Source: Deltaproteobacteria bacterium | GTDB taxonomy: Bacteria > Desulfobacterota > DSM-4660 > Desulfatiglandales > Desulfatiglandaceae | NCBI GenBank assembly: GCA_021737785.1 | Contig: JAIPDI010000008.1 | Location: forward strand, 1 to 64,000 | Direction of reading: 5' to 3' | Length of the DNA: 64,000 nt | Shown here: in pieces, positions 1 to 64,000 of the stretch | Layout: the number at the start of each line of letters is the position of its first letter | Numbering within the stretch: position 1 is the first letter of the stretch | The notes under the pieces: generated by a model | Told to the model about the DNA's origin: nothing | Database searches by the model: none | What the model saw: only the letters and a program-made list of their open reading frames with translations | Program-made: the position numbers and the translations under genes

Positions 1-117
1 TTCTCTAAACGTTCCGGCACCTTTTGATCACCTGCCTTTCATAAGATAGTCCATTATGCTATACAGGCAATCAGCAGGAATGTCCAGAACTTTTTTCGCT
101 AATCCATCAAAAATCCA

Positions 118-1965
118 TTAACAAACCGGTAATGCTCCCATACCCGTTGTCAGGCAGAGATCTTCAAAGGATGAGGACTTTAAACAAGGTCCGAAATCTA
201 CAAAGCCCTGCGGATTATCCAAAGAGACATTTTGACGTAGCGTCACGAAACGGCTGCCGCCGTCGGTATAAAAGGTGTTGCCCCCTGCAAGCGGTCGTTT
301 GCCTGTCGCCACATTCCAGGCGATCAACTGGCCGTTTTCCATGGATGTCCCTTGAAAGCCCGTGGTATAAACGGCGCCGCCGTCCCATAACTTTTCTAAA
401 AAGTATTGGATCTTGTTGTGGACGATCTTGTTCCCCTGTGCCGCCGAGGGCGTGCCGATGTAACCCCACTCGTAGGGTGTTGCGTGGGGCAGTCCTGCAA
501 AGCCACCCGGATCGAGCAGGCCCCAACCCCAGCCGATGGCAATTCCGGCCCATGGGACATGGCTGATCTCATTGTGTTCGACAAGGCTACGGGTGGTAAA
601 ACCGATGAAAATCCCGGGGGCGTCGTAGAACTCCTGGCCTGAATATTCGATGAGGTTATTGGCGAGGCGATTGTCGCTCGTCAGCTGGGAGGGATGTTCA
701 GGATGATGATCTTCCGCTGCAATACCGCCGATCTGAATGGCCGCTGCGGAAATATCACTGAAGAGGTTGTTCACGATCTCGTTATTTTGGCTGCCGGTTC
801 CGAAGCTCAGTGCGATGGCGCCCATATGCGCAAACGAATTGCCTTCAATTGTAATGTTCTGCGCATAAACAAAACTCAAATTACCCGGGATGCCCACGGC
901 TTTGGGATCGTGTCCAATCGTGTTGGCCTTATGGTCGGACCCCACCAAGTGAAAACCACTCTGATCGAGGGCGTAGCCATCGGAGCTGTTCGGCGCAAAC
1001 CAAGTGGCATACATGAAGCTCAGGCCCCTAAAGCGTATGAAGCTCACAGTCTGTGAAACATCGCCGCTGGCATCCACTAATTTCTCAAGAACAGGCAGCT
1101 CCACGTCCGCGCTGTTCATATCTTCTCCGTCGTGGGGGATGTAATAAACGGTTTGTGTGCCCGGGTCAAGATACCACTCACCCGCTTCATCCATAAACTC
1201 ATAGGCATTTTCCCACCAGCTGAGGAGATGAAAATTCCAGGGATAGGGGAACACATTGGCATTATTCCAGCAAGGATTCCCCATGATCACTTCACTATCG
1301 TCCCTGATCTCAGCAATGGGGCAACGCATCATTTTCCATTGTGTCACGGTTACGGCTTCGACGGCGGCTGGGTTGTTCCAGGTCGGCGGGATCTGCGGAT
1401 CGACACCAAAAGTATACTCGTAAGTGTATCCTGAGGAATTGGGTGTGTAATAATTGGGATAGTCCGGTGTGCGAGCTCGAGTGGCGCGCTGACCATTGAC
1501 ATATAGTTGTCGCGGCATGGTTCCGGTATTCACTTGCGCTCGCCAGATGTTGAAACCGGCGTCGTGCAGAGTCCAGCCGCTAACTTTTAGAGCACCCGAG
1601 ATCACGACGATTTCTCCTGGAGCGGCCTGATAAACCACCTCCGCATCGGGAGCGCCGGAGTCTCCGCCATTTAAAACCAGCGGGCTGCCGAGTCGATAAG
1701 TGCCTCCTCTTATGTTAACGTTTATGGTGTAAATTCCCCGATCGTGATTTGCACGGATCACATCCCGGGCGTGCTCTAAGGTTAGAAAGGGATTTTCCGA
1801 GTCACCACTGGCCTGGTCACTTCCATTGGTTGCCACCCAGTAGTTTATGGTGCGGGTTTCCGAAGGACCAGTATCCGAAGAACAGGCCGGAATAAAGAAC
1901 AAAAGCAAGGCCGCGTTCAGATATTTGAACAAGCGATATGACGGACGTTGATTATTTGAAGTCAT
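118..1965 (-). CDS. Secreted right-handed beta-helix lipoprotein
   Basis: A 615-residue protein with a lipoprotein signal: a basic N-terminus, the hydrophobic stretch ALLLFFIP and then Ala-Cys, making Cys28 the probable lipidated residue. The next segment (about residues 40-110, YWVATNGSDQASGDSENPF followed by a GGTYRL strand) is the usual entry into a parallel beta-helix of the pectate-lyase-like type. The middle and C-terminal parts carry repeated Asn-rich turns (NNLFSDIS, NNLIEYSG, HNEISHV, HNKIQYF) expected of beta-helix coils. Such proteins commonly bind or cleave polysaccharide at the cell surface; no catalytic residues can be assigned here. A GGAGG lies only 3 nt before the ATG, so the start is plausible but tightly spaced. 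It is not obviously linked in function to the CoA-transferase upstream on the same strand. Confidence 0.8.
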   Translation of the reverse strand: MTSNNQRPSYRLFKYLNAALLLFFIPACSSDTGPSETRTINYWVATNGSDQASGDSENPFLTLEHARDVIRANHDRGIYTINVNIRGGTYRLGSPLVLNGGDSGAPDAEVVYQAAPGEIVVISGALKVSGWTLHDAGFNIWRAQVNTGTMPRQLYVNGQRATRARTPDYPNYYTPNSSGYTYEYTFGVDPQIPPTWNNPAAVEAVTVTQWKMMRCPIAEIRDDSEVIMGNPCWNNANVFPYPWNFHLLSWWENAYEFMDEAGEWYLDPGTQTVYYIPHDGEDMNSADVELPVLEKLVDASGDVSQTVSFIRFRGLSFMYATWFAPNSSDGYALDQSGFHLVGSDHKANTIGHDPKAVGIPGNLSFVYAQNITIEGNSFAHMGAIALSFGTGSQNNEIVNNLFSDISAAAIQIGGIAAEDHHPEHPSQLTSDNRLANNLIEYSGQEFYDAPGIFIGFTTRSLVEHNEISHVPWAGIAIGWGWGLLDPGGFAGLPHATPYEWGYIGTPSAAQGNKIVHNKIQYFLEKLWDGGAVYTTGFQGTSMENGQLIAWNVATGKRPLAGGNTFYTDGGSRFVTLRQNVSLDNPQGFVDFGPCLKSSSFEDLCLTTGMGALPVC

Positions 1966-2250
1966 AGGCCTCCAATCTCACAAACACCGATCAGGGAGCA
2001 AGTCTCAGTGCTGACAGAAAAAATTGTTTTATGCAGGACACGATGATGAGCCTGTCTCCTGACCAATTTAGCACAGGGTGAGGGAGACTACAAACCTTAT
2101 CCATGATAGTGCGTCGACCCAAATGATTTCCATGTCGTTTCTGATCGATGTCAGCGCTGGGAGAATCGTGATAGACCCGATCAACCTTCGTGTGCCACAG
2201 GAGCTGGTCCCAGTCGATCGCTGCCCGCTCCCGGCCATTCTTCTTGACGC

Positions 2251-3552
2251 TCAGACAAGATACATGTTCTCGGCTTCCCGCAGGAGGCGGTCCTTGAATT
2301 TGGGGTGTGCAAGGCTGATCACCGCCAACGCCCTCTCTCTGACGGACTTACCCTTAAGATTAACAATCCCGTATTCGGTGGCGAGATAATGCGTATCCAT
2401 GCGCGGAACCGTAACCACGGCCCCTGATTCGAGACGCGGGACAATCCGGGAAATTTCACCATCGTGGGCGGTCGAGTAGAATGCTATGATTGATTTGCCT
2501 CCCTTTGAATTGAAGGCGCCGCGCACGAAGTCAAGCTGGCCCCCCGTACCTGAATACTGCATCCCGCCGATGCTCTCCGAATTGCACTGTCCAAGAAGGT
2601 CCACCTCTATGGTCGCGTTAACAGAGATGAAGGTGTCCTGCCTCGCGATGTTCAGCGGGTCGTTGATGTAAGATACAGGATAACTCTCGCAGCTCGGATT
2701 GTCATCAATGAAATCATAGAGTTCGCGATCCCCCAGGGCGTTGGTGAACAGGTGCTTCCTGGGATGAAAGCTTTTTCTGCGGCCCGTCGCCGCCCCTTTC
2801 TTAATCAGCTCGGCGATGCCCGGGCATAGAAGCTCACTGTGAATTCCCAGATCCTTCCGATCCCTCAGGTACTCGCACACCGCATTCGGAATCCCCCCGA
2901 AGCCCACCTGGATTGTAGCCCCGTCAGGCACTTCGGCCGCTACGATCTTTCCAATGACGGCCGCCTCCGGCTTCGGCTGAGTCGGGCTAACCTCCAAGAG
3001 CGGCACCTCATTTTCAACCAGCGCGTCCACCTCCGAGATATGGAGCAAGGAGTCTCCGAAAACACGAGGCATCCGTGGATTCACCTCCACGATGAGCTTT
3101 CTGCAACAACGGGCAGCAGTGGAGATGTAGTCGTTTATGGCGCCAAACGTAAAAAAACCGTTCTTGTCCATCGGCGAAACAGTGGTCAGCGCCACATCAA
3201 TGTTCATCAATTCGCTGATGAACCGGGGTATTTGATGGAACAGATTGGGCACGAAATGGTTCAGACCGACTCGGACCATGTTGCGGTCAGCAGGCGAGAC
3301 AAACCACGTGCAGGCGTTAACGCAGTCACTCAGATCGATAGCCAGGTAGCTCTTCAAGGCGTACTGACCGGGCAGGAGAGTGTAAATATTGACATTTCTG
3401 AGATCACCGGCCCGCAGTCGGGTCGCGATGGCCCCCAGTAGCGCAGGCGGCTCACCGCAGGCCATTCCATGGACAATCGTGCTGGAATCCCCTATGTCGG
3501 CCACTGCCTGTTCAGCCGTTGTCCTTTTCCTTGCATATAGATCGCTGTACAT
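2251..3552 (-). CDS. Acetyl-CoA hydrolase/transferase family CoA-transferase
   Basis: A 433-residue family I CoA-transferase resembling 4-hydroxybutyrate or butyrate:acetate CoA-transferases. These move CoA from one acyl-CoA to a free acid through a glutamyl-CoA thioester. Visible hallmarks are GFGGIPNAV, the GIHSELLCPG segment whose Glu240 matches the catalytic glutamate of 4-hydroxybutyrate CoA-transferase, FHPRKHLFTNALG, VNATIEVDLLGQ and the C-terminal GGQLDFVRGA. The length is normal. The start at 3552 (MYSDLYARK) has AAGGAG 8 nt upstream and is preferred over the ATG eight codons earlier. It is divergent from the acyl-CoA mutase operon and could supply its CoA ester, or return acetate or CoA to the pool; this link is inferred from position. 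The exact acid substrate cannot be read from the sequence. Confidence 0.9.
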   Translation of the reverse strand: MYSDLYARKRTTAEQAVADIGDSSTIVHGMACGEPPALLGAIATRLRAGDLRNVNIYTLLPGQYALKSYLAIDLSDCVNACTWFVSPADRNMVRVGLNHFVPNLFHQIPRFISELMNIDVALTTVSPMDKNGFFTFGAINDYISTAARCCRKLIVEVNPRMPRVFGDSLLHISEVDALVENEVPLLEVSPTQPKPEAAVIGKIVAAEVPDGATIQVGFGGIPNAVCEYLRDRKDLGIHSELLCPGIAELIKKGAATGRRKSFHPRKHLFTNALGDRELYDFIDDNPSCESYPVSYINDPLNIARQDTFISVNATIEVDLLGQCNSESIGGMQYSGTGGQLDFVRGAFNSKGGKSIIAFYSTAHDGEISRIVPRLESGAVVTVPRMDTHYLATEYGIVNLKGKSVRERALAVISLAHPKFKDRLLREAENMYLV

Positions 3553-3669
3553 AAGTCTACTCCTTCCACGTCTCATTTATGCCGCAGCCTGCCGGGGTGC
3601 CCGTTAAAGAGCATATCAAGCAAAAAAAACACCTCACGTGAAAAAAAACTTCAAAAGCCTATCTACTTT

Positions 3670-3709
3670 GCCCCCAAGGCGGCCTGAAGGCCGCAACCAA
3701 CGCATCAGG
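3670..3709. repeat. Dispersed GC-rich hairpin repeat, copy 1
   Basis: Carries the perfect hairpin GCGGCC-TGAA-GGCCGC followed by GCAACCAA. The same core, GGCGGCCT(N)3-4GCCGCAACCAA, recurs at 16138 and 55621. This copy matches the others over the hairpin and flank (CCCCAAGGCGGCCT) but diverges after the AACCAA. The rest of the 3553-3957 intergenic stretch shows no credible gene. Confidence 0.65.
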
Positions 3710-3957
3710 AAACTTTTTCCGGCACATTTCCTTCCATTTCTTCAAACAGGTTCCAGGGCACCGCAAAGGCCAGGATACTCTTAAATGTCTGCGCTACCTC
3801 CTCAGAAAATAGCCCGAAGGATAAATCCCTGTAGCAGATTACACTCCAATGTCGTATCCACGGATCACGTTTAGCACTTAATCATTTTTATATCAAATGG
3901 TTAAGCTATATTTAAGAATACTTGGCAAAAAATTTCCGTGAGAGTCATAAAAAGTTC

Positions 3958-3986
3958 TTGACATTATCTAACTGGCCGGTTAATTC
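3958..3986 (+). promoter_or_regulatory. Sigma-70-like promoter of the mutase operon
   Basis: A consensus -35 TTGACA at 3958-3963 is followed after 17 nt by TAATTC at 3981-3986, giving a predicted transcription start near 3993, about 60 nt before the mutase ATG. This is a sequence match only. Two palindromes overlap the spacer and the start region (see next entry). Confidence 0.6.
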
Positions 3987-3997
3987 TACTGATCAGT
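3969..3997. promoter_or_regulatory. Paired palindromic operator candidate
   Basis: TAACTGGCCGGTTA (3969-3982) is a near-perfect palindrome lying between the -35 and -10 boxes. ACTGATCAGT (3988-3997) is a perfect 10-bp palindrome over the predicted transcription start. Their centres are 17 bp apart, on nearly the same face of the helix, as for a repressor binding as two dimers. The TetR-family gene at 15167 at the other end of the cluster is the natural candidate regulator, but this is inference. Confidence 0.5.
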
Positions 3998-4053
3998 TAG
4001 TTACTTATGGGTACAGATATTCTTTATTAACAACCCTTTAGAAAGGCATAAAA

Positions 4054-5736
4054 ATGGCAATATTGTTTAATGATAATGCAATTAAAGAGATAACCCGGCA
4101 GAAAAGTCAATGGCGAGAACAGGTTGACGAAAGCGAAGATAACGCCGAAAAGGTTTTTGAGACGCTTTCAGGCCTTCCCGTTGAGCCTATATACACCCCC
4201 GCAGACACAGCCCATATGGACTATCTTAATGATTTAGGGTTTCCCGGACAGGCGCCTTATGTTCGGGGTGTTCACCCGACCATGTACCGGGGACGGACCT
4301 GGACCTTGAGACAATTGGCGGGATTTGGTCCTCCTGAAGAGACAAATAAAAGGTACAGGTTCCTTCTCAGGGAAGGGGCGACCGGCATAAACGGTGTTTT
4401 TGATTACCCTACCCTCCGAGGATTTGATTCCACAGATCCTTTTGCCCGAGCCGATGTGGGGCGAGGTGGGGTAGCCATTGACACACTCGAGGATATGCGT
4501 ATCCTTTTTGATGGCATATCCATAGATAAAATCAGCAGTTCTTTGGTTACCTGTCAACCCATCTGCAATATCACTGTTCAGTCAATGTATTTCGCAAATG
4601 CGCAGATGCGGAATATCCCACTTGATAAACTGACCGGCACTAGCCAAAACGACTTTTTGATGGAGACGGCCATTACCATCTCACCCGAGCTCTTGCCCCC
4701 GAAGGTCTCTTTCAAACTGAGCTGTGATGCCATTGAGTATTGCACCAAGTACGTTCCTCGGTGGAATCCCATAAGCTTTGCCGGCTATAACTATCGAGAA
4801 GCCGGATGCTCAGCACCCCAGGAAGTTGCTTTTGTCATTGCCAATGCAATCGCCTGCTCCGAGGAATTGATCCGAAGAGGCCTCTCAATAGACAGCTTTG
4901 CGCCCAGGCTAAGCTTTTTCCTCTCTGCACACAATGATTTTTTTGAGGAGGTTGCCAAGTATCGTGCTGCCAGACGAATTTGGTTTCACATAATGAAGGA
5001 GCGTTTCGGCGCAAAAAATCCTCGATCCTTGACCTTGCGGTTTCACGTCCAGACTGCAGGCGTCGCTTTAACTGCTCAACAGCCTCTGAATAATATTGCG
5101 AGGGCCGCCTACCATGCTTTGTCGGCGGTATTGGGTGGCGCTCAGTCGATTCACATCGATGGATATGATGAAGCCCTGTGCACACCAACCGAGCTTTCGT
5201 CCCTAACAGCCCTGAGAACGAACCAAATCCTGCAATTGGAGACAAGAGTCACGAACACAATCGATCCATTAGGTGGATCGTACTTTGTAGAGACCCTAAC
5301 CAACAAAATGGAGGAGCAGACGCTCAGTCTACTTGGCAAAATTGATGAAATGGGAGGAATAGTCAATGCAACCGAGACTGGCTGGATACATCAAGAAATT
5401 TCCAATTCAGCATATAAATACCAACAGGCAATTGAGTCAGGCGACATGAAAATCGTCGGGATCAATTGTTACTGTATGGAAGATGAAAGGCTTCCTGTAG
5501 AGCTTTTTGAAAGTCCGGAAACTCTAAACATCCAGGAACAAAAGCTTGTGAAAATTAAGAGTGAGCGAAACAAGCCAGGTGTGACAGAGGCCCTTGATGA
5601 TATAACGCGATGCTGTGAGGAAGACAGGAATCTCATGGAGGTCATTGTAAATTCAGTAAAAGCCAAGGTTACACAAGGTGAAATTTCAAATACCCTCAAG
5701 AAATTTTACGGCACCTGGAATTCTCCCATTTTCTAA
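4054..5736 (+). CDS. B12-dependent acyl-CoA mutase, large (substrate) subunit
   Basis: A 560-residue protein of the methylmalonyl-CoA mutase large-subunit family, lacking the B12 domain, which is encoded next door. Family signatures are GVHPTMYRGRTWTLRQ (CoA channel), FDYPTLRGFDSTDP, ADVGRGGVAIDTLEDM, GTSQND, SFAGYNYREAG, FAPRLSFFLSAHNDFFEEVAKYRAARRIW, LRFHVQTAG and NTIDPLGGSYFVE. The residues that set substrate in this family differ from methylmalonyl-CoA mutase (aligned by eye): Tyr89 becomes Leu88, Arg207 (which holds the substrate carboxylate) becomes Thr208, and the catalytic-pocket His244 becomes Asn246. The residue before FDYPT is Val, not the Asp of 2-hydroxyisobutyryl-CoA mutase. It is therefore probably not a methylmalonyl-CoA mutase; a monocarboxylic branched acyl-CoA is more likely. 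First gene of cluster A, behind a strong promoter. Confidence 0.9.
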   Translation: MAILFNDNAIKEITRQKSQWREQVDESEDNAEKVFETLSGLPVEPIYTPADTAHMDYLNDLGFPGQAPYVRGVHPTMYRGRTWTLRQLAGFGPPEETNKRYRFLLREGATGINGVFDYPTLRGFDSTDPFARADVGRGGVAIDTLEDMRILFDGISIDKISSSLVTCQPICNITVQSMYFANAQMRNIPLDKLTGTSQNDFLMETAITISPELLPPKVSFKLSCDAIEYCTKYVPRWNPISFAGYNYREAGCSAPQEVAFVIANAIACSEELIRRGLSIDSFAPRLSFFLSAHNDFFEEVAKYRAARRIWFHIMKERFGAKNPRSLTLRFHVQTAGVALTAQQPLNNIARAAYHALSAVLGGAQSIHIDGYDEALCTPTELSSLTALRTNQILQLETRVTNTIDPLGGSYFVETLTNKMEEQTLSLLGKIDEMGGIVNATETGWIHQEISNSAYKYQQAIESGDMKIVGINCYCMEDERLPVELFESPETLNIQEQKLVKIKSERNKPGVTEALDDITRCCEEDRNLMEVIVNSVKAKVTQGEISNTLKKFYGTWNSPIF

Positions 5737-5766
5737 ACCTATTGCCAATTAAGGAGAGATCATTTT

Positions 5767-6153
5767 ATGAAAAGAAATCTCAGGGTAGTCATCGCACGCC
5801 TTGGAATGGATGCGCACTGGCGAGGGAGTATTGTTGTGGCGCGTGCCCTTCGCGATGCAGGAATGGAAGTTATTTATTTGGGTAATCAATTGCCTGAAAC
5901 CATAGTTGACGCAGCTATGCAAGAAGCCGCTGATATTATTGGCTTAAGCACCCTTTCCGGTAATCATATGGCATTGGCTCCAGAGGTGATCAGGCTTCTC
6001 AGAGAAAAGGGCATGTCCGGCACTCCGGTAATTATTGGGGGCACCATACCTCCCGACCACATCCCTAAGCTCAAAGAGGCCGGTATCTCAGAGGTGTTCG
6101 GCCCCGGTACGCCGCTTAAAAAAATAATCGACTTTGCTTTTAGCTGTAATTGA
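5767..6153 (+). CDS. Acyl-CoA mutase small subunit, cobalamin-binding
   Basis: A 128-residue stand-alone B12-binding domain of the methylmalonyl-CoA mutase C-terminal type. It has the complete base-off/His-on set: DAHWRG (DxHxxG, His supplies the lower cobalt ligand), GLSTLSG (SxL) and VIIGGTIP (GG) around the nucleotide tail pocket. It follows the large subunit by 30 nt with GGAGAG upstream of the ATG, so the two are almost certainly co-expressed as a heterodimer or heterotetramer, as in isobutyryl- and 2-hydroxyisobutyryl-CoA mutases. No MeaB/ArgK-type G-protein chaperone is encoded in the window. Confidence 0.93.
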   Translation: MKRNLRVVIARLGMDAHWRGSIVVARALRDAGMEVIYLGNQLPETIVDAAMQEAADIIGLSTLSGNHMALAPEVIRLLREKGMSGTPVIIGGTIPPDHIPKLKEAGISEVFGPGTPLKKIIDFAFSCN

Positions 6154-6218
6154 GCCACGCTTTACAACATAAGTTGACCTCAACGCATTAAAATTGTTGA
6201 AGCCAGGATAAAGGGAAT

Positions 6219-7409
6219 ATGAAGACCGAGCAACATTGGTCCCTATTGAGAATAAATAAACTTCAAGAATCAATTTTGGCCGCTGGTATAGATGCTGTTT
6301 TTCTTACCTATTCGAGATCCACCCTCTACTATGCAGGCACAACGCAACCATCAGCGCTTATTATCCTGCCCGATGCTTATTTTCTGCTTGTCTTCAGAGG
6401 CCTTGATATTGTTTTGGAAGAGACATTCCTTGATATAGACAGAATCCATTCGAGCAGCAGCTACGAAGACGCTAAAGAAATGCTGAAAAGCTACTCAATC
6501 ACAAAAGGTTCTTTGGGTATGGAGCTGGATATACTTCCCGCGCTTCAATACCTTAAATTTGAACGGCTATTCCAAGACTTCGAAATTGTGGACATATCCC
6601 ATCTTATCTTAAAACAGCGCCAAATCAAAGACGCTAATGAGATCGAATACATTAAGAATGCATGCAAAATCCTTCATCGTGGTCATGTAAAACTTATGGA
6701 GGTACTTATAGAAGGGACAACCGAACTGGACTTGTCTGCAGAAATCGAAGATGCTCAGAGAAGGGCGGGGCATGAAGGCTTGTATTTTATGAGGCCTGTT
6801 GATTTTTTTATGGGCCGTGGGCCCCTTGCGTCTGGAGGCAATCTGTCAAAGATCGCAGGCAAGATTCAATCAGTCTCCGGCGTGGGATTAAGCTCATCCA
6901 TTCCAATGGGCGCCTCGAAAAAGACTATTAAAAAAGCTGAAATGATCGTGGTCGACATTCCCACGCACTATCGCGGCTATCATGCTGATCAAAGTCGAAC
7001 TTATGTTTTGGGAACACCTCCGCAAATTTGCAAAACCATGTATAGTGCAATTAAGGAAATTGCCGACCGGATTTTAGAGAAGCTGATGCCCGGAATTAGA
7101 TGTGACGCTTTATATGAGATGGCCATGTCTATTGCTCACGATCTTGGAATGGGCAATTGTTTCATGTGCTTAGGAAGTGACTCAAAAAGGGTTCCTTTTA
7201 TCGGGCACGGCGTAGGTCTCGAACTCAATGAACCCCCTTTGATTGGTAGCGATAATCAACAGGTTCTTGAAGAGGGCATGGTCATAGCCCTTGAACTTGA
7301 AATGAGTGCATCTATTGGCGAAGTGGTTAAGCTCGAGGATACCATCTTGATTGCAGCTGACGGCGTGGAAGTTTTGACCATATCGCCAAGGCAGCTTCAC
7401 CAGATATGA
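6219..7409 (+). CDS. M24-family (creatinase/Xaa-Pro peptidase-like) enzyme
   Basis: A 396-residue two-domain protein. Residues 1-130 are a creatinase-type N-terminal domain; the rest is the pita-bread metallohydrolase fold. All five metal ligands of the M24 family can be placed: Asp in VVDIP, Asp in HADQSRTY, His in GHGVGLELNEPP, Glu in ALELEM and Glu in KLEDT, so a dinuclear metal site is expected. Family members cleave Xaa-Pro or related amide bonds, or act on small amidines such as creatine. Its position between the mutase and the LIV transporter genes (66 nt after one, 57 nt before the other) is unusual; it may process a conjugated substrate that is imported, which is speculation. Confidence 0.85.
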   Translation: MKTEQHWSLLRINKLQESILAAGIDAVFLTYSRSTLYYAGTTQPSALIILPDAYFLLVFRGLDIVLEETFLDIDRIHSSSSYEDAKEMLKSYSITKGSLGMELDILPALQYLKFERLFQDFEIVDISHLILKQRQIKDANEIEYIKNACKILHRGHVKLMEVLIEGTTELDLSAEIEDAQRRAGHEGLYFMRPVDFFMGRGPLASGGNLSKIAGKIQSVSGVGLSSSIPMGASKKTIKKAEMIVVDIPTHYRGYHADQSRTYVLGTPPQICKTMYSAIKEIADRILEKLMPGIRCDALYEMAMSIAHDLGMGNCFMCLGSDSKRVPFIGHGVGLELNEPPLIGSDNQQVLEEGMVIALELEMSASIGEVVKLEDTILIAADGVEVLTISPRQLHQI

Positions 7410-7465
7410 TCAAAACCCCCATTTTCTGAGAAGCAGGATACCTTCAAAACGGGTGATCACCAAAT

Positions 7466-8269
7466 ATGTCTACGATACTGAGTGTCAACAATATAGAGGT
7501 TATCTATAAGGACGTTATTCTTGTTTTAAAAGGCATGTCCTTGGCAGTAAATGAAGGCCAAATTGTGACCATACTGGGCAATAATGGGGCCGGAAAGACC
7601 ACTACATTGAAGGCGATCTCAGGCATCCTGAAGACTGAGAATGGTGAAGTGACTGATGGCACAATTGAATTCTATGGCGACCGAATAGATAAACAACCTG
7701 CGGAATCAATCGTTCGCAGGGGTATATTCCAGGTAATGGAGGGGAGACGCGTTGTAGAAGACATGACTGTCGAAGAGAACCTTTTTGCCGGAGCTCATAC
7801 TCAGAAAAATAGAAAGAATAGAAAAACGGACATACAGATGGTTTATGACTATTTCCCTGCTCTGGTCCCCAGGAAGAAAATATTAGCAGGCTATATCAGT
7901 GGAGGGGAACAACAAATGCTTGTGGTTGGCAGGGCGATGATGTCTCGGCCAAAATTACTGTTACTCGATGAGCCATCAATGGGACTGAGTCCACTTCTTG
8001 TATCGGAGATTTTCAAAATTATCCAGAAAATCAATAAGGAACAAAAAACCTCCATTCTCTTGGTGGAGCAAAATGCCAGATTGGCTTTGTCCATTGCTTC
8101 TCACGGGTACGTTATGGAAAATGGCCGCGTAGTGCTGGATGATACGGTTGAAAAGCTATTAGAGAATGAGGATGTAAAGGAATTCTATCTCGGTTTTAGT
8201 GAGGTTGGTGTAAAAAAAAGCTATCGAGATGTCAAGCACTACAAAAGAAGGAAACGATGGCTAACCTGA
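7466..8269 (+). CDS. livF: LivF-type ABC transporter ATPase (cluster A)
   Basis: A 267-residue ABC ATPase of the branched-chain amino acid/hydrophobic acid uptake (HAAT) type. Walker A GNNGAGKTT, signature SGGEQQ, Walker B LLLLDEPS and the switch region LLVEQNA are all present, so it should be active. The C-terminal tail after the usual end (EFYLGFSEVGVKKSYRDVKHYKRRKRW) is an extension also found in the cluster B LivF at 22527. It supplies energy for the LivH/LivM channel on the cytoplasmic side. In this family the pair LivF/LivG forms the ATPase dimer; the partner LivG lies at 11736. Confidence 0.93.
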   Translation: MSTILSVNNIEVIYKDVILVLKGMSLAVNEGQIVTILGNNGAGKTTTLKAISGILKTENGEVTDGTIEFYGDRIDKQPAESIVRRGIFQVMEGRRVVEDMTVEENLFAGAHTQKNRKNRKTDIQMVYDYFPALVPRKKILAGYISGGEQQMLVVGRAMMSRPKLLLLDEPSMGLSPLLVSEIFKIIQKINKEQKTSILLVEQNARLALSIASHGYVMENGRVVLDDTVEKLLENEDVKEFYLGFSEVGVKKSYRDVKHYKRRKRWLT

Positions 8270-8296
8270 AAGACACCTCTTGCAGCGAGGAATAGC

Positions 8297-9193
8297 ATGC
8301 CAGAAAATATGGCCTTTTTTTCTCAGTTGATCGTAACCGGATTGGTTCTAGGAAGCGTCTATTCATTAGTTGCCTTAGGATTTGTTCTTATTTACAAATC
8401 AACCAGTGTTCTAAACTTTGCTCAGGGCGAACTGTTGATGTTTGGAGCCTATATATGTCTGGTACTAACAGTCCAATTCCATATCCCGTTTATCTGGTCC
8501 TTCTTGTTGACCCTGGTTTTTTCATTCGTTTTAGGTCTTTTGATGGAAAGGGCTCTGCTCCGTCCGATGCTCGGTGAATCCATTATTTCGATCATCATGA
8601 TAACTATTGCCCTCTCTACGTTGATGAGGAGCTTGATTCAAATTGTTTGGGGTACACAAACTAAAGTCTTCCCTTCAATTTTTTCGGACAAACCCATATA
8701 TATTTTCGGACTGTTCGTAGCAGAGGTACATCTTTACAGCCTAGGTATCGCAATGATCTGCGTAGCGATGTTTGGACTGTTTTTTAAATTTAGTTCCGCA
8801 GGCCTGGCAATGCGTGTCACAGCTTTCAACCAGCAGGTAGCGCAGACAATGGGAATAAACATCAAGAGAATTTTTGCGCTGGCATGGGCAATCTCTGCCG
8901 TTGTTTCTTCAATCGGCGGCATCATTCTTGGCAATATTAACGGTATAAACAATGCGTTGGCCATAATGGGTCTCAAGGTTTTTCCCTGCGTAATTCTGGG
9001 AGGCCTGGATAGCATTCTTGGCGCGATTGTTGGCAGCCTAATAATGGGTATACTTGAAAATATTGCTGGAGGCTATCTGGACCCTATACTCGGAGGAGGT
9101 GTAAAGGAGGTGGCGCCTTTTGTATTTCTGGTAATAATTCTGATGATCAGGCCTTACGGCCTATTTGGAAAAAAACTCGTAGAAAGGCTATAG
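8297..9193 (+). CDS. livH: LivH-type ABC permease (cluster A)
   Basis: A 298-residue integral membrane permease with about eight hydrophobic segments. Diagnostic family motifs are GSVYSLVALGFVLIYKSTSVLNFAQGELLMFGAY near the N-terminus, AMRVTAFNQQVAQTMGI (contact with the ATPase) and the C-terminal MIRPYGLFGKK. The length and order are normal for LivH. A GAGGAA ribosome site precedes the ATG, and the gene lies 27 nt after livF. It forms the inner-membrane channel with LivM. Confidence 0.93.
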   Translation: MPENMAFFSQLIVTGLVLGSVYSLVALGFVLIYKSTSVLNFAQGELLMFGAYICLVLTVQFHIPFIWSFLLTLVFSFVLGLLMERALLRPMLGESIISIIMITIALSTLMRSLIQIVWGTQTKVFPSIFSDKPIYIFGLFVAEVHLYSLGIAMICVAMFGLFFKFSSAGLAMRVTAFNQQVAQTMGINIKRIFALAWAISAVVSSIGGIILGNINGINNALAIMGLKVFPCVILGGLDSILGAIVGSLIMGILENIAGGYLDPILGGGVKEVAPFVFLVIILMIRPYGLFGKKLVERL

Positions 9194-9258
9194 CATTCAT
9201 TTAAAACGCATAAAGTCAGTCATCCACGACTAATGTAATTGCAAAGGACATTAATATT

Positions 9259-10302
9259 ATGCCTTGTGGATTGTTTCATACCCGGTATAGAACAGATGAA
9301 CGTATCTTTAAAACCCTCTGGGTAAGATCCTGGGTAGCAGCCCTAAGCTTGGCCGTCCTGTTACTCCCCCTTTTTGTTACGAGTTACATCCTTTATGTAT
9401 GCAACACGATATTTATCTTCATTGTTGGGGCTATCGGACTCAACATCTTAACGGGTTTTACTGGCCAGATTTCCATAGGTCACGGCGCATTTGTCGCCAT
9501 AGGGGCCTATAGCTCGGCGATCATAGCAACCAAGCTTAATTTGCCTTTCTGGATCGCATTGCCTGTAGGTGGATTAACAGCTGTCTTGGTTGGCATACTT
9601 TTTGGCCTACCTTCTTTAAGAGTCAAGGGGCTCTACCTGGCCATTGCTACATTGGCCGCACAGTTCATCACGGACTATACAATAGTTCACTGGGAAAGCA
9701 TGACCAACGGTATCACAGGCATGTATGTGCCGAGTCCCCATTTGTTTGGATTTACATTCGACAGTGACGGCAAATTTTTCTATCTTCTTCTGGCTTTTGC
9801 CGTTGCTGCCGTCATGACTGGAAGAAACCTGTTCAGGACAAAGATCGGCAGGGCACTGATTGCTGTGAGGGACAGAGACATTGCAGCCAATCTCATTGGG
9901 ATAAGTTTGTTCAAATATAAGCTTTTAGCTTTCTCTTTGAGTTCTTTTTATGCCGGTATTGCAGGCAGTTTATGGGGCTATTATACGAATATTATTACGC
10001 CTGAGCACTTCACTATCGTATTATCAATCGATTATCTGGCCATGATCATCATAGGCGGCCTGGGAAGTATTTTGGGAACGGTTTTTGGAGTTATTTTTAT
10101 GACCCTACTTCCTGAATTACTAACGACAGCAAGTATTTTACTTAAGGATACATTTGGTCAAGTGACAACGTTGCTTTCCGCAATAAAGGGTTTGGTTTTT
10201 GCACTTGCCATTATTCTGTTTTTGCTTTTTGAGCCTGAGGGTCTTGCGGAAATATGGAGGAGGGTTAAGGTGTACTGGAAACTGTGGCCGTTTTCCTACT
10301 AA
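9259..10302 (+). CDS. livM: LivM-type ABC permease (cluster A)
   Basis: A 347-residue polytopic permease. Family features are LNILTGFTGQISIGHGAFVAIGAY, GLYLAIATLAAQFI, the EAA-like loop AVRDRDIAANLIGI and the closing LFEPEGLAEIWRR. The AAAGGA ribosome site is 12 nt from the ATG. It pairs with LivH. The last residues (WKLWPFSY) mirror those of the cluster B LivM (WKAWPYTY), supporting a common ancestry of the two systems. Confidence 0.93.
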   Translation: MPCGLFHTRYRTDERIFKTLWVRSWVAALSLAVLLLPLFVTSYILYVCNTIFIFIVGAIGLNILTGFTGQISIGHGAFVAIGAYSSAIIATKLNLPFWIALPVGGLTAVLVGILFGLPSLRVKGLYLAIATLAAQFITDYTIVHWESMTNGITGMYVPSPHLFGFTFDSDGKFFYLLLAFAVAAVMTGRNLFRTKIGRALIAVRDRDIAANLIGISLFKYKLLAFSLSSFYAGIAGSLWGYYTNIITPEHFTIVLSIDYLAMIIIGGLGSILGTVFGVIFMTLLPELLTTASILLKDTFGQVTTLLSAIKGLVFALAIILFLLFEPEGLAEIWRRVKVYWKLWPFSY

Positions 10303-10425
10303 ATTCATAATTCAGTGCTAGGAGACTCAACTGGACGAAAGGGGGGGTGATACATACATAAAACGGGTCGGTTCGCCACGCTGCATTTGATAAAATATTT
10401 CGCAGAGGTTGTGAAGGAGGGGAAA

Positions 10426-11622
10426 ATGGGAAAGAACAGAATTTTTGCATTTATTCTCGTTACATTAGTTATTGGCTTCACTGTGATTCTATTTACAGCA
10501 ACCAGTTCCATCGCAAAGGAGAAAATCAAGATAGGAGGCATTGTAGATCTTACTGGACCAACAAATGACATAGGCGTCCCTTACGCAGAAGGAGTTTCCG
10601 ATTATTTTGATAAAGTCAATAAAGGCGGAGGGATAAACGGAAGAATGATCGATTATTATGCAATTGACTTCCAATATAAACTCCCCCAGGCCATGGCGGC
10701 TTATAAGAGGCTGGTTAGCCAGCAGGGCGTCATTGCCGTTGTAGGATGGGGGACAGGAGACTGCAAGGCCAGGATCCCACTTGTAAATAGGGATAAAGTC
10801 GTTCAGGTCACTACATTTTCCCTTGATCAGACGGAACCGCATACCGATTACAATTTTTGTCATTTGATAAGCTATACCCATCAGGTAATTGGCATGCTAC
10901 AGTACGCCAAAGACCATCCAAAGGAAGAGGGGCGGAAAGTTCGAGTGGCCCTTGTATATTCTGATGCGGAATATGGTAGAGCCCCGGTCAGGAATATAGA
11001 AAGCCGAGGCGTTATAGAAAAGATTGGGGTTGAAATCGTCGACAAAGAAATAATAAGCCAAACAGCTACAGAGGCTGTGTCTCAATGTTTGAAACTGCAA
11101 CAGACCAAGCCCGATTATACGATTGTCATCTTAACGCCAAAGCCCGCGGCCGTTTTCTTAAAAGACGCCAAAAAGGCGGGCTTGGATACCACATTTATGG
11201 GATTTTCCTTTCTGGGTGATTACAGTCTGCTAAAATTGCTTGGCGACGCCGGAGAAGGTCTAATCGTCGCAGCTCCCTCTTCCTACGGGCACGAGAAAGA
11301 CATCCCGGGGATCCAGAAGATATGGGAATACAATCAAAAGTATCACCCTGATAGAAAGGTTATCGAATTGCAGTACGTTTACGGATGGCTTTATGGCATG
11401 TTGATCGAAGAAGCTCTAAAAAAAGCCGGTGACAACATCACAGGAGAAGGGCTCAAAAACGCACTTGAAACAATAACCAATTTCAATTCAGAAGGAATCG
11501 CTCCTCCCATCACCTTCAACTCCAAGAATCATCGAGGCAGCTATATGTTCAAGCTGTCCCGGGCCAATCCCGAAAAAGGCACTTTCGAATCCTTTACCGA
11601 TTGGATAGAAGTAAAAGAATAA
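10426..11622 (+). CDS. LivK-type periplasmic substrate-binding protein (cluster A)
   Basis: A 398-residue type I periplasmic binding protein (ANF/LIV family). The N-terminus MGKNRIFAFILVTLVIGF with cleavage near SSIAKE is a Sec signal peptide. Mature protein begins KIKIGGIVDLTGPTND, the typical first strand of these proteins. The start at 10426 is preferred over the in-frame ATG at 10387 because GGAGG lies just upstream of it and it gives a clean signal peptide. It lies after livM and before livG. The ligand cannot be assigned; aliphatic, branched or aromatic acids are all known for the family, and the neighbouring acyl-CoA enzymes favour a carboxylic acid. Confidence 0.9.
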   Translation: MGKNRIFAFILVTLVIGFTVILFTATSSIAKEKIKIGGIVDLTGPTNDIGVPYAEGVSDYFDKVNKGGGINGRMIDYYAIDFQYKLPQAMAAYKRLVSQQGVIAVVGWGTGDCKARIPLVNRDKVVQVTTFSLDQTEPHTDYNFCHLISYTHQVIGMLQYAKDHPKEEGRKVRVALVYSDAEYGRAPVRNIESRGVIEKIGVEIVDKEIISQTATEAVSQCLKLQQTKPDYTIVILTPKPAAVFLKDAKKAGLDTTFMGFSFLGDYSLLKLLGDAGEGLIVAAPSSYGHEKDIPGIQKIWEYNQKYHPDRKVIELQYVYGWLYGMLIEEALKKAGDNITGEGLKNALETITNFNSEGIAPPITFNSKNHRGSYMFKLSRANPEKGTFESFTDWIEVKE

Positions 11623-11640
11623 CCCCACAAGAAAACCAAC

Positions 11641-11672
11641 CCCCTGTCCGTGCCCTTTTGGTGGGCAGGGGG
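11641..11672 (+). terminator. Hairpin after the binding-protein gene
   Basis: CCCCCT and GCCC pair with GGGC and AGGGGG around a TTTTGGT loop, with a small bulge in the 5' arm. It lies 19 nt after the livK stop and lacks a T-run, so it is more likely an mRNA-stabilising or attenuating hairpin that raises the binding-protein level than a full terminator. Confidence 0.4.
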
Positions 11673-11735
11673 ACATTAACTGCAATTAGCCTCAGTTTTG
11701 GTTATATGCCGTCTCACTTCGAAGGAGAGCCAATA

Positions 11736-12539
11736 GTGCGTGAAAGGGAATACCAGCTTGTAATTGACAGCATAGCGCTATCATTTCAAGGCGTTAAAGC
11801 CCTGCATGATGTTAGCCTCAAGGTCAAAAAGGGCACCATTTTTTCTATTATTGGACCAAATGGCGCAGGTAAAACCTGTGTGCTCAACTCCATTAATCGT
11901 TTTTATAAAGTGAATAGGGGAGAAATCTCTTTTGAGGGGCGCGAACTCACCAAACTGCCCTCCCATATGATTGCAGAACTTGGTATTGCCAGAACCTTTC
12001 AGGGAACAGAACTATTTCATGGATTGACCGTCTTGGATAATATCAAGTTGGGCGCCCATGTCCGACTCAAGACAGGTGTTTTTTCTGCGTTGTCTTACTT
12101 CGGCAAGGCTCACCTTGAAGAGATGAAACTCAGAAAGGAAGTAGAGGAAACGATCGTTGATCTTCTTGAAATCGAATCAATCAGAAAAAAGGTGGTGGGG
12201 ACACTCCCATATGGTTTGCAAAAACGTGTCGAATTGGGCAGAGCCTTGGCAATGAAACCAAAATTATTGCTGCTTGATGAACCCATGGCTGGGATGAACT
12301 TGGAAGAGACTGAAGATATGGCGCGTTTCATACTTGACGTCAATGAAGAGTGGGGAACCACTATTGTTTTAATTGAGCATGATATGGGTGTGGTTATGGA
12401 TGTTTCTGATACGATATGTGTCCTTGATTTTGGCGTAAAAATTGCCGAGGGGAACCCTAAAGACATCAGGGAAAATCCCAAAGTTGTCAGCGCCTATTTA
12501 GGCGAAGAAGAAGTATCCTATTCGAGGCTTGGGGCTTAA
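11736..12539 (+). CDS. livG: LivG-type ABC transporter ATPase (cluster A)
   Basis: A 267-residue ABC ATPase. Walker A is GPNGAGKTC, Walker B is LLLLDEPMAGMN followed by LEETEDMARFI, and the switch His lies in LIEHDMGVVMD. The signature region reads PYGLQKRVELGRA instead of a canonical LSGGQ, as in the cluster B homologue (PFGIQRRVELGRA), so it is a subgroup trait. The GTG at 11736 is chosen because AAGGAG lies 8 nt upstream and homology to the cluster B LivG begins there; the open frame upstream to 11601 reads through the hairpin and is probably untranslated. Confidence 0.9.
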   Translation: MREREYQLVIDSIALSFQGVKALHDVSLKVKKGTIFSIIGPNGAGKTCVLNSINRFYKVNRGEISFEGRELTKLPSHMIAELGIARTFQGTELFHGLTVLDNIKLGAHVRLKTGVFSALSYFGKAHLEEMKLRKEVEETIVDLLEIESIRKKVVGTLPYGLQKRVELGRALAMKPKLLLLDEPMAGMNLEETEDMARFILDVNEEWGTTIVLIEHDMGVVMDVSDTICVLDFGVKIAEGNPKDIRENPKVVSAYLGEEEVSYSRLGA

Positions 12540-12678
12540 CTCTTGACAAACGACATCCTGCTTATTCTTTTGATACAAAATTATCGAATGGTCCCATTTT
12601 CTCTTTGAAAATGCCGGTATCATAAGGACTGTCTGACGAAAAGGATATTGTTTACCGTTGACTCTGGAGGATTGATTT

Positions 12679-14634
12679 ATGCGCTCAACCACCTTGCCGG
12701 GCCTATTAGTTGATAACAGGAATAAATTCGGCGACAAGAAAATAGCGCTTCGCGAAAAGGAATATGGGATCTGGCAGGAATACACGTGGAAAGATTACTA
12801 CGAGCATGTTAAGAACTTTGCCATGGGAATCCACAGCTTAGGATTCAAGAGTGGGGAAAAATTGGCCATCATCGGGGATAACCGCCCTGAGTGGGTGTGG
12901 GCCGAATTGGCTGCTCAGTCTCTTGGAGGGATCCCTCTGGGTATTTACCAGGACTCCATACTCAATGAAGTTGTTTATATCATAAATCATTCCGAATCTA
13001 CCATAGTCGTGGCAGAAGACCAGGAACAATGTGATAAAATATTGTCTCTAAAGAAAAAAATCCCAAATGTCATAAAGCTTGTTTATACGGATCCCAAGGG
13101 AATGAGGGGCTATGATGACGACCTGTTAATAAGTTTTGAAAAAGTAGAAGATTTGGGCAAAGAGATGGCCCTGTTGGACCCGTCCTTTTATGATAGCGCG
13201 GTAACGAATCTTGATGAAGATGCCATTGCTATAATTGCCTACACGTCAGGCACAACCGGGTTTCCCAAGGGGTCTCTTTTGACTCACAAAAACATGCTAT
13301 CCATGGCTAAGAATCTCAATAAAGTCGATCCGAAATATGAAGATGATGAGTTCGTTTCCTTTTTGCCTTTACCGTGGGTGGGAGAGCAAATGATAGGGGT
13401 TTCTTCTTCTCTTTATATTGGATTTACAGTTAATTTTCCCGAGGAACCTGAGACCGCCACAGAAGATCTCTATGAAATAGGGCCAAATCTCATGTTTTCT
13501 CCCCCTAGGGTTTGGGAGCAAATGTCTCGATCCATTATGGTCAAGATCTTGGACGCCTCCTATTTGAAACGCTTTATTTATGAGCTCTGCCTGCCCATTG
13601 GGTACAGATGGGCTGATTTTAAGTTCGAAAAGAAAGTGCCTCCAAGGCTCTGGAGGCTAATTTATGCCTTGGCCTATTTGGCAGTTTTCCGTTCGCTTAA
13701 AGATCGGTTAGGATTCTCAAAGCTTCGATCCGCAACCACTGGCGGGGCTTTACTGGGTCCGGATGTATTCAGATTTTTTCATGCCCTTGGTATAAATCTG
13801 AAGCAGATATACGGACAGACAGAAATCTCAGGTATTTCAACTATACATCACAAAGGGGATGTAAAATTCGACACGGTGGGCATCCCAATTCCGGAAACGG
13901 AAATAAGGATATCTGAGGAGGGCGAAATCATTTCCAGGAGTCCATCTCTGTTTCAGGGGTATTGGAAAAACCCTGAAGCCACGGAGGAAACTCTCAAGAA
14001 TGGATGGCTACACTCAGGTGATGCTGGCTATTTTACAGAAGATGGGCACTTGGTCTGTATCGACCGAGTCAAGGATCTTATGGAACTCAACAATGGAACG
14101 AGGTTCTCTCCACTCTTTATTGAGAACAAGTTGAAATTTTGCCCTTATATTGTAGAGGCCGTAATCGTAGGCCACAAAAGGGACTTTATTGCTGGTATTG
14201 TTTGTATTGATTTCAAGCATGTTGGAAAATGGGCAGAAGATCATAATATTCCTTACACAACATATTCTGATCTTGCCTCAAGAAAGGAGATTTATCAATT
14301 AATCGAGAATGAAGTTTATCGAGTGAATAGGACTTTGCCCAAAGAGATGAGAGTTCACAGATTTTTTCTATTGTATAAGGAACTGGATCCCGACGACGAG
14401 GAATTAACAAGGACAAGAAAGGTAAGACGTGGCTTCATAAACGAGAAATATGCAAATGAAATTGGGGCGCTATATAGTAATGTTGAAATACTGCCAGTCG
14501 AGACCAAAATCAAGTATCAAGATGGGAGAACAGCTACGATTAAAACGGAACTATTCTTCTGTACCATGAAGCATGATGGCTATTACGAAAAAATGGTTCG
14601 GAAAAAGAAATGGTGGCAAAGAGAAAAAGGATAG
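12679..14634 (+). CDS. Long-chain-type acyl-CoA synthetase (AMP-forming), cluster A
   Basis: A 651-residue ANL-superfamily ligase converting a carboxylic acid, ATP and CoA to acyl-CoA, AMP and PPi. The P-loop YTSGTTGFPKG is intact, followed by IYGQTEISG and LHSGDAGYFTEDGHL. The hinge motif is DRVKDLMELNNGTRFSP, with PLFIENKL where the cluster B paralogue has the canonical PSEIENRL. The C-terminal LTRTRKVRR lysine region resembles long-chain fatty-acyl-CoA synthetases. It has about 45 more C-terminal residues than the cluster B enzyme. TGGAGG is well placed before the ATG. As last gene of the transporter operon it probably traps the imported acid as its CoA ester, feeding the mutase. Confidence 0.9.
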   Translation: MRSTTLPGLLVDNRNKFGDKKIALREKEYGIWQEYTWKDYYEHVKNFAMGIHSLGFKSGEKLAIIGDNRPEWVWAELAAQSLGGIPLGIYQDSILNEVVYIINHSESTIVVAEDQEQCDKILSLKKKIPNVIKLVYTDPKGMRGYDDDLLISFEKVEDLGKEMALLDPSFYDSAVTNLDEDAIAIIAYTSGTTGFPKGSLLTHKNMLSMAKNLNKVDPKYEDDEFVSFLPLPWVGEQMIGVSSSLYIGFTVNFPEEPETATEDLYEIGPNLMFSPPRVWEQMSRSIMVKILDASYLKRFIYELCLPIGYRWADFKFEKKVPPRLWRLIYALAYLAVFRSLKDRLGFSKLRSATTGGALLGPDVFRFFHALGINLKQIYGQTEISGISTIHHKGDVKFDTVGIPIPETEIRISEEGEIISRSPSLFQGYWKNPEATEETLKNGWLHSGDAGYFTEDGHLVCIDRVKDLMELNNGTRFSPLFIENKLKFCPYIVEAVIVGHKRDFIAGIVCIDFKHVGKWAEDHNIPYTTYSDLASRKEIYQLIENEVYRVNRTLPKEMRVHRFFLLYKELDPDDEELTRTRKVRRGFINEKYANEIGALYSNVEILPVETKIKYQDGRTATIKTELFFCTMKHDGYYEKMVRKKKWWQREKG

Positions 14635-15166
14635 CCAAAAATGCGGTAATGTCACCTGATCATTGCCAATCTTGACGAATCATTGTTAAACTAAATTATA
14701 TCCATCGATAACGATTTTACGATAATGTTCGTTGACAGGATTCTTGACAAGAGGTGTATTGGGGAATATTGTACCCTGGATTTTCTTCAGAGAAATTGTT
14801 CCTTTTTCTCGCAGGCGGTTTTTTTGGATCCCATAAAAAGCCGTTCGAAACATTTGTGTAGGCTGGGTGTGAATAAATGGTCAAACCTGGGAGTCATGGA
14901 CGGCGATGGGATCTGCAAGAAACTCACCCATATGTGTTCCATCTGCTCAATCATCCTTCTGTATTCGCACTTCCTTCGGAGGTTGTTATCGGAGAGCTAT
15001 AGTTTCCTTAAACCTTTTCTCAATCGTTATGATGTCCAAGGTGTCGTCAGCAACCTCATTTAGGTCACGTGTTTTTCATGCCAAAAAAAATCTCCAGCAA
15101 AAAATGCCCTTTGCCCATCAAAATATTATCTGCGGTAGATGGAAGCGATCTGAATAAGGGGTGACC
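14635..15166. other. Intergenic stretch without a credible gene
   Basis: About 530 bp between the synthetase and the TetR gene. Short overlapping open frames occur in several frames but lack ribosome sites and recognisable sequence. It holds a promoter candidate at 14744-14772; nothing else is supported. Confidence 0.5.
14744..14772 (+). promoter_or_regulatory. Promoter candidate upstream of tetR (cluster A)
   Basis: TTGACA (14744-14749), 17-nt spacer, TATTGT (14767-14772). A long leader of about 390 nt would separate it from the TetR start. Sequence match only. Confidence 0.35.
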
Positions 15167-15925
15167 ATGGCTACAAGAAACGGAAAATCCAATTTTAGAG
15201 GATTGGATAAAAGCCTAAAAATTCAAAAGATTATTGATACTGCCGCGGAGATCTTTCATAAGAAAGGTTACAGATCAACGACCCTCGATGATGTGTCACG
15301 GGAATTGGGGATTACCAAGGCTGCGTTATACCATTACGTGTCCAGTAAAGAAAAACTCCTTTCTAAAATCTATATTCAGGCATTGGAGAATATTTTTAAA
15401 AATACCTATAAAATTGCCGGAAAAAATTTGCCCCCTGATATGAAGTTAAAGCTTATCATACAAAATCATATTAAAAGCATTATCATTGGCTCTATTTCTA
15501 TGTTCTCTGTTTTTTTTACTGAGGAGAATCAACTTCCCGAGGAAGAAGTCAGGAAAATCAGGAAAGAAAAAACGAAATATAATCAAATTGTTGAAGAAAT
15601 TCTCGAGGAAGGTATGTCTCAAGGCCTGTTTAGGCGGGCTGATCCAAAGCTGCAAGCATTCGCCATAACAGGGATGTGTAACTGGGTATACAAATGGTAT
15701 AAACCCGGGAATTCCTTTTTCACTCCTGATCAAATCGCTGACCATTTTACACGCCTACTTGAGAGAGGGTATCTAATAGTTGACAAAGAACCGGTCGAAG
15801 ACTTAGCCGAAACACAGAGAGGGACCAAGAAGATCCCAGAGGCTAAAAAGGATCAGTTTAAAAAGGTCAAAGACCAGTGCATGGGTTTGATAGAACTTAT
15901 CAATGAGATAGAGAATTTAAGCTGA
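15167..15925 (+). CDS. TetR-family transcriptional regulator (cluster A)
   Basis: A 252-residue TetR/AcrR repressor. Residues about 15-65 form the DNA-binding domain: IIDTAAEIFHKKGYRSTTLDDVSRELGITKAALYHYVSSKEKLL. The C-terminal ligand domain has the TetR_C FadR-like look (FFTEENQLPEEE). The end is Lys-rich. ATG at 15167 has AAGGGG 5 nt upstream; a GTG two codons earlier is an alternative. By position it probably controls cluster A in response to an acyl-CoA, acting on the palindromes at 3969-3997; that target is inferred. Confidence 0.88.
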   Translation: MATRNGKSNFRGLDKSLKIQKIIDTAAEIFHKKGYRSTTLDDVSRELGITKAALYHYVSSKEKLLSKIYIQALENIFKNTYKIAGKNLPPDMKLKLIIQNHIKSIIIGSISMFSVFFTEENQLPEEEVRKIRKEKTKYNQIVEEILEEGMSQGLFRRADPKLQAFAITGMCNWVYKWYKPGNSFFTPDQIADHFTRLLERGYLIVDKEPVEDLAETQRGTKKIPEAKKDQFKKVKDQCMGLIELINEIENLS

Positions 15926-16137
15926 AGAGTAATCCCTGACCCGGAAAAATTCATATCAGGTTCTTTAGGCAACCGCCCGCCTTTGCCGGGTGACTCATCA
16001 GGATTTTAACCTTACGGAAAAGAACTGAAATCTCTCCGTATATGACGCGTTCAAGGACATTCATGAAAGGTCAAATTAAATCGCACAAGATGGGGACTTA
16101 AATGCACATGCCATTGGGCTCAGGCGCATAAATTCCT

Positions 16138-16192
16138 GAGGCGGCCTAACAGCCGCAACCAAAAAGGTACTGGTGCAAATCCCGGAAATTTT
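16138..16192. repeat. Dispersed GC-rich hairpin repeat, copy 2
   Basis: Hairpin GCGGC-CTAACA-GCCGC then AACCAAAAAGGTA, TGGTGCAAATCCCGG and AATTTT. Nearly the whole length matches the copy at 55621. It sits in the 337-bp gap between the converging tetR and kinase genes, which holds no gene; a short motif just beyond it, GCGCGTGGGGGT, also occurs near 47499. Confidence 0.7.
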
Positions 16193-16262
16193 CCGAACGC
16201 GCGTGGGGGTCTCTTTCTCCCGCCCAAGGCCGGGACATTAAAATGGGACCATAACGCTCGCC

Positions 16263-18530
16263 CTATTTCTCCAATTCATGCCTAATGGCAAGTCCCATCT
16301 TTTCCAACATATAGGGCTTTTTAATGTATTTTCCGGCCCCCAAATCCTGCGCGGCATCCACTTCCCTGGTCTTGGCAAATCCGCTGGCAATGATGGCCTT
16401 CTGGCCTGGCCTGACCTGTATTATCTCCTGATAAGTTTCTCGTCCGTTGATTCCCTTGGGCATAATCATATCAAGGACGATCAGATCCACAGGGTGTTCT
16501 TTCACATACGCAATCGCTTCTTCACCGCTGGATACCGCTTCAGGGTTGTACCCCAACTTTATTAGCATCCCACAGGCAATCTCTCTTTGCCTCTCCTCGT
16601 CATCAACCACCAGGATTTTTTCCCCGTGCCCCAGGTAGTCTTTCAAATCAACCGGTTCCTCCGCCTCAGCAATTTCCTCTCTGGTAACAGGAAAATATAG
16701 TTCAAAGAGCGTTCCCTTCTCATTGCTCTTCACATTAATGTAGCCATTATGGTCCTGGACTGTGTTCCACACAACCGCCAGACCCAGACCCGTGCCACTC
16801 CTGCCCATGACTTTCTTGGTGTAGAACGGTTCAAAGATCCTCTCAATGTCTTCAGTAGAAATACCGGAACCATCGTCCGACACACTCAGTACGGCATATT
16901 CCCCCTGACGTACATTCTCATAACCCCTAATCGGTTCATCCAGATATCGATTCCTGGTCGAGATGGTGACAGTGCCACTTCTTTCAATGGCCTCTGTTGC
17001 GTTGATAACCAGATTCATCAAGAGTTTTTTCATGTGAATGGAGGAGCCGTTCATGTTCAAGAGTTCCGAGTCCAATTGGGCCTTGAAATCAACAAATGCG
17101 TGCGCCTTTTCCAGCTTTTTAAATTCAGCAGAGGTCAGATATTCCCTTACAATGGTATTGAAATTCAATGCTTCTTTTCCGGTTGCCACACCTCTCGCAA
17201 TGGTCAGGAGGTCTGCGACAACATCGGCGGCCCGAATTCCGGATTCCTGTATGTTTTTTATCGGTTTCTTGAGGGGACTGTCTTCAGGTAAATCCATCAG
17301 AAGTAACTCGGGATAGCTTACGACCCCCGACAGTATGTTATTCAGATCATGGGCGACACCACCGGCCAGCAGTCCCATGGCTTCCATCTTCTGGGCTCGG
17401 TAGAGTTGGTCTCGCAGATTTCTTTGATTTTCTTCTCCCACCTTCCGTTCAGTGAGATCCCTAATCAACCCGATGAACCCAATGATAGCCCCTTTGTCGT
17501 CTTTCAAATAAAATACATTGGTCTCTCCAGGAAAAACTTCTCCAGATTTCTTCCGGTACTGTACGTTAAAGAGAAAATTCGGGTTGTCGATATTCGATTT
17601 CAGCGTCTCCCCAAGCCTTTTGAACTCTTCCTCGCTCGCGTAGACGGTAAGCGTCTCTTGGCCTTTGATCTCTTCCAGAGCATACCCAAACAGCGCAGAG
17701 AAGGCCGGATTACAGTCTATGATTCTTCTTTCCGTATCCGCGACTAGAATGGCATCCCTGATGCTGTTGTAAAGGGAACGGTACTTCTGTTCACCCTTCC
17801 GCAAGGACTTCTCGGCCCGCTTACGTTCGTCAACTTCAAACTCTAATCTTTTTTTTGCCTCTATCAGCTGTATCCTCTCTTGCTCCAAACTTTTGGACAA
17901 AAAATGTTCCTTTTTATGACTTGAGACAAGCCCTTTAACCAGCGCTGATACAGACATGGCGGCTATCACGTTCAATACGAGAAAATTTGCACCAGCAGAT
18001 ATGATCCCTTGGGATGTGATACCAAATTGAAATGTTTCTCCAAATTGCCCACGCCAAAAGAGTAAAGCAAAAATCGTCAATGCGGCCCCGTTCAGGGCTA
18101 TTGCCACAATGGCAGATCTTGACCCCAGAAGAACTCCGACAAGAACTGCGAAGGTGAAAAGCCACAGCGGGCCGCCGCTAAAGGGTCCGACATAACTAAT
18201 TACAACTAAGCCAACGATATAGAACATCAGCAGGGTAACTGATGCACGGATTTCATAGCTTAACCGTTTTGAAAACAAAAGAAAAATGCAAACCAAGTAG
18301 CCAAGGACATCAAAGATCGCCAAGCCCCATAATTGTTCTTTCATCACCAGAAGAATCGCGGCTGCTATGGCAAATGTGCAAAATATTAGCGCAGTGAAGA
18401 GTACTGCGAAGAGGACCCTCACACGCCAGAAAGCGAGGTCATCCTTCTCTATGACGGAGGTCGTCATCCTATTCACAGTGAAGGCCTGAAACCTTCTGAA
18501 AGAATTCAATAAATTATCAAACAAAACCAT
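16263..18530 (-). CDS. Membrane hybrid sensor histidine kinase/response regulator
   Basis: A 755-residue sensor. Residues about 30-205 hold six hydrophobic segments, then a charged coiled coil (about 205-245), a PAS domain (about 248-360, DAILVADTERRIIDCNPAF), HisKA with phospho-acceptor in GGVAHDLNNILSG, HATPase (N box NLVINATEA, G boxes DDGSGIS and GTGLGLAVV) and a C-terminal receiver (about 635-750) with VVDDEE, phospho-Asp in LIVLDMIMPKG and Lys in IKKPY. All catalytic residues are present. The HDLNN box is typical of HisKA kinases in Desulfobacterota that end in a receiver. No output regulator is adjacent, so its targets are unknown. A 41-codon ORF precedes it with one base between. Confidence 0.9.
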   Translation of the reverse strand: MVLFDNLLNSFRRFQAFTVNRMTTSVIEKDDLAFWRVRVLFAVLFTALIFCTFAIAAAILLVMKEQLWGLAIFDVLGYLVCIFLLFSKRLSYEIRASVTLLMFYIVGLVVISYVGPFSGGPLWLFTFAVLVGVLLGSRSAIVAIALNGAALTIFALLFWRGQFGETFQFGITSQGIISAGANFLVLNVIAAMSVSALVKGLVSSHKKEHFLSKSLEQERIQLIEAKKRLEFEVDERKRAEKSLRKGEQKYRSLYNSIRDAILVADTERRIIDCNPAFSALFGYALEEIKGQETLTVYASEEEFKRLGETLKSNIDNPNFLFNVQYRKKSGEVFPGETNVFYLKDDKGAIIGFIGLIRDLTERKVGEENQRNLRDQLYRAQKMEAMGLLAGGVAHDLNNILSGVVSYPELLLMDLPEDSPLKKPIKNIQESGIRAADVVADLLTIARGVATGKEALNFNTIVREYLTSAEFKKLEKAHAFVDFKAQLDSELLNMNGSSIHMKKLLMNLVINATEAIERSGTVTISTRNRYLDEPIRGYENVRQGEYAVLSVSDDGSGISTEDIERIFEPFYTKKVMGRSGTGLGLAVVWNTVQDHNGYINVKSNEKGTLFELYFPVTREEIAEAEEPVDLKDYLGHGEKILVVDDEERQREIACGMLIKLGYNPEAVSSGEEAIAYVKEHPVDLIVLDMIMPKGINGRETYQEIIQVRPGQKAIIASGFAKTREVDAAQDLGAGKYIKKPYMLEKMGLAIRHELEK

Positions 18531-18531
18531 T

Positions 18532-18657
18532 TTAAACTCTTTCGTATAACTCCCGCTGCTCAGGCGACATGGTTGCCAGACGATCTATTGCCTCTTCAGG
18601 GGAAACCGCTTCCAATGATCCACCAGACCGCTGAGTCATTTTATCCATTACCGACAT
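18532..18657 (-). CDS. Small 41-residue protein upstream of the kinase
   Basis: An open frame starting MSVMDKMTQRSGGSL and ending PEQRELYERV. A G-rich run (GGTCTGGGGGG) directly precedes the ATG as a possible ribosome site. Its stop is separated by one base from the kinase ATG, the arrangement of translationally coupled genes. No family is recognised; the sequence is acidic and helical in look. It may be a small partner, or a leader peptide. It could also be chance, as it is short. Confidence 0.45.
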   Translation of the reverse strand: MSVMDKMTQRSGGSLEAVSPEEAIDRLATMSPEQRELYERV

Positions 18658-18853
18658 CCCCCCAGACCTTACCTGTCTTCATCTCGCATAATTTCCACAA
18701 AGTCGCCTCGACTCTCTTCCCGAGCTGACTCCCCGAAACCCTTTGCAAAGTGCTTGTATGACACCTCATCATTTTCCTGGGGCTTATCCCAAAGAGCAAC
18801 CTGGGCTCAAGTTGCTCGATGGGAAAAGACCTGGTTGGAGTATTCGCCTCGGG

Positions 18854-20836
18854 TTAGTCAGACTGGGGATGGTTCCTGATTGAAACCAAGTAGGAATTGG
18901 TTCCCATATACAAACTGCCATCCCGGTTGAAATAGATGCCGCCGAATTCATGGCAATATTCCCACCCGCGGCCCAGAGGGATTTTCCAGATCGTGCGACC
19001 ATCCCATGAATCGATGGCGGAGATAAAATACGTACCGCCCTCCGTTGCTGAAATGTCGTCATCCCATTCTCCGGTATGCGCAAATATGATGCCGCTTTCC
19101 CGTGCCAGCATGGACATGGCAAAAAAACTGGTATGATCATTTTCCCACACCGTTCCGGCCCAAGGCTGGACACTGGTGGTGTCGAGTTGGATCAAGGCCA
19201 GCCCCGGCTCATTGGCGACCCACTGGGACCACGGCACATCCGTGGTATGGCCGAAATTGTTTTCCACCATGATAGAGCGGTTGACCCCGATCACCGACGC
19301 CTCAGCGGTACCGCGCATATCCGGAAAAACCGGAACCTGGGCAACCGGGGCGCCCGAATGGCTTACCGCCACCACATTGATCTGCGGGTAATCATTGTCG
19401 ACGATGGCAATCAGTTTATTCCCGGCCGCATCCTCCATGATGGTCGGCGTGGTGCCGGAACCGATATTTTTGGAACCGGATTTCAAAAACCCGCTATTGC
19501 GATAAGGATAACGCCAGCGCGTCTCAATGTTGCCGGTTTGATCATCAAAAGCCACCGCATACAAATATCCCTGGTTGCACACCCCCTGTTCGTCCAGGCC
19601 GTTGGTAACAAAATATGCGCCCTGCTCATCGACGGCAAAGGTATTGTTGTTCCACTGCCCGGGCAGCGACAGTCTGTCCAGCAGCACGGTCCGACAGCCT
19701 TTGAGTTTGGTCGCATCCGGCACGATTTCCACCACGGCCATATAGGCGGGTGATGTGAGTGTGTTGTTGTCCGTGCTGTAATGCCCCGCCAGCAGGCACC
19801 AGTATACATTGGGCCTTTCCGAATTCCAAACGGGCAAGGTTGCATACAAACTATTGGGAGCCTCCGATTGCGTCACCAATTGAACGATATCGTCACTGAC
19901 CCATATGGGCGTCAGTTCATACACGCTGTCTTTTTTCTCAACATCGGCCGTTGGAAAGCACTTAATCCTGTTGTCGCCGACCACAACCGAATGGTCGTCC
20001 TTATCCATGAAAAAATAGCCCCCGCCAAAAGAATTGGCAACAAAATCAGCCGTTTTAGTAGCGGAAAGGATACGCAGATCCTTGTCAAACACGATCAATC
20101 GATATGCCTGGTCGGCATATGAAAAAGCAACGCCGGTTATCTGATTGTTTTTGTTGCAGGCCATAATCGGCGTAAAACCATAGGGATTGAATTGGGTGAT
20201 CACCTCAAGCTTTTTATCGGTCGGTCCGGACAGACCGACGCTGTCGGAACAATAACTGTCCTGATGACCGCCATTGAAATTGTTTTCCGCCATGCCGGGA
20301 TTTTGGGGAATAGCAATACCTTGGAACAGATTATTCGTACTGACAGCGGGCATGACCATGAAGGTCTCCGTGGTGCGAAGCCCCTCCTGAGAGACCAACT
20401 CAATTTCCGTAAAACCGAAATCACCAATGAAATCCAGCGTACCCGGCTGTGTCAATGCAATGAAAATCATATATGTACCGGGCTCCGTAAATGGAATGGT
20501 GTTCGCCCTAATGGGGATGGAAAAAAGCTCGAATAACGGAAACCCGCCCGACGGCACGGTAAAGCTGACAACTCCCGGCGTAAGGGTTGTGTTCCAGTCC
20601 GGCCATTCATAGATCGGCTCGCCACCGGGCGCAATGATGCCGATATGAACATCCGCGGTCACCGGCTCAGCCAGATTGGCCACGGATACCGACAGTGTCA
20701 GGAGATCCCCCCATGAACGGTAAACCGTTTTGTCGGTCATCACATCAATACGAACCGCATCTCCGGATCCATGGCAAACGCCGACAAAAATACCGATGGA
20801 CAAGGCGATATACATGAATGTGAATATTTTTTTCAT
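18854..20836 (-). CDS. Secreted beta-propeller-like (PQQ-type) protein
   Basis: A 660-residue exported protein. MKKIFTFMYIALSIGIFVGVCHG is a Sec signal peptide; this start (20836) has GGAGG 6 nt upstream and is chosen over an in-frame start 25 codons earlier. Residues about 30-130 look like a beta-sandwich (VMTDKTVYRSWGDLLTLSVSV), then repeating blades with aspartate/tryptophan turns, for example GNIETRWRYPYRN, DSWDGRTIWKIPL and NRDGSLYMGTNSYL. The last two resemble PQQ-dehydrogenase-like propeller repeats. No catalytic site is evident, so binding or a structural surface role is as likely as an enzyme. It appears monocistronic. Confidence 0.75.
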   Translation of the reverse strand: MKKIFTFMYIALSIGIFVGVCHGSGDAVRIDVMTDKTVYRSWGDLLTLSVSVANLAEPVTADVHIGIIAPGGEPIYEWPDWNTTLTPGVVSFTVPSGGFPLFELFSIPIRANTIPFTEPGTYMIFIALTQPGTLDFIGDFGFTEIELVSQEGLRTTETFMVMPAVSTNNLFQGIAIPQNPGMAENNFNGGHQDSYCSDSVGLSGPTDKKLEVITQFNPYGFTPIMACNKNNQITGVAFSYADQAYRLIVFDKDLRILSATKTADFVANSFGGGYFFMDKDDHSVVVGDNRIKCFPTADVEKKDSVYELTPIWVSDDIVQLVTQSEAPNSLYATLPVWNSERPNVYWCLLAGHYSTDNNTLTSPAYMAVVEIVPDATKLKGCRTVLLDRLSLPGQWNNNTFAVDEQGAYFVTNGLDEQGVCNQGYLYAVAFDDQTGNIETRWRYPYRNSGFLKSGSKNIGSGTTPTIMEDAAGNKLIAIVDNDYPQINVVAVSHSGAPVAQVPVFPDMRGTAEASVIGVNRSIMVENNFGHTTDVPWSQWVANEPGLALIQLDTTSVQPWAGTVWENDHTSFFAMSMLARESGIIFAHTGEWDDDISATEGGTYFISAIDSWDGRTIWKIPLGRGWEYCHEFGGIYFNRDGSLYMGTNSYLVSIRNHPQSD

Positions 20837-21008
20837 TTTTTCCTCCTTCGCTGATGGGATTAAAAAAATAAACAGCAGAAGCCAGGCTACGGCTTCTACC
20901 TTATCTGCCAATCCTTCCGGCGGGTGTCAAAGTGGCGGTCACCTGAAAATGCATTTTTGCGCTGCTTGTTTCGTGTCCATCTTTTTTGTCTTCTGAGTTT
21001 TTTCGGGA

Positions 21009-21215
21009 TTACGTATGACCTCCTGTATCAGGTTCCAGTTTGTGGGTTTTCCTAACCCATCGGATCGGGAAACGACACCCGGCTTCCCTATGCATCCTTT
21101 GCCTTTTTTCCAAGAGATGTGCCCTTCGACCGTAGTGCCGATCGCTCGGGTTTACAAAGCGGATTGAACAGTATAAATGCTTTTCGTTATACCACTGAAC
21201 GAAAAGATCAGGCCA
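21009..21215 (-). pseudogene. Remnant of an IS3-family transposase (C-terminal end)
   Basis: The stretch DLFVQWYNEKHLYCSIRFVN, then DRHYGRRAHLLEKR and RWVRKTHKLEPDTG, closely follows the C-terminal end of IS3-type OrfB integrases (WYN..H..I.FV.P..RH.G....L..R....RW..KT..WEP). The upstream two thirds, including the DDE residues, are missing; the open frame continues upstream with unrelated sequence. No terminal repeats were identified. A decayed insertion. Confidence 0.6.
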
Positions 21216-21484
21216 AGTCTGCAGAATATGTTGCACGTGGTGGAAGCATGTGATGGACGAGACATTCAGATAAAGGGCCTGGCTCAAGTAAATTGTGAGC
21301 ACCCTACCATGGAACACGTTTGCATGCAATATAACATACGATATTCTCTGAAGTATTTCTTTAATGAAAGGGAACCATGTTCACCTTGTTCTGCATGATC
21401 CGGGCTTTATTCTTATTATAGTTGGGTTTCAAGAATGAGGCTGGTTCCGATCTTTATCCCTATCCCGCTGCGACCAAAAAATTT

Positions 21485-21542
21485 TCGAAACATCGTTTTT
21501 TTCTTGACAGGAAATCGAAACAATGTTTTTATCTTGACCTGA
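21485..21542 (+). promoter_or_regulatory. Two 28-nt tandem repeats with a promoter, upstream of the maoC gene
   Basis: Units at 21485-21512 and 21515-21542 (period 30 nt) share TCGAAACA, a T-run and CTTGAC. Each contains an imperfect palindrome (AAAC..GTTT). TTGACA of unit 1 (21504-21509) plus a 17-nt spacer gives TTTTAT (21527-21532), a plausible promoter for the gene starting at 21576. The repeats probably bind a regulator such as the cluster B TetR protein. Confidence 0.5.
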
Positions 21543-21575
21543 GACAGGAAGATCCCTGATTCGAGGGTACAGAAG

Positions 21576-22454
21576 ATGGAACTCAGCTCTTCCATTGTGG
21601 GTACATGCCTGGCGCCGTATCATGCAGAGGTATCGTGGCGCCATCTCATGAACTATGCGGCGGCCATCCACGATGACAATCCCATTTACTTTGACGACCA
21701 GACCCGGGAGGGCATTATCGGGCACCCTCTATCATGCGCTGCCATTACATGGCCTGTCATGGGAAACCTCTCCGAATACCTCGAAGCCAAGATATTTCCC
21801 CGTAAAGTCCTTGATACCCAAGTCCACTATAGTGAATACCTGCACCTCCTCCGGTCCCTCCGCCCGGGTGACCATCTGACAATTAACGGAAAGATCGCGG
21901 CCGTCTTGCCGCACAGGTCCGGGACCACCCTGTTCGTGCGACTGGATGCCACCGATGCATCGGGTCAACCGGTTTTTACTGAGATTGCAGGGGCGCTTCT
22001 CAGAGGGGTTCGGTGTGAAGATAAGGGGAACGTCGTCGATCTTCTGCCCTCCATCCCTGAAAATCCGCATCATCCCAGGACTCTTTGGCAGGAGCGGGTT
22101 TTCATCGACCCTATGCATACCTATATCTATGATGGCTGCAGCAATATTTTCTTTCCCATCCATACGTCACGAGAGTTTGCGACAGGAGTCGGCCTTCCCG
22201 GGATTATCGTACAGGGAACAGCCGTACTCGCTCACGCGGTGAAGGTACTGATCAACAGGGAAGTCGGAGGAGATTCTTTCAGGCTCAAGATCCTCTACGG
22301 TCGATTTTCCCACATGGTCTTTCCCGGAACGGTAATTATTGTTCAACTCCAGGGCGTCGTGGATCAGGAAAACGGCAGGGCTCTCCATTTTGATGTGCTC
22401 AACGATCGGGGACAAAAGGCCCTGAGCGATGGGTACGCTTTTGTGAAAAACTGA
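21576..22454 (+). CDS. MaoC-like double hot-dog acyl-CoA hydratase
   Basis: A 292-residue protein with two hot-dog domains (about 1-150 and 155-292). The N-terminal half has YAAAIHDDNPIYFDD, the second half has YDGCSNIFFPIHTSREFATG followed by GLPGIIVQGT, the places where (R)-specific enoyl-CoA hydratases of the MaoC/hydratase-2 family keep their Asp and His dyad. It most likely adds water to, or removes it from, an acyl-CoA. First gene of cluster B, behind the tandem-repeat promoter and 72 nt before livF, so it probably acts on the CoA ester made by the synthetase at 24090. A closely related role, such as mesaconyl-CoA-type hydration, cannot be excluded. Confidence 0.8.
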   Translation: MELSSSIVGTCLAPYHAEVSWRHLMNYAAAIHDDNPIYFDDQTREGIIGHPLSCAAITWPVMGNLSEYLEAKIFPRKVLDTQVHYSEYLHLLRSLRPGDHLTINGKIAAVLPHRSGTTLFVRLDATDASGQPVFTEIAGALLRGVRCEDKGNVVDLLPSIPENPHHPRTLWQERVFIDPMHTYIYDGCSNIFFPIHTSREFATGVGLPGIIVQGTAVLAHAVKVLINREVGGDSFRLKILYGRFSHMVFPGTVIIVQLQGVVDQENGRALHFDVLNDRGQKALSDGYAFVKN

Positions 22455-22526
22455 TCGAAGTGTCTCAGCCGGGTTTCAAAACAGCACGTTTTGGATCCAA
22501 CCTTGGTGTCAGCGACAGGAGAGGCC

Positions 22527-23321
22527 ATGCTCTCTGTAAAAAACATCGAAGTTGTCTACAATGACGTCATCAAGGTGGTCCGGGGCGTCTCCTTTGAGGT
22601 CCCCGACCGGGCTATCGTGGCGCTTTTGGGCTCTAACGGGGCCGGCAAGAGCACGGTGCTCAAGGCTATCAGTCATATCCTTGAACTGGAGGATGGGGAA
22701 CTTACCGAAGGAAAAATTGAATTTGATGGTCAAGACATCGCCGGTGTGGCGCCTGAGCGGGTTGTTTCCATGGGCATCGTCCAGATCCCTGAAGGGAGGG
22801 GCATTTTCGATGACCTCACTGTTGCGGAGAACCTTCGCGTAGGCGCCCATACGCGTTCGGACGGGACCCGGGTGAAGCAGGACACGGAAAAGATCTTGGA
22901 CTATTTCCCGGTCCTTCGCGGGCGGATGTCGCAGATGGCCGGATATCTAAGCGGTGGGGAACAGCAGATGCTGGCTATTGGCAGGGCATTGATGACCCGG
23001 TGCGGCCTCCTCATGTCGGACGAACCATCTCTGGGCCTGGCTCCTCAGATTGCAGTTGAGATCTTCCGCATCCTGCAAAGGATCACCGCAGAGGAAGAGG
23101 CCTCCATTCTCCTTGTGGAGCAGAATGCGCACATGGCGCTGACCATCGCCAGCTACGGTTATATCATGGAAAGCGGAAAGATTGTACTGGACGGTCCCAG
23201 TGAAAAACTGATTCAAAACGAAGATGTGAAGGAATTCTACCTGGGGCTCACCGAGGTAGGCGCCAAGAAGAGCTACCGCCAGGTGAAACACTACAAGAAA
23301 AGGAAGAGGTGGCTTTCATGA
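22527..23321 (+). CDS. livF: LivF-type ABC transporter ATPase (cluster B)
   Basis: A 264-residue ATPase with Walker A GSNGAGKST, signature SGGEQQ and LLVEQNAHM. Walker B reads CGLLMSDEPSLG: hydrophobic positions are changed but the catalytic Glu remains. The C-terminal extension (EFYLGLTEVGAKKSYRQVKHYKKRKRW) is almost the same as that of the cluster A LivF. The start MLSVKNIEVVYND at 22527 has AGGAGAGG upstream; the frame continues 12 codons further. Its stop overlaps the livG start (ATGA). Confidence 0.93.
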   Translation: MLSVKNIEVVYNDVIKVVRGVSFEVPDRAIVALLGSNGAGKSTVLKAISHILELEDGELTEGKIEFDGQDIAGVAPERVVSMGIVQIPEGRGIFDDLTVAENLRVGAHTRSDGTRVKQDTEKILDYFPVLRGRMSQMAGYLSGGEQQMLAIGRALMTRCGLLMSDEPSLGLAPQIAVEIFRILQRITAEEEASILLVEQNAHMALTIASYGYIMESGKIVLDGPSEKLIQNEDVKEFYLGLTEVGAKKSYRQVKHYKKRKRWLS

Positions 23322-24115
23322 CTCCTCCGCCGAAACTGGCAGTGACGGACCTTTCCATGTGCTTTGGCGGGGTAAGTGCCATAATGAACCTCTCCTTTGA
23401 ACTGGAAGAAGGAGAGATTTTTGCCCTCATCGGTCCGAACGGAGCGGGAAAGAGTACGGTATTCAACTGTATCAGCGGAATCTACAGACCGAACCGGGGT
23501 CGGATTTATTTTGAAGGGGAGGAGATCACACATCTGAGGCCCCACAAGGTTGCCCGGAAGGGTATTGCCCGTACATTTCAAAACATCGCATTGTTTCGCA
23601 ATATGACTGTTTTGGATAATCTTTTGCTGGGCCGGAACCCCTCCCTCAAGGCCGGCGTCATTCGGGGAGGGATCTTCTGGGGTAAGGCCGTCCGGGAAGA
23701 ACTGGCATCCCGTTTGGCGGTGGAAAAACTGATTGATTTCCTCGAGATTGAAAGCGTTCGGAAGAAGCTCGTAGGCACCCTCCCTTTTGGGATTCAGCGG
23801 CGGGTGGAACTGGGACGCGCCCTTGCACTGGAACCCCGCCTGCTCCTCTTGGATGAACCGGTTTCTGGAATGAATATAGAGGAAACCGAGGACATGGCAC
23901 GATTTATCCTGGATATCAACGAGACGTTCGGGATGACGATCCTCCTTGTAGAGCATGATATGGGGGTGGTCATGGATATCTCCGATCGCATTCTGGTCAT
24001 CAATTTCGGAGAGAAAATTGCCGAGGGAAATCCGGAAACCATCGGCAGGGACTCTGAGGTCATCAAGGCCTATCTCGGTGAAGAGGCAGATGGAATCAAA
24101 CCGGAACAGCATTAA
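23318..24115 (+). CDS. livG: LivG-type ABC transporter ATPase (cluster B)
   Basis: A 265-residue ATPase: Walker A GPNGAGKST, ARTFQNIALFRNMTVLDN (Q-loop region), non-canonical signature PFGIQRRVELGRA, Walker B LLLLDEPVSGMN and LVEHDMGVVMD. The ATG at 23318 overlaps the livF stop (ATGA), with GGAAGAGG 8 nt upstream; a GTG three codons earlier is possible. Forms the ATPase pair with LivF. Its stop lies inside the start of the synthetase gene. Confidence 0.93.
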   Translation: MTPPPKLAVTDLSMCFGGVSAIMNLSFELEEGEIFALIGPNGAGKSTVFNCISGIYRPNRGRIYFEGEEITHLRPHKVARKGIARTFQNIALFRNMTVLDNLLLGRNPSLKAGVIRGGIFWGKAVREELASRLAVEKLIDFLEIESVRKKLVGTLPFGIQRRVELGRALALEPRLLLLDEPVSGMNIEETEDMARFILDINETFGMTILLVEHDMGVVMDISDRILVINFGEKIAEGNPETIGRDSEVIKAYLGEEADGIKPEQH

Positions 24116-25916
24116 TACGTACGATACCCTCCCCCGTCTCTTGGCCCGCAACCGTCGGTACTACGGAAACCGGGTGGGGCTGAGGGAAAAGGACCTGGGT
24201 GTCTGGCAGGAAGTCTCCTGGGATCAGTACTACGAGCATGTGAAGCTTTTCTGCCTTGGAGCCCTATCCCTTGGGCTTCAGCGGAACGACAAACTGGCCA
24301 TTCTTGGGGATAACTGCAGGGAGTGGCTCTATGCAGACCTGGGAACCCAGGCCGCCGGGGCCGTGACCGTGGGCATTTACGCCACCAACCCACCCAGGCA
24401 GGTGCTGTATGTGCTGGATCATTCCGATTCGGTGATGGTGGTGGTCAAAGACCAGGAGCAGGCGGACAAGGTTTTGGAGGTGGGGGAATCCCTCCCCCTG
24501 TTGAAAAAGATCATCGTCATCGATATGAAGGGCCTTCGACACTATGATGACCCCCGTGTCCTCTCTTTTCAACAGGTGGAAGATCTGGGTAAAGCCATGG
24601 CCTCGGAAAAACCGGGATACTTCGAGGAACTTGTCTCCCAAACCCGGGCCCGGGATGTGGCCCTCATGGTCTATACCTCGGGCACTACCGGTCCGCCCAA
24701 GGGCGCCATGCTCACCCACAGAAACCTTCTCTCCCTGGCAGCCGCTTTTTCACAAGAGACACCTATTTCCAGTGAGGACGAGGCTGTCTCCTATCTTCCG
24801 TTGTGCCACATCGCTGAGAGGCTCATGTCGGTAGTCCTGGCACTTTATGCCGCATACACCGTCAATTTTGCGGAGAGTCTTGAGACCATTCAGGAAAACC
24901 TCTATGAAATCGCCCCCACCATCTTTGTGGGGGTTCCAAGGATCTGGGAGAAGATGCATTCGGCCATTCAGATTCGCATGAAGGATGCCTCATGGTTCAA
25001 GCGACGGGCCTACGCATTCTGGATTCCCATCGGTCGGAACATCGTGGAGCAAGAGATCCAAAAGGGGAGGTATTCCCTGCTGCAAAGGATGCTTTATAGA
25101 CTCGGTCACCTGTGTATGTATCGGTATCTTCTGGACAAGATGGGACTTCTTCGGGTCCGGCTGGCCCTCAGCGGATCCGCCCCCATCTCCCCTGAAATTC
25201 TCAAATTCTACCGAGCCCTGGGGCTCAGGATCACTGAAGTCTACGGGCAGACGGAAGGCTCGGGCGTATCCCATATCCACCACGGCCGTGACAGAAAAGT
25301 CGGGTCGGTGGGAAAACCCCTGCCGGGTGTCGATTTCAAACTGGCAGAAGACGGGGAGATCCTGTTCCGGGGCGATACGCTCTTCAACGGTTATTATAAG
25401 GAACCCGAATCCACCGAAGCGGTCATGAGTGATGGATGGATGCGAACCGGGGATGTAGGCATTCTGGACGGGGAAGGTTATCTCTATATCACCGATAGAA
25501 AAAAGGACATCATCATCACGGCCGGCGGAAAGAACATCGCCCCTTCGGAAATCGAGAACCGCCTCAAATGCAGCCCCTATATTAATCAGGCCATTGTGGT
25601 GGGGGACGCAAAACCCTACCTCTCCGCCATCATTCAAATCGAACTGGACACCGTCAGCAAGTGGGCCATGGACCATAAGATCGCCTATACCACCTTTAGG
25701 AGCCTGGCTGGGCACAGGGACGTATTTGAACTCATTAAACAGGAAGTAGAGGAAGCCAATAAGGAATTCGCCCGCGTGGAGGGCATTAAGAAATTTGTCC
25801 TTCTTGAAAAAGAACTGGATCATGATGACGATGAATTAACCGCCACCATGAAGATTCGACGCAAAAGTGTTGAGAGAAAGTTCAGCGATCTCATCAATGC
25901 CATGTATGGGAGGTGA
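24090..25916 (+). CDS. Long-chain-type acyl-CoA synthetase (AMP-forming), cluster B
   Basis: A 608-residue ANL ligase. P-loop YTSGTTGPPKGAM, VYGQTEGSG, MRTGDVGILDGEGYLYITDR, the hinge KDIIITAGGKNIAPSEIENRL and the C-terminal lysine region LTATMKIRR are all canonical, so it should be a fully active acyl-CoA synthetase. The start MESNRNSINTYDTLP at 24090 follows GAAGAGG and overlaps livG by 26 nt, a sign of translational coupling. The N-terminus (LREKDLGVWQEVSW) matches the cluster A enzyme, showing that the two transporter-plus-ligase sets are paralogous. It probably activates the imported acid at the membrane. Confidence 0.92.
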   Translation: MESNRNSINTYDTLPRLLARNRRYYGNRVGLREKDLGVWQEVSWDQYYEHVKLFCLGALSLGLQRNDKLAILGDNCREWLYADLGTQAAGAVTVGIYATNPPRQVLYVLDHSDSVMVVVKDQEQADKVLEVGESLPLLKKIIVIDMKGLRHYDDPRVLSFQQVEDLGKAMASEKPGYFEELVSQTRARDVALMVYTSGTTGPPKGAMLTHRNLLSLAAAFSQETPISSEDEAVSYLPLCHIAERLMSVVLALYAAYTVNFAESLETIQENLYEIAPTIFVGVPRIWEKMHSAIQIRMKDASWFKRRAYAFWIPIGRNIVEQEIQKGRYSLLQRMLYRLGHLCMYRYLLDKMGLLRVRLALSGSAPISPEILKFYRALGLRITEVYGQTEGSGVSHIHHGRDRKVGSVGKPLPGVDFKLAEDGEILFRGDTLFNGYYKEPESTEAVMSDGWMRTGDVGILDGEGYLYITDRKKDIIITAGGKNIAPSEIENRLKCSPYINQAIVVGDAKPYLSAIIQIELDTVSKWAMDHKIAYTTFRSLAGHRDVFELIKQEVEEANKEFARVEGIKKFVLLEKELDHDDDELTATMKIRRKSVERKFSDLINAMYGR

Positions 25917-25993
25917 TAAGAGAAGCGATGAATGGTTTTTTTCGGTCAATAGATCGGTCGATCCAAATCGTAATCTGAAAAGGAGGGGATATT

Positions 25994-27199
25994 ATGAAAG
26001 GAATCGCAAAAGGGTTTTGTGTCCTGCTGACCATTGTTGCAGTCTTCTGGAGCGCGGGAATCCACGCCGAGGTTGGGGTGACCGACGATGCCATCAAGAT
26101 CGGTGTGGTAAGTGACTTGACGGGCCCTACCGCCATTGGCGGCGTGGGCATGGCGGATGGGATCGTTTCCTTTTTCAATGACCTGAATGAAAAGGGGGGT
26201 ATTCACGGACGAAAGGTGGAGGTCATTGTGGAAGACTGTGCCTACAGCCCGGCAAAGGCCGTGGCCGCTGCAAAGAAACTCATGGCCAAAGACGGGATCT
26301 TCGCGTTTGTCTCTCCATGGGGTACGGCGCCCAGCACGGCCCTTTTTCCCATTGCCAAAAAGGATAAGATCCCCATTGCCCCGGCCTGCGCCCTTGCCAC
26401 CAGCATGTATGATCCCTTGAAAAAGTACGTTTTTGCCGTCGGGACCAACTATGTGGATCAGTCGCTTTTTGTGGTGGACTATGTTCGAAACAAGATGGGC
26501 ATGGAGAAACCGAAAATCGCGCTGTTCTGCCAGGATGATGACTGGGGAAGAGACCATCTGAAGGGTCTGGAGATGGCGCGGAAAAAATACGATCTCCCGC
26601 CCATTGCCGTGGAGACCTACAAATACGATGCCGTTGATTTCAAGAGCCAGGCCATCAATCTTAAAAAGGCCGATCCTGATGTGGTACTGGTGGCCTCGGC
26701 TATTAAATCGGGCGCCATGTTCTTGAAGGAAGCCCATAAGCTCGGCTGGAAACCGACATTTATCGGATCCAACACCCTAGGCATTATCATCACGCTTCAA
26801 CTGGCAGGGGAATACGGGAAAGACCTGCTGGTGGTGAACATCTTTGCCATGCCCGGAGAGGATATCCCAGGCATGAAGCGTCTGGAAGCGGCATCTAAAA
26901 AATATTTCGGAGACAAGTGGATGCCCGCGGAAGCCAAGATTCATCCCTATTATGTATATGGCTGGATCAATGCCATGGTCTTTGCCGAGGGTGCTAAGCG
27001 GGCCGGGAAAGACCTGACCCGGGACGGCCTGGTGAAGGCACTGGAGTCGTTGAAGAACTTTGATCCGGAAGGCCTGATGGGCCCCATTACCTACTCGGCC
27101 ACCTCCCACGGATCGCCCGGATTCGCCCGAATGACAAAGGGAGACCTGGAAAAGAAATGTTTTGTCCCCCTGAGCGATTGGACGGCCGTCAAGGAGTAA
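25994..27199 (+). CDS. LivK-type periplasmic substrate-binding protein (cluster B)
   Basis: A 401-residue ANF/LIV binding protein. MKGIAKGFCVLLTIVAVFWSAGIHA is a signal peptide; the mature domain starts VTDDAIKIGVVSDLTGPTA. AAAAGGAGG precedes the ATG. It differs from the cluster A protein in the ligand-binding lobe (for example WGTAPSTALFPIAKK against WGTGDCKARIPLVNR), so the two systems probably take different ligands. Lies between the synthetase and the permease genes. Confidence 0.92.
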   Translation: MKGIAKGFCVLLTIVAVFWSAGIHAEVGVTDDAIKIGVVSDLTGPTAIGGVGMADGIVSFFNDLNEKGGIHGRKVEVIVEDCAYSPAKAVAAAKKLMAKDGIFAFVSPWGTAPSTALFPIAKKDKIPIAPACALATSMYDPLKKYVFAVGTNYVDQSLFVVDYVRNKMGMEKPKIALFCQDDDWGRDHLKGLEMARKKYDLPPIAVETYKYDAVDFKSQAINLKKADPDVVLVASAIKSGAMFLKEAHKLGWKPTFIGSNTLGIIITLQLAGEYGKDLLVVNIFAMPGEDIPGMKRLEAASKKYFGDKWMPAEAKIHPYYVYGWINAMVFAEGAKRAGKDLTRDGLVKALESLKNFDPEGLMGPITYSATSHGSPGFARMTKGDLEKKCFVPLSDWTAVKE

Positions 27200-27339
27200 T
27201 TAAGTGTTCGGGGCCTGGCATGTTTCTGTCGGCCCCGAAGCCATATGAACCAAGGCAGTACACAGCCTGTCAACCCAAAGATAACCGAGGACCTGGTTTT
27301 TGGACGCCGGCAGGGACTTCCGGGTGGGGATGAGAACCT

Positions 27340-28239
27340 ATGAACGGTGGAGAACTTCAGATTTTTTTTCAATTGATTTTGAGCGGCCTGATTGTCGGGA
27401 GCATCTATGGCCTTGTGGCCCTCGGTTTTGTACTGATCTACAAGGCAACCAATGTGGTGAATTTTGCCCAGGGCGAGCTGATGATGCTGGGGGCCTATTT
27501 CTGCTACTATCTGGTTTCGAGCTATCAGATTCCCTTTGTTCCGGCCTTCCTGATCACTCTGGTATTTTCATCCCTCCTGGGCATTTTGATCGAGGTGGCC
27601 ATTCTCAGACCCCTGGTGGGAGAAACGGTTTTCAGCGTGATTATGGTCACGGTGGGGCTTTCCACCCTTCTTCGAAGTGTGGTGGGGCTGATCTGGGGGC
27701 ACGATCAATATGTCTTTCCATCACCCTTTTCGCAGCAGACGTTCCGCTTCTTCGAGCTTGTGATCTTGCCTGTAGAACTCACCACCATCGTAACGGTCAT
27801 GGGACTCTTTGCCATGTGCTACCTCTTTTTCAAATACAGCAAGATCGGGGTTGCCATGCGGGCCACGGCCTTTAATCAGAAGTACGCCTTTCTCATGGGC
27901 ATCAGTGTTCGAAAGGTTTTTTCACTCTCATGGGTCATGGCATCGGTGGTGGCCTCCATCGGAGGGATCCTCTTCGCCAGCATGTCAAATCTGGATACCA
28001 ATATGAGCCTTATCGGGCTCAAGGTCTTCCCTGCCGTGGTCCTGGGAGGTATCGACAGCATCGGGGGAGCCATTCTGGGGGGGCTTATTGTTGGCTTGAC
28101 CGAAAACCTGGCCGGAGGCTATCTCTCCCAGATTTTTGGATCGGGGGTTAAGGAGCTCTCGGCCTTTTTTGTACTGCTTATGACGCTCATGATTCGGCCA
28201 TACGGCCTCTTCGGCAAAAAAGAGATTATTCGCGTGTAA
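27340..28239 (+). CDS. livH: LivH-type ABC permease (cluster B)
   Basis: A 299-residue membrane permease with the same motifs as the cluster A copy: GSIYGLVALGFVLIYKATN, NFAQGELMMLGAY, AMRATAFNQKYAFLMGI and MIRPYGLFGKK. It follows livK after 140 nt that hold no gene. Forms the channel with LivM. Confidence 0.93.
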   Translation: MNGGELQIFFQLILSGLIVGSIYGLVALGFVLIYKATNVVNFAQGELMMLGAYFCYYLVSSYQIPFVPAFLITLVFSSLLGILIEVAILRPLVGETVFSVIMVTVGLSTLLRSVVGLIWGHDQYVFPSPFSQQTFRFFELVILPVELTTIVTVMGLFAMCYLFFKYSKIGVAMRATAFNQKYAFLMGISVRKVFSLSWVMASVVASIGGILFASMSNLDTNMSLIGLKVFPAVVLGGIDSIGGAILGGLIVGLTENLAGGYLSQIFGSGVKELSAFFVLLMTLMIRPYGLFGKKEIIRV

Positions 28240-28261
28240 ACCATCGAGGGCAAGAGGATAT

Positions 28262-29305
28262 ATGGGAAGCGGGCAGTTCAAGACGTGTTATCGTGACGAC
28301 ATAAAGATTTTCCAGACAGGCTTTATTCAATTCTGGTTGTGCCTGCTGGGGGTCTGTCTGCTTGTTTTGCCTTTTGTCGTAGAGCAGTATTTTCTCTATA
28401 TCGTTAATTTGTGCGGCATTGCCGTCATTGGGGCGCTGGGCCTTAATATCCTGTCCGGCTATACAGGTCAAATCTCGCTGGGACACTCAGCGTTTATCGC
28501 CATCGGAGCCTACACCTCCACCATCCTTTCAGTGAAGTGGGGATTTCCGTTCTGGCTCTCTTTTCCCATTGCCGGTCTGGTAAGTGCCCTGAGCGGTCTG
28601 GTGATTGCCATCCCCTGTCTGCGGCTGAGAGGCCTCTATCTGGCTATTGCCACATTCGCCTTTTACTTTATTGTGGAATACGCCATTATTCACTGGGACA
28701 GCATGACCAACGGCACCGGCGGCATAACGGTTCCGGAGGCCTCTTTTTTTGGATTTGCGTTTGACTCGGATCGAAAGATCTACTTTCTTATCCTCTTCCT
28801 GGCAGTCTGTGCCACGACCTTTGCGAGAAATCTGTTTCGCACAGAGGCGGGACGGGCGTTCATTGCCATCCGGGACAACGATATCGCCGCAGAAATTATC
28901 GGTGTTGATGTGGTCAGGTACAAGATTCTCTCATTCATGGTCTGTTCCTTCTATGCGGGTATTGCAGGCAGTCTGTATGCCGTGACCCTCTCCTTTATCG
29001 GGCCTGAACATTTTACCTTTCTCATGACCATAGAATACCTGGCCATGTGTCTGGTAGGCGGCGTGGGCACCATCATCGGCACCATTTATGGCGCCATCTT
29101 TATCACCCTGCTTCCGGAAGGCATACGCCTGCTCAGAGATGCCCTGAGTCAGGATTACCCCTCGCTTGTCACGCGAATGGCAGACCTCCAGGCCAGTTGT
29201 TACGGCCTGGTGATTATTCTGTTTCTGATTTTTGAACCGACCGGTCTTTTCGGCATCTGGTTACGGATCAAAAAGTATTGGAAAGCCTGGCCCTATACCT
29301 ATTGA
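28262..29305 (+). CDS. livM: LivM-type ABC permease (cluster B)
   Basis: A 347-residue permease, exactly the length of the cluster A LivM. Shared motifs are LNILSGYTGQISLGHSAFIAIGAY, GLYLAIATFAFYF, AIRDNDIAAEIIGV and the end WKAWPYTY. Starts 22 nt after livH with GAGG upstream of the ATG. Completes the cluster B transporter. Confidence 0.93.
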   Translation: MGSGQFKTCYRDDIKIFQTGFIQFWLCLLGVCLLVLPFVVEQYFLYIVNLCGIAVIGALGLNILSGYTGQISLGHSAFIAIGAYTSTILSVKWGFPFWLSFPIAGLVSALSGLVIAIPCLRLRGLYLAIATFAFYFIVEYAIIHWDSMTNGTGGITVPEASFFGFAFDSDRKIYFLILFLAVCATTFARNLFRTEAGRAFIAIRDNDIAAEIIGVDVVRYKILSFMVCSFYAGIAGSLYAVTLSFIGPEHFTFLMTIEYLAMCLVGGVGTIIGTIYGAIFITLLPEGIRLLRDALSQDYPSLVTRMADLQASCYGLVIILFLIFEPTGLFGIWLRIKKYWKAWPYTY

Positions 29306-29345
29306 AAAAAGGGTTTATTAGCCAATAGGAGTCAAAGGGAAATCC

Positions 29346-29963
29346 GTGAGCCAATCAAAGGACCATTCAGAAAAAAGCCCGCTACCCCAACTGCCAGACA
29401 AACTGCGGGACCGGCTTTATCCCGCGGTTCTGGATCTCTTTTCCCGAAACGATTTTCACCAGGTTAATATGAGGGAAATATGTAAAATCTCCGGATTGAG
29501 CCTCAGCACGGTCTACAAATACTTTCCCTCCAAAGAGACCCTCCTGTTCACCATATTGGATCAGAAGATTAGCGAGGTAGGCGAACTTATGAAGATGCAT
29601 CTGGAGGGCCTCGAGAACACGAAGGAACTTTTTAGAAAGGTCTTCTGGGTGACCATGGACTATTATGACAAAAATCCTGGAGTCGCTATTACGGCATTTA
29701 TCACTGTGCCGATGCGGACTTGGATGAGAGAGGCCTCTTACCGTCGGAATGACGCACACGATATCATGACCAGGATCACCCGGCATGGTCATGACCGCAG
29801 GGAGATCGCGTCGCATATTAAACCCGGCCAGATAATGGATCTCTATTTCATGTTCTGCCATCGCCAGATACAGCTCTGGTATTACCATGGGATGAAATGG
29901 AGCCTGGTGAGCACCATCCCCGGCTTCTTCAATCTGTTCTGGAAGTCTGTGTCCCCGGAATAA
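29346..29963 (+). CDS. TetR-family transcriptional regulator (cluster B)
   Basis: A 205-residue TetR regulator with GTG start. Helix-turn-helix at about residues 20-65: LYPAVLDLFSRNDFHQVNMREICKISGLSLSTVYKYFPSKETLL. It ends QIQLWYYHGMKWS before a short tail. It follows livM by 40 nt and is probably part of the same transcript, which suggests autoregulated feedback. Candidate target: the tandem repeats at 21485-21542 (inferred). Confidence 0.88.
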   Translation: MSQSKDHSEKSPLPQLPDKLRDRLYPAVLDLFSRNDFHQVNMREICKISGLSLSTVYKYFPSKETLLFTILDQKISEVGELMKMHLEGLENTKELFRKVFWVTMDYYDKNPGVAITAFITVPMRTWMREASYRRNDAHDIMTRITRHGHDRREIASHIKPGQIMDLYFMFCHRQIQLWYYHGMKWSLVSTIPGFFNLFWKSVSPE

Positions 29964-30007
29964 CAGAAAAGTATAGAAAACCCATAAATGCATCCGTGGA
30001 GAACAAA

Positions 30008-30823
30008 ATGGTTCCTTACGAGACAGTCCAATGCGAGCAAATTGGTGAAATTCTGACCGTGACCCTCAACCGGCCCGAGATGAATCTCTTCAATCAAAAG
30101 ATGGTAGATGAACTCATTAAAATATGGCACGGCCTCAGGAGCAATCGGCACGTGCGTTTCGTCATCCTGACCGGACAAGGACGCCATTTCACAGCAGGGG
30201 TCGATCTCAAGGAGTACGGGGACCGGGACATCGACCCGGAAGAAGCGCGTATACAGCAGTTGGCCGGCCACGAACTGATGCGTAGTCTGGAAAACCTGGA
30301 GCAGGTCACGGTGGCGGCCCTGCGAGGGATCGTCTGCGGGGCCGGGATGGCGGTGGCCCAGGCCTGCGACTTCCGGATTATGACAGAGGACAGCTACTTC
30401 GTTGTTCCAGAGACCAATATCGGGACTTATTACACCTGGGGTTGTACTCCAAGACTCGTCAGAATGGTAGGAGCGTCCAAGGCAATGGAAATCATCATGA
30501 CGTGCGAGCCTGTTCCGGCACCGGAAGCTTACCGACTCCACCTGGCAAACAGAATAGTCCCGAATGATTCCTTGATGGAAGCCACCCATGCGTTTGTCAG
30601 CAAAATCGCTTCCAAGAGTCCAACCAGTATTAGGATCACCAAGAAGATCGCCCTGGCCGCTTCCATGGAAGGATTCGGGAACCTGTTTGTCTGCGAGCCT
30701 GAACTTATGAAGGGATTGGTGTACACAGGAGAAACAAGAGAAGGCATAGTCTCCTTTTTAAACAAGAAAGCACCTGTCTTCGGTCCCAAAAAGGATCAGC
30801 ATCCCCATCTGCCGTCTTCCTGA
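30008..30823 (+). CDS. Enoyl-CoA hydratase/isomerase family protein (crotonase fold)
   Basis: A 271-residue crotonase-superfamily enzyme acting on acyl-CoA. The oxyanion-hole parts are present: FTAGVDLKEYG and GIVCGAGMAVAQACDFRI. Of the two acid/base glutamates of enoyl-CoA hydratase, the first (Glu144 of the rat enzyme, normally in GGGCELA) is Ala here, while the second is kept in VVPETNIG. That pattern fits an enoyl-CoA isomerase or another crotonase better than a plain hydratase. The ATG at 30008 has GGAGA upstream; the open frame begins 37 codons earlier inside the tetR end. Last gene of cluster B, 44 nt after tetR. Confidence 0.85.
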   Translation: MVPYETVQCEQIGEILTVTLNRPEMNLFNQKMVDELIKIWHGLRSNRHVRFVILTGQGRHFTAGVDLKEYGDRDIDPEEARIQQLAGHELMRSLENLEQVTVAALRGIVCGAGMAVAQACDFRIMTEDSYFVVPETNIGTYYTWGCTPRLVRMVGASKAMEIIMTCEPVPAPEAYRLHLANRIVPNDSLMEATHAFVSKIASKSPTSIRITKKIALAASMEGFGNLFVCEPELMKGLVYTGETREGIVSFLNKKAPVFGPKKDQHPHLPSS

Positions 30824-31079
30824 TCATCCGGCCATCTTTGAGGAGAAGTCTTGCAGACTGAACATCTAAGAATATGGAAGGTCGGATATCAGCAGGGAAC
30901 AAATTGGATAATAATTAGGATGGGTTTGCCATGTCAAGTTTCTTCATGTTTTGGCTTGATCCTTTCGAAATGAGCCTACATACGACCCATTTTCCTGATG
31001 GCGCATTGGCCGATCATATTTCAGTAATTGGCGCAGCTGGGGATGGAGACTATTCAAGCCTCCACCCTTTCTCATTATG

Positions 31080-31487
31080 TTACGCATAGATGTTCTCGAT
31101 CCACCTCATGGCCTCAGTGTCAGGCACCTTTCCCAAGTAAATTTGAGTAGTTGACAGGTTGGCATGCCGTAAGATGACTTTTTACACGATCTCGATGGGC
31201 ACACCTGAGCGGCTCGCATATGTCGCAGCATGTCTCCTGAGATCATGGGGCCTGAGCCGAATCCCGACCCTTTCGCCTGCCTTTTTCACCATGCTCCGTG
31301 TGGCCTCGTAGGACAAGGGAAAAATTCTCTGGCCCGGCTGAATCCCGTTGTCCCTGATGTATTCCTTGAGGCGGTCAGCCACTTTCTGTGGGATGAAAAT
31401 ATACTCCCGTTCCTTGCCGCTTTTCGGGTCCCTCAGCGTCAGTTTCCGGTCATGGACGTCAATTGCCCTCAGCTTCAGGACCTCACC
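31080..31487 (-). pseudogene. Tyrosine recombinase (integrase) fragment with internal stop
   Basis: Reading the minus strand, the catalytic domain runs GEVLKLRAIDVHDRKLTL, then VADRLKEYIRDNG, RLRPHDLRRHAATYASRSGV and PIEIV; a TAA (31182-31184) interrupts it; the same frame then gives KVILRHANLSTTQIYLGKV with the catalytic Tyr and ends at IENIYA. Box I HDLRRHAATYA and box II HANLSTTQIYLG are both recognisable. A TAG at 31488-31490 cuts off the N-terminal part. The gene is dead but marks a past integration next to the TRAP cluster. The stop is TAA, so recoding is not an explanation. The 256 bp between it and the crotonase gene hold no gene. Confidence 0.75.
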
Positions 31488-31497
31488 CTATAATTCT

Positions 31498-31517
31498 CTC
31501 AAGAATCAATTCTTGAG
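31498..31517. repeat. Inverted repeat beside the integrase fragment
   Basis: CTCAAGAAT-CA-ATTCTTGAG, 9-bp perfect arms with a 2-nt centre. It lies at the truncated N-terminal edge of the integrase remnant. It could be a recombination end or an operator. Confidence 0.45.
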
Positions 31518-31700
31518 CTGCATTATCAAGGATTGTCCTTCCAATAGCATCCCATTTCATGGCATTGGAAAACAATCCAACTCTGTTTTCCGTCCCACCC
31601 TGGGATAAGATGGCAACATTTGGCAAATTGAAGGAGCCCGCATCCATTATCCTGCCTTCCCTTGCATTTTTACCTTGACAATAGCCGTCAATCTATATAC

Positions 31701-31736
31701 GCTGCAATATATGCTACAATATATTACGAAATATAT
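31701..31736. promoter_or_regulatory. Three 12-bp tandem repeats upstream of gntR
   Basis: GCTGCAATATAT, GCTACAATATAT and TACGAAATATAT run head to tail 20 nt before the gntR ATG, with a TTGACA at 31675-31680 just upstream. Array position suggests an autoregulatory operator; the AATATAT runs could also give a -10 region. Confidence 0.5.
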
Positions 31737-31755
31737 TTAGGTAATTAACTACTTT

Positions 31756-32397
31756 ATGAGCACTTTACGTCAACACGCCTATAAACTAATAAAAGAAAAA
31801 ATAGTCTGCCTAAAACTGAAACCGGGCGAGAGACTGTTCGAGGCAGATCTCGCGAAAGACTTAGAAATAGGCAGAACGCCAGTGCGAGAAGCTATATTAA
31901 TGCTACAAAATGAGAAGTTAGTCATATGTGACGAGAAACTGGGCTACATAGTGCGCAAACTCTCTAGAGAGGAAGCTTATGACTACTTCTCTATTCGACA
32001 GGTTATAGAGGATTTTGCCATCCCTCTTGTCCTCAAAGGCCTTACAGATAATACCATCGCAGAGCTAGAGCAAAACATAGAAAGCGCTCAGAATTGGATT
32101 AAAAAAAACGATTTTCCGAATATCATTCGCTATGAGACGGAGTTTCACGAAATTCTATACCGAACCACTAATTCAAAAGTGTTTATTGAAGTTATTTCAG
32201 GAATTGTAGACAAATTCCAGTGGCTAAGAGCAATAGGCCTTAGTGCACCAGGGGGTGCTCAAGAATCAGTAGCTGGCCACATGAAAATTCTTTTAGCTTA
32301 CAAATCTGGGGATGTTTCGGAAATAAGGAGATTGACAGAACTGCATATCAACCAGGCAAGAGACAATTTTGCAAAGATAGAGCACATCATCTTCTAA
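31756..32397 (+). CDS. GntR-family regulator (FCD type)
   Basis: A 213-residue GntR regulator. The winged helix is at about residues 5-70 (LKPGERLFEADLAKDLEIGRTPVREAILMLQ), followed by an all-helical FCD ligand domain with Asp/His positions (RYETEFHEILYRTT, HMKILLAY, TELHINQARD) that usually bind a metal and an organic acid. Regulators of this class control sugar-acid and hydroxy-acid catabolism next to TRAP transporters, which matches its place ahead of dctPQM. Likely binds the tandem repeats at 31701 or the inverted repeat at 32407. Confidence 0.9.
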   Translation: MSTLRQHAYKLIKEKIVCLKLKPGERLFEADLAKDLEIGRTPVREAILMLQNEKLVICDEKLGYIVRKLSREEAYDYFSIRQVIEDFAIPLVLKGLTDNTIAELEQNIESAQNWIKKNDFPNIIRYETEFHEILYRTTNSKVFIEVISGIVDKFQWLRAIGLSAPGGAQESVAGHMKILLAYKSGDVSEIRRLTELHINQARDNFAKIEHIIF

Positions 32398-32406
32398 TGC
32401 AACCAA

Positions 32407-32428
32407 CTAATTGATCAAAGTCAATTAG
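32407..32428. promoter_or_regulatory. Inverted repeat between gntR and dctP
   Basis: CTAATTGA-TCAAAG-TCAATTAG, perfect 8-bp arms, 9 nt after the gntR stop. Without a T-run it looks more like an operator (possibly for the GntR protein controlling dctP) than a terminator. Confidence 0.45.
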
Positions 32429-32484
32429 CTGATTTTATAATCAACCAAGAATACAAACAGAAAAAGCATTTTGCGGAGGTTGCC

Positions 32485-33552
32485 ATGAGAAAGAAAGGAA
32501 ACTTATTTGGTATCGGGAGTATTGTGTCATTTGCATTTATTATTGCCCTGGCTTCGATTGCCAGCCCAACTTTCGCATCAGACAAACCAATCGAGTTGAG
32601 TATCACTCATCTTTTTCCAGAGGGATCATGGTTCAATCAAAATGCAGTAGTGCCATGGAAGAAGCTGATTGAAGAAAAAAGCAACGGGAGACTAATCATC
32701 AATATCTACCCAAGTGGAGCTCTGGCAAAACCGGGAACAATGTACGATGCCGTTAAGGCTGGGACGGTGGACATTGCGTGGGATCCAGGCCCTTACTACA
32801 TAGGGCGTTTCCCATTGAGTGAAGCAACGCAGCTTCCCTTTCTTGGAGCCGAATCTTCATGGGCCGCAAGTCGTGCGTGGATGGATCTCTATGCGGAATT
32901 CCCGGAACTGAGGAAGGAGTATGATGATGTGCATTTCCTATTCATGTTTTCCCAAGGCCCAGGTCAAATTTACACAAGAAAACCAGTTAGGAACCTCGAA
33001 GACCTAAAGGGGTTAATTGTAAGAGCTCCAGGCGGCATCGGAGATATAGTAAAGGCCTTAGGCGGCTCTCCTGTCACACTGACAGCTCCTGAGACCTACC
33101 TCGCCTTATCCAAGGGAACGATAGATGCCACTGTGTTTGATCTTGAAGCTACCAAATTGTTTAAACTCTATGAGGTGACAAAGTATATTACTGTAGCGAA
33201 TATGTATGTACAATGGTTTTGGGCAGCCATGAATAAGGCCAAATACAATAGTCTGCCCAAGGACCTTCAAAAAGTAATCGATGAGTGCAGCGGAACAGTT
33301 GGAACTGATATCGTAGGTAAGGCCTGGAATGAAGCTGACATAGTGGGCAGAGAACTAGCAAAACAGAAAGGTTTGGAGCTGATTTACCTTAGCCCTGAGG
33401 AGCGCAAGCGTTGGGGGGAGCAATCTGCATCGGTTACCAACGACTGGCTGAAGGCTATGGAAGCGAAAGGATATCCTGCAAAAGAGTTTTTGGAAGCGGC
33501 AAAGAAAGCCATCCAAAAATATAATCAGAAGTTTTCGATTGAAACTAAATGA
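32485..33552 (+). CDS. dctP: TRAP transporter solute-binding protein DctP
   Basis: A 355-residue DctP-type periplasmic protein. The signal peptide MRKKGNLFGIGSIVSFAFII ends near TFASD. Family features: LSITHLFPEGSWFNQ, LINIYPSGALAKPG, FPLSEATQLPF, LKGLIVRAPGG (the Arg that usually clamps the ligand carboxylate) and GTIDATVFDLEATKLFKLYEVTKYIT. The ligand is therefore probably an organic acid. GCGGAGG precedes the ATG. First gene of the transport/oxidation cluster. Confidence 0.92.
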   Translation: MRKKGNLFGIGSIVSFAFIIALASIASPTFASDKPIELSITHLFPEGSWFNQNAVVPWKKLIEEKSNGRLIINIYPSGALAKPGTMYDAVKAGTVDIAWDPGPYYIGRFPLSEATQLPFLGAESSWAASRAWMDLYAEFPELRKEYDDVHFLFMFSQGPGQIYTRKPVRNLEDLKGLIVRAPGGIGDIVKALGGSPVTLTAPETYLALSKGTIDATVFDLEATKLFKLYEVTKYITVANMYVQWFWAAMNKAKYNSLPKDLQKVIDECSGTVGTDIVGKAWNEADIVGRELAKQKGLELIYLSPEERKRWGEQSASVTNDWLKAMEAKGYPAKEFLEAAKKAIQKYNQKFSIETK

Positions 33553-33605
33553 TACGGTTCGACTAGCAGGCCCACAGCTCTGACAAAAAAATAGGCATTG
33601 GGTTT

Positions 33606-33643
33606 CCGCCAGGAGCCGTTCTCATAAAGCCGCCTCCTGGCGG
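33606..33643 (+). terminator. Hairpin after dctP
   Basis: CCGCCAGGAG pairs with CTCCTGGCGG around an 18-nt loop, 54 nt after dctP. Lacks an immediate T-run. It may attenuate transcription so that the binding protein is made in excess of the membrane subunits. The rest of the 33553-33975 gap shows no gene. Confidence 0.5.
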
Positions 33644-33975
33644 GACCAATCACCTTTTCAGAAAGGACGATTATCATCAATTCCACAACAACGGTAGTCT
33701 CACTTTATCGCCATCAAAGAGCATATTGACAGATAAGTGAGCAAACTTTAGTACACCTTAATCTTTCAATTTCCTTTATTTTGACACTCATTTTGGCGTG
33801 AGACTTAAAGAAGGCTCTATTTATTCCAGCCAGCGATGCTGGAGTTCTCATTATGAACCAAAACTGCTGGAATCCCAAATACCATTACGCATTAATTGAC
33901 CTCACCAACAGAAAGAATGTATTTACGCCCATGTATCAATCAAAAATATAACTGATCCCAAAGAAATTCAATAAA

Positions 33976-34482
33976 ATGAAGCTATCAGAGCACTTCTTAA
34001 AAATAGAGCAAGTGGTTAACGCGATAGGCCGAATACTTAATTATGGTGGTGTCGCGTTCCTATTCGTATTAATGCTTCTTGTGGTAGTCCACGTGATTGG
34101 GCGCTATTTTTTTTCATTGCCTATACTTGGTTCAGTTGAACTAATAGAGTTTTTAATGGTTTTGGTTGTATTTCTCGGCTTGGCCGAATGTGCCAGTAAG
34201 CGAGGCAATGTAGCCGTCGAAATCCTCGTCGATCTCATGCCAAAAAGAGTCCAAGTGGTCATAGACACGGTTACAAGTTTCCTGAGTGTTATCATTGTAT
34301 CACTCATAACGTGGCAGAGTGTCATTCAGGTCACCAGCTTTTTGGAATCAGGACATGTGTCCGGAGTACATCACATTCCTTATTACCCATTTGCAATTTT
34401 GATGGTGCTAGGCTGGGCAGCATTTGATCTTGTTCTAATTGTGCATTTCTTTGGATTCCTGGGGAGAGCTTTGAGAAAATGA
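33976..34482 (+). CDS. dctQ: TRAP transporter small permease DctQ
   Basis: A 168-residue four-helix membrane protein. LMLLVVVHVIGRYFFSLPILGSVELIEFLMV is the DctQ signature region, followed by LGLAECASKRGNVAVEILVDLMP. The ribosome site is weak. The gap of 423 nt after dctP is unusually large for this gene pair. Its stop overlaps the dctM start. Confidence 0.9.
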   Translation: MKLSEHFLKIEQVVNAIGRILNYGGVAFLFVLMLLVVVHVIGRYFFSLPILGSVELIEFLMVLVVFLGLAECASKRGNVAVEILVDLMPKRVQVVIDTVTSFLSVIIVSLITWQSVIQVTSFLESGHVSGVHHIPYYPFAILMVLGWAAFDLVLIVHFFGFLGRALRK

Positions 34483-35783
34483 GCCTTTTTACGGCTAGTC
34501 TAATCTTCATTGTCATGCTCCTTATATTGTTACTACTGCGCATGTCTGTTGGACTTGCCATGGCTCTTATCGGATTTATTGGTTTTGCCTACATAACGAA
34601 TATGGGAGGCGCATACGGTCAGCTAAGGATTGTTCCAATTAGTCTTACAGCGAATTATGACTACTGCGTGATCCCGCTCTTTATGCTTATGGGTTCACTC
34701 GGATATCACTGTGGGTTAAGCCAGGATCTCTATTATGGTGCACACAAATGGGTTGGCGATTTGCCTGGGGGACTCGCCATAGCAACTGTACTAGGATGCT
34801 GCGGTTTTGCCGCAGTATGTGGATCGACGCTGGCAACAGCGGCAACAATGGGGATGGTAGCGTTGCCGGAAATGAAAAAGTACAATTATGATCCCGCACT
34901 TGCAACTGGTGTTGTAGCGTCCGGGGGATCCCTTGGCATCCTGATACCACCCAGTTCTATTTTTATAATCTATGGGTTGCTTACCGAACAATCGATTGGC
35001 AGCCTCTTCATAGCAGGTATTCTTCCAGGACTTCTACTCGCTGGTTTGTTCATTGTTGTAATTTATATAATGGTGAAGGTGAATCCTACGCTCGGTCCTC
35101 CGACAGAGAGAATACCGTTAAAAGAAAAGGTGGCTTCAATCAAGCATATGTGGCCGGTCCTGGGCCTATTCTTAGTGATTATGGGTGGGCTTTACATGGG
35201 TCTTTTTACACCAACGGAGGCAGCAGGGGTTGGTGCATTTGGGGCACTTCTAACCGGCCTCATAAAGAAAAGATTAACCTGGCAGAAACTGATTGCATCT
35301 TTGTTGGAAGCAATACAATCAACCGCCATGATTTTCGTTATAATCATTGGCGCCATGATTTTTGGATATTTTTTAACGGCAAGCCGGTTTACTGCCGGTC
35401 TAGCTGACTTTGTCGCCGGCTTTGAGGCATCACGCTATGTAATTTTGCTGGGGGTTACATTGGTCTACATAGTTCTAGGCTTGCTCATGGACACTTTGTC
35501 GATGGTCATCCTCACTGTGCCAATTTTTTTCCCGCTAATAATCAAACTGGGATTCGATCCCCTGTGGTTTGGTGTAATAATGGTGCTGATATCGGAAATG
35601 AGCGTTATTACACCGCCTGTCGGCATGAATGTTTACGTACTTCGCGGAATTGCAAAAGATGTTCCTATGTTCACTATATTCCGGGGTACGCTGCCGTTTT
35701 TTGCCGTAATGGTTTTATGCATTATAATAATTACCATTTTTCCCCAAATCGCGCTTTTCCTGCCCAACATTATGGGAAATTGA
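34479..35783 (+). CDS. dctM: TRAP transporter large permease DctM
   Basis: A 434-residue integral membrane protein with about twelve helices, overlapping dctQ by 4 nt (ATGA). Motifs include CCGFAAVCGSTLATAATMGMVALPEM, ATGVVASGGSLGILIPPSS, FTPTEAAGVGAFGALL and SEMSVITPPVGMNVYVLRGIA. It forms the sodium-coupled channel of the TRAP system with DctQ. Normal length. Confidence 0.94.
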   Translation: MSLFTASLIFIVMLLILLLLRMSVGLAMALIGFIGFAYITNMGGAYGQLRIVPISLTANYDYCVIPLFMLMGSLGYHCGLSQDLYYGAHKWVGDLPGGLAIATVLGCCGFAAVCGSTLATAATMGMVALPEMKKYNYDPALATGVVASGGSLGILIPPSSIFIIYGLLTEQSIGSLFIAGILPGLLLAGLFIVVIYIMVKVNPTLGPPTERIPLKEKVASIKHMWPVLGLFLVIMGGLYMGLFTPTEAAGVGAFGALLTGLIKKRLTWQKLIASLLEAIQSTAMIFVIIIGAMIFGYFLTASRFTAGLADFVAGFEASRYVILLGVTLVYIVLGLLMDTLSMVILTVPIFFPLIIKLGFDPLWFGVIMVLISEMSVITPPVGMNVYVLRGIAKDVPMFTIFRGTLPFFAVMVLCIIIITIFPQIALFLPNIMGN

Positions 35784-35831
35784 TTAGCGGGATTTGTAAT
35801 GACAAATGGGGGAAGTTGAGAAGGAGGTAAA

Positions 35832-37223
35832 ATGATGAGCATAACTAGAGATCTTGTACGCTACGTTATAGGAGCACGTTTCGACGACATTCCCCGGGAG
35901 GCTGTTGACAGAACGAAGAAATTCATTTTGGACGAGATCGGAAATGCGCTCGGCGGATCTGTTTTGAAATCCGGCAAAATAATTATAGAGTGGGCTAAGC
36001 AGATGGGAGGTTCGCCCGAATCTACGATACTTTCGGACGGTACAAAGGTTCCGGTAGGGATTGCCTCAGGCGTCAATACGCAGCTATGTATGGGTCTAGA
36101 ACTGATGGAGACCTACAAAAACAAGAGTCATCCTGGATCAGGAATGGTGATGACAGCCCTGGGACTTGGGGAGAGGAACCAAATTAGCGGCAAGGATATT
36201 TTGACTGCGGTATGTACGTCATATGATGTGACAGGACGAATCATAGATGCAACTTTTCCGTCTCCTGAGCATAAACAGAAAGTATGGAACCAAAACTGGC
36301 AAGGATGCGGGTCTTTAGTTGTAGCGCTAAAACTTTTGGGGTTGACTGAAGAACAGGGGATGAATGCATTTGGTATGGGCCTAGGCCAAGGACCTACAAT
36401 GAACGTTCACAACATCCTTTATGTCCCTGGTTCGATGTCGAAGCTGGGTAATCAATTTCACAGCTTTGTTGCCATAAACGGAGCCATTCTCGCTAAATTG
36501 GGTTACACCGGCTTTCACGAAATCCTTGATGACCCATATCCGTACTGGACAACCATATCAGACAGGAACGATTGGGAGACTTACACAAAAGGCTTGGGTG
36601 AAGACTTCTTGATTACGAGTGCGATGGCATTCAAACCATGGCCGACATGTAGGTGGGCACAGCCTGGAATTCAATCTCTGTTAGAAATCATGGCCTCTGA
36701 AGGCTTAACACCATCCGATATTCAAGAGGTAACATTCCACGCACATGACAAGATTACAAGCTACCCATATGACAATATCAATCCGATTAATCCGGAAGAC
36801 GCTTACTGGAGTGTACCTTGGGCATTCGCAAATGCTGCGATCGGCTACAAGATTGGACCTGCTTGGTATATAGAGGAACGTTTCAGCGATATCGAAATGC
36901 CTGAGTTCATGCGCAAGGTTAAGATCAAGACATTGCCCGATGCAGTGGAGGCTTTTGCAAAAGAGCCTGAGAAATCGATCACCTTGCTAGAGATCAAAAC
37001 TGACCAGGGTAAAACCTTTACGAAAAGGACAACGTACTGCAAGGGAGATCCGCAACAACCGATGACGGACGATGAAATTGTCGAAAAATTTCTCTCTCAA
37101 ACGACGGATGTCATTTCTGAAGATCAGTCGCGCCAAATAATCAAACTGGTCGAACAATTAGAAAACCTACCGGATATTACAGAGATTATGAGATTGGTTT
37201 ATCAGTCGCTGAACAGTGAATAA
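35832..37223 (+). CDS. MmgE/PrpD family protein
   Basis: A 463-residue protein of the MmgE/PrpD family, which includes 2-methylcitrate dehydratase, cis-aconitate decarboxylase and iminodisuccinate epimerase. Visible: RTKKFILDEIGNALGGS (helical N-terminal part), ELMETYKNKSHPGSGMV, FKPWPTCRWAQPGIQSLLE and a C-terminal Rossmann-like lid. The ribosome site AGAAGGAGG is excellent. The real reaction in this subfamily cannot be told from sequence; members beside TRAP transporters and hydroxyacid oxidases may dehydrate or epimerise a di- or tricarboxylate. Second block of the TRAP operon, 13 nt before the FAD oxidase. Confidence 0.88.
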   Translation: MMSITRDLVRYVIGARFDDIPREAVDRTKKFILDEIGNALGGSVLKSGKIIIEWAKQMGGSPESTILSDGTKVPVGIASGVNTQLCMGLELMETYKNKSHPGSGMVMTALGLGERNQISGKDILTAVCTSYDVTGRIIDATFPSPEHKQKVWNQNWQGCGSLVVALKLLGLTEEQGMNAFGMGLGQGPTMNVHNILYVPGSMSKLGNQFHSFVAINGAILAKLGYTGFHEILDDPYPYWTTISDRNDWETYTKGLGEDFLITSAMAFKPWPTCRWAQPGIQSLLEIMASEGLTPSDIQEVTFHAHDKITSYPYDNINPINPEDAYWSVPWAFANAAIGYKIGPAWYIEERFSDIEMPEFMRKVKIKTLPDAVEAFAKEPEKSITLLEIKTDQGKTFTKRTTYCKGDPQQPMTDDEIVEKFLSQTTDVISEDQSRQIIKLVEQLENLPDITEIMRLVYQSLNSE

Positions 37224-37235
37224 GGGGCCAATAGA

Positions 37236-38642
37236 ATGCAAAGCATCTATGACAAAGTAAAGGACATAGTTGGCGAGAAGAACATATCTGAGAATTATTT
37301 TGAGTTAATTAATAATACTCTTGACGCGTTTCCGTATGAGTTGGATCTTGAAGCCCATGAGAAGCTTCCGATTATTGTCGCAAAGCCCAAGGATGAGACC
37401 GAGGTGAGCGAGATTTTCAAGCTGGCGAATAGGGAAAATGTCCCTGTTTACCCTCGAGGATCAGGCACAAGCTTCACAGGCTCAGCAAGGGCAGCTGAAC
37501 CAGGGATCATATTAAGCACTGGGAAAATGAACTTCATTGACGTTCATACGGATTTTGGATACTTCGAATGCGGTCCAGGAGCTACTGTAAATTCGGTTGA
37601 TATGTCATTGGCAGAGAGAGGTTATTTTTTGCCTGTCTACCCAGGGAGCAAGATTGTCGCAACTATGGGTGGAATGATGGCGGGTAATACCAGCGGTCAT
37701 ATAATAGATGCAAGTATCGGGAAGCCAGGAGACTATGTCTTGGGTCTGACAGTTGTTCTCCCTACAGGTGAAATACTCGAAACCGGTACAAAGGCATTAA
37801 GAAAGCCTTCTGGAACTGATCTCACCAAATTCTTTGTGGGAAATGATGGATTGACGGGAATTGTCACGCGTATAAGGATGAGATTGGTTCCAGCAAAGGA
37901 AAAGGCATTCGGGATTGCATATTTCGAAAAAGCAGAATCCGTCGCGCGAGCTGTTGTAAGGATGTATAAGGAAAATGCTCCGGCACCGCTATTTATGGAG
38001 TTCATGGATAAACCAAGCACCACTATCGGCTTTGAACATGCTGGGCTTCCAATTCCTCCCGGGTGTTCGATATTTTTTGCCTCGCTGGGGTCGTCTAAAG
38101 AAGAGGCTTCTCACAATGCTCAAGAATTATTGCACGTGATGAGAAAGGAAGGCCCCATAAAGGCAGAAGAAATTCAAGATATGGCTGAATGGGCCAAGAT
38201 ATGGAGCGCAAGAGAGGTCATTATTGCATCGCTGATGCAGAAGCATAATGGTCAGTTTACTGGTCCTGAAATCGTTTCTACTCTTGCAAATGTTGTTGAA
38301 TGCATTAAGGAACTGGAGCATTACACGGAAAAGAAACCTGTGTTCAGAGATATTCCTCTATACCTATTCGGCCATATTGGAGCCCTGACATTTCATCCAA
38401 CCCTTATTGTGCCAAAGGATTTGGACAATGAGACAAAGAGAAAAATAGTTGACGCAGAATTCGAAATCGAAACTGAGATGAATTTGAGGTTTGGAACATG
38501 CGGAGGCGAGTGGGGCCAATTTGGAAAGCGTAATTCATTTTACAGGCGAAGATATGGCGACAAGGCTTATGAACTTGTGAAACAAATAAAGGCTGTCTTT
38601 GATCCAAATGATATTCTCAATCGTGGGTTTTTGGCCAATTAG
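37236..38642 (+). CDS. FAD-linked oxidase, GlcD/D-lactate dehydrogenase-like
   Basis: A 468-residue flavoprotein of the VAO/PCMH family. The FAD-binding domain holds PVYPRGSGTSFTGSARAAEPGIILSTGKMNFID and MGGMMAGNTSGH. The C-terminus GTCGGEWGQFGKRNSFYRRR and FDPNDILNRG corresponds to the GlcD-type end, but the usual GEHG is GEWG, so the active site differs from glycolate oxidase. It likely oxidises a 2-hydroxy acid and passes electrons to the Fe-S protein encoded next (38712). Confidence 0.9.
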   Translation: MQSIYDKVKDIVGEKNISENYFELINNTLDAFPYELDLEAHEKLPIIVAKPKDETEVSEIFKLANRENVPVYPRGSGTSFTGSARAAEPGIILSTGKMNFIDVHTDFGYFECGPGATVNSVDMSLAERGYFLPVYPGSKIVATMGGMMAGNTSGHIIDASIGKPGDYVLGLTVVLPTGEILETGTKALRKPSGTDLTKFFVGNDGLTGIVTRIRMRLVPAKEKAFGIAYFEKAESVARAVVRMYKENAPAPLFMEFMDKPSTTIGFEHAGLPIPPGCSIFFASLGSSKEEASHNAQELLHVMRKEGPIKAEEIQDMAEWAKIWSAREVIIASLMQKHNGQFTGPEIVSTLANVVECIKELEHYTEKKPVFRDIPLYLFGHIGALTFHPTLIVPKDLDNETKRKIVDAEFEIETEMNLRFGTCGGEWGQFGKRNSFYRRRYGDKAYELVKQIKAVFDPNDILNRGFLAN

Positions 38643-38711
38643 GGAGCGCATAAGATAGATCACTTGCAGCCGGATTTTTGTGTGCATCTATGAAAATACT
38701 CTTAAGGGACT

Positions 38712-39899
38712 ATGATGAAAGACATATATGAAAGCCGCAATGCTTTAGAAAACAGTATCCTCGAAGCTGTATCCAAATGTGTCAAGTGCCGTTTCTGTTT
38801 TACAAAGTGTCCGGTCTATGAAGTATCAGACGGCTGGGTAACTCAAGGAGGCTCTGGGATTACCCAGTCTCTTTATTATGGAGTAAAGTTCGGTACGATA
38901 AACAAGGATTTAAGAGATATCTTGATGAGATGTACCACTTGCCGAAGCTGTGAAATTATCTGTGAAAGGCTGATGTCGGGAGTCGGTTTGGTGGATGCTA
39001 TCAAGAAAGGACGTCAGCTCCTTTTCGAAGAAGAGATCATTCCAATACGGGAGCAGCAGAAGGCCTTGGAATCCCTCCAGACTGTGGGGAACCCCTATCT
39101 CAAGCCGCCCTCAAAAAGAACAGCCTGGGCTCATGGGTTGGATGTGAAACGCCTTGACCAAAATCCGGACAGTACTGCCATCCTGTATTTTGTGGGGTGC
39201 ACACCCGCCTACGATGAGCGGGTGCAGAAAGTAGCCCGGAGCATTGCGGGTATTCTGAAACAGGCTGGCGTTTCATTCGGTATCTTGGAACGGGAGAGGT
39301 GCTCAGGAGATACCGCCTTGGTAATGGGGGAAAAGGGGCTTTTTGAGGAGATGGCGGCAGAGAACTTGAAACTCATCGAGAAGGCGAAGGTGAGCACGAT
39401 CATCACAACCTCCCCACATGATTTCAATTCATTCCTGAAGGACTATCCCAACGAGATTCGAAAGATCAATATCATGCACTATACTCAGTTTTTGGCAGAG
39501 CTTTTGCAGCGCGGAGACCTCTCTTTCAAAAGGCAATTCAACAGAAAAGTGACCTACCATGATCCCTGCTACTTGGGAAAACACAACAATATCTATATGT
39601 ATCCTCGCGAGTTGATTAGAACGGTGCCAGGTCTTAAGCTTGTGGAGATGGAAAGAAATATGGAAAATAGCCTTTGTTGTGGGGGTGGTGGTGGCCGAAT
39701 GTGGGTGGATTTCGACGAGACTGTCCGGCTTTCTGAGATGCGGGTTCAAGAGGCGCTGGATACCGGAAGTCAGGTGTTAGTCACAGCCTGTCCTTTTTGT
39801 CTCATTAACTTCGAGGATGCCTTGAAGGTTATGGACAAGGAAAACCAATTGGTGGTGAAGGACGTCGCCGAGATTCTATTCGAATCTCTCGAACTTTGA
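38712..39899 (+). CDS. Fe-S protein of GlcF/HdrD type (CCG domains)
   Basis: A 395-residue electron-transfer protein. N-terminal two 4Fe-4S motifs CVKCRFCFTKCPVY and CTTCRSCEIICER; then two cysteine-rich CCG domains. The second is canonical (HDPCYLGKH, NSLCCGGGGGRMW and ACPFCLINFEDAL); the first is reduced to VGCTPAYDE and RERCSGDTA. It resembles glycolate oxidase GlcF and the HdrD family that passes electrons to quinone or heterodisulfide-like partners. Partner of the flavoprotein upstream. Confidence 0.9.
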   Translation: MMKDIYESRNALENSILEAVSKCVKCRFCFTKCPVYEVSDGWVTQGGSGITQSLYYGVKFGTINKDLRDILMRCTTCRSCEIICERLMSGVGLVDAIKKGRQLLFEEEIIPIREQQKALESLQTVGNPYLKPPSKRTAWAHGLDVKRLDQNPDSTAILYFVGCTPAYDERVQKVARSIAGILKQAGVSFGILERERCSGDTALVMGEKGLFEEMAAENLKLIEKAKVSTIITTSPHDFNSFLKDYPNEIRKINIMHYTQFLAELLQRGDLSFKRQFNRKVTYHDPCYLGKHNNIYMYPRELIRTVPGLKLVEMERNMENSLCCGGGGGRMWVDFDETVRLSEMRVQEALDTGSQVLVTACPFCLINFEDALKVMDKENQLVVKDVAEILFESLEL

Positions 39900-39968
39900 C
39901 AGCAAGGCTGACAGCTTTCTGCAGATATCTTAATCTGACTATGAATTATGGGGGTAATAGGAAGAAAT

Positions 39969-40385
39969 ATGATTCCGAATAAGTTAGGCGAAGATGGATG
40001 GAAAGAGCGTTCAGCGGGAAAGCCCAGCATTCCTATCTACAGGCACCGAGTCTACAAACTTGAAAAAAACATCGAGTGGAAATCCCATCCAATGAACCAT
40101 CGGCTCATGATGGGCCTCCTCCTTACAAACAACGAAGATGGGGTTGGGTTCACTTTAATCCGAGGCCACATCCCTAGCGGTGAAACCGTGGCAGAGCACA
40201 CCCATGATTTCCATGACATCCTTTACCCGCTTTCCGGCAAAGGAAAAATCTGGGTTGAGGGTGTCGGTGATCTAGAGCTCACTAAGGGCGTATTGGTCAA
40301 CGTGCCGCCAGGCACCTCTCACAAGCTCTACGATGTTACAGAGGATCTCGAATTGTTGGATATCTTCACCGGCCCTGTTATCTGA
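39969..40385 (+). CDS. Cupin-domain protein
   Basis: A 138-residue single cupin. Motif 1 is GETVAEHTHDFHDILYPLSGKG (His ligands plus no canonical Glu), motif 2 is VPPGTSHKLYD. It could be an isomerase, a dioxygenase-like enzyme or a sensor. The ATG at 39969 has AGGAAG just upstream; the earlier in-frame ATG at 39948 has none. Co-directional with the oxidase operon, 69 nt after it. Confidence 0.8.
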   Translation: MIPNKLGEDGWKERSAGKPSIPIYRHRVYKLEKNIEWKSHPMNHRLMMGLLLTNNEDGVGFTLIRGHIPSGETVAEHTHDFHDILYPLSGKGKIWVEGVGDLELTKGVLVNVPPGTSHKLYDVTEDLELLDIFTGPVI

Positions 40386-40492
40386 TGCCCTGTCCGGAGT
40401 TAGATTACTCTGGTGGCATTTTGCGGACAGGCTTCTGTGAAAAGACAAAATGATTGCATGGATAAATGTAGACGAAAAGGAGGTCTAGATTC

Positions 40493-41563
40493 ATGATGCT
40501 TAAAGAGGACCGCATGACCGGCCGGGAAAGAATAGATGCGCTGCTTGCACACAGAATGCCTGACCGAGTTCCTATCAATATGATTACAGTTGGTTTTCCC
40601 TGCAAAAATGCGGGTCTTCCGATAGCTGTGGGATATTCAGAATTGGAGAAGTACTTTCAGGCTTTTCTTTGGACTGCTGAACAGTATGGATGGGACCTAT
40701 TTCCCCAATGTTGTTCTCATATAGTTCTGGCGGCTGCAGATTTTGGAGGTGAGTTTCGTCTCCCGAAAGGGGAGTTCGAAGGGGCTCCGGTGGTTACTTC
40801 ATTCCCTGTGAATACAGAAAAGGATGCCGAAGATCTTAAATTGCCAGACCCAAGATCTAGCGATCGGATAAACAAGGCCATGAAATTGTCGAAGATGCAG
40901 GTTGAACATGATATTCTAGCAACCTTCGTTACCCGCTCCCCTTTCACAGTGGCCGCAAACCTTTGCGGGCTCGACAAGTTCTCCCGATGGATGATGAAAA
41001 AGCCTGAACTCTGCGATAGGTTGTTAGATTTGGCAATCAATCACATTTTCAATGTGCTGGACTGGTGGGTAGAAACCTTTGGTCCTGATCGTATTTTCGC
41101 CTTTTTGACCTCTCCAAGCGAGTCAAACCAGGTAATCTCTCCAAAAATGTTCAAGCGGTTTGCACTTCCTTATCATCTGGAATACCACAGGCGGTTGCGG
41201 GATCTTGGTATCAATCGTTTTTTGTTCCATATTTGTGGGGATCAGAATTTCAATCTTCCCCTGCTCGCCGAAGCTGCGCTGTGGCCCCACCCGAGTCTTC
41301 TAAGTTTTGGTCACGAGGTTGATTTAGAAAAGGCAGCTGAGTATTTTCCGGAAGATATTATCTACGGGAACATAGATACCACCATAATTCAGATGGGAAG
41401 CCCTCGGGAGGTTTACGATTGTGCGGTTGGGATAATTGAAAAAGGTCGAAGAGCACCAGGCGGATTTGTGCTGTCTGCAGGATGTGAGCTACCACCCATG
41501 GTTCCACCTGCCAATGTCTTTGCCATCACTAAAGCGGTTGACGATTTTGGGTGGTATGTCTAG
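40493..41563 (+). CDS. UroD-superfamily protein with MtaA/MtbA-type zinc motif
   Basis: A 356-residue TIM-barrel protein of the uroporphyrinogen decarboxylase superfamily (MTGRERIDALLAHRMPDRVP start). It carries His-x-Cys in LFHICGDQN and a distal Cys in SAGCELPP, the three ligands that hold zinc in corrinoid methyltransferases MtaA and MtbA, where zinc activates a thiol that receives a methyl group. Therefore a methyl- or thiol-transferase is likelier than heme biosynthesis. AAAAGGAGG precedes the ATG. No corrinoid protein of the MtaC type is adjacent, although a cobalamin protein is encoded at 5767 for another system. Confidence 0.85.
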   Translation: MMLKEDRMTGRERIDALLAHRMPDRVPINMITVGFPCKNAGLPIAVGYSELEKYFQAFLWTAEQYGWDLFPQCCSHIVLAAADFGGEFRLPKGEFEGAPVVTSFPVNTEKDAEDLKLPDPRSSDRINKAMKLSKMQVEHDILATFVTRSPFTVAANLCGLDKFSRWMMKKPELCDRLLDLAINHIFNVLDWWVETFGPDRIFAFLTSPSESNQVISPKMFKRFALPYHLEYHRRLRDLGINRFLFHICGDQNFNLPLLAEAALWPHPSLLSFGHEVDLEKAAEYFPEDIIYGNIDTTIIQMGSPREVYDCAVGIIEKGRRAPGGFVLSAGCELPPMVPPANVFAITKAVDDFGWYV

Positions 41564-41936
41564 GAGGACGCTTATATGATGCACTTTCGATAAGACCATT
41601 ACGCGAAATCTATTTCAACGCATTCCTTTTCACTTGGAGATGCTTTTGTCTCTTTTTTTAATGAGGAAAGCACAATTGAAAATGGAATAGAACCTTAATA
41701 TTGGTAGCCTCTTGAGATAGGAATAAGGGCACCAAGCATTTGCAGTTTGTTGGACGGCTGACAAAGAGGCAAGCAATCTGTTTTCCCTGATGCTTCCAGC
41801 TTCTTGAAATGTCTACCAGAACTTATATTTTTTCGTTATTTTTCAAACGCTCTCTAAAAAGGCTTTTGGACCTCCCAAGATTTGGGTTGTGTTTGAATCC
41901 CACCAATAACTAAAGTAAGAAAGGTTTTGAAACTAT
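41564..41936. other. Intergenic stretch, nothing recognised
   Basis: 373 bp of AT-rich sequence between the UroD-like and HAD genes. No credible open frame, RNA fold or repeat was seen. The HAD gene may have its own promoter in it. Confidence 0.5.
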
Positions 41937-42641
41937 ATGGAAGAAGTTAAAGGATTGTTTTTTGACGTAGGTGGGACTGTTTTCGACTGGAAAAATACAG
42001 TCCGGTATGAAATTGAGAAACTAGCAAATGAAAAGAACCAGTTCATTGACGGCAACTCATTCGCGAATGATTGGCGATCAGAAATGTTCACAATTCATAC
42101 CCAGGTCCGATACGGAAACTTGCCTTGGATGAATTCAGACGATATGCATTTAGGTGCGCTCAAAAAGCTGGCAACTAAATACCCAATATTAGGCATCGTC
42201 GATCTTAAAAGCCTTTTGGAATCGACTTGGCATCATCTCAAAGCGTTTCCCGGTTCTCGTGAGGCGATCAATCGTTTACGAGGCCGATACACGGTAGTGG
42301 TTTTGACCATCTTGAACTGGAACAGCATAGTTAGCAGTTCAAAAGCTGCGGGCTTGCAATGGGATGGCATCTTGTCGTGTGAATTTCTAGGCTATTATAA
42401 ACCCTCTCTGCAGGCCTATTTGAAAGCAACTAGTTTTCTAGGGCTCGAACCAAAAGAAGGACTGATGGTAGCTGCTCACAAAGATGATTTGGCAGCCGCA
42501 AAGGCTGCTGGAATGCATACCGCCTATGTGAATGTTCCTGAAAAAGACAGTACGTTTCAAAATGTTGATCGATCGAGTGAGATTCCTTTTGATATTGAGG
42601 CAAGAGATTTTTTGGACTTGTGCGAAAAACTTCAAGTATAA
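41937..42641 (+). CDS. HAD-superfamily hydrolase (haloacid dehalogenase type)
   Basis: A 234-residue HAD hydrolase. Motif I FDVGGTVFDW carries the nucleophile Asp, motif II is LTILNWN, the Lys is in YYKPSLQAYL, motif IV is MVAAHKDDLAAAKAAGM, the pattern of (S)-2-haloacid dehalogenases. Nucleophile and Lys are present. Real substrate could be a phosphate ester or a 2-haloacid. The gene is co-directional with the TRAP cluster but has 373 nt upstream. Downstream lies the IS element. Confidence 0.85.
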   Translation: MEEVKGLFFDVGGTVFDWKNTVRYEIEKLANEKNQFIDGNSFANDWRSEMFTIHTQVRYGNLPWMNSDDMHLGALKKLATKYPILGIVDLKSLLESTWHHLKAFPGSREAINRLRGRYTVVVLTILNWNSIVSSSKAAGLQWDGILSCEFLGYYKPSLQAYLKATSFLGLEPKEGLMVAAHKDDLAAAKAAGMHTAYVNVPEKDSTFQNVDRSSEIPFDIEARDFLDLCEKLQV

Positions 42642-42655
42642 TTTCAGTCACCCCA

Positions 42656-43276
42656 CCTCCGGCACAGCCGGAGGCTTGAAATATGTGAACCGCTCAAAGC
42701 GGTGGAAAAACCACGGGCCACCTCAAAGGTGGCGGCCAGTTACTTGAAGAAGTTTAGCTGATCGATTCTTCGATCTTCTCTTTCTTGTTCTTTGATATAT
42801 TTCCGGATTGCCTCTTCGTCTCTGCCCACTGTAGACACATGGTATCCTCTGGCCCAAAAATGCTGCCCAGTAAAATTCTTCTTGCGTCCAGAGTATTCTC
42901 TTGCGATGTGTATTGCGCTTTTCCCCTTGATGAAGCCGACCACTTGAGAAACCGCATACTTGGGTGGAATTGAGATCAACACATGGGCATGATCTGGCAT
43001 GAGATGCCCTTCCAGTATCTCACATTCTCGTCTTTGGGCCAAGTCCCTCAACACTTCCCGCAAATACCTTCGCAAGTCGCCATACAGCTCCTTTTTCCGA
43101 TATTTGGGTATCCATGTTAGATGATATTTGCATTTCCACTTCGTATGACTTAAACTCTGTTCATTATTCATCTTAAAGCCTCTCTTTCTGTGAATTTTGA
43201 GCGGTTCACTCTAAGAGGGGCTTTCACATAATCCCGGAAATGTCAAACTTTAGGAGTCCTCCGGCACAGCCGAAGG
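42656..43276 (-). mobile_element. IS200/IS605-like element, transposase only
   Basis: A single Y1 transposase gene flanked by near-identical hairpins: CCTCCGGC-ACA-GCCGGAGG (42656-42674) and CCTCCGGC-ACA-GCCGAAGG (43258-43276). Inside the left end are two more hairpins, ACCGCT-CAA-AGCGGT (42689-42703) and GCCACCT-CAA-AGGTGGC (42717-42733). Subterminal hairpins recognised as single strands are typical of the family. No tnpB. Exact ends are not proven. The element closes the AT-rich TRAP region. Confidence 0.65.
42740..43171 (-). CDS. tnpA: IS200-family transposase TnpA (Y1, HUH)
   Basis: A 143-residue REP/IS200-type single-strand transposase. The start KWKCKYHLTWIPKYRKKELY is diagnostic; the HUH metal motif is in LMPDHAHVLISIPP and the catalytic Tyr in AIRKYIKEQE. 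Full length and intact, so it may be active. It cuts and joins DNA at hairpins such as those flanking the gene. Confidence 0.92.
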   Translation of the reverse strand: MNNEQSLSHTKWKCKYHLTWIPKYRKKELYGDLRRYLREVLRDLAQRRECEILEGHLMPDHAHVLISIPPKYAVSQVVGFIKGKSAIHIAREYSGRKKNFTGQHFWARGYHVSTVGRDEEAIRKYIKEQEREDRRIDQLNFFK

Positions 43277-43840
43277 TTTACCCTGGATTAATCAACCCGC
43301 CTGCAAACGACTAACTTGGTACGGCTAATCAGTGGGCTATCAGTAAATCTTTTGGCGATTGCATGGAGTGAAATTGTATAACATGCATTCATGCTCTTTC
43401 AAGGTTAGATCTGTCTATCAAATAGGGTTTTTTCATCCTCTCCCTTCCCCGAAGTCCCATTTCAATTCTCGCTTTTTTTTACGGTCTTTTGGACAGCGCT
43501 TATTTCATACAGTTAGAAAATTCATATGCTAATAGGGAATAGTAGGACATGACAGTTCTTAGGGCAAGTATAGTCCGAAATGTTGACAATTTGCGCGGCG
43601 ACTTTCTATCTTGTTTTGAGATGCGAAGTTTGTGTCCTGACTCACAGGGCTTACCACCTGGATATGTCAAGAACTCAGTGGCCTCGGAACGTGAGATAAC
43701 TGCCATCAAATGAAGCCTTTTGTGTCAACTTGGTTTGGCAGTCTTTCCATGCCTCCCGGGTGTCCGGCCCTTGATCGCCAATCCCGTATACTTTCATTCC
43801 TGTTGCGGTTTATGGATGCAATTGTTCTCAATCCATGCCT
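43277..43840. other. Intergenic stretch, nothing recognised
   Basis: 564 bp between the IS element and the M48 protease gene stop. Short open frames on both strands have no ribosome sites or family resemblance. It may include decayed sequence from the insertion. Confidence 0.5.
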
Positions 43841-45097
43841 TCAGGGCGCGGCACTGCTTAAAGACCGGCGGTTCCGGATGGCCCGGATCCGATCCAGGAC
43901 AGGGGGATGGCTGTAGCTCAAAAAGACCTTGAGGGGGTGGGGTGTCAGGTTGGAGAGGGCGTCGACGCTCAGTTTTTTAAGGGCCGAGATCATGGACTCG
44001 GGCTTTTGGTAGGTATCCACGGCAAAGGCATCGGCCTCGTATTCATGCCTGCGGGAGAGGATATTCCCGAACACGGAAAGGACCATCTCAATGGGGGCAT
44101 ACAGGAACCCGAAAAAAAAGAGACTCGCATAGATGGAGACATGGTCCATGCGGAATGCCGCAAACAACGCTTGGTTGTTGATGAAAAGGGAGAGGATGTA
44201 GAACATCACCCCGCTGGTCAGGATGGATATGGCCACGGACTTGAGAATGTGTCCCATTTTGTAATGCCCCATTTCATGGGCAAGTACCGATACCAGTTCC
44301 TCCAGGGTCTGCTTTTCAATCAGGGTATCAAAAAGGACGATCCTTCTGAATCTGCCGAAACCGGTGAAAAACGCATTTGACTTGGTCGAGCGTCTGGAGC
44401 CGTCCATGGTGAATACGCCCTTGAGCTTGAAATTCTGCGTTTTTGCATAGTCTTCGATGGCCGCCTTTAGCTCACCCTCGGGAAGAGGGATGAATTTGTT
44501 GAAGATCGGCATGATGATCACCGGAGCGACAAACATGAGACATATCTGAAAGAGGGTCAACGCCATCCAGCACCATAGCCACGCCCACGGCCCGGCCTTT
44601 TCAAAAAACCAGAGCACGCCCGAAAACAGGAGGCCGCCGATCACGGCAGCCAGGATCCACGTCTTGAGGATATCCAGGACAAAGGTCTTCGGGGTGGTCT
44701 TGTTAAACCCGTATTTTTCTTCAATGACAAAGGTGCTGTAGATGGAAAACGGGATGGACACCCCTTGAGAGATCAGCATGAGGACGCCGGCAAAGATGAG
44801 GCCGGTCGGGATACTGCCCAGATGAAAGCCCCGGGCGAAATGATCAACATGGTTGAATCCCCCCAGGAGGATGAAGGCGATGATCAGCGGGGTGGCGATG
44901 GAATCGGCAACAAACCCGAATCGGGTTGTTTCTTTCAGGTATTCCTGCGATTTTCCATATTTTTCCCTGTCATAATACCCCGCGAACTCCTCGGGGAGCT
45001 CCGTACGTAAATAGCGCAAATTCAGAGTATCGACCACCAGGTCCAACAGGTAGTCGCCCACCAGAATTGCGAGAATAATGATGAGAAAAGGATTCAT
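43841..45097 (-). CDS. M48-family membrane metalloprotease (Ste24/HtpX-like)
   Basis: A 418-residue membrane zinc protease of the CAAX-protease 1/Ste24 type. About seven hydrophobic segments; zinc site HEMGH in VSVLAHEMGHYKMGHI and third ligand Glu in RRHEYEADAFAV. TKSNAFFTGFGRFRRIVLFDTLI is the family strand next to the active site. Ends PHPLKVFLSYSHPPVLDRI. Bacterial members take part in membrane-protein quality control. It appears monocistronic; the 45098-45408 gap upstream, between divergent genes, shows no further gene. Confidence 0.92.
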   Translation of the reverse strand: MNPFLIIILAILVGDYLLDLVVDTLNLRYLRTELPEEFAGYYDREKYGKSQEYLKETTRFGFVADSIATPLIIAFILLGGFNHVDHFARGFHLGSIPTGLIFAGVLMLISQGVSIPFSIYSTFVIEEKYGFNKTTPKTFVLDILKTWILAAVIGGLLFSGVLWFFEKAGPWAWLWCWMALTLFQICLMFVAPVIIMPIFNKFIPLPEGELKAAIEDYAKTQNFKLKGVFTMDGSRRSTKSNAFFTGFGRFRRIVLFDTLIEKQTLEELVSVLAHEMGHYKMGHILKSVAISILTSGVMFYILSLFINNQALFAAFRMDHVSIYASLFFFGFLYAPIEMVLSVFGNILSRRHEYEADAFAVDTYQKPESMISALKKLSVDALSNLTPHPLKVFLSYSHPPVLDRIRAIRNRRSLSSAAP

Positions 45098-45408
45098 TCA
45101 GCCCCCCGGGGATGGGCTTCCCGCCCGATCCTATTACTGCGGAGTTCTGCCGGTACTTTTGTCCGGCACCCTCTCTAATGGATTGCCCTTCCAAAGTCAA
45201 CACCCCCTGATCCTCGCCAGGCCGGATTATCTTATGATATGCCATTCATTGCCTCCCGTCCATATCCCTCCTGAAATGGACCCTCCAACCCCGTTGCCGC
45301 TGGAAATTCGTGAACCCTTACCTTTTCCCAGGGACGTCATGATTGAAGGGTTGCGATTTCTGAGAAATCCGCGTAAGCTCCGGCTCGAACGGAGGCGAGG
45401 ATGTTGCG
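45098..45408. other. Divergent intergenic stretch, nothing recognised
   Basis: 311 bp between the M48 protease and the ECF ATPase, transcribed apart. No S-component gene, riboswitch or strong promoter was recognised. Confidence 0.45.
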
Positions 45409-46242
45409 ATGATCAGGGTGGAGAATCTCTTTTACCGGTATGAGACAAAGAATGACCAGGTTCTCAACGGCATTTCCATGGAAATTGAACAGGGGAAACA
45501 CATCGGCGTCATCGGGCCGAACGGGTGCGGGAAAACCACGTTGGTCCGGCATCTCAACGGCCTCCTGGCCCCGACATCCGGGGAGATATGGGTCGATGGC
45601 ATGGATACCAGGGACCCTGTGGACGTCCAGAAGATTCGTCATCGGGTGGGGATGGTGTTTCAGAATCCGGACAGCCAGATCGTCGGCATGAGCGTGGAGG
45701 AAGACGTCTCTTTCGGCCCGGGCAACCTGCGACTCCCTCCCCTTGAAATACAAAAGAGGGTGGAGGAGTCCCTTGCCACGGTGGGGATGGAAGGCTTTGC
45801 CCGAAGGCCGCCCCACACCCTTTCGAACGGGGAAAAGCAACTGGTGGCCATTGCAGGGGTTCTGGCCATGGAACCGAGGCATATCATCTTCGACGAACCC
45901 ACGACCTATCTGGATCCATCCGCCCGGGAAAGGGTCCTGCAGGTCATCACCGGATTGAATGAACAGGGGATTACGATCGTGCATGTGACCCACGACATGG
46001 ATGCGATCGCTAAGGCGGATGAGATAATTGTAGTCCATGAGGGGAGGATAGCCCTGCGGGCAAGACCGGCGGAGGTGTTTGCCCGTGTGGAATGGCTCAG
46101 AGATCTTGGTATCGGCATCCCAAGGGTTACGGAAGTAATGTGGCGCTTAAGACAGAAGGGGGTGAATGTGCGTACCGATATCTTCTCCGTAGAGGACGCC
46201 TGTTCGGAACTGGCCGCCTTGATCAGGCCTCAGACCGGTTAG
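45409..46242 (+). CDS. Energy-coupling factor (ECF) transporter ATPase
   Basis: A 277-residue ABC ATPase of the CbiO/EcfA group. Walker A GPNGCGKTTL, Q-loop FQNPDSQIVG (typical for CbiO/EcfA), signature LSNGEKQ, Walker B HIIFDEPTTYLD and switch VTHDMDAI. After residue 230 a short C-terminal part. Energises vitamin or metal uptake with an EcfT protein, encoded 63 nt downstream. Only one ATPase is present, so a homodimer is implied, as for CbiO. Confidence 0.92.
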   Translation: MIRVENLFYRYETKNDQVLNGISMEIEQGKHIGVIGPNGCGKTTLVRHLNGLLAPTSGEIWVDGMDTRDPVDVQKIRHRVGMVFQNPDSQIVGMSVEEDVSFGPGNLRLPPLEIQKRVEESLATVGMEGFARRPPHTLSNGEKQLVAIAGVLAMEPRHIIFDEPTTYLDPSARERVLQVITGLNEQGITIVHVTHDMDAIAKADEIIVVHEGRIALRARPAEVFARVEWLRDLGIGIPRVTEVMWRLRQKGVNVRTDIFSVEDACSELAALIRPQTG

Positions 46243-46305
46243 ACCGTACAGCTTCGAATCTTTCACATGCCCCACTCCATATTTTAGGCACCGGACGCAT
46301 TTTCC

Positions 46306-47085
46306 ATGCATATAGGACAGTATATTCCCGGCGATTCATTGATCCATCGATTGGATCCGAGGGTTAAAATCGCTTCGACCATCGCCTTAAGTATATTGAT
46401 CTTGAGGGGGGGGGTGCCTACGGCGGCCTTGGTGAGCACATTTTTAATCGTCCTGGTTGCGTTATCCCGTCTCGGGATCACCGCTGTGGCCAAGGCCTTC
46501 AGGCCGGTCCTGGCCTTCTTTGCGCTCCTCTTCTTTGTTCATCTTTTTTTCACGGAAGGAACCCCGATTCCCCCGTTTCCTCCGTGGGCAGTGACTCCGA
46601 CGTACGAAGGTCTTTACAGGGGAATCATCACCACGTGGCAGTTCGCCCTCCTTATATTAAGCGCATCTCTCCTTACCCTGGCCACATTGCCGACGGAACT
46701 GGTCAGCGGCATCGAAAGACTCCTCCGGCCTCTCCAGCGGCTGGGGGTCCCCTCCCACGATCTGGCCATGATGGTATCCATCGCGTTGAGATTTGTGCCC
46801 ACATTTCTTGAGGAGATCGACAGGATCAAAACGGCACAGATGGCCAGGGGGGCCAGTTTCGGGTCCGGTCCAGTTCTTCGCAGGGCCCTGGCCGCCCTAT
46901 CCCTGTTGCTGCCCCTGGTGTTGAGCGCTTTTCGCAGGGCGGACGAACTCGTGACGGCCATGGAGGCACGGGGGTACCGAAGGGGCCCTCGCACCTATAT
47001 GAGGGGACTGACCATGCGCAGGGCGGATTATGTGGCCGTGATGGTGATGATGGGAATGATATGTCTTCATTTCGTCAGCGTGTGA
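46306..47085 (+). CDS. ECF transporter transmembrane protein (EcfT/CbiQ)
   Basis: A 259-residue membrane protein. Starts IGQYIPGDSLIHRLDPRVKI, the usual EcfT/CbiQ opening. The two Ala-Arg-Gly coupling motifs that dock on the ATPases are KTAQMARGASF and TAMEARGYRRG. No substrate-specific S protein or CbiM/CbiN is encoded nearby, so the substrate (cobalt, biotin or another) is unknown. Confidence 0.92.
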   Translation: MHIGQYIPGDSLIHRLDPRVKIASTIALSILILRGGVPTAALVSTFLIVLVALSRLGITAVAKAFRPVLAFFALLFFVHLFFTEGTPIPPFPPWAVTPTYEGLYRGIITTWQFALLILSASLLTLATLPTELVSGIERLLRPLQRLGVPSHDLAMMVSIALRFVPTFLEEIDRIKTAQMARGASFGSGPVLRRALAALSLLLPLVLSAFRRADELVTAMEARGYRRGPRTYMRGLTMRRADYVAVMVMMGMICLHFVSV

Positions 47086-47252
47086 ACGTATCATTTGAGA
47101 CGACGCCCGGATGTCGAATGCTCAGTGAGCAAGACCCACCCCCGCATCCTTAAGAGACATCGGGGATCTTCCAATACGGCCTTAGCACCTTATTCCGAGG
47201 TTTTCTGTAACAAAAAACAAGCAGATGATTGTGGGACGGTGACGTCTTTAAT

Positions 47253-47365
47253 TTGGAATAATGGAAGTATGGAATGATGGAATAATGGGTTTAAGGAAAA
47301 AAACCTTTCCTGGGTGATCCAGGTTCCTTTCCCAACCTTCCATTATTCCAGTATTCCAACATTCC
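47253..47365. repeat. Low-complexity inverted repeat of TGGAATAAT units
   Basis: Left part 47253-47287 is built of TGGAATAAT, GGAAGTA, TGGAATGA and TGGAATAAT; the right part 47338-47365 is its approximate inverse (CCATTATTCCAGTATTCCAACATTCC). The remaining 47086-47573 gap shows no gene. A piece near 47415 (GCCGCTTTGGTTGCGG) resembles the inverse of the dispersed repeat core. Confidence 0.5.
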
Positions 47366-47573
47366 AGATGTCTGGCAACATCGAACCCCCTTGATAATAA
47401 AAAGTCGCTCGAGAGCCGCTTTGGTTGCGGTTACCCGCTTTAGACATCTTTGATGGTCGTTTCTCTGCACCATGGGGAGGGGAGAAGTTGGTGCCTTACC
47501 GTAAGCGCGTGGGGGTGACCCTGGATCGCTTACCCGTTGTGCCGTTAAAAGCAGGACGAATCGATGTCGGGGG

Positions 47574-48074
47574 TTAATCCACGGCCTTGAATTTCTGTTT
47601 TACCGCGCCGCAGACAGGGCAGTTCTCCGGGGCCTCGTCCTCGCTGACATATCCACAGACCTGACAGACATAATAGACGGTGTGTCGTTCCGCCAGCATG
47701 TCGGTCATGGCCTTTTTGTAAAGGTCGGCATGGCGGCTTTCCACGTCGCGGGACTGGGAGAAGGCATTCGATACGCTCTCCTTCCCTTCATCCGATGCAT
47801 CCTTGATGAGTTTGGGGTATTCTTCCACATTGGCCTTGATCTCGTTCTGAAAAGCGGTTTCGATATTCTCTTCGGTAGAGCCGATCTTGCCGCGCATCAG
47901 CCGCAGGTACCTGCGGGCGTGGACCGATTCCGCGTCGGATACGGCCCGAAAGAGACGTGCAATCTGGGGGTAGCCGTCCTCCTCGGCCTTCTTGGCAAAG
48001 GCGTCGTTTCGCACCGCGGCCTTGGACTCGGCGGCAAACGCATAGGCGAGATTTTTTTCCGTATTTTCAGACAT
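47574..48074 (-). CDS. rbr: Rubrerythrin
   Basis: A 166-residue rubrerythrin that reduces peroxide in anaerobes. N-terminal ferritin-like diiron domain (about 1-130) with glutamates in AFAAESKAAVRND, AESVHARRY, AFQNEIKAN and DVESRHADLY; C-terminal rubredoxin Fe(SCys)4 in CQVCGYVSEDEAPENCPVCGA. The start at 48074 (MSENTEKN) has AAGGAG 9 nt upstream and gives the standard length; the frame extends 20 codons further. Neighbour of a second ferritin-like protein and an FAD reductase that may reduce rubredoxin. Confidence 0.95.
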   Translation of the reverse strand: MSENTEKNLAYAFAAESKAAVRNDAFAKKAEEDGYPQIARLFRAVSDAESVHARRYLRLMRGKIGSTEENIETAFQNEIKANVEEYPKLIKDASDEGKESVSNAFSQSRDVESRHADLYKKAMTDMLAERHTVYYVCQVCGYVSEDEAPENCPVCGAVKQKFKAVD

Positions 48075-48140
48075 ATTTCCGGGCTCCTTGGTGAAACCTG
48101 AGGCTGGATACTCGATACTGGAAACCGGCGACACGCGGGA

Positions 48141-48171
48141 CCTGACCCCCCTGATTAAATTCCGGGTCAGG
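48141..48171 (-). terminator. Hairpin between the two ferritin-like genes
   Basis: CCTGACCC pairs with GGGTCAGG (arms 48141-48148 and 48164-48171). It follows the 48280 gene stop in the minus direction; no clear T-run. It may end that transcript or separate rbr expression. Confidence 0.35.
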
Positions 48172-48279
48172 GTTCAAAGGGTTAACGATCTTGATTCAGC
48201 ATTCGATGTTGGATGTTCAAAATATGGAGCTTCGGCATGTCCAACGATGCCCCGCAGTCTCCCAATGGACCAAAGCTGC

Positions 48280-48741
48280 CTAATCTCCCATCTCGGCCAT
48301 GTGATCGTCGTAGAGTGTTTCGAGGGCCAGCTTGTGTTTGGCCTCCTCCTGGCGCAATAGCTTCAATACCTTGAGCAGTTCCGCATTATCTGTCTTTTCG
48401 GACAGATCTCTATAGAGTTGAAGGGATTTTTCTTCCCGTTTCATGGCAAGTCTCAGAATATCAGGATAGCCCATCCCCTTTTCGTATTTCATATCCTCGA
48501 TATAATTGCTTCGCTTGATATCGGTAATCCATTCAAATTTATACTCGGACAACTTGGTTTCACCTGTGAGCAGACCTTCCAACAGGGACTTGTGTTTCCG
48601 TTCCTCTTTGGCGAAATCCTCAAAGGCTTGCTTGGCCCCTGAATAGCTTTCCTGGCTGCTGGCATCTTCGTAAAAATCGATAGCCTCCTGCTCTTTGTCG
48701 ATGGCAAAGCGAACAATTTCTTCAACGGATTGAAAGCTCAT
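48280..48741 (-). CDS. Ferritin-like diiron protein without rubredoxin domain
   Basis: A 153-residue four-helix protein. Diiron carboxylates appear in DKEQEAIDFYED, AKEERKHKSLLEG, MKREEKSLQLYRDL and RQEEAKHKLALE. It is like the rubrerythrin N-terminal domain (DUF2202/erythrin type) but ends without a Cys4 domain. The start at 48741 has AAGGAG 7 nt upstream; the frame extends 21 codons further. Probably oxidative-stress defence or iron handling. Confidence 0.9.
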   Translation of the reverse strand: MSFQSVEEIVRFAIDKEQEAIDFYEDASSQESYSGAKQAFEDFAKEERKHKSLLEGLLTGETKLSEYKFEWITDIKRSNYIEDMKYEKGMGYPDILRLAMKREEKSLQLYRDLSEKTDNAELLKVLKLLRQEEAKHKLALETLYDDHMAEMGD

Positions 48742-48856
48742 GATTTTCTCCTTGCTAAGGTTGTCGTTAATGGCCATATTATAAGAAAATTTGTAGGATG
48801 TCAAAAAAATAGGCTACGGAAACAGACACATCACCCCCAAAAGGAGCGCAATACCG

Positions 48857-50041
48857 ATGACCGATTATCTGATTGTGGGAAATGGCGTTGCCGGGACCAC
48901 TGCCGCGGAAACCATTCGAAAGCAGGATAAAAACGGGTCTATCCTTACCCTAACGGATGAGGACCTCCCCTTCTATTACAGGATCCGGCTGAGCGAGTTC
49001 CTGACAGGGGACCTGTCCGATCAGAATCTGGTGGCGAAAGAGGAATCGTGGTACCAGGATCAGGAAATCAAGCTGAGGCTGAACGCCCGGGTGGTGAACG
49101 CAGAACCACGAGAAAAGACAGTCATCCTGAAGAACGGGGAGAGGATTTCCTATGACTCGCTCTTAGTCGCCACAGGTAGTCATTCCTTTATTCCGCCCAT
49201 TAAGGGTGCGGACAAAAAGGGGGTGTTTACCCTCCGTTCCATTCAGGATGCGCGCGACATCTTGGACTATGGCAAAGAGATCGGGGAGGTGGTCCTGATC
49301 GGGGGCGGCCTTCTCGGTCTAGAGGCAGGAAATGCCCTTCGGAAAGGGGGGAAAAGGGTGAAGGTCATAGAGTTCTTCCCCCGGCTCCTCCCAAGGCAAC
49401 TGGACGTGGAAGGGGCGAACAGGCTCCGGAAGATGTTGGAGGGGATGGGGTTTTCTTTCAAGCTGGGGGCCAAGACGGAGGAAATCATTGGAGAAGATCG
49501 CGTGGATGGCGTTCTCCTGGAAGGCGGCGAAAAATTGTCGGCAGAGATGATAATCATTTCCGCAGGCGTGCGTCCTAACCTGGAGTTGGCTGAATCACTG
49601 GGTCTCGACCGGGATAAGGGTATCCGGGTAAATGAACGGATGGAGACGAGCCAATCCGGAGTCTATGCGGCAGGCGACGTGGCTGAATTCAACGGAATCC
49701 CCTACGGCATATGGCCGGCGGCAGCGGAGCAGGGAAAGATAGCCGGAGGGAACATGGCAGGAGGAGATATGATATATAAAGGGACCACCATGGTCAACAC
49801 CCTTAAGGTGGCCGGAGTGGATCTGGCCTCTGCCGGCAATATCGATGCCGACAATGCACTGGAGGCCCGGGTTATCACGGGTGAAGGGGTTTACAAAAAA
49901 ATCGTCATGGATAACGGGCGGATTGTCGGCTGCATCATGCTGGGGGATACAAAGGGGTTTACAAAGATCACCCGGGCGATTGCGGATAAGCTGAACCTTT
50001 CTCAGATAGACGATCCAGCGGTGGTAAAAGGATTTCAATGA
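48857..50041 (+). CDS. NAD(P)/FAD-dependent oxidoreductase (rubredoxin reductase-like)
   Basis: A 394-residue flavoprotein. FAD site near the N-terminus IVGNGVAGTTAAETIRKQD, NAD site VVLIGGGLLGLEAGNALRKGG, second FAD motif GVYAAGDVAEF. Resembles rubredoxin reductases and the NirB flavin domain. AAAAGGAG precedes the ATG. It is divergent from the ferritin-like gene by 115 bp and may feed electrons to rubrerythrin or rubredoxin (inferred). Confidence 0.88.
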   Translation: MTDYLIVGNGVAGTTAAETIRKQDKNGSILTLTDEDLPFYYRIRLSEFLTGDLSDQNLVAKEESWYQDQEIKLRLNARVVNAEPREKTVILKNGERISYDSLLVATGSHSFIPPIKGADKKGVFTLRSIQDARDILDYGKEIGEVVLIGGGLLGLEAGNALRKGGKRVKVIEFFPRLLPRQLDVEGANRLRKMLEGMGFSFKLGAKTEEIIGEDRVDGVLLEGGEKLSAEMIIISAGVRPNLELAESLGLDRDKGIRVNERMETSQSGVYAAGDVAEFNGIPYGIWPAAAEQGKIAGGNMAGGDMIYKGTTMVNTLKVAGVDLASAGNIDADNALEARVITGEGVYKKIVMDNGRIVGCIMLGDTKGFTKITRAIADKLNLSQIDDPAVVKGFQ

Positions 50042-50244
50042 GTCTCCCTGAAAAAAGATGAAAAGGCGGCTGGAAAAACCCCGTGTGAACGTCCCTCTCG
50101 GCGTCACGCGCCGCTTCCGGTCCCGGGGCTTTCAGACCATGCCGCGCTTCCCGAGAGCGACATGGATTTTCCCTGCGCTTTAATGCGTCTCCCTGTTGAA
50201 TCCCATATGAACGCACGCTTACCCCAAGACAGAAGTGTTATGAC

Positions 50245-51336
50245 GTGACAAATAAGCAGCTCCAGCATTTTCAAAAGGCACTGACCGGATGGTACGCGAC
50301 CAACAAGAGGGAATTGCCGTGGCGAAACACAACAGACCCTTATGGCATCTGGGTTTCCGAGGTTATGCTGCAACAGACCCAGGTCAACACGGTGTTGCCG
50401 TTTTATGAAGTCTTTTTGCGGCGTTTCCCAGACATTCACGCCTTGGCCGGAGCGACTCAACAGGAGGTCCTGAAGTCCTGGGAAGGACTGGGGTATTATG
50501 CCCGTGCCCGCAATCTCTTCAAGGCCGCAGGGAAGGTCGTCCGGCAATACAAAGGAATGGTTCCGGAAGACTGGGAAGACTTTCGGAAACTGCCCGGCGT
50601 AGGGGATTACATTGCAGCAGCCGTACTCAGTATGGCCTTTGAAAAATCATATCCGGTGGTGGACGGCAATGTGAAGCGCGTCCTTTCCCGTCTCCTCCTC
50701 ATGGAAGACCCGGTAAATCAGCCGGCGTCTGATAAGCACTTCCGCCTGGCCGCCCTAAAGATCCTGGACTGCCGGAAACCGGGAACCTTCAACCAGGCCA
50801 TGATGGAGCTGGGGGCCATGGTCTGCAGACCGCGGCAGGCACTGTGCACCAGGTGCCCGGTGCATGATCTCTGTCTCGCATATCAGGGGGGTCGCGTCAC
50901 GGAATTTCCAAAGAGGGTGAAAAAAGGACCGATACCCCTGCATGCGGTTGCGGTAGGTGTCGTATTCAAAAATGGGCGGGTACTCATCACCCGCCGAAAA
51001 TCGGAAGGATTGCTGGGGGGGCTGTGGGAATTTCCAGGGGGAAAAATCCGAGAGGGAGAAATGCCCGAGACTGCCTGTGTGAGAGAGCTCAAAGAGGAGG
51101 CCAATCTGACCATCAAAGTGGATTCCCCCCTCTGCAGCATCAGGCACGCATACACCCATTTCAGGATCGTGATGGACGTCTTCTGCTGTTCGCATGTCTC
51201 CGGAAGGGTCCGGCTGAACGGTCCGGTGGATCATCGCTGGATCTCCCTCCGCAGGCTGGAGGATTATCCCTTTCCCAGGGCCAATCATAAATTCATGCCT
51301 CGTTTGCAGGAATATGCCCGTCATAAGGCGAGATAA
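50245..51336 (+). CDS. mutY: A/G-specific adenine glycosylase MutY
   Basis: A 363-residue DNA repair enzyme that removes adenine opposite 8-oxoguanine. Catalytic Glu in WVSEVMLQQTQV, helix-hairpin-helix LPGVGDYIAAAVLS, Asp in VDGNVKRVLSR, and the 4Fe-4S motif C-x6-C-x2-C-x5-C ending at CPVHDLC. The C-terminal Nudix-like domain (about 230-360) keeps GGKIREGEMPETAC and RELKEEANL. The start is GTG with no strong ribosome site; no earlier in-frame start was found. Probably co-transcribed with msrA, both for oxidative damage. Confidence 0.95.
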   Translation: MTNKQLQHFQKALTGWYATNKRELPWRNTTDPYGIWVSEVMLQQTQVNTVLPFYEVFLRRFPDIHALAGATQQEVLKSWEGLGYYARARNLFKAAGKVVRQYKGMVPEDWEDFRKLPGVGDYIAAAVLSMAFEKSYPVVDGNVKRVLSRLLLMEDPVNQPASDKHFRLAALKILDCRKPGTFNQAMMELGAMVCRPRQALCTRCPVHDLCLAYQGGRVTEFPKRVKKGPIPLHAVAVGVVFKNGRVLITRRKSEGLLGGLWEFPGGKIREGEMPETACVRELKEEANLTIKVDSPLCSIRHAYTHFRIVMDVFCCSHVSGRVRLNGPVDHRWISLRRLEDYPFPRANHKFMPRLQEYARHKAR

Positions 51337-51353
51337 ACCCAGGGGAGGGAAAC

Positions 51354-51926
51354 ATGTCAATGGATTCGCATGAAAACTGGCTGGAAACCGCCACCTTTGC
51401 AGGGGGGTGTTTCTGGTGCATGGAAGCGGATTTCAAGAAAGTGGAAGGCGTCATTACGGTTGTTTCCGGTTACACCGGAGGGCACACTGAAAATCCCACC
51501 TACGGAGAGGTTTGCCATGGCGACACCGGTCATGTGGAGGCCGTACAGGTGCATTACGATCCCAAAAAAATCTCCTATGAGAAGTTGCTGGATATCTTCT
51601 GGAGGCATGTGGACCCGACGGATGCGCGCGGTCAGTTTGTGGACAGGGGGACTCAATACCGGACTGCCGTCTTCTATCACAATGATCGGCAGAGAGAACT
51701 TGCAGAGATCTCAAAACAGTCTCTCGACCGTTCCGGGAAATTTGACAGCCCGATCGTCACAGACATCCTGCCGCTGGCCACATTTTACCCGGCCGAAGAT
51801 TACCATCAGGATTACCACAAGAAAGATCCGATGCAGTATCGGCAATATCGACTGGGATCGGGGAGGGATAGGTTCATTCAAAAGATATGGGACACACCAG
51901 AAAAGGGGGCTGAAAAAGGCCGGTAG
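51354..51926 (+). CDS. msrA: Peptide methionine sulfoxide reductase MsrA
   Basis: A 190-residue MsrA. Catalytic Cys in GGCFWCMEADF, substrate residues in GYTGGHTENPTYGEVCHGDTGH, and the end segment FYPAEDYHQDYHKKDP. The catalytic residue is Cys (TGT), not selenocysteine as in some relatives. GGGGAGGG precedes the ATG. Lies 17 nt after mutY. Confidence 0.96.
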   Translation: MSMDSHENWLETATFAGGCFWCMEADFKKVEGVITVVSGYTGGHTENPTYGEVCHGDTGHVEAVQVHYDPKKISYEKLLDIFWRHVDPTDARGQFVDRGTQYRTAVFYHNDRQRELAEISKQSLDRSGKFDSPIVTDILPLATFYPAEDYHQDYHKKDPMQYRQYRLGSGRDRFIQKIWDTPEKGAEKGR

Positions 51927-52025
51927 GGATGGCGAAACAGACCGGGGTGGGGGGAAGGCGCACGGCTATATCAGCCGCCGCCTTCCTTTTTTTAGGTGGG
52001 TGTAGAAAAGAGGTTGGGTAAGGGT

Positions 52026-52460
52026 CTACTCGACGGGATATCCGGCCTTTTCCCAGGCCGCCCATCCGCCCCCGAGGTTTCTAACATTCTTGTAGCCCAT
52101 ACGGCACAGGGTACAAGCCGTGAGGCATCCGCGGCCGCCGACCTTGCAGTAGACAAGAATCTTCGCATTTTTGTCGGGGATTTTCTTGTCCGCGCTGAAT
52201 TCAATCACACCTCTGGGGATATTGATGGCGCCGGGCACGTGGCCCATCTTGTATTCCTTTGGCTCCCGGCAATCCAGAAAGACCCAGCCGCCCTTATCGA
52301 GCATCTCTTTTGCCTCGGAAACGGATACTTCGCAGACGTCCTTTTTTGCCTCAGCGACAAAATCATCCGCGGTCATGTCCTTTGCCATGGACGGGGGAGC
52401 GCCAACGACAAGGAAACTCATCAACATTGCCGCGAATACCAGAAAACCAAATCTTCTCAT
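52026..52460 (-). CDS. Exported rhodanese-domain protein
   Basis: A 144-residue periplasmic single-domain rhodanese. Signal peptide MRRFGFLVFAAMLMSFLVV cut near SMAKD; domain SVSEAKEMLDKGGWVFLDCREP, active-site loop VYCKVGGRG with Cys as sulfur carrier, and the final NLGGGWAAWEKAGYPVE. The start at 52460 has GGAGG 7 nt upstream. It follows the multiheme cytochrome by 70 nt on the same strand, so a role in periplasmic sulfur or selenium redox with that cytochrome is possible. Confidence 0.9.
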   Translation of the reverse strand: MRRFGFLVFAAMLMSFLVVGAPPSMAKDMTADDFVAEAKKDVCEVSVSEAKEMLDKGGWVFLDCREPKEYKMGHVPGAINIPRGVIEFSADKKIPDKNAKILVYCKVGGRGCLTACTLCRMGYKNVRNLGGGWAAWEKAGYPVE

Positions 52461-52530
52461 AAATCTTCCTCCCTTTGTGAAATAAAGTTTTGCCATTATA
52501 TGGAAGCTTGCTCTTCAGCAATGCATTCCG

Positions 52531-53874
52531 CTAGTCGGCCCTCTTTTCCGGGATGAGTTCATCGGGGACGATCACAACCTTGTTCGCCTTCAGTTCTTTT
52601 GGATCTACCATCTTTTCAGTGAGAAACAATTCCGGGTTTCCATGACAGTTGTTGCAGGCCTCGTTCTGCGGGGTTTTCCGCCGGATATTGTGAGGCGTCG
52701 CGAACTTCCAGTTGGGGAGGGCATCAAAGTTTGCCAATCCATTCTTTACATAGAAGTCAAAGGTCCCATGATCCACCGGAACGTGCCGGAGCGTAACAAA
52801 CTTCTCGGGCCGCTTCTCCGACCGCAGGGGGTTCAAGCCCACCTTGAAGTCAATGGTGGATGGCCTGGTCTTGAAGTAGCCGAGCCCCTCCTTGTCTTTG
52901 CCCACATGGCAGCTGAAGCAGTTCTTGTAGGGCATGGAGTGGCATACCTGGCAACTCACCTGGTCTTTATGGATCCAGTGGTTTTTCGGGTTGGCCGATT
53001 TGGCATCATAGATATCCTTGTGGCACTGAAGGCATTTGGGGCCGTTTTTCACGTCATACCGATTGGCGGGATCTGTTCCATCGCCGTGCATTTCATCGGC
53101 CGTATGGCACTTGTTGCACTTGAAGTATTTCTCTTTGTGAATGTCAGGCGGGATCCCCTTGTTTTTTCCGAAATACTCATTTTCAATGCGACTGCCATGG
53201 CATGCCGTACAGACCGTCTGCATGGGCGGCCGTTTCTGAAAAAGATGTCCTTCCAGCAAACCCCCCTCAACAGCATCAGGACGACTGATGTGGCACTGCC
53301 CGCAACTGCTGTGGCAGGAGGTGCAGTGTCCTTGTCGCGCGGCATTTACTTTCGCATGAATCGCCTTATCCGAACTGGCCCGCTTGTCAATCATCTTCTT
53401 AAAAGGCGAGAGGCTCACGTGAAGACTTTTCGTATAGTTTTCGGCAATCCTGTCATGGCAGGCACCGCAGGTATTGGACGCATCCGGGTATGTCGGATCT
53501 TTGACCACCCCTTCATGGGCGGTCTTCCAGTTGGGATCATTCGGGTTGCCGCCATGACATTCATGGCACCCCAGCTCACCGTGGTTTTCATCTTCGGCCA
53601 ATGCGCTGTCCACCCAGATCTTTTCGTGCGGAGCCAACGGCTCCACAGCGCCGCCTCACCCCTCACCTTCGCTTTCAGAGGATACCGCCTTTTTCCCCTT
53701 GTTGGCCTCGGCAATTTGCCGGGTAATCTTGATGAGCTTTCCCGCGTTGGTGTGACAGGTAAAGCAGTGGTTTTCCTTTTCAGCCGATTGCGCTGTTTTC
53801 TGATTCCCATACAACAGGGCAAGAGAAACAGCGCAGGCCATGAATGTGACGATTCCAATTCGGACCGATTTCAT
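52531..53874 (-). CDS. Exported 11-heme cytochrome c with in-frame UGA (candidate selenoprotein)
   Basis: One open frame of 447 residues if the TGA at 53656-53658 (residue 73) is read through. The first part (72 residues) has a signal peptide (VRIGIVTFMACAVSLALLYG) and heme motif CFTCH. After the TGA the same frame continues GGAVEPLAPHEK and holds ten CxxCH motifs: CHECH, CGACH, CTSCH, CGQCH, CTACH, CNKCH, CLQCH, CQVCH, CFSCH and CNNCH. The second part alone lacks any export signal, and heme attachment needs export, so the gene works only if both halves are joined. A SECIS-like hairpin follows the TGA (next entry). Alternatives are a nonsense mutation or a sequencing error. Periplasmic electron transfer is the expected role; a sigma-54-like promoter lies upstream. 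Confidence 0.8.
53627..53658 (-). promoter_or_regulatory. UGA codon and candidate SECIS hairpin in the cytochrome gene
   Basis: On the minus strand, after UGA (53658-53656), 8 nt are followed by a 9-bp stem with one G-U pair (arms 53647-53639 and 53635-53627; core GGAGCC-GTT-GGCTCC) and a 3-nt loop starting with G. The loop begins 17 nt after UGA, as in bacterial SECIS elements, which have a short apical loop with G in the first two positions at about this distance. Confidence 0.65.
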
Positions 53875-53934
53875 GATTTCAACTCCTGCTATTTTGTTGC
53901 GGGAAGGTTAGAAGAAGGCATTTTCTTTGAGGTC

Positions 53935-53950
53935 AGCAAGTTTTATACCA
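53935..53950 (-). promoter_or_regulatory. Sigma-54-like (-24/-12) promoter of the cytochrome operon
   Basis: Minus strand TGGTATAAAACTTGCT matches the consensus TGGCACGNNNNTTGCW in the GG and GC elements and their exact spacing. Predicted start near 53924, about 50 nt before the cytochrome ATG. The divergent neighbour at 54288 encodes a sigma-54 activator, which supports the assignment. Confidence 0.55.
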
Positions 53951-54042
53951 GAGAGACGTAAAGGTGCCAATCGATGATAAGCTATGGTTTACAAAGGGAA
54001 AAATATCTTCTCCTTTTTTATTGGGTGCGAGGCCTCTTAAAA

Positions 54043-54091
54043 TGGAAACAAAATGCACTGTTAGTTCAGAAAGAATGGGAACAAAATGCAC
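54043..54091. repeat. Two 16-nt direct repeats, possible activator (UAS) sites
   Basis: TGGAAACAAAATGCAC (54043-54058) and TGGGAACAAAATGCAC (54076-54091), 33 nt apart, about three helical turns. They lie about 95-140 bp upstream of the sigma-54-like promoter, where enhancer-binding activators bind. They might instead be remnants of an insertion end. Confidence 0.4.
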
Positions 54092-54287
54092 CCTTGCTGC
54101 GATTTCCCCTTGACGAGACAGCTCTCTATTTGTTAGCTTCTTTTTTCCATCTTTGGCATTCACCTCCCATTCTTCACAACATAGTTGCAGTTCGTACGCT
54201 CGGATCTTTATGCAAGCCTCCGATGTGGAAGCTTGTGTGGATCCGATATATGGGCTTATATAAAGACGCTTTCCTTGAGGACAGCTC

Positions 54288-55610
54288 GTGGAATCGGTCA
54301 AAAAACATTACCAAACCATATTGGACAGTATCGCCGACGGCGTCTTTACGGTGGATTTGAACTGGCGGATCACCTCCTTCAACAAGGCAGCGGAGACAAT
54401 AACCGGCATTTCAAGAGAAGAGGCGGTCGGCAGGCCCTGTTCCGACGTTTTCAGGGCCGATGTCTGCAAGACCGACTGCACCCTCAGCCACACTATCCGT
54501 ACGCAGATGCCGGTAAGAAATATGCCCGTTCATATTGTCCGGGCCGATCAAAAGATACTCCCCATCAGCGTCAACACGAACCTGCTGAAGAACGATTCGG
54601 GAGAGGTGATCGGCGGCGTTGAAACCTTCCGCGATCTGACCGTGGTGAATCGACTTCGCAGGGAACTCCTTAAGCAGCACTCATTTGAAGATATCGTCAG
54701 CAAAAACGGAAAGATGCTACGGGTCTTTTCCGTCCTTCCCCAGATCGCTGCAAGCAATTCCACTATTCTCATTCAAGGCGCCAGCGGTACCGGAAAAGAA
54801 CTTATTGCCCGGGCCATACACAATAACAGCCCGAAAAAAAACGGCCCTTTTATCGCGGTCAACTGCGGCGCCCTGCCGGAAACCCTATGTGAATCCGAAC
54901 TCTTCGGGTATATGGCCGGCGCGTTTACGGATGCCAAGAAGGACAAGCCGGGAAGATTCGCCCTGGCCCAGAACGGCACGATCCTATTGGATGAGATCGG
55001 CGACATATCGCCGGCGGTTCAGGTCCGCCTTCTGAGGGTTTTGGAAGAAAAGATGTTTGAACCGTTAGGGTCTACAAAGACCGTTGAGACCAACGCCCGG
55101 GTGATCGCCGCAACCCATCGAAACCTGGAAGAATTGACAAGGGAGGGCCGGTTTCGGCAGGATCTGTATTACCGCATCAACGTGATCAGGGTCCATTTGC
55201 CGGAATTGCGTGAGCGGAAGGAAGACATCCCGATCCTGGTGGATCATTTCATTGAGCGGTTCAACCAGTTGAATGGCAAAAAGATTCTGGGGTTAAGCCA
55301 GGAGGCGATGGCAGCCCTGATGCTTTACGACTGGCCGGGAAATATCCGAGAGCTGGAAAATGCCATCGAACATGCCTTTGTGCTTTCTCAGGGGGACATG
55401 ATTCTTCTGCAGCACCTCCCCGAGGAGCTGATTCCGCAGAACCACTCCATACTGGCACCCACAGGCTTCACCCTTCAGGAGATTGAGAAGCGAACCATTG
55501 AACAGACCCTTCAAAGAAATCAGTGGAAAAAGATGGCCACCGCCCGGGAACTGGGAATCGACAAAAACACCTTGAGACGAAAGATTCAGCGCCACGGGAT
55601 CATGGAGTAA
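54288..55610 (+). CDS. Sigma-54-dependent transcriptional activator (PAS-AAA-Fis)
   Basis: A 440-residue enhancer-binding protein with a GTG start. N-terminal PAS (about 1-120, ILDSIADGVFTVDLNWRITSFNKAAE), containing Cys-rich CSDVFRADVCKTDCTL, then AAA+ (Walker A GASGTGKELIARAIH, Walker B GTILLDEIGDIS) and a Fis-type helix-turn-helix at the end (KMATARELGIDKNTLRRKIQRHG). The sigma-54 contact loop reads GAFTDA instead of GAFTGA. No receiver domain, so the PAS probably senses a small signal such as redox state. Divergent from the cytochrome-rhodanese operon, the likely target. Confidence 0.92.
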   Translation: MESVKKHYQTILDSIADGVFTVDLNWRITSFNKAAETITGISREEAVGRPCSDVFRADVCKTDCTLSHTIRTQMPVRNMPVHIVRADQKILPISVNTNLLKNDSGEVIGGVETFRDLTVVNRLRRELLKQHSFEDIVSKNGKMLRVFSVLPQIAASNSTILIQGASGTGKELIARAIHNNSPKKNGPFIAVNCGALPETLCESELFGYMAGAFTDAKKDKPGRFALAQNGTILLDEIGDISPAVQVRLLRVLEEKMFEPLGSTKTVETNARVIAATHRNLEELTREGRFRQDLYYRINVIRVHLPELRERKEDIPILVDHFIERFNQLNGKKILGLSQEAMAALMLYDWPGNIRELENAIEHAFVLSQGDMILLQHLPEELIPQNHSILAPTGFTLQEIEKRTIEQTLQRNQWKKMATARELGIDKNTLRRKIQRHGIME

Positions 55611-55620
55611 ATGGGTACGA

Positions 55621-55685
55621 AGCCCCAAGGCGGCCTAACAGCCGCAACCAAAAAAGGTATTGATGCAGATCCCGGCAATTTTTGA
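55621..55685. repeat. Dispersed GC-rich hairpin repeat, copy 3
   Basis: AGCCCCAAGGCGGCCTAACA, then GCCGCAACCAAAAAAGGTAT, TGATGCAGATCCCGG and CAATTTTT. Matches copy 2 (16138) along nearly its whole length and copy 1 (3670) over the first 30 nt. Fills the gap between the converging activator and MFS genes; it could also serve as a two-way terminator. Confidence 0.7.
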
Positions 55686-55693
55686 GCCCCCTT

Positions 55694-56995
55694 TTACCCT
55701 TTAGCTGTCAAGGCGACGCCGTCTCTGTGTGCCATCGGTGTAAGGGTCGCCGTCAGCATGAGGGCTGCAAGGCTTGTTCCGGCAAGGGCCAGAAAAACCA
55801 CCCGGTAGGTATTGGTGACATCAAAAAGGTATCCGGCCAGAAATGGGCCCAAGGCGCCGCCGATAGTGGTGCTGAAGATGACCGATCCTAAAAGGATCCC
55901 GTGGGACTTCGTCCCGAAGAACTCCGCCACCGTTGGTGATATAAGGGCGTAAAATCCGCCGTGGCCAAGGCCCTGGAGGACAGCGAACCCATAGAACATC
56001 CACAATGTCCTGGCCCAGGGGAGATAGCACATGGCTGCAAAGATGAAAGAAACAGAGATCATCAGGGCCCATTTAGTCCCGATCCTGTCCGCGGCCGCCC
56101 CCATAACCAGGCGGCCTGCCATGCTCACTCCCCCCAGGACCGCGATGACCGTAGCGGCCTTTGGGCTCGGAATCCCCATATCGATCACATGGGGAACGAT
56201 ATGCATCAGGATAGTGTAGGTACAGGAAACCACAAGGACGGAGATGAGGCAGAGGGACCAGAACTGCCGGGCGCCCAGGGCTTTTGAAAATGAGATCCCC
56301 TGCTCAGGCGGCCGGGTACCGACCGGTTCGGCCGGTTCTGTATTGTCCGGATACTGTTTCTTGAGGGCGGGATCCCGTACGAGCAGCTGGGCCAGAAGCA
56401 CATATGAGATGAGGATGATCGCGCCCAGGATGAAAAAACAGGTGCGCCATGGAAACGCCTTCATGATCCATACGATGAAAAGGGGAGCGATCACCATGCC
56501 GAGACCTGTTCCGACCTTGATGATTCCGCTCATGATGCCCCGCATGGTGTAGAACCACCGTGCCGCGGTGGAAAGGAGCACCACATCGGTTCCGCTCAAC
56601 CCCATTCCAATGATGAGGCCGTAAAACAGATAGATCTCCCAGAGACGATCCAGCCCGGACATCAACATATACCCCGACCCCATGAGGAGACCGCAGCCGG
56701 TCATGATGAGCCGCGGTCCGACCCGGTCGTTCAGGCCTCCGAGAAAAATCCCTCCGATGCCGTGAACAAGCAGACTCATGGACGCCGCGCCGGCCACCCA
56801 GGCCCTGGTCCAGCCGAATTCCTGAACAAGGGGCGTAAAAAAAATGCCGTAGCTGTTGTGGATGCCCCACCCGATCACCTGGATCATAAAACATGTGGCG
56901 ACCACCACATATCCGTAGAAATATCGGGATGGGAAGGACTCCTCCGATCCATCCAAGGGGTTGGCTTTTCGCACAGGCCGCTCCTCCATACGCAT
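55694..56995 (-). CDS. MFS transporter (monocarboxylate/oxalate-formate type)
   Basis: A 433-residue major facilitator with twelve membrane segments. Features: SRYFYGYVVVATCFMIQVIGWG and HNSYGIFFTPLVQEFGWTRAW (typical for the OFA/MCT families), GLNDRVGPR between helices 2 and 3, and AADRIGTKWALM between 8 and 9. Likely takes up or exports a small carboxylate. It is monocistronic and unrelated by position to the adjacent activator. Confidence 0.9.
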   Translation of the reverse strand: MRMEERPVRKANPLDGSEESFPSRYFYGYVVVATCFMIQVIGWGIHNSYGIFFTPLVQEFGWTRAWVAGAASMSLLVHGIGGIFLGGLNDRVGPRLIMTGCGLLMGSGYMLMSGLDRLWEIYLFYGLIIGMGLSGTDVVLLSTAARWFYTMRGIMSGIIKVGTGLGMVIAPLFIVWIMKAFPWRTCFFILGAIILISYVLLAQLLVRDPALKKQYPDNTEPAEPVGTRPPEQGISFSKALGARQFWSLCLISVLVVSCTYTILMHIVPHVIDMGIPSPKAATVIAVLGGVSMAGRLVMGAAADRIGTKWALMISVSFIFAAMCYLPWARTLWMFYGFAVLQGLGHGGFYALISPTVAEFFGTKSHGILLGSVIFSTTIGGALGPFLAGYLFDVTNTYRVVFLALAGTSLAALMLTATLTPMAHRDGVALTAKG

Positions 56996-57497
56996 GCCCC
57001 AGGCTCGCCCGGAGCAACGGTTCGCTCTTCCTCAGCAGGGCCTCCGCCTCTGTATAGGGTGCCGCCTTCTGATCGGCCACGGCCTGCACCTTGATTCCGG
57101 AATAGCAGTTGGTTCCGACACCCGGTGGACCCGCTCCCGATGCCTCGCCACACAGGTAATCGGACTCTTGTCCACTGCCAGGGCCGATCCGGTGTCAATA
57201 CTCTCATTTTTACTAAAGAATTAGCATACCCCTCATAAGGGGTCAAGATGGGGATACAGCTATGGAATTCCTTTCCATATCAATCCTAATTTCCGACCGG
57301 TTGAATTCCCTCCGCGTCGCCCGCAACCGCCCTGTCACAGAGGGGAATGTCATACCGCAAAATCACCTGGTTCCGTCTCAGCGGGTGAACACTCCAACGA
57401 CAAACAAAGCTTGAAAAAATCCCCCAAACTCTATATAAAACCAGTATTACGCCTGTCACCTAGCATCCTGTATACAATAAGTCCTGGAGGTTCCCGG
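56996..57497. other. Divergent intergenic stretch
   Basis: About 500 bp between the MFS gene and the GAF kinase. A small hairpin ACCCCT-CATA-AGGGGT (57228-57243) is present. Overlapping short frames have no support. Promoters for both genes presumably lie here but none stands out. Confidence 0.45.
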
Positions 57498-60416
57498 ATG
57501 GTCGACCAACTTACATATGAGCAGCTTGCGCAAGAGGTCCGGAGATTAGAAATAGAACTTGCCAGGCAAAAAAAGACCGAGACAGCGCTTAGGGAGAGCA
57601 GGGAACGGTTGTCCCAAATTCTTCAGGAGACATCGATCCCCACCTTTGTAATCGACAGCGACCACCGGGTCACCCATGTCAACAAATCTTTCGAGACCCT
57701 GACCGGCATTTCCGCGGAAGATATTATCGGCACCCGGGACCATTGGAAGGCTTTCTATCCCACCCAAAGACCCACCATGGCCGACCTGATCGTGGACGAT
57801 GTCTCTGAACAGGAAATAGCCAGATACTATAAGGGCCGATATCAGAAATCCGCCTTTGTGAAGGGCGCCTATCAATCCGAACGACAGTTTCGCCACCTTA
57901 AGGAGGGGAGCAGATGGCTCTTCTTTACTGCGTCGCCGTTGAAGGATGCCTCGGGGAACCTTATCGGGGCCATTGAGACGCTTCAGGATATCACCGAGCA
58001 AAAAAAGACGGAACTGGCCCTTCAAAAATCTGAGCGGCGAATGAGGACGCTCATGGATTTCGTCCCATACCCGATCGTCGTATTTACCCTGACGGGCCGG
58101 GTATACTACCTGAACCCTGCGTTTACCGAAATATTCGGCTGGACCCTGGATGAATTGGAAGGAAAGACCATCCCCTATACGCCCCCCGGTCTTGAAGAAG
58201 AAACAGGTAAGGCGATAAAAGAGCTTTTGGAAAAGAAGGTCATTCTTCGTCACGAAACCAAGCGGCTTACAAAAGACGGTCGGGTCCTGGACGTGGTCAT
58301 GAGAGCGGCCGTCTATTCCGAAGACAGGAGTGAACCCGCAGGGGAGCTTGTCCTGTTAAGGGATATCACCCGTGAGAAGAAAATTGCCCGCATGAACCAG
58401 ACCATCCTCAGGTTCAGCACGTCCCTCCATGAATATCCTGACATGGAGGAACTCCTGGATTATATCAGCGCCGAGATCAAACAACTGTTGGGCACTGAAG
58501 GGGGATTGGTCGTACTCCTGGATGAAGAAAATCAGGAACTTTTCTACAAGGGCGCTGCCTATGATGACAGCATGACCCAGGAAAAGATAAAAGACATCCG
58601 ATTCCCTGCTGACAGAAGCGTGGCCGGCAGGGTGATTCGAACCGGCCAGCCGGTCATTGTTCCGGATACCTCCAAGGAACCCGATTTCTTTCCGGGAATA
58701 GACAAGGAGCTTGGCTATAAGACCCGGAATCTGATCGAGGCGCCCTTGAGAAGCGGGGACCGGATTATCGGGGCCTTGTGCGCACGCAATAAAAAAGAAG
58801 GCGATTTCGACGAAACAGACCTCGAGCTGTTGAGCATGATGGCCGGGACCGTTGCACTGGCCATTGAAAATGCCAGGTTTTCCGAAGAAATCATCGAGGC
58901 CTACAGGACCAATGAGTCTCTGCTCAGGATCAGCAGGGCACTCCCGGCATATCCTGAACTGGAAGGACTCCAGGATTACATCAGCCAGGAAGTCAAACGA
59001 CTTCTGGATTCCGAGGGCGCCCTTGTCATCCTGCTGGATGAAGAAAATCAGGAACTCTACTTTATCGGCGCGGCCTATGACGACACCGCCACTCAGAAAC
59101 GGATCAAGGAGATCCGGTTTCCCATTGAGGAGCTTGTGGCGGGAAAGGTGATCAGGACCGGCGAGCCCGTCATTGTTTCCGACACATCCACGGATCGAGA
59201 ACTCCACGGTGAGAGAGACAAGAAGCTGGGCTATCATACAAGGAATCTTCTTTTGGTTCCCCTGAAGAGCAAAGACCGGATTATCGGGGTGTTATGCGCC
59301 ATCAACAAGAAGGGGGAGGAGCCCTTTGACCAGGCAAATGTAGAGTTGCTGAGCATGATCGCCGGGACCGTGGCCCTTTCCATAGACAACGCCCGTTTTG
59401 CTGAAGAATTGAAGCGCGCGTACATAGAGGTCACGAGCATGAACCGGGCCAAGGACAAGGTGATTAACCACCTCTCCCATGAGTTGAAGACCCCGGTCTC
59501 TGTCCTCTCCGGCTCCCTCAATATCCTGGAGAAAAACCTGACACAACTCCCTGAAGACAAGTGGAAGAATACGATTATCCGAAGCAAGAGAAACCTGGAC
59601 CGCATCATAGAGATCCAGAGCCAGGTGGAAGACATCATGCGGGAACGCCAATACCGGTCCTATGGACTCTTGACCCAGATGCTTGCGGAGTGTACGGATG
59701 AACTGGAAACCCTGTTCGCAGAGGAGGTGGGAGAGGGGCGGCTGGTGGAAACAATTCGAAAAAAGATCGATACGCTGTTTGGCCCCAAGAAACTCGAGCC
59801 CAAGGAGGTGGCCCTGGACCGATACGTCGGGGAGAGAATCGCAGCCCTCGAGCCCCTGTTTTCACACCGCCAGGTCGATATCATACGCCGGCTCGAATCT
59901 GCGCCACCGGTCTGCATGCCCCTCGATCCTTTGCAGAAGACCATCGACGGCCTCATCAAGAACGCCGTTGAAAACACCCCGGACCAAGGACAAATAGAGG
60001 TCATGGTCAGGAAAAGGGACGGGGGTACCGAATTGGTGGTGCGTGACTGCGGCGTCGGCATCATAGAAGAGGATCAACAAAGGATCTTCGAAGGATTTTT
60101 TGCCACTCAGGACACCATGGCCTATTCATCCAAGCGGGCCTTTGACTTCAATGCCGGCGGAAAAGGGGCTGATCTGTTGCGCATGAAGATCTTCTCCGAG
60201 CGGTACGGTTTTGAGATCCACATGGAGTCCACCAGATGCAAATTCATACCGGAAAATACGGATGTATGTCCCGGGCGGATCAGCGAATGCGCTCATTGCA
60301 CCAATGAAGAGGATTGCCGTCAAACAGGGGGAAGCACATTCTCTATTTATTTTCCTGAAAAAGGGAAAGCCCGGGCCGTCGCCCGCATTCCGCAATATCC
60401 GGGTTCACCGGATTGA
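57498..60416 (+). CDS. Cytoplasmic sensor histidine kinase, PAS-PAS-GAF-GAF, Cys-rich ATPase domain
   Basis: A 972-residue kinase without membrane segments. Order: short coiled coil (QLAQEVRRLEIELARQ), PAS 1 (about 35-165), PAS 2 (about 175-300), two GAF domains (about 320-470 and 485-640) that are obvious tandem duplicates (LDEENQELFYKGAAYDDS and LDEENQELYFIGAAYDDT), HisKA with NHLSHELKTPVSVLSG, then HATPase with LIKNAVENTPDQG and DCGVGI. In the ATPase lid, residues 924-940 hold four Cys spaced C-x6-C-x2-C-x5-C. The start at 57498 has GGAGG 7 nt upstream; the frame goes 29 codons further. No receiver or response regulator is nearby. Confidence 0.88.
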   Translation: MVDQLTYEQLAQEVRRLEIELARQKKTETALRESRERLSQILQETSIPTFVIDSDHRVTHVNKSFETLTGISAEDIIGTRDHWKAFYPTQRPTMADLIVDDVSEQEIARYYKGRYQKSAFVKGAYQSERQFRHLKEGSRWLFFTASPLKDASGNLIGAIETLQDITEQKKTELALQKSERRMRTLMDFVPYPIVVFTLTGRVYYLNPAFTEIFGWTLDELEGKTIPYTPPGLEEETGKAIKELLEKKVILRHETKRLTKDGRVLDVVMRAAVYSEDRSEPAGELVLLRDITREKKIARMNQTILRFSTSLHEYPDMEELLDYISAEIKQLLGTEGGLVVLLDEENQELFYKGAAYDDSMTQEKIKDIRFPADRSVAGRVIRTGQPVIVPDTSKEPDFFPGIDKELGYKTRNLIEAPLRSGDRIIGALCARNKKEGDFDETDLELLSMMAGTVALAIENARFSEEIIEAYRTNESLLRISRALPAYPELEGLQDYISQEVKRLLDSEGALVILLDEENQELYFIGAAYDDTATQKRIKEIRFPIEELVAGKVIRTGEPVIVSDTSTDRELHGERDKKLGYHTRNLLLVPLKSKDRIIGVLCAINKKGEEPFDQANVELLSMIAGTVALSIDNARFAEELKRAYIEVTSMNRAKDKVINHLSHELKTPVSVLSGSLNILEKNLTQLPEDKWKNTIIRSKRNLDRIIEIQSQVEDIMRERQYRSYGLLTQMLAECTDELETLFAEEVGEGRLVETIRKKIDTLFGPKKLEPKEVALDRYVGERIAALEPLFSHRQVDIIRRLESAPPVCMPLDPLQKTIDGLIKNAVENTPDQGQIEVMVRKRDGGTELVVRDCGVGIIEEDQQRIFEGFFATQDTMAYSSKRAFDFNAGGKGADLLRMKIFSERYGFEIHMESTRCKFIPENTDVCPGRISECAHCTNEEDCRQTGGSTFSIYFPEKGKARAVARIPQYPGSPD

Positions 60417-60446
60417 CCGTAAACCGTTGACCCCCTGAATCCGTGT

Positions 60447-61376
60447 ATGCAAAGATATCGAGACTTTAATACCTACCTGAAAGAAATATTCGGTGAAAGG
60501 GTCCAGAAAATATCTCTGGATGTCGGCCTCGGCTGTCCCAATCGCGACGGGACCATCTCCCGGGAGGGGTGCCTTTTCTGCGACCGCAGAGGATCCGGCA
60601 CCGGTGCCTTCATTGAGGAAGGCCTCTCCATCGACGATCAGATTATCCGGGCGAAAGAGGTCATTCAAAAGCGCTACAAGGCCCGGAAATTCATCGCCTA
60701 TTTTCAGTCTTTCTCCAACACCTATGCCCCTCCCCCCCGTCTGAAATTCCTCTATGACCAGGCATTGACCCACAAGGGGATGGTGGGGCTGTCCGTGGCC
60801 ACGCGACCCGACTGCGTGACTCGTGAGATCCTGGCCCTCATCCGATCTTATCAGAGGGATTACCTGGTCTGGCTCGAATACGGTCTCCAATCGTCACACG
60901 ATATAACCCTGAAGCGGATCCATCGAGGGCATGATGTCTCCTGTTTTGAAACAAGCGTTCGCATGGCCGCCGACCAGGCCATCAACGTGTGCGCCCACAT
61001 CATCCTGGGACTCCCGGGCGAAGACCGGGACATGATGCTCGAGACCGCCCGGTACCTGGCCCGGCTTCCTGTCCAGGGTGTGAAAATTCACCTCCTGTAT
61101 GTGGTTAAGGGGACCCCCCTGGCCGAACTCTATGGCAAAACCGCCTTCAGATGCCTGGGCAGAGACGAATACGCCGACCTTGTCGTGGACGTCCTGGAGA
61201 TGCTCCCCCCGGACATGGTGATCCATCGGCTCACCGGCGATCCTCCATCTTCGGAACTGATAGCCCCGGCATGGGCCGGGGAAAAGCAGATAAATTTAGG
61301 CGTTATTCAAGATACGCTTCAAAGGAGAGACACATGGCAGGGAAGACATTTCCAGACCTCTACTGCTCGCAAATAA
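60447..61376 (+). CDS. Radical SAM protein, TIGR01212/YhcC family
   Basis: A 309-residue radical SAM protein. The cluster-binding segment is GLGCPNRDGTISREGCLFCD (C-x12-C-x2-C, the special spacing of this family) and GLPGEDRDMMLETARYLARL lies in the barrel. The family is widespread in bacteria with unsettled function, linked to RNA or cofactor modification. Its 3' end overlaps the MGMT gene by 43 nt. Confidence 0.9.
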   Translation: MQRYRDFNTYLKEIFGERVQKISLDVGLGCPNRDGTISREGCLFCDRRGSGTGAFIEEGLSIDDQIIRAKEVIQKRYKARKFIAYFQSFSNTYAPPPRLKFLYDQALTHKGMVGLSVATRPDCVTREILALIRSYQRDYLVWLEYGLQSSHDITLKRIHRGHDVSCFETSVRMAADQAINVCAHIILGLPGEDRDMMLETARYLARLPVQGVKIHLLYVVKGTPLAELYGKTAFRCLGRDEYADLVVDVLEMLPPDMVIHRLTGDPPSSELIAPAWAGEKQINLGVIQDTLQRRDTWQGRHFQTSTARK

Positions 61377-61849
61377 AGCTGGATCGTTTGACCGTATACC
61401 TGGCATCTACAGGGAAAGGGGCGTTTCGGGTCGGACTGGGGCTGAACCGGACCAGCCGTTCCGTGCTGTTTTTCAGGCGTCTGTTTCCGACCGCGCGTCT
61501 CACAGAGGACCACCGTCTGAATCGCCCTCTTGCCGAGGCCGTGGAGGCTGCCTTTCGAAATACCCCCACTGAAACCCCCCTCGCCATGGATGTCTCGTTC
61601 ACTCCGTTTCAACGGGCGGTATTGGAGGCGGTGGCCGCCATCCCCTTTGGCCGGACACGGACATATGGAGCGGTGGCCTCAATAATAGGAAAGCCCCTGG
61701 CCGCCAGGGCCGTGGGTCAGGTCATGGGGAGAAATCCCATCCCTCTGATCTATCCGTGACATAGGGTAGTGGCTGCCGGGGGGCCCGGCGGTTTTGGAAG
61801 CGGGCTGGAGGTGAAACAATATCTGTTGGACTACGAAGCCGACGAATAG
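61334..61849 (+). CDS. ogt: Methylated-DNA-protein methyltransferase with UGA at the active-site Cys (candidate selenoprotein)
   Basis: A 171-residue MGMT/Ogt if the TGA at 61757-61759 (residue 142) is decoded. Upstream of it: FTPFQRAVLEAVAAIPFGRTRTYGAVA, the Arg-finger helix AARAVGQVMGRNPIPLIYP; after it, in the same frame, HRVVAAGGPGGFGSGLEVKQ and LLDYEADE, the normal end. The conserved active site is PCHR; here it reads P-UGA-H-R, so the UGA replaces exactly the catalytic Cys. That is what a selenocysteine form would look like, and a SECIS-like hairpin follows. Normal role: transfer of the alkyl group from O6-alkylguanine to the active-site residue. AAAGGAG precedes the ATG. Confidence 0.88.
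61757..61791 (+). promoter_or_regulatory. UGA codon and candidate SECIS hairpin in the MGMT gene
   Basis: UGA at 61757-61759; an 8-bp stem (61773-61780 with 61784-61791, CTGCCGGG-GGG-CCCGGCGG, one G-U pair) with loop GGG (61781-61783) that starts 21 nt after the UGA. Distance, loop size and G-loop fit the bacterial SECIS pattern. It also encodes the conserved AAGGPGG stretch of MGMT. Confidence 0.75.
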
Positions 61850-61862
61850 ATGCCCATCCGCA

Positions 61863-62408
61863 CTATCGCTGCGGTTCCCCCAGTTTCTCTCGGAGGAGCT
61901 GATCCATGGCGATCTTGTACTCGGCAGACCCGGGCGTCAGCGTCTTTTTCTGGTCCAGCTGGGCAATAATGTCTTTCTCCACCTTTTCGAACTGATTACG
62001 GCTCTGGCTGATGATCCGGTCAATGGCATGGTAGATATCCTCATCCGTTCCGTAGATGTCGATCACGTCCGGGTCATTGATAAGGATCTCCATCAGATAT
62101 TGGGTCATATACAAAGAATAGGGATTCGGATGCGAGACGAGATTGCGGATGGGTGAAACAAAATATTTGAAATCAAATTCCGAGCTATTAAGGGCCATTT
62201 TCAGGCCTTTGAGGATCGAATCTGAAACAGCCGTGGCATTATCGGTTTCAATAATCTTTTCCTCTAACAGGGTCTGCCGCAGCTTGTTATGAATTTCAGG
62301 GAGTTTGAACCTGAAGAATCTTCCCTGCTGAAAGGCCCTCTGCTTCTCCTGCCTCTCAAGTTTATTAATCAATTTATCCTGAACTCTGCCCGAATCTCTT
62401 GTATACAT
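61863..62408 (-). CDS. Hypothetical 181-residue protein
   Basis: Not recognised. Starts MYTRDSGRVQDKLINKLERQ, charged and helical; the middle (HNKLRQTLLEEKIIETDNAT) and the end (FEKVEKDIIAQLDQKKTL) also look alpha-helical. No signal peptide or membrane span. The start at 62408 lies 16 nt after the FmdB gene; longer upstream frames run backwards into that gene. It follows the HEXXH and FmdB genes as the third of a small operon. Confidence 0.7.
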   Translation of the reverse strand: MYTRDSGRVQDKLINKLERQEKQRAFQQGRFFRFKLPEIHNKLRQTLLEEKIIETDNATAVSDSILKGLKMALNSSEFDFKYFVSPIRNLVSHPNPYSLYMTQYLMEILINDPDVIDIYGTDEDIYHAIDRIISQSRNQFEKVEKDIIAQLDQKKTLTPGSAEYKIAMDQLLREKLGEPQR

Positions 62409-62424
62409 GGAGAACCTTTTCGGC

Positions 62425-62733
62425 CTAATCCTTGGCTTTGGAAGGCGCCGGAGCTTCCTTCTTATTCTTGGTGTCTGTCGCCGATGCGGTCTCTGATTTT
62501 TTTTCTCCGTCAGAACTCTTTTCCGGGCTCTTGGCGCAGGTGGCCCCTGACTTGGAGGCATAATCAGTTACGTACCAGCCTGTCCCTTTCAGATGAAAGG
62601 TGCTTTGAGAAATAACTTTCTTGACTTTGTGAGAATGACACATCTCGCACTCGGTCAGCGGCGGATCTGAAAACTTCTGCAAGACTTCCATATGACGTCC
62701 GCATGCGTCACATTCATATTCGTAAATCGGCAT
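62425..62733 (-). CDS. FmdB-family zinc ribbon protein
   Basis: A 102-residue protein. Residues 1-45 are the FmdB/CxxC_CxxC regulatory-type ribbon: MPIYEYECDACGRHMEVLQK and CEMCHSHKVKKVI, four Cys for zinc. The C-terminal half is Lys/Glu/Ser-rich and disordered. Its ATG lies within the end of the upstream gene (20-nt overlap), so the two are translationally coupled. Function of the family is unknown; members are often near formamidase or unrelated genes. Confidence 0.9.
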   Translation of the reverse strand: MPIYEYECDACGRHMEVLQKFSDPPLTECEMCHSHKVKKVISQSTFHLKGTGWYVTDYASKSGATCAKSPEKSSDGEKKSETASATDTKNKKEAPAPSKAKD

Positions 62734-63331
62734 TCCTAGTTTCCTCCTTCATGTCACTCCTGATTTGACAGATCCTGTGGCCCTGGTAAGAATCCAGAAC
62801 ATAATCCAGGTGGGCCAGGGAAAATTTTTTCAATATGTCAAAGGTCAGCGAGTGCACGACCTCCTCTTCCTCGGCCCGCTCTCTATCCGTCACATCGAAT
62901 CTCTGAAAAAACTTACAGAATCTGACGATATGGACCAGTTCGTGGGTGAAGATATATACCAGAAACGGCAGAAGCGCCAGATCTCTATCCCTTCTCAGTG
63001 CCCTTAGGATGAGATGGTCTTGCAGGCAAATGAAATAAAAATCGCGTGTCTTGGTCCTGGGTTCAAAATCCTTCAATACCCTTATCCCCTTACTCAGCAC
63101 GGCAAGGGCAACGCTGCTGATCTCCCTTTGGTTCAAAGAGGAGAGGGTTTTTACATCATACCCATATCTCTTGGATTGCCCGATCGACGTCTTGAAGAAA
63201 TTTCCTGTTGCATCTTCTGCAATGTCGAGGGCATCGCTTACTGTAATAAGTTCATTCCGCCTGAAATGGGCCATCTTGAAAGGCTCATGGATTGCATATA
63301 AGTCACGCAGAAAATAAGCCCTACCCCGCAT
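62714..63331 (-). CDS. HEXXH-motif hypothetical protein
   Basis: A 205-residue soluble protein. The zincin-like motif HELVH in LPFLVYIFTHELVHIVRFCKF is followed by RAEEEEVVHSLTFDIL, which could give the third metal ligand (Glu or His). The N-terminal part (SDALDIAEDATGNFFKTSIG) matches no family I know. May be a zinc protease or a decayed one with structural role. It is coupled to the FmdB protein, another metal protein. The first frame codon lies near an upstream tRNA, transcribed in the same direction. Confidence 0.7.
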   Translation of the reverse strand: MRGRAYFLRDLYAIHEPFKMAHFRRNELITVSDALDIAEDATGNFFKTSIGQSKRYGYDVKTLSSLNQREISSVALAVLSKGIRVLKDFEPRTKTRDFYFICLQDHLILRALRRDRDLALLPFLVYIFTHELVHIVRFCKFFQRFDVTDRERAEEEEVVHSLTFDILKKFSLAHLDYVLDSYQGHRICQIRSDMKEETRNADLRI

Positions 63332-63358
63332 TTGTCAATATCTGATCGGGATTTTTAT

Positions 63359-63435
63359 TGGTGGCGGTGACTGGATTTGAACCAGTGACTCTACGGATAT
63401 GAGCCGTATGCTCTGACCAACTGAGCTACACCGCC
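63359..63435 (-). tRNA. tRNA-Met (CAU)
   Basis: A 77-nt cloverleaf on the minus strand, GGCGGTGTAGCTCAGTTGG at the 5' end and CACCGCCACCA at the 3' end (CCA encoded). Anticodon stem TACGG/CCGTA with loop CTCATAT, anticodon CAT; T arm CTGGTTCAAATCCAG. The first base pair is G-C, so not an initiator tRNA. Elongator Met is most likely; a tRNA-Ile with lysidine at C34 is the alternative. Confidence 0.93.
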
Positions 63436-63535
63436 TCTATATACCATAAACTTCTAATTTATCGAAATTTCATTTTTTGTCAATCAAATAATGACAGCGG
63501 GCTTATCTGGTGCTGGAAGGGAATTGAATGGGATA

Positions 63536-63575
63536 GGATCTGGGGATTGAGGCAATACCCTCAATCCCCAGATCC
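63536..63575 (-). terminator. Strong inverted repeat after etfA
   Basis: A perfect 17-bp stem (63536-63552 with 63559-63575, core GGGGATTGAGG/CCTCAATCCCC) around a 6-nt loop, 5 nt beyond the etfA stop. No T-run follows, but stem strength and place support termination. Confidence 0.65.
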
Positions 63576-63580
63576 TTACT

Positions 63581-64000
63581 TTACATGTACTTCTTGACCT
63601 CTTCCGTCAGGGCCGGAACCACATCAAAAAGGTCGCCGACCACCCCGTAATCGGCCTTCTGAAATATGGGGGCGTCCTCATCCTTATTAATGGCCACGAT
63701 TACCTTTGAGGTGCTCATGCCCGCCAAATGCTGAATCGCCCCGGATATGCCGCACGCCACATAAAGGTTCGGCGACACCACCTTTCCAGTCTGCCCCACC
63801 TGGTCTGCATGGGGCCGCCAGCCCGCGTCCACCGCCGACCGGGAAGCACCGACGCTGGCACCGATAATAGCGGCCAATGCCTCTAAAATAGTGTAATTTT
63901 CAGGTCCCTTCATGCCGCGGCCGCCTGAGACGATCTTGTCTGCCTCTGTCAGGTCCACCTTGCCGCTTTCATCCTTAACCACATCAACGACCTTTGTCTT
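63581..64000 (-). CDS. etfA: Electron transfer flavoprotein alpha subunit, C-terminal part (partial)
   Basis: The last 139 residues of EtfA; the gene runs off the window. The FAD-binding domain shows [62 protein letters not shown] and [16 protein letters not shown]. With EtfB it shuttles electrons between acyl-CoA dehydrogenases and membrane or cytoplasmic acceptors, consistent with the acyl-CoA metabolism encoded elsewhere in the window. Confidence 0.95.

Follow-up and report, generated by a model that had tools for sequence, protein, structure and literature searches.

We propose that a ten-gene cluster in the window (the whole stretch of 64,000 nucleotides that was analysed), from an anaerobic bacterium of sediment type, is an island for organic-acid catabolism, and we give this reading a probability of roughly 0.45. 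The substrate would most probably be an aromatic carboxylate (phenylpropanoid- or aryl-hydroxy-acid-like), which would be taken up, converted by an MmgE/PrpD-family enzyme (PrpD), oxidised by two electrons and, optionally, demethylated in a B12-dependent step. Annotation by family name alone would probably mislead for all three enzymes, giving glycolate oxidase, 2-methylcitrate dehydratase and uroporphyrinogen decarboxylase.

Layout and borders of the gene cluster

The ten genes that the original prediction placed at 31756-42641 were recovered as ten ORFs, all on the + strand, and every family that it named was confirmed by Pfam (GntR+FCD, DctP, DctQ, DctM, MmgE_PrpD N and C, FAD_binding_4+FAD-oxidase_C, Fer4_8+CCG, Cupin_2, URO-D and HAD). 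The features of the island are listed below.

30920..31520, - strand: tyrosine-recombinase (integrase) pseudogene, left island border; HDLRRH...Y-type motif (by eye), frame broken by stops
31756..32397, + strand: GntR/FCD regulator; Pfam FCD 71 bits, GntR 47 bits; orthologue in 6 other orthologous clusters, 46-73%
32485..33552, + strand: DctP, TRAP solute-binding protein, predicted aromatic-acid (TarP-like) group; Pfam DctP; nearest solved sequences and folds
33976..34482, + strand: DctQ small permease; Pfam DctQ
34479..35783, + strand: DctM large permease; Pfam DctM; TIGR00786 above cut-off
35832..37223, + strand: MmgE/PrpD-family enzyme; Pfam, both domains
37236..38642, + strand: GlcD-type metalloflavoprotein without the catalytic His (GGEWG); Pfam; alignment; 73-78% orthologues in 6 other clusters
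38712..39899, + strand: Fe-S/CCG electron-transfer partner; Pfam Fer4_8 and CCG; two CxxCxxCxxxC motifs
39948..40385, + strand: cupin, accessory; Pfam Cupin_2; in 1/7 orthologous clusters, plus cousin L031
40493..41563, + strand: UroD-superfamily zinc methyltransferase-like protein (H246, C248, C331); Pfam URO-D; nearest solved protein 4ay7 MtaA
41937..42641, + strand: accessory HAD hydrolase, close to haloacid dehalogenase and cis-epoxysuccinate hydrolase; orthologue (67%) in L046 alone
42740..43171, - strand: IS200-like (Y1_Tnp) transposase, right island border; Pfam Y1_Tnp 134.8 bits

The intergenic distances are 423 bp between DctP and DctQ and 373 bp between UroD and HAD; the remaining gaps range from -4 to 107 bp. 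The GC content of the cluster is low. Together with the recombinase pseudogene and the IS200 transposase, this marks the cluster as an island, most likely one that has moved horizontally.

Conservation of the gene set in relatives

Genome comparison did not refute the proposed gene set: rather than DctPQM travelling with only one or two enzymes, GntR, PrpD, the GlcD-like protein and the Fe-S protein co-occur in 7/7 orthologous clusters found, with orthologous DctPQM in 5/7 and UroD in 5/7. The predicted combination of all listed genes therefore holds for this core and for the frequent DctPQM and UroD, but not for the cupin (1/7) and HAD (2/7), which are not core. Gene order is maintained in the relatives, and the association of the genes is thus beyond chance. 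Of the 37 loci bearing a GlcD of the clade described below, 24 also have PrpD in the stretch that was fetched; several of the 13 misses are interrupted by contig ends, and L052, where a partial ORF at the edge resembles the end of PrpD, was scored as a miss.

In L052 and L055, KOR subunits are collinear with GlcD-FeS; the L031 cluster has them as well. A Liv ABC system takes the place of TRAP in L027, and cousin clusters have TAXI transporters. The PrpD/flavoprotein/Fe-S trio recurs with exchangeable transporters (DctP-TRAP, TAXI, Liv ABC) and with methyl transfer to a corrinoid as an option; it resembles a unit that sediment bacteria can reuse for anaerobic carbon degradation. A literature search for a described version of this gene set found none, which does not prove that there is none.

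The GEWG flavoprotein has lost its catalytic base

The GlcD-like protein has FAD_binding_4 (110.7 bits) and FAD-oxidase_C (102.6 bits) domains, both above the Pfam cut-offs. The GEWG noted earlier in place of GEHG is genuine, since the GGEWG motif (E425-W426) aligns with the GEHG of solved GlcD/D-LDH relatives. In the alignment the carboxylate Arg (R326) and the metal ligands (H380, H387 and E425) are retained, and the equivalent of the catalytic base His476 is W426. The roles of these residues in D-2-HGDH, and the abolition of activity by mutation of the matching His476 in the human enzyme, are described in PMC7801405. Among the 33 full-length clade proteins (the GlcD fragments L041, L054, L056 and L138 were left out of the count), the base position is W in 31/33 and V in 2/33, and His in none. 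H380 and H387 are present in 33/33 and Arg326 in 32/33, and position 425 is E in 30 and D in 3. The His-to-Trp change defines this clade, in which the catalytic base is lost and the metal site retained. Loss of the essential base argues against plain 2-hydroxyacid oxidation, and its clade-wide replacement beside an intact metal site predicts an altered reaction in a well-studied enzyme family. The clade shares with the D-2-hydroxyacid dehydrogenases (D-2-HGDH, D-LDH, GlcD; LctD) the domains, the carboxylate Arg and a metal site of two His and one acidic ligand, but differs in having Trp (or Val) for the catalytic His and in its linkage to PrpD and a CCG Fe-S protein.

These data make it quite improbable that the cluster is an ordinary oxidase operon of the D-lactate/glycolate type that has additional genes. 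A GlcD-type flavoprotein and Fe-S partner do adjoin the TRAP genes, and L032 pairs a relative with EtfAB, as in LctBCD. However, the essential His is replaced in 33/33 clade members, the protein scores 201.5 bits against a cut-off of 567.9 for the glcD equivalog, and the genome already has seven canonical GlcD paralogues, in which the His is retained in 7/7. The predicted delivery of electrons to the quinone pool is not supported by the comparison, in which the flavoprotein is accompanied by ETF (L032, L134) or by HdrC/HdrB-type proteins.

More speculatively, and on balance doubtfully, the GEWG proteins could form a new functional class within the GlcD superfamily, made up of metal-dependent flavoenzymes whose reaction would not require a hydroxyl to be deprotonated. 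PrpD and the CCG Fe-S protein would be their constant partners. In the UroD/corrinoid versions a substrate methyl would then go to B12, and aromatic acids with methoxyl groups would be degraded anaerobically by a route not described before. Abstraction of a hydroxyl proton would not be needed because the substrate would not be a free 2-hydroxy acid but, for instance, a 2-O-substituted acid or an unsaturated PrpD product.

PrpD is a distant member of the MmgE/PrpD family

PrpD matches both MmgE_PrpD domains (115.8 and 99.1 bits; Pfam cut-off 32.1). In cis-aconitate decarboxylase, the site residues given in PMC12259180 are His103, His159, Lys207 and Lys272. PrpD keeps T94, H100 and K268, the equivalents of Thr97, His103 and Lys272, but the His159 equivalent is W152 and no Lys aligns with Lys207, so that the residue set of cis-aconitate decarboxylase is incomplete. 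Both domains and the three retained equivalents are thus held in common with MmgE/PrpD enzymes (cis-aconitate decarboxylase, 2-methylcitrate dehydratase and IDS epimerase). In contrast to these enzymes, PrpD has Trp for His159, a sequence far from solved family members (best E 6e-18) and no match to NCBIfam models at E<=0.001. In G010, a PrpD orthologue occurs with a CoA ligase and an enoyl-CoA hydratase and without a GlcD of the GEWG clade, and the PrpD product therefore need not be a hydroxy acid.

UroD and proposed corrinoid-dependent methyl transfer

The nearest solved protein and fold to UroD is 4ay7 MtaA. The HxC...C motif (H246, C248, C331), which we take to be a zinc site, is invariant in 10/10 aligned proteins. 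The predicted model (mean pLDDT 63.4) matches 4ay7 and then true UroD, and so does not separate methyltransferase types. A corrinoid protein directly precedes UroD in L046, L036, L134 and L168, and RACo/DUF6951 lies nearby in L029 and L036. No corrinoid protein was found in cis in the window cluster, L026 or L029; the best in-trans match in this genome is at 51%. Between UroD and HAD, tblastn of the 373 bp was significant only for the flanking gene ends, and the idea that remnants of another UroD or of a corrinoid protein lie there was rejected. Elsewhere in the genome, the C20 region has an ORF that looks RACo-like by eye in its N-terminal sequence, together with a protein above cut-off for the MtrH family, providing a RACo activator and a second methyltransferase. 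In G034, which has PrpD, GlcD and FeS, no UroD and no corrinoid protein came up at the thresholds used. Since the window cluster also lacks a corrinoid protein, methyl transfer appears to be optional.

Together, the sequence evidence suggests that UroD is a probable MtaA-like zinc methyltransferase and a predicted part of a corrinoid (B12) system. According to PMC13222342, the UroD superfamily includes the corrinoid methyltransferases MtvB, OdmB, VdmB, MtoB and CdmB. In a different context, PMC9888536 describes a UroD-like protein that neighbours a corrinoid protein; this paper, PMC10589216 and PMC4959651 leave the reading of the cluster unaltered. UroD resembles the known systems (MtvB, OdmB, CdmB, MtaA) in its fold, its zinc motif (as in MtaA), the corrinoid protein adjacent in relatives and the RACo activator near some, but is tied here to a PrpD/flavoprotein operon, in a copy without the corrinoid protein. 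Alternatively, rather than transferring methyl groups, UroD could act as a lyase, for instance a decarboxylase, on what PrpD/GlcD produce, consistent with the fold match to true UroD and with the three loci that lack an in-cis corrinoid protein. This is improbable given the invariant zinc motif, MtaA as nearest solved relative, the adjacent corrinoid protein in four relatives and the nearby RACo/DUF6951.

HAD is an accessory gene

The nearest relatives of HAD are haloacid dehalogenases, with cis-epoxysuccinate hydrolase close, and HAD lies beside the cluster in Syntrophorhabdus as well. A dehalogenation pathway, in which HAD would turn a 2-haloacid into a hydroxy acid for oxidation by GlcD/FeS, would fit these relationships but is very improbable: HAD narrowly misses the cut-off for type II haloacid dehalogenases (TIGR01428; 117.7 against 125.4 bits), is 373 bp off here and is found in 2/7 orthologous clusters only. 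Because of this last count, halide removal is accessory at best. The original functional reading is supported for TRAP-fed catabolism, a PrpD step, two-electron flavin/Fe-S oxidation and probable methyl removal, but not for halide removal as a core activity.

Proposed route and substrate class

In the order of reactions that we infer, DctPQM would import the acid under control of GntR, and PrpD would perform acid-base chemistry beside the carboxylate (epimerisation, dehydration/hydration or decarboxylation). The GlcD-type FAD/metal enzyme would then take two electrons and pass them through the Fe-S/CCG partner to the respiratory chain. In the KOR-linked cousins, the product would most simply be a 2-oxoacid, then decarboxylated to an acyl-CoA. 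UroD would serve as the zinc methyltransferase of the corrinoid system, with the corrinoid protein supplied here from elsewhere in the genome.

The best fold matches of DctP (ranks 1-15, Z 22.9-25.9) are mostly titled TarP or aromatic-acid specific, some titles being truncated, and in this DctP differs, by sequence, from a paralogue in the same genome. DctP groups with aromatic-acid binders and is predicted to take an aromatic ligand, which may nevertheless have changed given the moderate model (mean pLDDT 64.5) and the 28-30% identity to TarP_Csal/Sse. A benzoyl-CoA-pathway hydrolase is also present in the genome (558.5 bits; cut-off 464.45).

The same module might instead serve an aliphatic hydroxylated or unsaturated di/tricarboxylate or a sugar acid, with UroD acting on an unrelated or O-methyl sugar-acid substrate. 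Solved PrpD-family members use small di/tricarboxylates, the GntR protein has NanR and UxuR models among its matches (far below their cut-offs), HAD is close to cis-epoxysuccinate hydrolase, and the TAXI transporters of the cousin clusters have no known aromatic link. We consider this alternative less likely, as DctP falls with aromatic-acid binders by both sequence and fold and PrpD lacks the His159 contact of cis-aconitate decarboxylase. Creatinine or creatine was rejected as substrate of this cluster: the creatininase gene of L033, L035, L036 and L141-L143 is in 0/7 orthologous clusters. The Trp also brought carnitine and quaternary amines into consideration as candidate substrates.

An aromatic carboxylate would have a parallel in the TarPQM-linked phenylpropanoid cluster of Rhodopseudomonas palustris (PMC3610893), where a TRAP of the aromatic-acid group likewise lies beside degradation genes and a Liv-type ABC system, again, offers a second and redundant means of uptake. 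That cluster has a CoA ligase and an enoyl-CoA hydratase, whereas PrpD, the GlcD-like enzyme and UroD are found here. Among solved proteins, the Liv binding protein of L027 is nearest to 8wch and not to a known aromatic binder, a point against an aromatic substrate; as 8wch carries no aromatic information, the L027 protein was not enlisted in separate support of one. A Liv binding protein at 25994 in the window is a comparator for the L027 protein.

Gene content and conservation of the cluster

A TRAP-linked catabolic cluster had been described in the original prediction, and its genes are present as named. The cluster comprises ten genes, and Pfam confirmed all ten families, in this order:

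31756-42641, + strand: GntR/FCD, DctP, DctQ, DctM, PrpD, GlcD-like, Fe-S/CCG, cupin, UroD, HAD

Spacing between adjacent genes ranges from -4 to 107 bp in the DctQ-UroD stretch; the DctP-DctQ and UroD-HAD gaps are 423 and 373 bp. The source genome spans 5.33 Mb in 96 contigs, the window being bases 1-64000 of contig 8. The cluster is best read as a mobile module that handles an aromatic acid, containing an altered flavoenzyme and, as an option, B12-dependent demethylation; we infer the substrate, step order and products.

Orthologous clusters, defined by GlcD identity of at least 73%, comprise that of the window and those at six loci in related genomes (L026, L027, L028, L029, L030 and the Syntrophorhabdus cluster L046). 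GntR, PrpD, GlcD and the Fe-S protein occur in all seven. Orthologous DctPQM is found in five; L027 has none, its PrpD and GlcD genes being separated by a Liv ABC system, and the TRAP of L030 is non-orthologous (26-34% identity). UroD occurs in 5/7 clusters, with truncation in L029 and a contig end cutting it in L028, HAD in two, and cupin and corrinoid protein in one each. More than DctPQM and one or two enzymes thus travel together, contrary to the refuting outcome named in the original prediction, and the main idea of that prediction stands with a smaller core than first listed.

PrpD is present at 24 of the 37 mapped loci of the wider GlcD clade; several of the 13 lacking it within the stretch examined end at contig edges. 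KOR subunits come after the PrpD/GlcD/Fe-S trio in L055 and after GlcD-FeS in L052; in L031 they lie ahead of GlcD. Clade GlcD (E<=1e-90) occurs in 21 genomes of a 395-genome draw from the phylum, and the named relatives of the GlcD-like protein at 15 loci belong mostly to Deltaproteobacteria MAGs, and also to Syntrophaceae, Aquificota-labelled and Syntrophorhabdus MAGs. An eighth PrpD orthologue (70%; genome G010, L100) neighbours CoA ligase, enoyl-CoA hydratase and TRAP genes without a GEWG-type GlcD, a setting that may reveal PrpD's product.

Active sites of the flavoprotein and PrpD

In sequence alignment, W426 of the GlcD-like protein falls on the GEHG His of LctD, mouse D-LDH and glycolate oxidase. 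PMC7801405 describes His476 of human D-2-HGDH as the proposed base, whose mutation ablates activity, and Arg386, His434, His441 and Glu475 as binding carboxylate and metal. Across 33 full-length clade proteins, picked by overall similarity and not motif, the carboxylate/metal positions hold Arg (32/33), both His (33/33) and Glu (30/33) or Asp (3/33), and the base position holds Trp (31) or Val (2). The source genome has 12 PF02913 matches: the GEWG protein, seven canonical paralogues, all with EHG, and four distant matches that, as aligned, do not carry the site. Together, these sequence comparisons indicate that the His to Trp/Val change is inherited and probably selected. The change predicts a reaction without hydroxyl proton abstraction, or else a rearranged base. 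Subclades with GGDWG or SGEVG were also seen (L037, L038, L039, L040, L140), some adjoining aldehyde:ferredoxin oxidoreductase-like and HMGL-like genes (named by eye).

By alignment, PrpD retains the equivalents of His103, Lys272 and Thr97 of human cis-aconitate decarboxylase, and His159 is replaced by Trp. On this pattern, PrpD should perform related acid-base chemistry on a different substrate. PMC12259180 gives the site residues as His103, His159, Lys207 and Lys272.

Electron-transfer partners

The window GlcD-like protein is partnered by one CCG protein, whereas HdrC+HdrB-type pairs are partners in L033-L036 and L141-L143, and EtfAB in L032 and L134. With partner types varying between loci, passage of the electrons to quinone is conjectural. 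At L032:3697-6991, EtfB precedes an 835-residue EtfA-GlcD (GEWG) fusion, an arrangement reminiscent of electron-bifurcating lactate dehydrogenase. A cousin cluster (L035, L036, L141, L142, L143) combines TAXI-TRAP, creatininase, PrpD, GlcD (GEWG), HdrC, HdrB and UroD, often with a SAM methyltransferase, and in L036 with a corrinoid protein.

UroD and possible methyl transfer

The methyltransferase MtaA (4ay7) is both the nearest solved protein to UroD and the top fold match of its moderate-confidence model. H246, C248 and C331 are invariant in 10/10 aligned relatives. The UroD superfamily includes, according to PMC13222342, corrinoid methyltransferases acting on methoxylated aromatics and halomethanes. 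In L046, L036, L134 and L168 the gene immediately upstream of the UroD orthologue encodes a corrinoid protein; L046 and L168 also have a second UroD downstream. No corrinoid protein was found in the source genome's own cluster; the genome's best match (51% identity) is on contig 20, amid UroD, corrinoid, RACo-like and MtrH-type genes. In a search of 14 genomes, a corrinoid protein (E<=1e-20) was found in 13; the exception, G034, also has no UroD of the cluster kind, and no such UroD was found in G022 and G010, though corrinoid proteins are present. Methyl transfer by a UroD/corrinoid system is thus plausible, yet it is an optional add-on to the trio. A dense corrinoid-methyltransferase region on contig 20 of the source genome (G000:C20:26000-62000; L075, L076) holds four UroD, three corrinoid and two MtrH-like proteins with RACo-like and DUF6951-type genes (some named by eye).

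Substrate evidence

The best solved sequence relatives of DctP are 7nsw, 7nrr, 5i5p, 7nr2, 5iga, 5im2, 4p56 and 4n6d; a paralogue in the same genome has a different best match, 4mco. In a fold search with a DctP model (mean pLDDT 64.5), ranks 1-15 scored Z 22.9-25.9 at 23-30% identity, and rank 16 onward Z <=22.3. The first 15 include TarP proteins with ferulate, coumarate, caffeate, cinnamate or 4-hydroxyphenylacetate and a marine protein described in its title as aromatic-acid-specific, the remaining titles being incomplete. The genome also encodes, over cut-off, 6-oxocyclohexenecarbonyl-CoA hydrolase, a marker of the benzoyl-CoA pathway. The DctP and genome evidence agrees with, and does not prove, an aromatic acid substrate; the Liv binding protein of L027 does not support one.

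Probable horizontal transfer

Per-kilobase G+C is 42.5-48.3% across 32-43 kb; over 10 kb to each side, most values are 48-57%. The ten cluster genes have a third-position G+C of 0.40-0.57, against 0.61-0.70 in the 11 sampled flanking genes (26-61.4 kb); because three of four genes sampled at 2-15 kb are low as well (0.45-0.49), the cluster is not set apart by low G+C alone. A tyrosine-recombinase pseudogene with in-frame stops (motif read by eye) marks the left border of the island and an IS200-type transposase the right. The closest cluster is that of Syntrophorhabdus sp. PtaU1.Bin058 (GntR 73%, DctP 70%, DctM 79%, PrpD 79%, HAD 67%), nearer for most genes than clusters from same-order genomes; UroD is an exception, with 67% identity to G048 and 60% to the Syntrophorhabdus cluster. 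Of 85 genomes of the class, 7 carry a PrpD orthologue (E below 1e-260). Together, the G+C contrast, border elements, Syntrophorhabdus nearness and patchy PrpD fit acquisition by horizontal transfer. A second island may lie at window 4054-14634, where Liv ABC genes accompany mutase-like and M24 peptidase/creatinase-like ones (names assigned by eye) and which includes the three sampled genes of low third-position G+C.

Follow-up and report, generated by a model that had tools for sequence, protein, structure and literature searches.

A selenocysteine (Sec)-containing multiheme cytochrome was predicted in Geobacter in 2007 (PMC1914089), and ExtKL was named and, together with ExtI, tied to selenite reduction in Geobacter (PMC5877670). 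Structures of MccSep, including a U325A mutant, are available in the PDB (9wt8, 9wt9 and 9wta-9wtc). Two further groups of multiheme cytochromes are relevant for comparison: octaheme tetrathionate reductase (OTR; TIGR04315; PDB 1sp3), an 8-heme protein acting on a sulfur oxyanion, for which a Sec form is included in the 2026 selenoprotein inventory (PMC13188914), and ExtM and ExtN (NF040943 and NF040967) of the selenite/tellurite reduction operon, which are not listed as selenoproteins.

The window analysed here is a 64,000-nucleotide stretch (positions 1 to 64,000 of contig JAIPDI010000008.1, assembly GCA_021737785.1) from a deltaproteobacterium of the family Desulfatiglandaceae. It contains a minus-strand gene, with an ATG at 53874 and a TAG stop codon ending at 52531, that forms one 447-codon frame when TGA is translated as U. 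The single U is residue 73 (53658-53656), and of the 11 CxxCH motifs one precedes it and ten follow. The features of this locus are as follows:

52531-53874, minus strand: gene for the 11-heme c-type cytochrome, a predicted selenoprotein of 447 aa containing U73; the span includes the TAG
53782-53874, minus strand: putative signal peptide, residues 1-31, with a hydrophobic core and ending in AQSA (by inspection)
53752-53766, minus strand: CFTCH (residues 37-41), the motif for heme 1, which precedes the UGA and is invariant in the family
53656-53658, minus strand: UGA codon 73, predicted Sec, within the GEGUGG signature
53627-53647, minus strand: SECIS-type hairpin that begins 8 nt past the UGA, with a 9-bp stem and a GUU loop
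52642-53568, minus strand: hemes 2-11, CxxCH at residues 103, 136, 184, 191, 222, 253, 281, 308, 319 and 407
52026-52460, minus strand: secreted single-domain rhodanese, 144 aa, the next gene downstream (PF00581, 88.5 bits)
54288-55610, plus strand: divergent PAS/sigma-54 activator, the probable regulator
53935-53950, minus strand: site resembling a sigma-54-type -24/-12 promoter, TGGTATAAAACTTGCT, ahead of the cytochrome gene

The arrangement given in the preliminary description, with the signal peptide and heme 1 before the UGA and ten CxxCH motifs after it in one frame, was thus seen in the TGA = U translation. A Shine-Dalgarno-like AGGAG is located upstream of the ATG. Under standard translation the downstream ORF comprises 371 aa and starts at an internal GTG. 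On the strength of the sequence evidence, we consider it very probable that the gene encodes an exported 11-heme c-type cytochrome in which UGA73 is read as Sec by means of the downstream SECIS hairpin.

A Sec-containing multiheme cytochrome was at first described as an unusual electron carrier, but it is not unprecedented: one such protein, ExtKL/MccSep (NF040886; GSU2937-2936), is already known and its structure solved. The window protein and ExtKL/MccSep are alike in being exported deltaproteobacterial multiheme c-type cytochromes with one UGA-encoded Sec; as in the window family, no Cys form of ExtKL/MccSep has been reported and a rhodanese (ExtH) is present in its cluster, which is linked to selenite reduction. 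However, in ExtKL/MccSep five hemes are followed by Sec (U325 in MccSep, U329 in this genome's own copy), whereas the window protein has 11 hemes and carries its Sec between hemes 1 and 2. The NF040886 model, with a cut-off of 250 bits, gave no match for the window protein at E 0.1 and none for eight of its distant relatives at E 0.01. A profile of the 11-heme family reached MccSep at E 0.05 only, while the genome's own ExtKL (L116:8796-10120, plus strand, contig C44), which scores 422 bits against NF040886 and has U329 in the motif HRIPDGUPS, matched MccSep at E 1e-64. The window family thus differs from ExtKL/MccSep in its sequence, in how many hemes it has and in where the Sec lies, and the profile scores exclude their assignment to one family; the window protein is a founder-type member of this distinct Sec group. 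Two different Sec multiheme cytochromes, one of the 11-heme family and one ExtKL, occur in a single organism.

A weak profile similarity to OTR (E 1.8e-7, 33.6 bits) covers the middle hemes of the family and leaves the N-terminal part, from heme 1 through Sec to heme 2, outside the match; OTR has 8 hemes versus 11, and the TIGR04315 cut-off of 375 bits was not reached, the window protein not being listed and the best relative (L066) scoring 37.8. Similarity to ExtM and ExtN amounts to 26-46 bits in the heme-repeat regions, far below the respective cut-offs of 800 and 200 bits. No NCBIfam release 20 model reaches its cut-off for the 11-heme Sec family, which is also absent, under any recognisable name, from the 2026 inventory with its 119 families (PMC13188914). 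The protein WP_013164579.1 appears as 'cytochrome c family protein' with the Pfam domain Cytochrome_C554 in a 2022 review (PMC9312934) and is filed as ExtKL in the 2026 review (PMC13188914). No description of the 11-heme family was found in the open-access literature searched, and one may exist beyond it. To judge from these sequence comparisons, a separate 11-heme Sec family beside ExtKL/MccSep is the part of the finding that looks new.

The family is carried by sulfate-reducing bacteria and their relatives. Among 61 relatives searched, 17 full-length homologues were found, 53-78% identical and each with exactly one in-frame TGA; identities are 55-78% for full-length homologues within the order and fall to about 32% within the phylum. 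When the genomes of 85,000 species were scanned, 21 loci were recovered, their records bearing the names Desulfobacteraceae, Desulfobacula, Candidatus Desulfaltia and Eth-SRB1. The family was present in 23 of the 85 genomes of a class sample and, in a profile search, in 48 of 395 genomes of the phylum, nearly always with one TGA. The resulting non-redundant set comprises 84 loci, of which 83 cover the Sec site; the remaining one, L113, has no N-terminus and was left out. The preliminary description had called for an alignment of homologues, and this revealed UGA at exactly the position of the window gene in 82 of the 83 assessable loci, Tyr in one and Cys in none. By an automatic count, 81 of 84 loci have the UGA after heme 1 and before the heme that follows; the 82nd UGA locus, L142 (= L063), begins downstream of heme 1. 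The UGA is kept across dozens of genera, and the residues on both its sides are conserved.

The UGA was correctly placed in a Gly-rich linker, although this linker is not an incidental one, since GxGU followed by G or A is a conserved signature of the family. Three subfamilies can be distinguished by the Sec motif: GEGUGG, GEGUAG and AGUGV. Searches for Cys homologues among the relatives and in both samples, that of the class and that of the phylum, were extended to E 1e-20 and found none; matches near E 1e-22 span only profile positions of about 142-354, outside the Sec region. A sense codon other than Cys, named in advance as an observation against recoding, occurs once, in a divergent rhodanese-fused protein (L105/L067) with Tyr in the sequence GKGYMV. 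We read this as the loss of Sec in one lineage. This Tyr homologue, itself fused to a rhodanese, shows that one lineage or more can do without Sec.

In the mature cytochrome, U73 is the sole Cys or Sec residue outside the heme motifs. Because all Cys residues are engaged in heme motifs, there is no resolving thiol, and the Sec would most likely bind a substrate or ligate a metal. Alongside the 11 CxxCH motifs (and an export signal judged by inspection), nine non-motif His residues are invariant or near-invariant across the family, at positions 98, 120, 152, 210, 246, 263, 299, 302 and 395; with nine such residues for 11 hemes, one or two hemes may have an open or unusual site. A heme-free AlphaFold2 model built from 73 sequences had a mean pLDDT of 84 and a pTM of 0.78. 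A first, poorer model gave a middling match to OTR (1sp3), at Z 6.7 over 227 residues with an rmsd of 4.9 A, while the top fold list of the better model did not contain OTR, only hydroxylamine/hydrazine oxidoreductase-type cytochromes at Z of about 3. Foldseek searches of the PDB with either model gave no match at E 0.001 or better.

The best clue to the function of the cytochrome is its rhodanese partner. A secreted rhodanese is encoded directly downstream in 73 of the 84 loci; it was not found at this position in the other 11, two of which end at the contig boundary. The cytochrome of L067/L068 bears a C-terminal fusion of two rhodanese domains, Sec being replaced by Tyr in L067/L105, and in L110 two rhodanese-like stretches, recognised by inspection, precede the cytochrome in one frame with Sec kept. 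These C-terminal (L067/L105) and N-terminal (L110) fusions arose twice independently. The PAS/sigma-54 activator is divergent from the cytochrome both in the window and in many Desulfobacterales loci, and a -24/-12-like site was detected in 8 of 25 homologue upstream regions versus 0.45 expected in base shuffles, the motif of the window taken alone being within chance. Other cytochrome genes were also seen nearby: in three loci a second, 9-heme cytochrome gene of ~620 aa lies within a few kb (L101:12348-14210, L111:14077-15948 and L114:3116-4969), and in L104 densely clustered further multiheme cytochrome genes with up to 16 CxxCH motifs surround the Sec cytochrome (1474-6000 and 14584-19001).

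The rhodanese partner suggests sulfane sulfur or selenium as the substrate. Taken together, the lone free Sec, the rhodanese and the possibly open heme site favour a chalcogen redox enzyme, with a plain electron carrier as the main rival. We assign a probability of roughly 0.6 to the whole explanation, namely a Sec-containing 11-heme cytochrome with a role, alongside the rhodanese, in chalcogen redox reactions outside the cytoplasm. The mechanism could be as follows: the hemes would serve as a wire carrying electrons to or from an extracytoplasmic chalcogen substrate, such as sulfane sulfur or selenium in the form of a persulfide, polysulfide, thiosulfate-like species or selenite/selenium; the rhodanese would carry the chalcogen, in persulfide or perselenide form, or pass it on; and Sec73 would act as the nucleophile accepting it or as a substrate binder beside a heme. 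This scheme, with the rhodanese as donor, is put forward tentatively, at slightly less than even odds. The module probably serves selenium acquisition in some lineages, those with neighbouring YedE/YedF/SelD or SelA genes. It is rather unlikely that the protein represents a new type of chalcogen redox enzyme whose only free chalcogenol, the Sec, is handed sulfane sulfur or selenium by a secreted rhodanese dedicated to it and which, in some lineages, supplies its own selenium pathway. Several observations weigh against the chalcogen explanation: the linkage to selenium genes is limited to 7 of 84 loci in three lineages and absent from the window, a genome carrying the family (G128) has no SelA match at 98% estimated completeness, the Tyr homologue is itself fused to a rhodanese, and in 11 loci no rhodanese was found as the next gene downstream.

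Alternatively, the cytochrome could be purely an electron carrier, a partner of, for example, formate dehydrogenase, in which Sec73 is a heme axial ligand or tuning residue and no chalcogen chemistry takes place. Genes of Sec formate dehydrogenase do adjoin the cytochrome in several lineages (L032/L034, L050, L117, L135, L172 and L177), and the nine near-invariant His residues leave one or two of the 11 hemes with no universal His ligand candidate. Yet formate dehydrogenase is adjacent in a minority of loci only, and a plain carrier would not be expected to have a secreted rhodanese as its near-universal neighbour and as a fusion partner. We regard this possibility as unlikely.

A narrower form of the chalcogen explanation would be a dedicated selenium-assimilation module, which reduces selenite or, with the rhodanese, delivers selenium to YedE and SelD; such a module would need Sec in order to feed Sec synthesis. 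Selenium genes (YedE, YedF, SelD or SelA) were found near the cytochrome in seven loci belonging to about three lineages. In L040, L041, L045 and L046, YedE and YedF-like genes and in some cases SelD are located right downstream. The cluster in L040 (7902-12320, plus strand), which is of the same type as those in L041, L045 and L046, comprises, past the cytochrome and the rhodanese, YedE, a 183-aa gene, an NAD(P)H-hydrate dehydratase-like gene, YedF and SelD; YedE (480 bits), YedF (220) and SelD (363) all score over the curated cut-offs. YedE, YedF and a cysteine desulfurase-family gene adjoin the cytochrome in L118, while SelA is encoded two genes upstream in L101 (583 bits, over the cut-off) and close by in L159. 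YedE, YedF and DUF3343 are predicted selenium genes (PMC9312934). The involvement of ExtKL and ExtI in selenite reduction by Geobacter (PMC5877670) also speaks for this reading, as does the resemblance of the L101 rhodanese to ExtH, at 66 bits, which is under the cut-off. In total, 13 selenium genes occur in 1.14 Mb of scanned flanks versus about 1.6 expected, an expectation that assumes five such genes in a genome of 3.5 Mb and takes no account of phylogeny. Nevertheless, selenium genes are missing from the surroundings of most loci, the window included. Gene neighbourhood is in any case weak evidence, and regulation could be the reason why Sec users cluster. A module dedicated to selenium assimilation appears quite improbable.

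Whichever function applies, the recoding of UGA73 to Sec itself is, from the comparative evidence, near certain. The claim that this is genuine recoding is borne out by the conserved UGA, a covarying SECIS-type hairpin, the presence of Sec machinery and the use of UGA as a stop codon otherwise. Absence of the machinery would have spoken against it, and the genome carries SelA, SelB (over its cut-off) and a tRNA-Sec with a UCA anticodon. UGA is the stop codon of 13 of the 34 long ORFs of the window and also of some family members, which means that the code is not reassigned. The co-occurrence of SelA with the cytochrome is uninformative, since 355 of the 395 genomes of the phylum have SelA; among the genomes carrying the family, G208 has only a piece of SelA, and the lack of a SelA match in G128 could reflect an assembly gap or a real loss. 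The second UGA-containing gene reported for the window is indeed present: it encodes a methylated-DNA-protein-cysteine methyltransferase (MGMT; 61334-61849, plus strand), in which the UGA at 61757 replaces the catalytic Cys (PUHR) and is followed by a strong hairpin of -16.8 kcal/mol. Sec-MGMT is a listed selenoprotein family (PMC13188914).

The hairpin, UGUGGAGCC-GUU-GGCUCCGCA, has nine pairs and a UGA-to-loop spacing of 17 nt, and its stem length, loop and position 8 nt after the UGA are all as first described. No SECIS at the Rfam gathering score was detected in the window. Across 24 distinct hairpins with eight counted pairs, 90.6% of cells were paired versus 76.9% in shuffles, 23 cells carried double changes versus 8.8, and the covariation score was 0.421 versus 0.202; none of the 500 shuffles reached these values, and pairing dropped to 35-48% in slid controls. 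The clearest compensatory swap is between GGAGCC-GUU-GGCUCC and GGCUCC-GUU-GGAGCC, where the protein changes from EPLA to APLE while the stem is kept. With the amino acids fixed, random synonymous codons matched the observed pairing in ~0.5% of cases for most hairpin types. The 42 nt that follow the UGA, compared in 81 members, folded better than synonymous recodings, with a mean z of -1.19 versus -0.02 for control stretches taken from these genes (Mann-Whitney p 4e-17, a value not corrected for the relatedness of the members). The signal is weaker and the shape different in the AGUGV and GEGUAG subfamilies. Altogether, the conserved UGA, the covarying stem and the strength of the stem relative to synonymous recodings place the pairing of hairpin and UGA beyond chance.

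A UGA acting as a true stop, with a one-heme peptide and a 371-aa protein translated from the internal GTG, could be suggested by the purine-rich stretch before this in-frame GTG, and a pseudogene or a sequencing error would likewise interrupt the frame. Conservation of the UGA over the non-redundant loci leads us to reject these options, leaving them a very small probability: the codon persists across dozens of genera with conserved residues on both sides and a covarying hairpin, no TAA, TAG or sense codon apart from the single Tyr occupies the site, and the GEGUAG subfamily has no GTG at the corresponding position. Moreover, the product of the downstream frame would lack a signal peptide and could not have hemes attached outside the cytoplasm. 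Read-through that does not involve Sec is known in nature, but decoding of this UGA as Trp or another residue by a near-cognate tRNA is extremely improbable, having no specific support and being at odds with the covarying hairpin at SECIS distance, the tRNA-Sec and SelB of the genome, and the normal use of UGA as a stop by 13 window ORFs and several family members.

Since gene callers cut the gene at the UGA and lose the signal peptide, heme 1 and the Sec, the family is hidden as truncated cytochromes, and a widespread family, with members in 48 of the 395 sampled phylum genomes, is masked in annotations. The family shows that multiheme cytochromes acquired Sec on two or more occasions, in contexts unrelated to each other. 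The cytochrome is a concrete candidate for the handling of sulfane sulfur or selenium by anaerobes outside the cytoplasm, and the rhodanese neighbour renders the proposed chemistry directly testable. If the proposal is true, in some lineages the cytochrome would supply the selenium pathway that is itself required for making it.
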